Source: a virus
IMG/VR virus record: IMGVR_UViG_3300020456_000027
Span: 1-21,659 of that record
Direction: 5' to 3' (one strand)
Length of the DNA: 21,659 nt
Part shown: one piece after another, positions 1 through 21,659 of the stretch
Numbering within the stretch: the stretch's first letter is position 1
How the letters are laid out: every line of letters starts with the position of its first letter
Made by a program: the position numbers and the translations under genes
The notes under the pieces: generated by a model
Databases searched by the model: none
What the model was told of the DNA's origin: nothing
Seen by the model: only the letters and a program-made list of their open reading frames with translations

Positions 1-782
1 TGTGTCCATCTAACTACATCTTCCCACTCTTGGTCGCCTTGTCTTACAAGTGGACCTAAAGGTTCTTTAGATATAATCTCTGGTAATACTATCCAATCTT
101 CTGGATTTTCTGCACCTGATCTAGCACTTGCTAAACCAGAAGCGTCTGTTGTAAATACATCACACTCGCCTGCAAATAATTTTGCTTTTGCGTCTTTATT
201 TCCTTCAACATATATTGGTCTATATGCCATATTGTTTTCTGCAAAATAGTCATTTAAGTTTAATTCAGATGTAGTTTCTTTTGTTATACAAACAAACGCA
301 CCATTTAAACCTTTAGCACTTTTAATTCCTAATTCTGTTGGTATTAAAAACCCTTGACCATCATAGTAATTAACACCTGCAAACTCAAACATTAAGTTTA
401 CATCTCTACTAATTGTCCATGTAGTATTTCTTGCCAGTAAATCAATTGCACCAGAAGCTAATGTTGGAAATCTTTGAGCAGCATTTAATCCTACATACTC
501 TACTTTAGTTGCGTCACCAAATATAGCAGCTGATACTGCCTTACAGAAATCAACATCTAAACCACTCCAGTTTCCACTCTCGTCTTGTGCTGAAAATCCT
601 GGTAAGTTAGCATTAACTCCACAAATTAAATAACCTCGTTCTTTTACTGTTTGAAGTAAACCGATTTCTTTAACTACTTCTACTTTTTCTTTTTTGTTAG
701 TGAATACTACTGCTAATACTATAGCAACTAACATTACAACAGCAATAATATTTTGTATATTCTTTTTAAAATTCAATTTCAT
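1..782 (-). CDS. AapJ-like general L-amino-acid ABC transporter substrate-binding protein (3' end outside window)
   Basis: The first 260 residues are visible; the frame is open to the window edge, so the C-terminus is missing. Seen: a hydrophobic N-terminal segment (residues 10-27), then a periplasmic-binding fold of the SBP_bac_3 type with blocks I recognise from alphaproteobacterial AapJ/BztA: RGYLICGVNANLPGFSA (49-65), SGLDVDFCKAVSAAIFGD (73-90), ARNTTWTISRD (117-127), YYDGQGF (139-145) and LPEIISKEPLGP (233-244). Known: AapJ binds many L-amino acids in the periplasm and hands them to the AapQMP transporter. No transporter subunits are visible, so the product would have to work with host AapQMP (inference). 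The hydrophobic segment ends in AVVFTNKKEK, without an obvious signal-peptidase site, so it may stay membrane-tethered. Start: ATG at 782 with an AGG-type ribosome site. It follows the 99-aa gene by 7 nt. Such a protein is typical of cells and unusual in a phage. Confidence 0.88.
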   Translation of the reverse strand, partial: MKLNFKKNIQNIIAVVMLVAIVLAVVFTNKKEKVEVVKEIGLLQTVKERGYLICGVNANLPGFSAQDESGNWSGLDVDFCKAVSAAIFGDATKVEYVGLNAAQRFPTLASGAIDLLARNTTWTISRDVNLMFEFAGVNYYDGQGFLIPTELGIKSAKGLNGAFVCITKETTSELNLNDYFAENNMAYRPIYVEGNKDAKAKLFAGECDVFTTDASGLASARSGAENPEDWIVLPEIISKEPLGPLVRQGDQEWEDVVRWT

Positions 783-789
783 AATTTAC

Positions 790-1089
790 CTATTTCGTTA
801 ATACTTCAGTTTTCTTTTCTTTCTTTTTTTCTGATAATGATTTGGCAGTTCCACCTAATTTTAAACTACCTGATTGATCTGGCATTTTGTTTTTAATACT
901 AATGATATTACCATCAGCGTCAACTTCTGCCATTGATGGACCACAGATAACTCGTCTTCCATCTTTTTTTCTTTCTATTTCTCTTTTGTCTTTCATACAA
1001 TCCATAAGACCGTCATACTTAACAAATTCAGATGATGTATCTGTTACAATAAACATTGTAATAATTGTAACTAATGTAGCTGCGTCCAT
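790..1089 (-). CDS. small protein of unknown function, 99 aa, hydrophobic N-terminus
   Basis: I do not recognise this protein. Seen: a hydrophobic N-terminal stretch (about residues 4-16, LVTIITMFIV) that could be a weak membrane anchor or export signal, a charged middle with two cysteines (C31 and C49), and a very Lys/Glu-rich C-terminus (SEKKKEKKTE). The ATG at 1089 is preceded by a good ribosome site (GGAGG) inside the end of the upstream 151-aa gene, and the two genes overlap by 1 nt. This coupling supports a real gene at the downstream end of the lysis block. Function is unknown; a membrane-associated accessory protein is possible but not shown. Confidence 0.6.
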   Translation of the reverse strand: MDAATLVTIITMFIVTDTSSEFVKYDGLMDCMKDKREIERKKDGRRVICGPSMAEVDADGNIISIKNKMPDQSGSLKLGGTAKSLSEKKKEKKTEVLTK

Positions 1090-1544
1090 TATTGCCCTCC
1101 GTGACCATTTGCTATTTTGGTCTCTCTAATTTTGTCCTTTAATTCTTCTACGTCAGCTAGAACCTTATCCATATCTTTTTGTAATCTCTCAATGTTAACT
1201 GCATTGTTCATCATATTCTGTAAATCTTTTTGGATTTGTTCTACTTGACCACTTAAAAATTCTATTAACATGAATTGCTCGGAATCGGCAGGTGGTGATC
1301 CTAAATCCCCACGTGGCCATTTTATCCTAAACTCATTGTTCTTTTCTATATCTACACCAAGCGCTTCTTCAGCTTGTTCTAAATCTTTTGTAAGTAAGGT
1401 TGTATTCGTTTCTAATTTATTTAATCGCTCAATCACACCGAAGTAAGCCCAAACTCCCATAGCTACTGCTCCAACAATAGCAATTAAGTTTTTCATTGGC
1501 ATACTGACAGCAGTGCTATCTGATATATCAAGTCTATTTTTCAT
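1089..1544 (-). CDS. membrane-anchored coiled-coil protein, 151 aa
   Basis: Seen: one likely transmembrane helix (about residues 17-37, MKNLIAIVGAVAMGVWAYFG) followed by heptad-like, highly charged helices (about 40-65 and 95-145; VEQIQKDLQNMM, LQKDMDKVLADVEELKDK). The likely topology is a short cytoplasmic N-terminus, one helix and a periplasmic coiled coil. The ATG at 1544 has an AGAGG ribosome site and overlaps the end of the o-spanin gene. The architecture resembles spanins or tail-associated membrane proteins, but the two genes just upstream fit the spanin pair better, so I leave its job open. It could be an accessory lysis or superinfection-related membrane protein; that is inference. 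Confidence 0.6.
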   Translation of the reverse strand: MKNRLDISDSTAVSMPMKNLIAIVGAVAMGVWAYFGVIERLNKLETNTTLLTKDLEQAEEALGVDIEKNNEFRIKWPRGDLGSPPADSEQFMLIEFLSGQVEQIQKDLQNMMNNAVNIERLQKDMDKVLADVEELKDKIRETKIANGHGGQ

Positions 1545-1929
1545 CTTTTTCCTCTAGATCACCTTCGTAATACTCTTTATATTTATCTAGTAAATCATTT
1601 GTAATTTTCAATTGATTTCTGATTTGTGCAAAATTCTTTGCTAATAGTTCAAAATCTTTATCTGTTAGACCCCATAGTACAGGATCAATGCCTTGTTCCT
1701 CTAGTTTTTTAAACACTTCCTCAGCGTTCTCACTAGTGATAATAATCCATCTTAAATTCTCTAACTCTAGTGGTGTGGGTTTGTTCAGATTGAGTTTTTC
1801 TCTAGGAACTTCTTTCTTAAATATCTCTAATTGTTTTACACCTGAGCAACCTGATAAAAATATACACAGCATTAATGGTACTGCTACTATCCAGGCAAGT
1901 CTGTATGTTTTATCTTTAGTATGGGACAT
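1534..1929 (-). CDS. o-spanin (Rz1-like outer-membrane lipoprotein), probable
   Basis: Seen: a lipoprotein signal peptide, MSHTKDKTYRLAW then a hydrophobic run ending in the lipobox LSGC (Cys28 from this ATG), giving a mature protein of about 104 aa rich in charged helices and ending KYKEYYEGDLEEKDEK. The central part contains NLRWIIITSENAEEVFKKLE and GIDPVLWGLTDKDFELLAKN, blocks I recall from Rz1-like phage lipoproteins. The ATG at 1929 lies inside the last codons of the i-spanin gene, a 14-nt out-of-frame overlap typical of spanin pairs. A GTG at 1959 would add 10 residues, but the signal peptide looks complete from 1929. Known: o-spanins join the i-spanin across the periplasm to fuse the inner and outer membranes at the last step of lysis. 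The assignment rests on signal, order and overlap; the family match is from memory. Confidence 0.7.
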   Translation of the reverse strand: MSHTKDKTYRLAWIVAVPLMLCIFLSGCSGVKQLEIFKKEVPREKLNLNKPTPLELENLRWIIITSENAEEVFKKLEEQGIDPVLWGLTDKDFELLAKNFAQIRNQLKITNDLLDKYKEYYEGDLEEKDEK

Positions 1930-2383
1930 AATTTGGGTTTGCAATACTTGGGCACTCACTATTAATTTCAGACTTCTTTGTAGCAGTCTTTTCTTTTTCT
2001 GTTAAAGGCGCCCCACTTGCAATCTCAACACATCTCATAGCAAGTGCTGACGCACCGTTTGTAATTCTTTCAATAGACTCTGTTTTCTGTATGGCTAGTT
2101 TGCCAACATCTCTATTCTTCTTGTTAAATCTTTTATCTAAATCTTCTAGGTCTTTCTTTAATAAACCAACTAACTCGTTCATCTTCTTGTTAGCGTTTAG
2201 TATTTCTTCAAAATCTTTTTTCTGACTAGTGATAAGTTCTTGTTGTTCAGCGACTGCTGACTCTAATTTGATTTGATTTGCTTTTAATATAGCATTATCT
2301 GATCTTAACTTCATCACGTAAATGCCAGCGCCGATAACGGCGCTAGCAAGGATTCCAATTAAAAATAATCTAATTCCTAACAT
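1916..2383 (-). CDS. i-spanin (Rz-like inner-membrane lysis protein), probable
   Basis: Seen: from the ATG at 2383 the protein is 155 aa, with an N-terminal transmembrane helix (MLGIRLFLIGILASAVIGAG, residues 1-20), a long charged coiled coil (about 25-100, e.g. ELVGLLKKDLEDLDKR) and a C-terminal globular end with two cysteines (MRCVEIASG, SECPSIANPN). This is the classical i-spanin layout: N-in anchor with a periplasmic coiled coil. The frame is open to an ATG at 2446, but that would overlap the 57-aa membrane gene. The ATG at 2383 follows that gene's stop by 2 nt (TAATCATG), which suggests coupled translation. The next gene is a lipoprotein overlapping this gene's 3' end, as expected for an o-spanin partner. 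Confidence 0.72.
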   Translation of the reverse strand: MLGIRLFLIGILASAVIGAGIYVMKLRSDNAILKANQIKLESAVAEQQELITSQKKDFEEILNANKKMNELVGLLKKDLEDLDKRFNKKNRDVGKLAIQKTESIERITNGASALAMRCVEIASGAPLTEKEKTATKKSEINSECPSIANPNYVPY

Positions 2384-2385
2384 GA

Positions 2386-2559
2386 TTAACTGTAGTGTAC
2401 CTCTTTGTGCCATATTGACCATGCACCCCAAGCGATAGCTGCCCATGCAGCTAACTTAACAAAAGGTCCACCAAGTATTATTAATACACCGAGTGCGATT
2501 AAACTTGCACCTGACCATGATGACATTTCTTTACATCTATTTTTTAACCAATTAAACAT
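2386..2559 (-). CDS. 57-aa membrane protein, holin candidate
   Basis: A short gene just upstream of the spanins. Seen: ATG at 2559 preceded by a strong ribosome site (AAGGAG, 7 nt spacing) and a TAA stop at 2386. The protein starts MFNWLKNRCKEMSSW, then has a hydrophobic segment (residues 17-34, GASLIALGVLIILGGPFV) and a second Ala/Trp-rich one (36-50, LAAWAAIAWGAWSIW), ending in a polar tail (HKEVHYS). Two closely spaced hydrophobic segments in under 60 residues directly before i-spanin and o-spanin genes fit a small class II-like holin, which opens the inner membrane at lysis. Function is inferred from size, topology and position; an antiholin or other small membrane protein is possible. 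The clear ribosome site and tight packing make the gene itself convincing. Confidence 0.7.
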   Translation of the reverse strand: MFNWLKNRCKEMSSWSGASLIALGVLIILGGPFVKLAAWAAIAWGAWSIWHKEVHYS

Positions 2560-2573
2560 AAGATTTCTCCTTA

Positions 2574-3155
2574 TTATTTGATTTGTGCGTTTCTTTTTCT
2601 ATGACCATTCCAGGCAACAAAGCCACCTAGTCTTAACGACCAGTATGCTAAATAGTTCATAAAATAGAAACCGTTAACTTCAATATTAATATCTCTAAAG
2701 ATTTCGTCTGATCTCTTTTGATCTACTAATAGAAGTTGGCCTTTCTTATCTGCTGGTTTACAAGCAGCATACTTGTACATATAATCATGTACAAGACCAC
2801 CAATTAGTAACACGCCAACTGGTGAGAAAAACGTTCTTAAAAATTTAGGTATACTTGCACCGTCAAATGAAAACCCTTTTGGGATTACATATTCTGTGCC
2901 ATTCATTGTATATTTAAAATCTTTAAGTATAACCCAGTTTCTTGTACCTAACAACCACATGATGATACCTTTCCAAAAGCCTTTGCCTTTAGTTTTAATT
3001 GGTATAGGTTGTAGGTGTGGTAATTCTGTATAAGAAAAATTAAGATTATTAGTCTTTCTTTTATCTAATAAATTTATAGCAAATCCTATTATAACAAATA
3101 AGATTAGTAGTGACCATTGCCAAAACTTCATTGCCAATGCGATTATAAATTCCAT
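2574..3155 (-). CDS. DUF1353 family protein, membrane-anchored
   Basis: Seen: an N-terminal transmembrane segment (about residues 10-30, FWQWSLLILFVIIGFAINLL), then a DUF1353-type domain with its typical blocks: WVILKDFKYTMNGTEYVIPK (74-93), GFSFDGASIPKFL (94-106) and the His-containing block GGLVHDYMYKY (119-129). Known: DUF1353 proteins are common in tailed phages, often near lysis or tail genes, and have no firmly established function; the conserved HDY motif suggests a metal or catalytic site. The ATG at 3155 has a GGAG ribosome site about 10 nt upstream. It lies 15 nt downstream of the nitroreductase-like gene and just before the holin candidate, so a role at the cell envelope is plausible, as an inference. 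Confidence 0.8.
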   Translation of the reverse strand: MEFIIALAMKFWQWSLLILFVIIGFAINLLDKRKTNNLNFSYTELPHLQPIPIKTKGKGFWKGIIMWLLGTRNWVILKDFKYTMNGTEYVIPKGFSFDGASIPKFLRTFFSPVGVLLIGGLVHDYMYKYAACKPADKKGQLLLVDQKRSDEIFRDINIEVNGFYFMNYLAYWSLRLGGFVAWNGHRKRNAQIK

Positions 3156-3170
3156 ATTATTTACTCTCCT

Positions 3171-3884
3171 TTATTTATCTATAAAATTAATAATATTATT
3201 TAAATCTGGTGCAGTATCTAATTCAAGTGCTTTTTTGCTCTTATATTGATACTGGTATCTTGTTGCCTTACCGATTGTTTGTATTACCGTAGGCCAAAAT
3301 TTTAATTCAGGTATAACAGGATGCCAGACTTCTTTCCATCTTTTACCTTTTGGGAAACAAACACAATAACCTGTATCATAACCTCTTTGTAAAACACCAC
3401 CCATTATCATTTTTAAAAACATAGCTATTTCTAATGCACCTGACTCTCTATTCCATGTATTCATATGCTCGTAATCAGCAAATTCCCATACACTTTTACC
3501 ATCTGTTTCCTCTAGTCCTTCACTAGTATTATCATCGGAATGATACTTATTAGGATAACAAACTCTTGGTGTTGCAATCAATGTCCAAGGTGCTGTTCTT
3601 ATATGTATCAACCCTATACTATTATATTGCATAGCATTTTCTTTGCCATATTCTTCATCATCAATTCTTTGTTTATGACTCTCACATATCTGCCATATTT
3701 TTTCACTACGTTCCTTATTAGGCCCTAAAATATGTATTTCATAACCAAATGCTTTTCTAAAAGATGTAACTAAAGGATATGCTTGTTCAATTATCTCTAG
3801 TATTTCACCTTTAGTAGGTATAGTTTTAACAGAATAAACTGCTGGATGCTTTCTTTTATTATATACCTCTTCTAATACATTCAT
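3171..3884 (-). CDS. nitroreductase-like protein (tentative), 237 aa
   Basis: No firm family identification. Seen: the N-terminus EEVYNKRKHPAVYSVKTIPT with a following helix (GEILEIIEQAYPLVTS) and strand (YEIHILGPN) is laid out like the opening of a flavin nitroreductase fold (R-x-R...P-x-x-x-I-x-x-x-x-x-A...). The later block ESGALEIAMFLKMIMGGVLQ then RGYDTGYCVCFPKG resembles the helix and glycine-rich strand of that family, and IQTIGKATRYQYQ could be its late 'iGy' block. Known: the family uses FMN and NAD(P)H to reduce small molecules. Catalytic ability cannot be judged here because the fold match is by layout only. The gene starts at an ATG at 3884 overlapping the end of the 69-aa gene by 4 nt. 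It is otherwise an uncharacterised phage protein. Confidence 0.6.
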   Translation of the reverse strand: MNVLEEVYNKRKHPAVYSVKTIPTKGEILEIIEQAYPLVTSFRKAFGYEIHILGPNKERSEKIWQICESHKQRIDDEEYGKENAMQYNSIGLIHIRTAPWTLIATPRVCYPNKYHSDDNTSEGLEETDGKSVWEFADYEHMNTWNRESGALEIAMFLKMIMGGVLQRGYDTGYCVCFPKGKRWKEVWHPVIPELKFWPTVIQTIGKATRYQYQYKSKKALELDTAPDLNNIINFIDK

Positions 3885-4090
3885 TTTTTCTTTTTACTTG
3901 CTGTGACCATAGGTTTAATTGTTCCCAACCCTGGTCCTTTTGCTGTTGCTGTTAATTGAGGCATTGTTACAGCATATCTTTTGTTTGGGAAAAATTGAGC
4001 ACCACCTAACGAGTTTTGAGGTTTTAATGTGCTACTAGGTCCGATACCGAACCCTCTCATATATTCTCTTAATTCTTTATAGGTTTTCAT
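3881..4090 (-). CDS. 69-aa protein with capsid-targeting-like N-terminus, unknown function
   Basis: I do not recognise the body of this protein. Seen: it opens MKTYKELREYM, close to the MKTYQEFI start of T4 internal head proteins, but without a clean (I/L)-x-E cleavage triplet afterwards. The middle is rich in Gly, Pro and Ser (GIGPSSTLKPQNSLGGAQFF) and the C-terminus ends in a run of lysines (TASKKKK), so the protein is basic and probably largely unstructured. Gene ends overlap both neighbours by 4 nt, supporting translation. A small basic head-internal or DNA-associated protein would fit; this is inference only. Confidence 0.6.
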   Translation of the reverse strand: MKTYKELREYMRGFGIGPSSTLKPQNSLGGAQFFPNKRYAVTMPQLTATAKGPGLGTIKPMVTASKKKK

Positions 4091-4680
4091 ACGTACTTTG
4101 ATAGTAATTCTGAAGCAACTTTGTTTCTAAAATCTTCTGAAACTGTAGATTTTATTTGATTATCTACAACGTATCTAAATGCTGTCATAGCAAATTCTTC
4201 AGTATATGTACCTTTTTCTTTTTTTGATTTGATATTGTTTACTATAGGTTTAATTTGATTTTCTTCTATCTCTTGGTTAGACTCAATCTTATTAATTAAA
4301 TTTTCTACTTCAACTTTATCATAGTCTTCACGTCTTAATAGACTAGTTAATTCTTTTTTCTTTTTCTTTACATGTACACCAGGTTCTGCGTCTGGTGGCA
4401 TTGCAAGATTTGATCCATCGCCTACTGCATTTGCAGGCGCTTCTTCATTATACCCTGCTTTTACAGGCATACCTTTTTTAATCATACGTGATAATGCAAG
4501 ACCAGATATAAAAGGTATCTTCTTTCTTCTTAAAGCGTCTAACGCTCTATCAGGTATTCTGTCAAATATTTTTCTTAACTTATTTGCCTGATCTATTGAA
4601 ATTGTTTTATCTTTCAAGTCTGCATATTGTCTTGCCAACATGTCTATTTGACTATCAGAAAATTCTTTAAAGGTTTTCAT
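4087..4680 (-). CDS. 197-aa phage protein, helical, unknown function
   Basis: No functional assignment. Seen: the N-terminus MKTFKEFSDSQIDMLARQYADL shares the MKTFK start of several genes in this window. It is followed by a helical region, a low-complexity linker (about residues 78-115) with NAVGDGSNLAMPPDAEPG and a lysine run (VKKKKKEL), and a helical C-terminal half of alternating charged residues. This N-terminal helix, Gly/Pro linker and helical tail arrangement occurs in uncharacterised T4-like marine phage proteins, from memory. The ATG at 4680 overlaps the preceding gene's stop by 1 nt (TAATG). It has no visible enzyme motif. A head-associated protein is a guess based on its N-terminus. 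Confidence 0.68.
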   Translation of the reverse strand: MKTFKEFSDSQIDMLARQYADLKDKTISIDQANKLRKIFDRIPDRALDALRRKKIPFISGLALSRMIKKGMPVKAGYNEEAPANAVGDGSNLAMPPDAEPGVHVKKKKKELTSLLRREDYDKVEVENLINKIESNQEIEENQIKPIVNNIKSKKEKGTYTEEFAMTAFRYVVDNQIKSTVSEDFRNKVASELLSKYV

Positions 4681-5270
4681 TAAAATTTTACCCTCTCTAT
4701 GTTGTCCTCTGATACTATAATTTGTTTTTTAGTATCTTCGTTTATTACATGATATAGATTTACACCAAATAAATTATCAAAAGGTTTCTGATTTTCAGTT
4801 GTATATACTACATCACCTACATCAGCAGTTTGATCACCATTTAAATCTTCTAATCTGTCAATCATTATAAATCTACCTTCTGGTAAGAAATCAAACCCTA
4901 CAGACTCTTTTAAATCGTCATCATAAGCAATCAAATCATTTTCAATAAGATGTTTGTATAAACCTCTTTCTAATTCTACAGCGTTAATATCTTTATTCTC
5001 TTTTAGCAATAGTGCCAAAGCAGTTGCGTATGAGGCAAACTTTGATTTACCACCAGGCAATAATCCTAGTAGTCTTTTCAAATTAAATACAAATCTATGT
5101 AGTATAGTATAAGAATCTTTTTCTTTAGCAGACTTTAACGATCTTGCTTTTCTCAATACTTTACCATTGTCATCAATTATACCTAACTTATAAGCGTCAT
5201 GTTCCTTCCAAGGAGTAACTAACATTTTAATTACCCTATAAGTTATTAATAAATCTATTGCTCTTCCCAT
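4680..5270 (-). CDS. conserved phage protein, 196 aa, unknown function
   Basis: Seen: RAIDLLITYRVIKMLVTPW at the N-terminus, KLGIIDDNGKVLRKARSL (28-45), a helical block YTILHRFVFNLKRLLGLLPGGKS (54-76) and a beta-rich C-terminus containing DLNGDQTADVGDVVY, where the spaced Asp residues (DLNGDQTAD) could form a calcium-binding loop. The order 'AIDL-ITYR-IK-LVTP-, -KLGIID-, -T-LHR-VFNLKR-' recalls a conserved protein of T4-like cyanophages whose function is unknown. It shares a 1-nt stop/start overlap with both the 120-aa gene upstream and the 197-aa gene downstream, so these form a co-translated cassette. There is no catalytic motif and no membrane segment. Confidence 0.72.
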   Translation of the reverse strand: MGRAIDLLITYRVIKMLVTPWKEHDAYKLGIIDDNGKVLRKARSLKSAKEKDSYTILHRFVFNLKRLLGLLPGGKSKFASYATALALLLKENKDINAVELERGLYKHLIENDLIAYDDDLKESVGFDFLPEGRFIMIDRLEDLNGDQTADVGDVVYTTENQKPFDNLFGVNLYHVINEDTKKQIIVSEDNIERVKF

Positions 5271-5632
5271 TATAATTTCTCCAAACTTGATAACAAAGTT
5301 TTGTTAATCTTCACAGTTGGCAACTCATCTTCACTTACTACATTTAAATATTGTAAGAAAGTTTTTAGTACAGACCAATACTCTCTTTCAATCTTAAATA
5401 ATAATAATGTAGCCGCAGCCTCATTACCAAAAACATTTGTCAATACTATAATATGATTTAATACTAATCTAGTTTTCAGTTCACCTGTGGTTTTATATTT
5501 ACGAAATAGACGTTTAAGATATTTAAATCTTTTCACATCTTCATAAAACTCCTGTTCACTATCTAAATTAGGAACATTGTAGTTTTTTATAGCGTAAAAT
5601 AACCAATTCTTCTTTGTTATCTTATCAAACAT
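5270..5632 (-). CDS. conserved phage protein, 120 aa, helical, unknown function
   Basis: Seen: an all-helical small protein with DVKRFKYLKRLFRKYKTTGE (about 32-51) and LKTRLVLNHIIVLTNVFGNE (52-71), followed by AAATLLLFKIEREYWSVLKTF. I recall this 'RYKY-KRLF-KY--TGEL--RL-LNH-I-L-NVFG' pattern from small conserved proteins of T4-like marine phages, but no function is known to me. It overlaps both neighbours by one base (TAATG-type junctions), which implies translational coupling with the 143-aa and 196-aa genes. There is no signal peptide; the hydrophobic stretches look like a helical core, not membrane segments. Confidence 0.72.
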   Translation of the reverse strand: MFDKITKKNWLFYAIKNYNVPNLDSEQEFYEDVKRFKYLKRLFRKYKTTGELKTRLVLNHIIVLTNVFGNEAAATLLLFKIEREYWSVLKTFLQYLNVVSEDELPTVKINKTLLSSLEKL

Positions 5633-6063
5633 TAGCCAAGCTCTGCATAAACTTTAACAGCGCCGTTCTCTAATGTTTCGTATCTACCTTTTAGTTTTAA
5701 CTCTTTGCCAACTTTATGACTAATTCCATCATCATTTATGTCAGAGCCGTCAGTATCTTTACCGAAACGACCACCATTAAATACTAAAGCACTTTCAAAG
5801 TTACCTTTTTTGTCGTCAATTGTTATTGAGTCTTTTAATTGTACTCCTATGCTACCTAATCTCGCTTCTAATTGAGAAAGAGCAGCCTCAGGTTGTATGT
5901 ACTCCTTATCAGCAATAGAGCCAACAAAAGCATTTACTCTTTGTAAGATTGCAGGTTCATGTATATTGTGAGCACCCATTGATCCATCTTCTACTGAAGA
6001 TTGATGAGGTGTTCCAACGCCCATAGTTCCGCCTTCTTTTATGTGTTGTTTAAATGTTTTCAT
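5632..6063 (-). CDS. 143-aa protein with T4-type capsid-targeting N-terminus
   Basis: Seen: it opens MKTFKQHIKEGG, closely matching the MKTYQEFIxE start of T4 internal head proteins, and I-K-E ends a perfect (I/L)-x-E site for a T4 gp21-type prohead protease. After a Gly/Ser/His-rich stretch (TMGVGTPHQSSVEDGSMGAH) comes a compact C-terminal domain with INDDGISHKVGKELKLKGRY and KVYAELG, likely a small beta fold. The ATG at 6063 overlaps the stop of the 55-aa gene (ATGA). Inference: a protein packaged in the head and trimmed by the prohead protease. The mature function is unknown. Confidence 0.72.
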   Translation of the reverse strand: MKTFKQHIKEGGTMGVGTPHQSSVEDGSMGAHNIHEPAILQRVNAFVGSIADKEYIQPEAALSQLEARLGSIGVQLKDSITIDDKKGNFESALVFNGGRFGKDTDGSDINDDGISHKVGKELKLKGRYETLENGAVKVYAELG

Positions 6064-6227
6064 TTTTCTCCTCGTTTAACTTCGTCTTTTAATTTTTTAA
6101 AAGTTTTGCCTCCACACAGGTCTTCTTCAGCGTCTTTTACTTCCGCTTCTTTTAACTTATCAAACTGACCTTCATGTGGTGTATTGTCAGCAAGTTTTTC
6201 TATAAAGCTATCCCTATCTTCTTTCAT
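6060..6227 (-). CDS. 55-aa highly charged protein, unknown function
   Basis: Seen: ATG at 6227 to TGA at 6060, starting MKEDRDSFIEKLADNTPHEG and ending KTFKKLKDEVKRGEK. It fits exactly between its neighbours with two ATGA junctions: its ATG overlaps the stop of the 93-aa gene and its TGA overlaps the ATG of the 143-aa gene. A 160-nt interval filled by one open frame with coupled junctions at both ends is good evidence for a real gene. The protein is soluble, rich in Lys and Glu/Asp, with a single cysteine (DLCGGK). No family is recognised. Confidence 0.7.
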   Translation of the reverse strand: MKEDRDSFIEKLADNTPHEGQFDKLKEAEVKDAEEDLCGGKTFKKLKDEVKRGEK

Positions 6228-6505
6228 TTACTTTTCTCATTCAATAGTTGAGCCTCTTCTTTCGGTTTAATATCAAGTGTAGGTTTATCGTCAGGTTCTT
6301 TAGCATGTGTACCATCATCCCTACCTTGTTCAGCGTCAAATTTAATCATTCTTTCAACCTGTTGAAGAGCACCATGTACAGCATTTAAATTATTCTTCAT
6401 CTGTGCTATTTCTTTTTCAACCGATTGTATTTTGCTATTCATTTCATTGAAAGACTTTTGTAATACAAAACGTTCTTTCATCAATGTTTGTGTAGTAATA
6501 CCCAT
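6224..6505 (-). CDS. 93-aa coiled-coil protein, unknown function
   Basis: Seen: the first 60 residues form a strong coiled coil (MKERFVLQKSFNEMNSKIQS, VEKEIAQMKNNLNAVHGALQ) and the rest is a polar, disordered tail (DGTHAKEPDDKPTLDIKPKE). The ATG at 6505 has an AAGGAA ribosome site 5 nt upstream, in the 18-nt gap after the structural gene. The gene ends in an ATGA junction with the 55-aa gene. Small coiled-coil proteins next to structural genes are often chaperones or assembly factors for tail or fibre proteins; this is a possibility, not shown by sequence. Confidence 0.65.
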   Translation of the reverse strand: MGITTQTLMKERFVLQKSFNEMNSKIQSVEKEIAQMKNNLNAVHGALQQVERMIKFDAEQGRDDGTHAKEPDDKPTLDIKPKEEAQLLNEKSK

Positions 6506-6523
6506 AATATTTCCTTATATAAA

Positions 6524-6982
6524 TTATGCAACTACGAAACCATGTCCGCCAATTACATTCCAGTTTGAATTTTTAAATATACATACAACAGTTTCACCTT
6601 GAGCATTCAAAGTAATAGTAGTACCACCACGTAAGTTAGTTGGTGTAATTACTACGTTATTTGTATTAGATGTTGATGTGTTTATAAAAATCTTAATTTG
6701 TCCATCAGAACCATCTGCTAATGAAATAGCACCAGTTGATGATGTTGCGTTTATTTCAGTCACAGCACTTGTTACGTTTGCAACCTGTGATGAAGCGTCA
6801 GCAGTTATTGATTGTGAAGTTTGTGCTAAACCTAACCAAGAAGGTATATTGTTAAACACATTCTCTGCTGATATTTTTTTATTGATTGGTGTACCTGACG
6901 GATCGTCAACTACATGGAACAAGTCAGCCGTAGCCAACGAGTCACCTAAATCGGTCAATGCCGTTATTTTCTTGTCTGCCAT
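6524..6982 (-). CDS. virion structural or appendage protein, 152 aa
   Basis: Seen: the N-terminus ADKKITALTDLGDSLATADL then FHVVDDPSGTPINKKISAEN is a pattern I recognise from the start of tail-fibre and appendage proteins of marine myoviruses. The rest is Ser/Thr/Asn-rich beta sequence (VANVTSAVTEINATSSTGAI, TNNVVITPTNLRGGTTITL) ending with NSNWNVIGGHGFVVA, typical of a phage fibre or decoration domain. It has its own late promoter (7048-7055) behind a terminator, and the ATG at 6982 has an AAAGGAG ribosome site, consistent with strong late expression of a virion protein. The exact position in the particle cannot be told from sequence. Confidence 0.75.
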   Translation of the reverse strand: MADKKITALTDLGDSLATADLFHVVDDPSGTPINKKISAENVFNNIPSWLGLAQTSQSITADASSQVANVTSAVTEINATSSTGAISLADGSDGQIKIFINTSTSNTNNVVITPTNLRGGTTITLNAQGETVVCIFKNSNWNVIGGHGFVVA

Positions 6983-7015
6983 TTATTCTCCTTTAAACCC
7001 TTTCGGGAATGCTAC

Positions 7016-7033
7016 TCTAGGTATTTGCCTAGA
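7016..7033 (-). other. inverted repeat in the late mRNA leader
   Basis: TCTAGG and CCTAGA are separated by 6 nt, giving a 6-bp stem in the 5' leader downstream of the late promoter at 7048-7055. A short CCC-GAAA-GGG hairpin (6998-7007) follows. They could stabilise the late message; role not shown. Confidence 0.35.
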
Positions 7034-7047
7034 TCACTTTGTTAATA

Positions 7048-7055
7048 TATTTATA
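7048..7055 (-). promoter_or_regulatory. T4-type late promoter TATAAATA for the 152-aa structural gene
   Basis: The minus strand reads TATAAATA exactly, the T4 late-promoter box recognised by gp55-type sigma factors with the sliding clamp. It sits 66 nt upstream of the ATG at 6982 and its first bases overlap the 3' flank of the terminator. The leader between box and ribosome site contains a 6-bp inverted repeat (7016-7033). Confidence 0.75.
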
Positions 7056-7076
7056 AGGGCGGATTGACCGCCCCTA
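7053..7076 (-). terminator. Rho-independent-like terminator after the 204-aa structural gene
   Basis: On the minus strand the sequence AGGGGCGGTCAATCCGCCCT folds into a 6-bp GC-only stem (GGGCGG/CCGCCC) with a 5-nt loop, followed by TTATAAAT rather than a pure U run. In a very AT-rich window this GC block stands out. It lies 23 nt after the stop of the 204-aa gene and directly before the next late promoter, so it likely separates two late transcripts. Confidence 0.75.
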
Positions 7077-7098
7077 AATTGTTAATAATTATGTTCTA

Positions 7099-7713
7099 CT
7101 ACGCCGTTACTGTATGTGTAACTCTTATACCAGCAGCAATAGTTCTTTGCGAATTAATAGTACCTGAAGCTGTATCTTTGATTGTTGCTCCACCTGGTAA
7201 TGTTACTGCGTCATGTAGAGCAGTTCCTAATGAAAGAACTTGATTAGCTGCAAGTGTTTGACTCGCTACTGTAAATCTCTTTCTGTTAGCTGTTGAACCA
7301 GTTGCAGTATAAACACAATCGTGTGTTCCACCACCACTATTTACAACTTTCATTACTGGTGCTCCAGTAACTGTAACTGCTTCATCCCAAGTTATCTCTA
7401 TTAAAACTGTTTGACTAGATGAACCAGCTGATAAGTCTGTAGCTGCAGTAGTGCCTACTATAAATCTTACATTTGTAATAGTTGCTTCCTGAAGTCCAGT
7501 ACTTGCTGATGTACCTGCAAGTCCTCGTATAGCGACCAAGACTTCTGGTTGTGCGTTGGCATTATCGCTGCCAGACGCTTTAGTACCAGCTCTTTGTACC
7601 CAACCTGAATTGGTTGCGTAAACATCTTGCTTTTTATACTGGGAGTTCTCGTTAGTAGATAAATTTTTTGGTTTATTTGTAGCGGCATCCGCTCCTTTTT
7701 CCCATAAAGACAT
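7099..7713 (-). CDS. virion structural protein, 204 aa, beta-rich (Ig/SwmB-like C-terminal domain)
   Basis: Seen: SLWEKGADAATNKPKNLS at the N-terminus, then DVYATNSGWVQRAGTKASGS and NAQPEVLVAIRGLAG (residues 30-68), an arrangement I recognise in structural proteins of T4-like cyanophages. The second half is a beta sandwich with the SwmB/Ig-like signature VLIEITWDEAVTVTGAPVMK (about 105-124) and TASGTINSQRTIAAGIRV at the end. It is Thr/Ala/Ser/Gly-rich with no cysteine pair and no signal peptide. It has a late promoter upstream (7765-7772), a ribosome site (AAAAGGAG) before the ATG at 7713, and a terminator downstream, so it forms a single-gene late transcript, as expected for an abundant head- or tail-decorating protein. 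The exact location in the virion is unknown. Confidence 0.78.
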   Translation of the reverse strand: MSLWEKGADAATNKPKNLSTNENSQYKKQDVYATNSGWVQRAGTKASGSDNANAQPEVLVAIRGLAGTSASTGLQEATITNVRFIVGTTAATDLSAGSSSQTVLIEITWDEAVTVTGAPVMKVVNSGGGTHDCVYTATGSTANRKRFTVASQTLAANQVLSLGTALHDAVTLPGGATIKDTASGTINSQRTIAAGIRVTHTVTA

Positions 7714-7726
7714 ATCTTTTCTCCTT

Positions 7727-7747
7727 TTAAATTAATTAATTAATTAT
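7727..7747. repeat. short TTAA/ATTA tandem repeat in a late-gene leader
   Basis: About four tandem copies of a 4-bp AT unit (TTAAATTAATTAATTAATTA) lie between the late promoter at 7765-7772 and the ribosome site of the 204-aa gene. It would give an unstructured leader; it may be simple low-complexity drift. Confidence 0.5.
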
Positions 7748-7764
7748 TGTTATATAACTAGTAC

Positions 7765-7772
7765 TATTTATA
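7765..7772 (-). promoter_or_regulatory. T4-type late promoter TATAAATA for the 204-aa structural gene
   Basis: Exact TATAAATA on the minus strand, in the 62-nt gap between the HAD nucleotidase stop (7776) and the structural gene ATG (7713). Placement before a virion protein gene agrees with late control by gp55/gp33/gp45-type proteins. Confidence 0.75.
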
Positions 7773-7775
7773 AGA

Positions 7776-8270
7776 TTAAAAGCCTAGTCTTTTGAGTTGG
7801 GCGATAGTTTTTGATGTATTTGTGTGATGTATTGCCTTACCACCTGCATTGATAAACTCTCTTACGTTCTTTTCGTAATCATCAATGAGAATAGAAGGAT
7901 TGCCTTTTTTGGCAAAGAGTTTCTTTTCTTTTCTTCTTACTAGGTTTATCTTTGATCTATTAGATATACCTGCATTTTTATTTAACCATTTAGTCTTACC
8001 AGGTATACAGTTAGGGTCATAAGACTCTTCTACGTATGCTGATAATATATGAGGATCAAATTTTGATATGTAAGACCATAGTTGTCTGCCACCAGACATC
8101 CAAGGTAGTGTTGACCAGAAGTCTTTTTTTGCTTTGATGAGTGACCACTTCTCTCTACTTGACGGTATATTCATCCATTTATTGATTGACATACCTGTAG
8201 TTCTCTGAGCGCCTGTTTTAAAGTCTGCCAGTACGCCATCCATGTCGCAATATATGATAGGTTTACTCAT
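7776..8270 (-). CDS. HAD-superfamily 5'(3')-deoxyribonucleotidase-like phosphatase
   Basis: Seen: HAD motif I IYCDMDGVLADF (residues 6-17, nucleophile Asp9 and Asp11), motif II ILSAY (75-79, Ser78), a lysine region (GKTKWL, 91-96) and motif IV SILIDDYEKNVREF (126-139, Asp130/Asp131). At 164 aa it matches the compact phage and bacterial 5'-nucleotidase (NT5C-type) group. Known: these enzymes remove phosphate from (deoxy)nucleoside monophosphates. In a phage they may recycle nucleotides or adjust dNMP pools; that role is inferred. It follows a sigma-70-like promoter with a short leader and an AAGGAA ribosome site before the ATG at 8270, so it could be expressed early, unlike the late structural gene after it. 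Confidence 0.85.
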   Translation of the reverse strand: MSKPIIYCDMDGVLADFKTGAQRTTGMSINKWMNIPSSREKWSLIKAKKDFWSTLPWMSGGRQLWSYISKFDPHILSAYVEESYDPNCIPGKTKWLNKNAGISNRSKINLVRRKEKKLFAKKGNPSILIDDYEKNVREFINAGGKAIHHTNTSKTIAQLKRLGF

Positions 8271-8284
8271 AGTGTTTCCTTATA

Positions 8285-8306
8285 CTATTATACTATCATA
8301 TAATAG
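8285..8306 (-). other. 8-bp inverted repeat over the -10 region
   Basis: CTATTATA and TATAATAG are separated by 6 nt, directly over the -10 region of the promoter for the nucleotidase gene. It may be part of the promoter's regulation or chance in AT-rich DNA. Confidence 0.4.
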
Positions 8307-8318
8307 TGCTTTTGTCAA
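8290..8318 (-). promoter_or_regulatory. sigma-70-type promoter for the HAD nucleotidase gene
   Basis: On the minus strand the -35 is TTGACA (8313-8318), followed by 17 nt and the -10 TAGTAT (8290-8295); an alternative -10 TATAAT lies at 8287-8292 with a 20-nt spacer. The likely transcript start is about 13 nt upstream of the ATG at 8270. The -35 is embedded in a perfect palindrome. Confidence 0.65.
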
Positions 8319-8326
8319 TTGACAAA
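8311..8326. promoter_or_regulatory. 16-bp perfect palindrome covering the -35 box, operator candidate
   Basis: TTTGTCAATTGACAAA reads identically on both strands and contains TTGACA in each direction. A dimeric repressor binding here would block the -35 of the nucleotidase promoter. It also lies just after the 274-aa gene's stop. Confidence 0.5.
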
Positions 8327-8335
8327 TTGTCGCAA

Positions 8336-9160
8336 CTAGATAGGTCTCGCTGATGGTTCAAGGTCTATAACTGCAGCTTTTTCACCTGTATCTGTTTTGC
8401 CGTTTTTTCCAAGTCTAACTAGTTTAGTTTCTTGTCTTAACTGTACAAAATCCTTTTTATGAGCATTTTGTTTTTCGCCTTTGTCGTCTTGCGTTACAGC
8501 CTCGTTTTGTTTTTTCTGTTTTGGTATTTTATTATCTTTATCAGGTACACAATTAGGTACTTCTTTACCACCTTTGTTTTTCATACCTACTTGTTTATAT
8601 CCATCCCAGCAAGCTTCTTCAACTTTTTCTTCTTTAGGTACACAATTTGGTACTTCTTTACCATTTTTCTTTTTCATACCTACCATTTTGTAATCTTTCC
8701 AACAAGGGTCTTTATCTTCTTTGTTATATTTTTTCTGACTAGTAATCTTGTCGCCAATTTTATTACCTACAGCAGTACCAGCAGCTGTACCAGCAGCCGC
8801 GGCCGCTGTTCTACCTAATGCCATTAATGGATTTTCTTTAATGTTTTTAGATACTGCAGCTCTTCTTTTGTGAAGATACTTGTCTGTAGAATCTGTATCG
8901 CCATCGTTGTCAATGTCTTTATCTTTTCTATCGTCAAACTTTTTCTTAACAGCGTCTTTATTTACTGGATCTAATTTACTTTCACTTACAACTTTACTTG
9001 CTATGTCTTCTAGTGATCCTTTTTTACTTTCAAAGTATTTCTTTTCTACTGATAATTTTACGTCTGTTTGTGGTTTTGAAATAGAAGCTTGTTCAGAAGC
9101 AATTGTATTAATCTTATCCTCTAAACTATCTTTTCTTGTATCAAAATATTTTTTGTTCAT
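8336..9160 (-). CDS. 274-aa protein with EF-hand/dockerin-like loop and duplicated CW...VPNCVP repeats
   Basis: Seen, in order: three related N-terminal motifs (KKYFDTRKDSLEDKI at 3-17, KKYFESKKGSLEDIA at 40-54, KKKFDDRKDK at 72-81); an EF-hand-type acidic loop DIDNDGDTDSTD (82-93) followed by KYLHKRR, as in dockerin-like calcium sites; an Ala/Gly-rich glycine-zipper stretch (about 117-137) that could contact membrane; and two copies of a Cys-Trp repeat, CWKDYKMVGMKKKNGKEVPN and CWDGYKQVGMKNKGGKEVPN, each ending CVP, with Cys153/Cys184 and Cys173/Cys204 equivalent. Known from memory: these loops and CW/VPNCVP units recur in T4-like marine phage proteins of unknown function. The ATG at 9160 overlaps the previous stop (TAATG). 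A calcium-binding, head-associated protein is a plausible inference. Confidence 0.75.
   Translation of the reverse strand: MNKKYFDTRKDSLEDKINTIASEQASISKPQTDVKLSVEKKYFESKKGSLEDIASKVVSESKLDPVNKDAVKKKFDDRKDKDIDNDGDTDSTDKYLHKRRAAVSKNIKENPLMALGRTAAAAAGTAAGTAVGNKIGDKITSQKKYNKEDKDPCWKDYKMVGMKKKNGKEVPNCVPKEEKVEEACWDGYKQVGMKNKGGKEVPNCVPDKDNKIPKQKKQNEAVTQDDKGEKQNAHKKDFVQLRQETKLVRLGKNGKTDTGEKAAVIDLEPSARPI
8540..8710 (-). repeat. tandem coding repeat (two CW...VPNCVP units)
   Basis: Two copies of about 78 bp (8633-8710 and 8540-8617), separated by about 15 bp, encode 26-residue units with the same Cys, Trp, Gly-Met and VPNCVP positions. DNA identity is visibly high in the VPNCVP part (minus strand GAAGTACCTAATTGTGTACC versus GAAGTACCAAATTGTGTACC), suggesting internal duplication. 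Confidence 0.75.
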
Positions 9161-10443
9161 TACTTTTTGCTCCTTTTTTTAAGTATATCTTCTATAAGAG
9201 ATTTTGCTGGGTGTATTTGTTCTACTGCCATCAAACGGTTCGGCAGTTTAGGTTCGTTTTGAGCTGCCAATGATCTTTTCGCTCTATCTAATCTTAACTT
9301 GTCTTTTAAATCTGCAAGTTTAAGTTGCATATGATGGACATCTGCTTTGTTAATTGCCATTTGTGTTTTATCACCAACGTCTATATCTTTTCTTCGTGCT
9401 TCAGTATCTTTGATACGTGCTGATAAATCTGCAATTTTCTTTTGTGTTCCTGTAGCCATCGCCTGTGCCATTTTAGAAGCGTCTTCTTTGACATTATGAT
9501 GATCTTTACCACAAGATTTACATGGTGATTGACCACATTTACACTCACAAGATTGTTCTACTAATTTTGATATATGAGGTATGTTTGCTTGTTTGATTGC
9601 TAATTGAGTAGGTATATCCATGTTTTTAATATGGGCTTTAACTGCAGGTGTAACATCACTTGCCTTTTTATTCTGCCAAGTTTTCTTAATGTTTTGTATC
9701 TGCGTTGAGTTCAACTTACTCTTTAGATAATCACCTACATCTTCCATTGTCATAATTGCCTTACCGCCTTTTGCAATAACAGATTTAATAAACTTCTCTG
9801 CCTCGTCTTTATCGTCATAATAAGCATTAGCAATTTTACCACCTTTTGAGTATGAAAATTTAACTGAATATCTTTCGTTTATATCTTCGTTAGTTCTTTT
9901 TAAAACGTTTGCAACATCTGGATGTTTTGATAAACCTTTTGCAAGTTTTTCAATTGCCTTTACAGCACCATCATAGTTACCTTGTTTGTATCTAGGATCG
10001 TTTGCAATACCATATGCCTGTTTAATTTGTTGAGAAGTAAACTCTACTATAACTTCTTCTTTTCTTAATATTGCTTTAGCAATATCGTGTGCTTTTGTAA
10101 TTGTTTTTTTATCTACAGGTTTTTCATCATTGTACATATCTTTAGCTTTAGCCATACCAATTGCGTATGCACCATCTTTAGATACATCTTCTTTCTGCAT
10201 TCCTTTTATATCAGGACTGTTGTCAGATTTAAACTTGATGTTACCTCTTAATGTATCTTGTGTAACAGATACTTCTTTGTTACCTTGTGATCTTAATTCT
10301 TTTGCTCTGTTTTCAGCAGAGTCTTTTGTTTTAAAAGGTGACGCATATCTTTTGCCATCTTTACCTCTCCACCTTGCTACATAAACAGTTGTAAATTCGT
10401 TTAGGGATTCGTAATCCCAACCACTTCTATATCTTGTTACCAT
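9160..10443 (-). CDS. 427-aa phage protein with a cysteine cluster, unknown function
   Basis: No enzyme family recognised. Seen: an N-terminal module with VARWRGKDGKRYASPFKTKD (22-41); the block AYAIGMAKAKDMYNDEKPVD followed by KAHDIAKAILRKEE (about 92-130); a second block IKQAYGIANDPRYKQGNYDG then AVKAIEKLAKGLSKHPDV (about 140-177), a motif I recall from T4-like cyanophage proteins; a cysteine/histidine cluster CECKCGQSPCKSCGKDHH (about 299-316), which looks like a zinc-binding knuckle; and a helical C-terminus (residues 320-427) with coiled-coil character. The ATG at 10443 overlaps the upstream gene's end by 7 nt. It is a multi-module protein in the same run as the candidate capsid-cargo genes, but its own N-terminus lacks the targeting motif. 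Confidence 0.72.
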   Translation of the reverse strand: MVTRYRSGWDYESLNEFTTVYVARWRGKDGKRYASPFKTKDSAENRAKELRSQGNKEVSVTQDTLRGNIKFKSDNSPDIKGMQKEDVSKDGAYAIGMAKAKDMYNDEKPVDKKTITKAHDIAKAILRKEEVIVEFTSQQIKQAYGIANDPRYKQGNYDGAVKAIEKLAKGLSKHPDVANVLKRTNEDINERYSVKFSYSKGGKIANAYYDDKDEAEKFIKSVIAKGGKAIMTMEDVGDYLKSKLNSTQIQNIKKTWQNKKASDVTPAVKAHIKNMDIPTQLAIKQANIPHISKLVEQSCECKCGQSPCKSCGKDHHNVKEDASKMAQAMATGTQKKIADLSARIKDTEARRKDIDVGDKTQMAINKADVHHMQLKLADLKDKLRLDRAKRSLAAQNEPKLPNRLMAVEQIHPAKSLIEDILKKRSKK

Positions 10444-13094
10444 TTCTTACAACTCCAATATCTTGCTTTCCATTTAGGTCCTGGATTATCACAGTTATGT
10501 CTTGCTCTGAAGCTTCTTCTTCTTGCAGGATCATCCGCTTTGATTTCCATATTAGGATCACCAAACGATACTTTTACTATATTATCGTTAGGGCCTTTTG
10601 TGTAAACGTAAAACTTTTTAGAACCACCTCTAACAGGTTTGTTCAAAGTAACTTTCTTACCTTGATGTTCTGCTTCTGTAATTTGTGATGGGAAGATTCC
10701 CCACTCATCTGCTTCTTCTTTCATAAAGTCTTTAAATGATAACTTAAAGCCTTCAGTAGCACCTAAATCTTTTCTCATTTCTGCTTTAGATTTATTGTAC
10801 TTTCTTTGAAATTCCTCTGGATCCAAACCGCCTTCTACCTTAGATTTAAGGTCTATTGCGATCTCTTTCATTCTTCCTTCTTGCATATTACTATTGGTGT
10901 CAATCACTTTATTGAACATTTTATTGTATGTTTCTTCAATTTTAGATTGCCACTCTTCCCCATATCTTTCCTTATATTTATTAATAGTTTCTTCTTTACT
11001 TGCCCATTCTTCTATATCTTTTAACTCAACTTTTTTGTTGTCTGTCATGCTTATGTCCTTACTTGCGTTAACATTAATTAAATTATCACTATGTTTACTT
11101 GGACTATAAGAACCACCTTGATACTTAGGATTGTAGTGTTTTTCGCCTGGCGTTATTGAAGATGTATATTTTGCCCAATCATGTCCTATTTCATAGGCTT
11201 CTGGTATACCATCTGTATTAAATTCATTACCTCTATGATGAGGTTCTCTTTCTGATTTTGTCTTCAATTCTCCATACATTTGTTTAAAACCTTTTGTATG
11301 TTTACTAGGTTTTATTTTTGCTACTTTGTCAGCCTTATTACTATCTGACTTTCCTTTAAGTTTATTTGATCGTTCTTCTAATTTTACTGAATAGACAGGA
11401 GTTTCCATGATATTATATAGCCAACATTTGTGTAGGCTCATCTCCTCGTCTTCCAAGGTAACATAGTTTGTTCCTCTTCTTACAATGACACCAGTTATAT
11501 TATTCTCCATATCATCAACTATATCTCCTACGTCATATAAATGCTCTGAAATATATTTGTCCCTTAATGTCATCTTATCTAACTCCTCTTTTGTTGAGGC
11601 AGTTATAAATGGTTTAAATCTAAATGCACTATCAACTTCAAACGAAGCTGCTAACATCATTCCTTTTCTTACATTTCTGAATAAGTCTTGTGCATTTTTT
11701 GAGTTAGCAAAACCAGACGGCAGTCCTTTTTTGAAACTTGCAAAGTCTTTTGATTTTGCAGCCGCTCTCATTTTACTAGCACTCATTCCCGTAGCACCTT
11801 CAGCGTCAGGATCTCTTTCTCCTGCTGAAACTACAGATATACTATCAAAGTCATATAGACCATGACGGCTCTTAACGCCGTTATATTTTTTTAAGATAGT
11901 ATCAAATTCTCTTACTCTATCACTACCTGCAACCATCGTTATGTTTGAGTAACCTCTTTTATATAAATCAGTTACAATATCCAATATCATGTTTGATGGA
12001 TTAAGTAGTATGCTTCTGCTATGTCTAGGAAACATTTGTTTCATTGTTGCTAACTTAACTCTAGCATTCAATGGGTTTTTAGATGTGTCTTCAGATTTAC
12101 TTAAATAAATTCTGTAGTCATCTGTTCTTTGTTGCGCCACTTTGTTAATAAGTTTTTCGTGTCCTATTGTAGGTGGGTTAAAACGGCCAAAGGTAAATGC
12201 TATTGATCTACCCTTGGCCTCTTTTATTTTAGATAACGATTTTAGTTCGGCAGGTGTAATCTTGCCATCTTCCATAATCTCTTTCAACTTTTTGAAAAAT
12301 TTGAGATAATGATACTTTTCTAACATCTTATAAATCACATTTTTCGGAAGTCGGTTTTTCACACCAAACTTTCTAATCTCGTCTGGTGACATATCTTTAC
12401 TAAAAGCGTCCTTTCGGTCGTTAATAGTCTTGTCGCCAATATCAATTAGAGTGTTAATAGAATCTTTAATCTCATCTAGCTTTTTAGAAACTAAACTTGA
12501 CAAGTTATCAATATCGGAGCTTGTCAAATCTTTTAGTTCCTCATAATCAATCATATCCCTTACGAGTTCACCTTTAACAACATCTATTTCAGAAACACGC
12601 TTCTGAAAATCCGATACGTATTTTTCTGGTTCAAAGGTTCCAGGTTCTGGTTTTTTGATCCACTTGTTAGTGTCTATATCAAAAGTACCATCTGCCATGT
12701 CCCTTGCCTTACTAAATGTATCAGGATCTATTATGGAGAAGTAGTTGATAGGATGCTCTGTGCCTGGTATAGTTTTACCATTTATCTGTCCTTGATATTC
12801 TCTAATCTCATCATGTACCTTTTCTTGTTCTGCTTTTGAACCAGGTATATCAAATAAGATATTAACATCTAGGTCGGCATCAGCCCTATATTGTTTTGTA
12901 AGTATTGAACCTATTAAGGTATACTTAACTACTTTACCAAATTTTTCAAATGTCTTTACGCCATCTAATACTTGTTTTTTTACAGATGGTTTTAAAACAG
13001 GATTAGGAGTATCTGCTTTATCAAATACACCTCTTGCATACGTTTTTCTAGGTATGTCTATGATAGACTCTTTTATGAAATCTTTAAATCTCAT
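10437..13094 (-). CDS. 885-aa fusion: pol-beta-type nucleotidyltransferase plus NMN-adenylyltransferase-like domain plus conserved C-terminal phage domain
   Basis: Start: ATG at 13094 in an ATGA junction with the upstream P-loop kinase; an upstream ATG at 13127 would bury the targeting motif. Domains from this start: MRFKDFIKE (1-9), a capsid-targeting-like peptide; nucleotidyltransferase core YTLIGSILTKQYRADADLDV (59-78) with the GS...DxD pattern; cytidylyltransferase/NMNAT core TFGRFNPPTIGHEKL (301-315), VAGSDRVREF (388-397) and MSASKMRAAA (437-446), equivalent to the ISxTxxR end motif; an SH3/KOW-like stretch GDIVDDMENNITGVIVRRGT (523-542); YEIGHDWAKYTSSITPGE (634-651); a second internal FKDFMKE (787-793); and a basic C-terminus RSFRARHNCDNPGP...ARYWSCKKW. 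Known: NMNATs make NAD+ from NMN and ATP; pol-beta NTases transfer NMPs. Substrates here are unproven. The combination of domains suggests a head-packaged multifunctional protein (inference). Confidence 0.8.
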   Translation of the reverse strand: MRFKDFIKESIIDIPRKTYARGVFDKADTPNPVLKPSVKKQVLDGVKTFEKFGKVVKYTLIGSILTKQYRADADLDVNILFDIPGSKAEQEKVHDEIREYQGQINGKTIPGTEHPINYFSIIDPDTFSKARDMADGTFDIDTNKWIKKPEPGTFEPEKYVSDFQKRVSEIDVVKGELVRDMIDYEELKDLTSSDIDNLSSLVSKKLDEIKDSINTLIDIGDKTINDRKDAFSKDMSPDEIRKFGVKNRLPKNVIYKMLEKYHYLKFFKKLKEIMEDGKITPAELKSLSKIKEAKGRSIAFTFGRFNPPTIGHEKLINKVAQQRTDDYRIYLSKSEDTSKNPLNARVKLATMKQMFPRHSRSILLNPSNMILDIVTDLYKRGYSNITMVAGSDRVREFDTILKKYNGVKSRHGLYDFDSISVVSAGERDPDAEGATGMSASKMRAAAKSKDFASFKKGLPSGFANSKNAQDLFRNVRKGMMLAASFEVDSAFRFKPFITASTKEELDKMTLRDKYISEHLYDVGDIVDDMENNITGVIVRRGTNYVTLEDEEMSLHKCWLYNIMETPVYSVKLEERSNKLKGKSDSNKADKVAKIKPSKHTKGFKQMYGELKTKSEREPHHRGNEFNTDGIPEAYEIGHDWAKYTSSITPGEKHYNPKYQGGSYSPSKHSDNLINVNASKDISMTDNKKVELKDIEEWASKEETINKYKERYGEEWQSKIEETYNKMFNKVIDTNSNMQEGRMKEIAIDLKSKVEGGLDPEEFQRKYNKSKAEMRKDLGATEGFKLSFKDFMKEEADEWGIFPSQITEAEHQGKKVTLNKPVRGGSKKFYVYTKGPNDNIVKVSFGDPNMEIKADDPARRRSFRARHNCDNPGPKWKARYWSCKKW

Positions 13095-13777
13095 CTTTTG
13101 CGAGCCTCTAATTCTTTTTTCATCCATTGTTTGGCCTTATAATTCTGTACTGGCGCTGTAATAAATCTTCTTACTAACTTGCCAATTCTGTTCATTGTAA
13201 GAGTGACTAACTCTAAATCAGATTTATTGTTATCTACTACAATAAATTTAGCCATACCAAATAGTCTTTGAAACTTACCAATATTGTTTTGTACACCTTC
13301 CCAACTAGATTTTGTAATATACTCTGGGATGGTTCTTTCACGTCTGGCGTTTCTTGCCAATGCGACTTCTAAACTTGTATTAACAAATACCATATAACTA
13401 TCATAACCAAGTTGTTGCAACATGTTATGGTTTCTAGCAATTACATCATAATCTCTACCTGTGCTGTCAATTACTAAACCAAGTCTGCCTTGTACATATT
13501 TATCTAATTGTGAAATAGCAGTTTGTTTTGCACGGCTTCTAATTATGTTTCTAAAGTATTCTTCTTCGTCTGGCATACTTAAAGATAGGTTTGCTTTCTT
13601 TAAGTTTCTTTCAAATGTAGTATCTGAATTAACAACTTTTAAACCTGTACCTGCAAATGCTGATTGGGTTACAAATGATTTACCTGATCCAGGACCACCT
13701 GCTAGAAAGAACGCTTTGAATATACCTGGGTCATAAACACCTTCAGATAAATGTTGTATAAAACTATTGACCGCCAT
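13091..13777 (-). CDS. P-loop kinase (zeta-toxin-like/AAA-type fold), 228 aa
   Basis: Seen: Walker A GGPGSGKS (residues 27-34) after a hydrophobic strand (KAFFLA), VIDSTGRDYDV (about 101-111) as the second strand with an acidic residue, VFVNTSLEVALARNARRERT (130-149) as the base-binding/lid-like region with paired arginines, and FIVVDNN near the C-terminus. The layout is that of the zeta-toxin/nucleoside-kinase group of P-loop kinases. The N-terminus AVNSFIQHLSEGVYDPGIF carries a capsid-targeting-like peptide ending in L-S-E. The ATG at 13777 overlaps the adenylate kinase gene by 14 nt, and the stop overlaps the fusion gene (ATGA). There is no antitoxin partner, so a toxin-antitoxin role is unlikely. 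The substrate is unknown; end-phosphorylation of nucleic acid or phosphorylation of a small molecule are possibilities. Confidence 0.78.
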   Translation of the reverse strand: MAVNSFIQHLSEGVYDPGIFKAFFLAGGPGSGKSFVTQSAFAGTGLKVVNSDTTFERNLKKANLSLSMPDEEEYFRNIIRSRAKQTAISQLDKYVQGRLGLVIDSTGRDYDVIARNHNMLQQLGYDSYMVFVNTSLEVALARNARRERTIPEYITKSSWEGVQNNIGKFQRLFGMAKFIVVDNNKSDLELVTLTMNRIGKLVRRFITAPVQNYKAKQWMKKELEARKR

Positions 13778-14351
13778 TGTCTATCCTTCTTATAATTTCT
13801 TTTGCTGTTTCTTCAGGTGTACCACCCTCAGCAGTTACACTAATAAAGTTATCTTTTTTTCTAAAGTATTCTACAACAGGACCTGTTTCTCTTTTGTATA
13901 GTTCTATTCTGTTGTTTATAATCTCTTCCGTATCGTCTGCTCTACCTCTTGCAAGTAATCTACGTAATACTTCTTCTCTACTTACATCTAAAAATACTGC
14001 ATAATCATAACCTATTTCGTTCTTCTCCATGTCTTCAACTTGTTGCATATATCTAGGCCAACCATCTAATACATAACCTTTAGGTGACTTCTCAATTTTA
14101 TCTTTAATTAACTCTAATACTATTTGATTAGGAGCAAACTCACCTCTATCAATAATACTTTTTGCAATCTTACCTATTTCTGTTCCTTTTTCTACTTCTT
14201 TTCTTAACATGCCACCTGGGTAAATGTGAGTAATATCATATTCTTTAACAAGGTATTCTGTATATGTTGATTTACCTGAACCAGGTCCACCTAACATAAC
14301 AATTCTTTTACGGCCTATTTGTTCAAATATAAAATCTCTAAAACTTTTCAT
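13764..14351 (-). CDS. adk: adenylate kinase (short type)
   Basis: Seen: P-loop RIVMLGGPGSGKSTYTEYL (16-34), the NMP-binding helix with MLRKEVEKGTEIG (48-60), VLDGWPRYMQQVEDME (94-109) with the DG-[FW]-PR motif, and ARGRADDTEEIINNRI (134-149), the short lid with R-x-D-D of the LID-less class. These match adenylate kinase (ATP + AMP to 2 ADP), a cytosolic energy and nucleotide enzyme. The first residues MKSFRDFIFEQ are an added N-terminal peptide that a usual Adk would not have; it fits a capsid-targeting tag cut after I-F-E. The ATG at 14351 is in an ATGA junction with the ligase-like gene upstream. A UMP/CMP kinase would look similar, so nucleotide specificity is not certain. Confidence 0.88.
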   Translation of the reverse strand: MKSFRDFIFEQIGRKRIVMLGGPGSGKSTYTEYLVKEYDITHIYPGGMLRKEVEKGTEIGKIAKSIIDRGEFAPNQIVLELIKDKIEKSPKGYVLDGWPRYMQQVEDMEKNEIGYDYAVFLDVSREEVLRRLLARGRADDTEEIINNRIELYKRETGPVVEYFRKKDNFISVTAEGGTPEETAKEIIRRIDNGGQ

Positions 14352-15571
14352 CCTTTTATCCAGTTCTTAGCAAGTGTAAAGTTAGCAGTACTAAACTCTA
14401 ATCTATCTACTAGTTTTACTGCGTTGCCCATTCTATCTACAGCAACGTAGCCTTCAGGATTAGTTACTACAAAACCATTACCTTTTTGTAGAAATGTTCC
14501 CATTGATTTAATTTGATTCATTTTACTTACTAGAAAGTTCTTTACTCTTTGTAAAGTTACGTAACTAGCAATCGCAAAGTAAATATCGTTCTCATTGCTA
14601 TCAATGAATCTTAAACCATCGTTTTTTATTTGTTCGTATTTCTTTTTAGCATTAGCAGTTTTTCTTTTTGACACCTCGTCATCTAATACTTTAGCGTAAT
14701 ATGTTCTAAATTCTGATTGTAATTTTCTGACATTCTGTATAGATTGTCCTGCTCTTATTTGTGTATTAAAAAATATCTTTAATCTAGCACCGACAGATAA
14801 TAAATTAGTTTGTCTTTTTAATAATTCTAAAATTCTTTTACCTTTTGATATTGATCCCATTGCCATTCTTAACATACTATCATACTGAGCGCTTTCTGTA
14901 GTTGTAAATGTAGCAACACCAGATGAGTCTTTATAACTTGCGTCATCAAAAAATACTGCTGGCGTCTTTGCAAAACGATTTACATTGACGCCAAAACTTG
15001 CTTTTAAATTGGACATCTTTTTGCCTGTGTAAGAAGTGTGAAAGATGATACCTAGTTTAGCTCTTTTGATTTTTCTAGCAAGGTCAGTATTTTCTGGTAC
15101 AGCGTAAGTGATTGTATTAGGTGTAAATGCAATGGCATCCTCACCTCTTATAGATACGGACTTAATGTCGCCAGGTGTAAACAACAAGTCGCCTTGTACA
15201 ACACCTTTGATACCTAATTTTGGTAATTCTTTTAAACATACAGATAGTTTATCTACTAAACCACCTGCGTGATTTTTTCTAATGTCTGATTGTGTGTAAT
15301 TGATTTTAGGAGTTACGTTGAATACAGATTTTGATCCAACAAAAAATCTGCCGTTTTCAGGATTGACACCACAGAATACAGCAGGTGCACCATCCCATTT
15401 AACAGATACGTTTAACTTTCTACGAGATGAACCAATAAGCATGTTTCTTATAGATTTAAGAAACTCTACCGCATTGACACCACCTTGGTATCCGTTATTA
15501 ATAATTTCGTCTTCTAAATGTTCTAAATGAGTGTTCTTTGCCTCATTTAAGTATTGTTTAAAACTGTACAT
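14348..15571 (-). CDS. ligase-like nucleotidyltransferase-fold phage protein, 407 aa
   Basis: Start: ATG at 15571 with a GGGAG ribosome site 5 nt upstream; a longer frame starts at 15622 but would lie within the promoter. Seen: N-terminal tag MYSFKQYLNEAK; a conserved block KNTHLEHLEDEIINNGYQGG (12-31); SVKWDGAPAVFCG (56-68) with a K-x-D-G ligase-type motif I (Lys58); RFFVGSKSVF (75-84); GVVQGDLLFT (123-132), like ligase motif III; and KLGIIFHTSYTGKKMSN (172-188). The order K-x-D-G, then 'QGDLL', then 'GIIFH' resembles the catalytic core of DNA/RNA ligases and related covalent nucleotidyltransferases. I recall this as a conserved T4-like phage family (possibly DUF6267) without proven activity. 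Activity is inferred, not shown. It opens the cluster of tagged enzymes. Confidence 0.75.
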   Translation of the reverse strand: MYSFKQYLNEAKNTHLEHLEDEIINNGYQGGVNAVEFLKSIRNMLIGSSRRKLNVSVKWDGAPAVFCGVNPENGRFFVGSKSVFNVTPKINYTQSDIRKNHAGGLVDKLSVCLKELPKLGIKGVVQGDLLFTPGDIKSVSIRGEDAIAFTPNTITYAVPENTDLARKIKRAKLGIIFHTSYTGKKMSNLKASFGVNVNRFAKTPAVFFDDASYKDSSGVATFTTTESAQYDSMLRMAMGSISKGKRILELLKRQTNLLSVGARLKIFFNTQIRAGQSIQNVRKLQSEFRTYYAKVLDDEVSKRKTANAKKKYEQIKNDGLRFIDSNENDIYFAIASYVTLQRVKNFLVSKMNQIKSMGTFLQKGNGFVVTNPEGYVAVDRMGNAVKLVDRLEFSTANFTLAKNWIKG

Positions 15572-15589
15572 TTGTCTCCCACTATACCC

Positions 15590-15618
15590 ATTATAACAAA
15601 AAATATCGCTCTTGTCAA
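15590..15618 (-). promoter_or_regulatory. perfect sigma-70 consensus promoter for the ligase-like/adk cluster
   Basis: Minus strand -35 TTGACA (15613-15618), 17-nt spacer, -10 TATAAT (15590-15595): an exact consensus match with ideal spacing. Predicted start near 15583, giving a leader of about 12 nt with a GGGAG ribosome site before the ATG at 15571. It implies strong early or middle transcription by host polymerase. Confidence 0.85.
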
Positions 15619-15664
15619 GCAAAAAATATCAAATAATCCCATAATAAATCACTTCTTACTAGAC

Positions 15665-15672
15665 TATTTATA
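15665..15672 (-). promoter_or_regulatory. T4-type late promoter TATAAATA upstream of the ligase-like/adk cluster
   Basis: Exact TATAAATA immediately after the stop codon of the 392-aa gene (15673), in the 101-nt gap that also holds the perfect sigma-70 promoter. The cluster could thus be transcribed both early and late. Late expression would suit proteins that are packaged into the head. Confidence 0.65.
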
Positions 15673-16851
15673 CTATTTTGCTATTACAAATTTACCTGAT
15701 AGGGGAGTCCTTGATGTTATGTACTCAAACATCAATCTTAAAACTTTATTGCCTTCATCTTTTTTATTGTCTTTAAAAAACCTTTTAAGTATTGGCATAA
15801 CTTCGTTGATGACATATATGGCACTTATAGCACCTCTTTCAAAATCAAATCTTGGTTTATCTTTTCTTAAATATTCTATCTTTTTTAATGCGTCAAAGTA
15901 TTTTTGTTCACCTCTTTTATACTTGTCAAGTATTTGTTTTGCAACATCTGGATTTACAAAGTGTATAATTTCTGATAATACTTTCATAGAGCCAATTGAA
16001 CCACCTCTTGCCTCTGCCTTTGAGAATATAGCTTCTGCAACAAATCTTTTTGCACTAGGGTCATGTCTTAATTTTATATCACCACCAGACTCTAATAGTA
16101 TTCTCATATCTCTAGTATTACCTTTTGCAGGATACTTAACCTTCTTATATGGTTGCCAATCTGTTACACCTTTTATAGCAACTTTTTTGATATACTTTAT
16201 TTCTTCTTTTCTATCAAAGTTTACCATTTGTAGTATGGCTTCTTTTGTCGTTTTTTTAAGTGATAAAGGAAATAAATCACCACTATCTATTAGATCAGAT
16301 GTAATGATGTTAAGATTTTGAAAAGTATAGATTCTTTCTTTTGCACCTTTTAATTCTTCATGTAGTGCCTTTTTAGCTTTATCTGTTGCAAGGTATATAT
16401 CTGCAGGATTCCATTTGTTTAGATTACCAAATTTAGTTTGTGATTTATAACCTGACTTGTTTGCTATCTTAAATAACTTTTCTATAGTGCCCATTATTTC
16501 TTGGTCACCTCTATAGTAAAAGATGTCCTGAAAACCTTGTTTAGCGATTTTAAAATCAGGATCTATTTTAGTTATGTCGTTGATTAATTTTTTTGCAATC
16601 TGTAAAGATGATACGTACCATTTAGTATCTTTCTTTAAAAATAATTCTAATTCGTTTAGTGCTACGCCAGGTGTTTCAATGTTCTTATGAGCTGCCTTTA
16701 AAGTAGCGTCTGTTATTTGATTTCTAAAATCTGTATAATCAGGATACTTTTTAGGGTCAAATAGTTGATTAGTTCTTTGAACACCTATGTAATCTGCAAT
16801 TGAACAAAACAATGCCTGTGATGATTCTGCTAGTGTGGTTAAGTCTGCCAT
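15673..16851 (-). CDS. conserved T4-like phage protein, 392 aa, unknown function
   Basis: Seen: LAESSQALFCSIADYIG (7-23), FGNLNKWNPADIYLATDKAK (about 141-160), and the C-terminal block IKLRHDPSAKRFVAEAIFSK then AEARGGSIGSMK (about 258-289), followed by helices. 'WNPADIYLA' and 'LAESSQALYC' are patterns I recall from uncharacterised T4-like marine phage proteins. The WNPADI and acidic/lysine spacing around LRHDP...VAEAIF could suit a nuclease-like fold (PD-D/E-x-K type), but the catalytic set is not clear, so no activity is claimed. The ATG at 16851 lacks a good ribosome site nearby; the 8-nt gap after the upstream gene suggests re-initiation. It lies at the end of the replication run. Confidence 0.72.
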   Translation of the reverse strand: MADLTTLAESSQALFCSIADYIGVQRTNQLFDPKKYPDYTDFRNQITDATLKAAHKNIETPGVALNELELFLKKDTKWYVSSLQIAKKLINDITKIDPDFKIAKQGFQDIFYYRGDQEIMGTIEKLFKIANKSGYKSQTKFGNLNKWNPADIYLATDKAKKALHEELKGAKERIYTFQNLNIITSDLIDSGDLFPLSLKKTTKEAILQMVNFDRKEEIKYIKKVAIKGVTDWQPYKKVKYPAKGNTRDMRILLESGGDIKLRHDPSAKRFVAEAIFSKAEARGGSIGSMKVLSEIIHFVNPDVAKQILDKYKRGEQKYFDALKKIEYLRKDKPRFDFERGAISAIYVINEVMPILKRFFKDNKKDEGNKVLRLMFEYITSRTPLSGKFVIAK

Positions 16852-16859
16852 AGATATAT

Positions 16860-17153
16860 TTATCTACGGCCTCTGCTCCTTGCTGGAGAATTGTAGTTTG
16901 TTTTACCTTTATCTGCGATTTTTTCTTCTTCGGTTCTACAATCAAAGAAAGGTGGGAAACCAAAGACACCAAATGTCTTATGTTTGTTTTGAAATTTTGT
17001 AAGTTTCTTTACATCTTCCTCAAAGAAAGACTCTTGCAACACTAACTTACTAGGCATTTCAACGCAACGCCATATGATTTCGCCTTTTGACTTAACCATT
17101 TCTGTCTTGTAATAGATAGATGGTTTTCTTTTTCTTGCTGGTTTTTTCTTCAT
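16860..17153 (-). CDS. 97-aa basic protein, conserved in phages, unknown function
   Basis: Seen: a basic N-terminus (MKKKPARKRKPSIYYKTEMV), IIWRCVEMPSKLVLQESFFE then EDVKKLTKFQNKHKTFGVFG, the block FPPFFDC (66-72), and a basic tail ending SPARSRGRR. The order 'W--VE-PS---V---FFEED---L--FQN-----FG-FGFPPF' is a pattern I recall from small T4-like marine phage proteins. No function is known to me; the basic termini are compatible with nucleic-acid binding. The ATG at 17153 overlaps the stop of the SufT-like gene (ATGA), so it is co-translated in the replication run. Confidence 0.72.
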   Translation of the reverse strand: MKKKPARKRKPSIYYKTEMVKSKGEIIWRCVEMPSKLVLQESFFEEDVKKLTKFQNKHKTFGVFGFPPFFDCRTEEEKIADKGKTNYNSPARSRGRR

Positions 17154-17443
17154 AGATTCAGTATTAATTTAGCTTCTTCACTTAACATATCTCTACTAAA
17201 TGGTGGAGTATGTGTTAATATAATCTTTACATTACCTTCACCTGCTACACGTTCAGTAGCTTCTTTTATATCTTTGCTTATTTGATCTGCCATAGGGCAA
17301 AGCATAGAGGTTAGTGTGTGAGTAATTGTAACTTTATCTTCTTTTATATCAATGTCGTAAATCAGTCCTAAATTAAATACATCTACAGATGGCATTTCAG
17401 GATCATAAACCTTTTTTAGTTCTTCTATTATTTTATCTTTCAT
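17150..17443 (-). CDS. SufT/DUF59 (MIP18/PaaD-like) Fe-S assembly factor
   Basis: Seen: EELKKVYDPEMPSVDVFNLG then LIYDIDI (7-33), ITHTLTSMLCPMADQI (40-55) with the conserved Cys49, and LTHTPPFSRDMLSEEAKLIL (76-95), matching the DUF59 signature 'DPE-P-V-V-DLGLIY', 'TLT---CP', 'PP(W/F)---M-SEEAK--L'. At 97 aa it is a stand-alone single domain. Known: SufT/MIP18 proteins help mature Fe-S proteins, and phage copies have been noted in marine T4-like viruses. The gene's ATG overlaps the gp41 helicase stop (TAATG). Inference: it supports Fe-S enzymes, host or phage, during infection; the target is not visible here. Confidence 0.88.
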   Translation of the reverse strand: MKDKIIEELKKVYDPEMPSVDVFNLGLIYDIDIKEDKVTITHTLTSMLCPMADQISKDIKEATERVAGEGNVKIILTHTPPFSRDMLSEEAKLILNL

Positions 17444-18825
17444 TATACTTTAAAATCTGAAAACTTATCATACACGTCCACAGATTGTGGGCCTGATGGT
17501 TTCTCAATCTTCTCCTTACTTTCTTGGTTACTATCTACAATCTGTTGAGCAGATTGTTCTACATCATATAATCTCATCTTGCTTCTATCTACACCAATTA
17601 TAAATGCACGATTAACAGCAGGATCATTATAACGATTCTTTAATTGTTTAACTTTGATTTGACCAAGTTCTTCAAGTTCATCATTTGAAATAAGAGCAAA
17701 CATGAAGTCAGCAGTTGCAGGAAGACCAAAACTTTCTGAAGTATCTTCAAGCCCTACGTCACTTGATAGATAACCAGATCTGGTTGTTTGAGTAGCAGAT
17801 ACAATAGGTACATCATATTGTACTGCAAGACCTCTTAATTCTTCAGCAATTGCTTTTACATAAAAGTATGAGGATATATTGCCACCTTTAAATCTACTAC
17901 TAGAGCAAATGTTTAGATAGTCAATGAATACTATATCAGGTTTAAATGATTTCTTTAGGGCAAGTTCATCTATCAAAGATTTAAAATGACCTGCATGAGC
18001 AGCTGCCGTAGGATATTCTTTGATGATTAGTTGACCATTAATTTTGTTTTGTAATTTAGATGTTTTGTTATCGTATATTTCTTTTGGCATTTCATAGAGG
18101 TCATCTATGGTTACATCTAATAAGTTAGCGTCAATTCTTTCTGCGATACGTTCTTCAGCCATCTCTAAAGTTATATACAATACATTCTTACCTTGTGATA
18201 TAACACTACTAGCGAGATGACACATAAACAAAGACTTACCAACACCAGTACCTGCAAGAGCAACGTTAAGTGTTTTAGGTGGCAGACCACCTTTAGTTAT
18301 TCTATTGAAGTATGAAAGATCAAACTTTAATCTCTCCTCTGTTCTATGGTAATAATCAAATCGCTCATCTGTTTGAGCAAGATAATCATGCCCTATATGT
18401 CTATCAAATGAAACGCCAAGTGCTTGTGATAAGATACTAGGTATTGCTTCTGGTGTATGTTTCTTATCTTTACCATCTATGATTTTGATACCTTGTAATA
18501 CTGCATTGTACACAGCACGGTCTTTACAAAACTTTTCAGTTGTATCTAACAACCATTGTTGTTCAACTTCTTCGTGTTGTAAACTATTTAATAATGATTT
18601 TGTATTTTTATATTCGTCTTCGGTAAGTGTTTTGTTATTTGATAATTCAATTTCAATTGCTTCTTTTGTAGGGAGATTATTATATTTTACAACAAAAGCA
18701 TTTATGATATTAAATAGAGTTACCTCATCTCTATTTCTAAAGAAGTCAGGTTTGATAAATGGTAATGTTTTTCTTGTAAAATCTTCGTTGTAAATTAGAT
18801 TAGATAATAACGTCTTCTCAAACAT
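17443..18825 (-). CDS. gp41: replicative DNA helicase, gp41/DnaB family
   Basis: Seen: N-terminal helical domain (about 1-110), then a RecA-like hexameric helicase core: Walker A LAGTGVGKSLFMCH (190-203), NVLYITLEMAEERIAERIDA (214-233) with the glutamate-containing H1a-type motif, Walker B KPDIVFIDYLNI (295-306), the H3-type block VPIVSATQTTRSGYLSSDVG (about 341-360), and IGVDRSKMRLY near the end. This is the DnaB/T4 gp41 layout at a usual length (460 aa; T4 gp41 is about 475). It unwinds DNA ahead of the replication fork and works with primase and polymerase. The ATG at 18825 overlaps the 2OG oxygenase gene's end by 8 nt and has a GGAG ribosome site about 11 nt upstream. Confidence 0.92.
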   Translation of the reverse strand: MFEKTLLSNLIYNEDFTRKTLPFIKPDFFRNRDEVTLFNIINAFVVKYNNLPTKEAIEIELSNNKTLTEDEYKNTKSLLNSLQHEEVEQQWLLDTTEKFCKDRAVYNAVLQGIKIIDGKDKKHTPEAIPSILSQALGVSFDRHIGHDYLAQTDERFDYYHRTEERLKFDLSYFNRITKGGLPPKTLNVALAGTGVGKSLFMCHLASSVISQGKNVLYITLEMAEERIAERIDANLLDVTIDDLYEMPKEIYDNKTSKLQNKINGQLIIKEYPTAAAHAGHFKSLIDELALKKSFKPDIVFIDYLNICSSSRFKGGNISSYFYVKAIAEELRGLAVQYDVPIVSATQTTRSGYLSSDVGLEDTSESFGLPATADFMFALISNDELEELGQIKVKQLKNRYNDPAVNRAFIIGVDRSKMRLYDVEQSAQQIVDSNQESKEKIEKPSGPQSVDVYDKFSDFKV

Positions 18826-19384
18826 AATGTAGATAACTCCCTATAATATACTTTGGTTGATTGATTGGTTTCTGTCCTGCGTGTCTAAATGTCCACAATG
18901 GTGGGAATACGAGCACCTTACCTGCCTCTGGTTTAACTGATATATCGTAATCTGGAAATGTTGTTTCGCCGCCATCATTGTTATTTAAATACATAAAAAA
19001 AACTAAAAATCTTCTAGCACTATTATAGTTAGTCACATCTACATGTGTTTGGAATTCATCTTCGTTGTTAGGTTCATACTTCTTAAATCTTATCTGTTCA
19101 AAGCCAAACTTTTCTGGCCATTGTTTTAATGAGTCTATATTAACATCTTTTACATATTTGTCAACAACCTGTCGTAATTTAGGAAAGATTATATCTGCAT
19201 ATTCTTTCCAGTCTGAAAACATGTTAAGATTAATTTCTGTAAATGACATATGACCTTTTAAATTTGTTTTAGATTGTTGATGTTGCGAATCTTCAAACTT
19301 ATCAATAAGGTGTTGACATTGGTCCTTTTTAAGTACATTTTTGTATGTACATATATAATCACTTTTGAAACTTAATTTGACCAT
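18818..19384 (-). CDS. 2-oxoglutarate/Fe(II)-dependent oxygenase (prolyl-4-hydroxylase-like)
   Basis: Seen: double-stranded beta-helix metal motif FQTHVDVTNYN (111-121; His114, Asp116), FLVFFMYLNNNDGGETTFPD (126-145), and EAGKVLVFPPLWTFRHAGQK (153-172) with the distal His168 and a candidate 2OG-binding Lys178. All three iron ligands are present, so it is likely active. Known: these enzymes use 2-oxoglutarate and O2 to hydroxylate proteins, nucleic acids or small molecules; T4-like marine phages often carry several. The substrate is unknown. It lies between uvsX and gp41, with short overlaps on both sides (26 and 8 nt), so it is co-expressed with replication genes; a DNA- or protein-modifying role is possible but inferred. 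Confidence 0.9.
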   Translation of the reverse strand: MVKLSFKSDYICTYKNVLKKDQCQHLIDKFEDSQHQQSKTNLKGHMSFTEINLNMFSDWKEYADIIFPKLRQVVDKYVKDVNIDSLKQWPEKFGFEQIRFKKYEPNNEDEFQTHVDVTNYNSARRFLVFFMYLNNNDGGETTFPDYDISVKPEAGKVLVFPPLWTFRHAGQKPINQPKYIIGSYLHYV

Positions 19385-19646
19385 TCTCTAATTGTTTTTC
19401 TACGACCTCTACTAATATGTCGCCTATGTAATTTCTAAAATCAATACTTGTTGTATCAACATCATTAGGATTCTTTTTAATATCATAATCAAACTTTAAA
19501 GGCAGCTCACCTCTTTCATTTTCTTCCGAGGCAAACTTTACATGACCATATGTGTATATGATGTCTTTGTAAGGTCCTTCTACAATCTTTATACAACTAT
19601 AATCATCAACATCACGTTGAGCAAAGACGTATCTATTCTGTGCCAT
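19359..19646 (-). CDS. 95-aa protein downstream of uvsX, unknown function
   Basis: Seen: ATG at 19646, [20 protein letters not shown] then [20 protein letters not shown], with a C-terminal block [18 protein letters not shown]. The frame is open to 19736, but those upstream residues lie inside the uvsX coding region, and the start at 19646 gives a tidy 14-nt overlap with uvsX. No family is recognised; it is a small alpha/beta protein with the order 'V-I--GPYK-I-Y-YG-V', which I recall loosely from T4-like phages next to uvsX. Its last 26 nt overlap the oxygenase gene. It may assist recombination or replication; this rests on position only. Confidence 0.65.
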
Positions 19647-20652
19647 AAAGGAATTCTTTTTTGGCTGCTTCGTCAATTTGAGTGAGAACATCTTTAGTAA
19701 AGAATTTATCAGGTTCATTATTGATAGTTTTAGCATATTGTTTACTTCCGTCAGGTAGTTCTATTCTTGTTGATACTGATTTAAATATACCATGTTTGAT
19801 AGCGAGTTCTAATAACCCATAGTACTTATCAAGGCCATCTTTGTATGTTAATCTTACATCAACCAAAGCATTCTCTTTTGTCAACCTTGACTTATAATTC
19901 TTACAATGAATAATATTACCAATGATTTCTTTACCATCTTTCTCTTTACGTTTAGATAGATACACGATATTACTAGCAGCGTATTTTAAACCACTACCAC
20001 CGCCCATCTCCTTTTGAGGAAACATTGAGCCGATAACATCATATGTATGATTGGTCATAATCATAGGTACTTTTGCTTTGCCAAGTTTTAAAGTCAATAC
20101 TCTAAATGCAGCTTTTACAATCTGCGACCTAGTCATATCTCTAGTTTCTTTACCTTCGGCAGTATCTTCCATTTCTTTTGTAGTAGATAACATACCTAAA
20201 CTATCTAATACAAACATTAGAGGTTTTCTTTTATCTTCACCTTGTTCTAGGTATTTGTCAATCACTTTGATTGATTGATGTCTAAACTCTTGTACTGTGG
20301 CAACTGGTACAATAACCATTCTGCTACTGTCTATACCACGACTTTCAACTAAATCTTTTGTTAACGCACTTTCTGATTCAAAGTAAATCACACCTGCGTC
20401 TTTGTTTTTATCTAAAAATGCTTTTACAATTCCTAATGCAAAGAAAGTTTTACCTGTTGCAGCTTCACCTGCAATTGCTGTAATTTTATTTGATGGCATA
20501 CCACCATAGATTGAACCTGATAGTAAAGCATTAAAGGCAAGGGAACCTGTATCAATAAACGAATCAACGTCACCTGCTTCTACACCCTCACTTACTAGTG
20601 TGGCATATTCATTACCAGTTTCTTTTATTATATCTTTTAAAAAATCACTCAT
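19633..20652 (-). CDS. uvsX: UvsX-type RecA-like recombinase
   Basis: Seen: N-terminal helix, then [20 protein letters not shown] (37-56), Walker [17 protein letters not shown] (59-74), [20 protein letters not shown] (88-107) with the RecA-like catalytic Glu region, Walker [14 protein letters not shown] (143-155), and the L1/L2-like DNA-binding region around [20 protein letters not shown] and [20 protein letters not shown]. Known: T4 UvsX coats single-stranded DNA and pairs homologous duplexes in recombination-dependent replication and repair. At 339 aa it is shorter than T4 UvsX (about 390) but close to marine T4-like versions. The ATG at 20652 has an AAGGAG ribosome site 8 nt upstream and follows a perfect sigma-70 promoter. 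Confidence 0.93.
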
Positions 20653-20675
20653 ATTAATTCTCCTTATGTGTATGT

Positions 20676-20704
20676 ATTATATCAGTATTTGTATCTATTG
20701 TCAA
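20676..20704 (-). promoter_or_regulatory. perfect sigma-70 consensus promoter for the uvsX-gp41 operon
   Basis: Minus strand -35 TTGACA (20699-20704), 17-nt spacer, -10 TATAAT (20676-20681), an exact consensus with ideal spacing, directly after the methyltransferase stop. Predicted start near 20669, about 17 nt upstream of the uvsX ATG. This would drive early replication genes with host RNA polymerase. Confidence 0.87.
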
Positions 20705-20708
20705 GCCT

Positions 20709-21659
20709 CTAAAATAGTGTTGCTCTCCTACTATGTCTAAAGTAATCTAGTTTTTCTTTTGAAAAACACCAAACGTTTTCAATATATATTCTATTCATAA
20801 ACTCTGCTTTTTCTTCGTCACTTTCAAATAACTTATCTGATTTAGGACGTTGCATAATCCTCATACCTATCTGACCTACAAAGTTATCTTTTAAACTATC
20901 AACTAATTCATCACTTGAATAATATCTCTTATTCTTAATATTAGGGTCCATGATGTTTACAAACATATGCTTTGACCTTTCAAAACTCTTTTGAGCAACA
21001 GGCAGATAAAAATCATCACGCCATTTAGAATATTCATCAAACTTATGCCATGATTGATTTTCTTCTTTTTCACCACCTTCGTTATATCTTTCTGTAGAGA
21101 AATATGGTGGACTTGTAAATGCACAATCTATATTGTCAATTTTATCCCATGGTAAATCTTCAGCACCACAGTTATAGATAGTTACCTTTTTAGGTTTAGA
21201 TAAGAAACTATTATATGTTTCTACTTGTTTTAAATATTGTTTGTAAGTATTAGGGTTAGGATCACAACCGATATATTCTTCAGCGTCACTAGTAAAGAAA
21301 CCTGCAAGTCTATCGCCCCAACCACATGATGTATCTAATACTTTTTTAGCATTTGTCATCTGATAGATTGTCTTTGCTACATTTGGTTTAAATTGTGTTG
21401 CGATATATGTACCTAATCTAAACGCTGACATGTAACTCTTATCATCTAATCTACCACCTCTTAATTCTATTTTGTTATCTACTTCAACAGGTTTCATACC
21501 ATTGATACCACGCCATATAGGACCTAGACAACGCCATATATCTTTCGCTGTACCATTCTCCCATACATCTATTGGTGCTTTAAAACCAAAACTACCACAA
21601 TTCAATCTTAAATGTTGATGAAAGTAATTTGATATGTCATTGAAATTAGATGGTGCGTC
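20709..21659 (-). CDS. SAM-dependent DNA methyltransferase-like protein (5' end outside window)
   Basis: The frame stays open to the right edge; a TTG at 21605 is available, but 18 more in-frame residues (starting DAPSNFNDISNYFHQ) precede it, so the true start is outside the window. Counting from the edge, seen: motif I KVLDTSCGWGDRLAGF (about 106-121) for SAM binding, YIGCDPNPNTYKQYL (129-143) with the acidic residue at the end of strand 2, and motif IV CAFTSPPYFSTERYN (about 179-193), the S-P-P-Y catalytic loop of amino-group (N4-cytosine or N6-adenine) methyltransferases. Known: this loop flips out and methylates a base amino group. No restriction partner is visible, so it is an orphan, perhaps protecting phage DNA or modifying it for regulation (inference). 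It lies upstream of uvsX. Confidence 0.82.
   Translation of the reverse strand, partial: DAPSNFNDISNYFHQHLRLNCGSFGFKAPIDVWENGTAKDIWRCLGPIWRGINGMKPVEVDNKIELRGGRLDDKSYMSAFRLGTYIATQFKPNVAKTIYQMTNAKKVLDTSCGWGDRLAGFFTSDAEEYIGCDPNPNTYKQYLKQVETYNSFLSKPKKVTIYNCGAEDLPWDKIDNIDCAFTSPPYFSTERYNEGGEKEENQSWHKFDEYSKWRDDFYLPVAQKSFERSKHMFVNIMDPNIKNKRYYSSDELVDSLKDNFVGQIGMRIMQRPKSDKLFESDEEKAEFMNRIYIENVWCFSKEKLDYFRHSRRATLF

Follow-up and report, generated by a model that had tools for sequence, protein, structure and literature searches.

Paired early- and late-type promoter motifs before a cluster of putatively head-tagged enzyme genes in a relative of Pelagibacter phage HTVC008M

A 101-nt intergenic gap in a viral sequence of 21,659 nucleotides (hereafter the window, meaning the whole stretch analysed) is probably a two-phase control region at the junction between replication genes and a cluster of enzymes with head-tag-like N-termini, and early-plus-late expression of that cluster is the best explanation of the sequence evidence. 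Early in infection, host RNA polymerase with a sigma-70-type factor would initiate from a TTGACA-17-TATAAT promoter, about 12 nt before the ATG at 15571, and the transcript would read through the tagged cluster. Late in infection, polymerase carrying the phage late sigma factor gp55, together with gp33 and the gp45 clamp, would start 6 nt past TATAAATA, producing the same message behind a leader of about 88 nt. The likely reason would be that these enzymes act early yet must be present at head assembly, since their N-termini resemble capsid-targeting tags. If so, genes for possible head-carried proteins would be under both early and late control, an early promoter would have been joined to a late one more than once, and a testable question follows, namely whether injected enzymes must also be made afresh early in infection.

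Layout of the junction and the genes behind it

The window is part of a T4-like phage related to Pelagibacter phage HTVC008M, which carries the closest DUF6267 protein among the deposited phages searched (52.9% identity over 99%). Its genes lie mainly on the minus strand, as do both promoter motifs. The gap is positioned after replication genes (polymerase, uvsX, and gp41, of which uvsX and the gp41-type helicase lie upstream of it in the window) and before the tagged cluster, and it runs for exactly 101 nt (15572-15672) from the stop of a 392-aa ORF at 15673 to the ATG of the DUF6267 gene. Read 5' to 3', it consists of TATAAATA abutting the stop, the block GTCTAGTAAGAAGTGATTTATTATGGGA, a T-rich stretch, GCTTGACA, a 17-nt spacer, TATAAT, and GGGTATAGTGGGAGACAA, followed by the ATG (Table 1). 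The first-pass annotation had placed a late box and a "second" exact sigma-70 promoter in this gap, ahead of the tagged enzymes. The position of the late box, the position (15590-15618) and spacing of the sigma-70 string, and the length of the gap were all confirmed, and the other copy of the exact promoter lies at 20676-20704, 23 nt before uvsX.

Table 1 Features of the junction and adjoining genes, in window coordinates
Feature	Position	Strand	Remarks
Late promoter box TATAAATA, T4-type	15665..15672	-	Directly 3' of upstream ORF stop
Conserved late-leader block, core GATTTAT..ATGG	15637..15664	-	28 nt
Weak hairpin TTGCTT-GACAA-GAGCGA	15606..15622	-	6 pairs, 2 of them G-U; T-rich spacer follows
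-35 hexamer TTGACA	15613..15618	-	Preceded by GC
-10 hexamer TATAAT	15590..15595	-	17-nt spacer, TG in front
Predicted early transcript leader with SD-like GGGAG	15572..15583	-	Inferred from position of the -10
DUF6267 gene, tag MYSFKQYLNE/A	14348..15571	-	First gene behind gap; PF19782, E 1.1e-124
Adenylate-kinase-like gene, tag MKSFRDFIFE/Q	13764..14351	-	PF00406, E 2e-39
P-loop kinase / zeta-toxin-like gene, tag MAVNSFIQHLSE/G	13091..13777	-	PF13671, PF06414
Cytidylyltransferase-like gene, tag MRFKDFIKE/S at internal ATG 13094	10437..13094	-	phrog_395, E 2.1e-71
Upstream gene phrog_1462	15673..16851	-	Stop abuts late box; last gene before junction

Two start codons bear on this layout. A TTG at 15622 is an alternative start for DUF6267 that would put the sigma-70 site inside the ORF, a risk with gene callers; the start was set at 15571 because of the shared NTHLEH motif and the SD-like GGGAG. 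For the cytidylyltransferase-like ORF, the probable start is an internal ATG at 13094 (MRFKDFIKE), which gives it a head tag. A longer ORF starting at 13127 hides this tag, and the homologues in the contigs of two relatives, G001 and G002 (166 and 171 kb), begin at the internal methionine.

The N-termini of the cluster were compared with the T4 targeting rules. In T4, the first 10 residues of internal protein IPIII suffice for capsid targeting, residues 4 and 7 matter for targeting and residues 8 and 10 for processing, and gp21 cuts after L/I-x-E (PMC9026906). The DUF6267 and adenylate kinase tags (MYSFKQYLNE and MKSFRDFIFE) fit this rule in place, both in targeting residues 4 and 7 and in an L/I-x-E that occupies 8-10, and the tags of the P-loop kinase and the cytidylyltransferase are shifted by +2 and -1, respectively. 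The window thus resembles the T4 internal proteins in the N-terminal 10 residues, at positions 4, 7, 8, and 10, and in L/I-x-E, whereas its tags are carried by a kinase, a nucleotidyltransferase, and DUF6267, for which packaging is predicted.

With ORFs of at least 50 or 60 aa called by a simple procedure, a regular expression for tag-like N-termini matched five ORFs each in the window (of 28), G001 (of 198), and G002 (of 212), and two in HTVC008M (of 181). Applied to residues 41-58, it matched none in the window or G001 and one each in G002 and HTVC008M. The uvsX gene is among the matches in every record and is probably a chance match, and the other match in HTVC008M is DUF6267 itself. Right behind the gap stand four of the matches in G001, three in the window, and three in G002; the window cytidylyltransferase was missed by the expression because of its longer ORF start.

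Conservation, genomic context, and known parallels

Both motifs are taken as real because they are conserved upstream of DUF6267 in relatives. For the exact sigma-70 string with a spacer of 15-19, 0.05 occurrences were expected in the window; there are two, and none of 100 shuffles gave two. The late box is not rare by count (three copies against 4.3 expected, with at least three in 83 of 100 shuffles), and each of the three lies between genes, on the strand of the genes, in a window that is 6.8% intergenic by simple ORF calling. A first sample of 80 loci was drawn from 170 candidates; two (L066 and L073) were left out for too little upstream DNA, and the remaining 78 together with the window make 79 upstream regions. 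Among these 79, the late box is exact in 74 and present as [TC]ATAAATA in 78, and the sigma-70 string is exact in 67 and present as TTGAC[AT]-17-TATAAT in 78. The two main upstream-gene groups account for 70 regions, and in 67 of these the late box is 0-1 nt away from the upstream stop. The sole region without a late box, L078, also has a different upstream gene.

Mean pairwise identity among 46 distinct rows is 0.956 at the -35 and 0.993 at the -10, and among 45 rows it is 0.984 at the late box; the spacer reaches 0.631, against 0.705 at fourfold sites of the DUF6267 gene. These figures are descriptive, as the rows are related; one of the 46 coding rows has an internal stop. Near-invariant hexamers against a freer spacer are the contrast expected from two working promoters, and both promoter elements look to be under purifying selection. 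The early element has the form of a sigma-70 promoter, with TTGACA and TATAAT at a distance of 17 +/- 1 and conservation that leaves out the spacer.

The wider genomes place the two motif classes before different kinds of genes. A location at least 75% intergenic was found for 18 of 29 late boxes in G001, 25 of 30 in G002, and 12 of 21 in HTVC008M, and for 10 of 15, 7 of 10, and 7 of 12 sigma-70 strings, respectively; intergenic DNA makes up 8.7%, 8.1%, and 4.7% of these records by simple ORF calling. In both G001 and G002, late boxes lie ahead of gp13, gp18, gp21, a gp22-containing ORF, and gp32, and there is a sigma-70 string before DNA polymerase and another upstream of gp45. In G001, sigma-70 strings also stand before gp55 and uvsX. 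These two contigs also have boxes of both classes ahead of genes whose class is unknown. In G001, G002, and the window, the stretch before DUF6267 is the only place where an exact late box and an exact sigma-70 string lie on one strand within 120 nt of each other; with exact motifs counted, there is no such pair in HTVC008M. Homologues of gp55, gp45, and a gp33-like protein were detected by tblastn in G001 and G002; none of the three was found in the window, which is a 21.7-kb fragment. Searches for MotA and AsiA found neither in any of the six records, and their controls were likewise silent.

This context is consistent with a T4-type late promoter, as TATAAATA would lie at -13 to -6 and its copies stand upstream of late genes. 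PMC2988020 and PMC1524935 describe the late consensus of T4 and how relatives use it; the latter found late promoters exclusively before late genes in five further T4-like phages. The window shares with T4 the same exact 8-bp box, and its relatives have the gp55, gp33-like, and gp45 homologues; it differs in a long leader with a conserved block that is unseen behind the other listed late boxes. Early-plus-late control as a kind is already known. In RB49 and S-PM2, genes preceded by an early as well as a late promoter are considered substitutes for the middle mode, Syn9 also has early-plus-late genes, and Q-PCR of a few S-PM2 genes is described as giving no middle profile (PMC2984593). As in those T4-like phages, an early and a late promoter motif stand upstream of the same gene in the window; in RB49 and S-PM2 the genes concerned are homologues of T4 middle genes, whereas in the window it is the head of the tagged-enzyme cluster. 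The pairing at a tagged cluster, the conserved late leader, and repeated gain of the early promoter were not found described in the literature searched. For the marine phages concerned, that literature held motif predictions, such as the 31 early and 15 late promoters predicted in Melnitz (PMC9004378), and start-site data were not found; nor did a literature search on pelagiphage promoters and transcription yield expression data for a relative. The early and late transcription proposed in the first-pass annotation is nevertheless well supported by sequence, through the conservation of both motifs, their early and late gene context, and the apparent separate gain of the sigma-70 promoter described below.

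Head tags and the history of the promoter pair

Phylogenetic analysis was extended to a second sample of 80 loci, of which 35 were viewed and 27 entered the tree, and a third of 80, with 31 inspected and 13 in the tree. In all, 120 rows were submitted, 118 passed the length filters, and 85 distinct proteins remained; L078, the sole row with a sigma-70 promoter but no late box, was merged because its protein is identical to that of another row. A late box without a sigma-70 promoter belongs to 14 of the 72 distinct late-box proteins. The loci that keep late box and leader while the sigma-70 promoter is absent come from more distant relatives and are L151, L153, L156-L158, L166-L172, L174-L178, and L181-L183. 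The 13 HTVC008M-like rows of the tree have neither motif. Among 31 HTVC008M-like loci searched up to 1600 nt upstream, a single late box was found, 1348 nt away, and no sigma-70 match; none has NATAAATA within 250 nt upstream. In HTVC008M itself, neither promoter stands directly before DUF6267.

On this tree, the state with both promoters needs three changes, and the starred branches force two. Within a 12-row clade (100/99), L179 and L180 pair as sister to the ten late-only proteins; their promoters read TTGACT-17-TATAAT and TTGACT-16-TACAAT, and in both the spacer encloses the late box. This geometry is unlike that of the window, so a separate sigma-70 origin is likely, and by geometry the sigma-70 promoter has likely arisen at least twice. 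Four late-only rows beside the window's clade suggest that it can also be lost, and loss is therefore possible there as well. Taken together, the late promoter and conserved leader look like the older part, to which the sigma-70 promoter would have been added later. When leaders were compared by eye (L157/L158 against L031), hairpin and sigma-70 promoter resembled a piece of about 30 nt inserted where GTGATTTTT meets ATGGATATAGTGG.

The first-pass annotation had explained the dual control by proteins that are useful early and needed again late as packaged cargo. This rationale is plausible but only partly supported: the tags fit the T4 rules and cluster directly behind the gap, but the link between tag and late box proved weaker than it had seemed at first. 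An M.SFK start ahead of NTHLEH is present in all 72 distinct late-box DUF6267 proteins, and the full tag pattern (two aromatic residues plus L/I-x-E) in 58 of them, against 0 of the 13 proteins without the box. The 14 late-box proteins that lack the full pattern are L065 and L069, which have F-I-E instead, plus the whole L166-L183 clade (L179, L180, and its ten late-only proteins), which has K at position 10. Complete absence of the tag from the 13 box-less proteins was considered and rejected, as L/I-x-E is found in 13/13; their N-termini, read from the nearest ATG, are shorter or altered (MELLNE, MYNDLLVE, and the tag-like MYSLNNYLVE of L200). Likewise, all 31 inspected HTVC008M-like loci have L/I-x-E (one read from a TTG) and none has the full pattern. 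The co-occurrence of tag and late box thus concerns the aromatic part rather than the cleavage motif and appears as one clade contrast.

More distant phages add to this. The tag was found in none of five cyanophages inspected, and in four of the five there is no NATAAATA within 250 nt of DUF6267. In S-PM2 (L267), DUF6267 is untagged and 27 nt upstream of it lies AATAAATA, a string that fits the NATAAATA late consensus reported for this phage (PMC2984593), and a late-type box without a tag weakens the link further. DLP6 and C48C1 have a tagged DUF6267 with no late box directly upstream; in C48C1 and Melnitz, a neighbouring gene on the upstream side has a late box in front of it. By eye, the clusters of DLP6, C48C1, and Melnitz (L271, L272, and L266), phages of other or unknown hosts, contain several genes with tag-like N-termini. 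Neither virion data nor a paper on DUF6267 was found in the literature searched.

Leader block, hairpin, and alternative readings

One conserved element of the gap is explained by neither promoter. Across its 28 columns, the block behind the late box has a mean pairwise identity of 0.857, where fourfold sites have 0.705, and it occurs once per record in six relatives and not at all in HTVC008M at up to 3 mismatches. Its core (GATTTAT..ATGG) is found in 56 of 62 distinct late leaders. Two simple accounts of the block were rejected. A general late-leader sequence does not fit a block that occurs once per record while other late leaders differ, and a coding function in the window's clade does not fit a frame that, by eye, stops at once past its ATG in many relatives. 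In the late-only leaders of L166-L183, a MEQVIIVMGKMRE-like frame is similar between loci and out of frame with DUF6267, as judged by eye; it is either a uORF or merely conserved DNA.

A weak hairpin, whose 5' arm and loop contain the -35, would lie within any late transcript. In the window its energy is -5.0 kcal/mol at 37 C and -7.7 at 18 C, and 10 of 200 shuffles were as low. In many relatives it reads CGCTT-GACAA-AAGCG, with the T-rich spacer next. The architecture is present in 35 of 40 distinct promoter regions, compared with a mean of 7.2 and a largest value of 13 in 200 flank shuffles, a weak control given that the rows are related. When arms were swapped among 21 distinct arm pairs with loop length free, the observed mean stem was reached in 10 of 2000 trials. 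GCTTGAC, the -35 with GC in front, occurs at 19 of 37 sigma-70 sites of three relatives, and because it is so common in the early promoters of this family, one arm of the hairpin is fixed for another reason. RNAalifold returned no consensus RNA structure, and on the fixed alignment 76.5% of cells are paired against 75.6% after shuffling, which leaves covariation unsupported, although this pair count is also a weak test since a fixed alignment ignores loop length. Rfam gave no meaningful match, the one hit (E 0.82) lying outside the gap. Overall, a hairpin over the -35 is suggestive.

A hairpin with a T-rich tail between late box and gene could stop late transcripts, which counts against the two-phase reading. 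The late promoter might then mainly make a short leader RNA, ended or attenuated by hairpin and T-rich spacer after about 55-60 nt, so that only the sigma-70 promoter feeds the cluster and the 28-nt block is the working part of a small late RNA or attenuator. The frequency of the architecture, the rarity of equally good stems among arm swaps, and the unusual conservation of a block that is unique in the records searched agree with this, as does a strong hairpin at 6572 of G002, upstream of gp45, which has a T tract and holds the -35 in its loop. We nonetheless regard it as unlikely: the stem of the window is weak, stems are absent in L062, L065, and L081 and T tracts in L074-L077, the structure searches were negative, and the leader core is kept in late-only relatives that have no hairpin. 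In the fuller form of this idea, the gap would combine an early promoter with a separate late regulatory RNA or attenuator, ended or paused by the -35 hairpin. Taken jointly with the prediction that such an RNA would start at the late box and carry the GATTTAT..ATGG head, this form seems rather unlikely; if true, the phage would switch the RNA source of the cluster between phases rather than add both. The G002 hairpin (L093, 6561-6586) has a 10-bp stem with 7 G-C pairs and TTGAC in the loop, overlaps the sigma-70 promoter, and is the clearest terminator-promoter fusion that we saw.

PeSL cassettes, reported by Arbiol 2010 and Comeau 2014, join a stem-loop terminator to an early promoter. The window likewise has a putative stem-loop and an early-type promoter at a gene junction; it differs in that the hairpin is weak, its roles as terminator and as repeated element are putative, and the unit is joined to a late promoter. 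The hairpin and sigma-70 promoter could thus be a PeSL-like terminator-promoter cassette that insulates the cluster, the pairing with the late box being a by-product of the landing site. The insert-like appearance of this unit within an older leader would agree, as would the differing sequence before the junction in L022/L036, L078, L081, and loci without a sense ORF there, and PeSLs have been described as mediating gene shuffling between T4-like phages (PMC4503421). A genome-wide class of promoters with the -35 in a loop was not supported, however, at 5 of 37 sigma-70 sites against 3.08 after shuffling (95 of 500 shuffles as high), and this provides no family of copies; moreover, the upstream gene belongs to one family in 68 regions and the late box is kept in 78 of 79, which makes the cassette reading quite improbable. 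That a single promoter is active and the other is a relic or chance string is very improbable, for although late-only lineages exist and TATAAATA is not rare by count, both hexamer sets stayed near invariant while spacer and fourfold sites diverged.

Early-plus-late expression from two promoters remains the preferred reading, and a few observations on promoters and terminators elsewhere were made alongside it. Within 1660-21659 of the window, 7.0 terminator-like sites were expected and 16 were found, 14 of which are on the plus strand and hence antisense to the genes; this excess possibly reflects strand composition rather than terminators. The pattern TTGACW-N14-20-TATAAAT is found at 4 places in Melnitz (0 in controls) and at 10 in all 13 records (1 in controls), matches that are too few to press. 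In Melnitz (MZ577098.1, 12133-12163; 353-383 of L266), a late box overlaps a possible -10 with TTGACT 17 nt upstream, and this overlap stands before the first tagged gene of the cluster. A similar overlap of late box and -10, with a -35 17 nt upstream, precedes L245, as TATAAATG.
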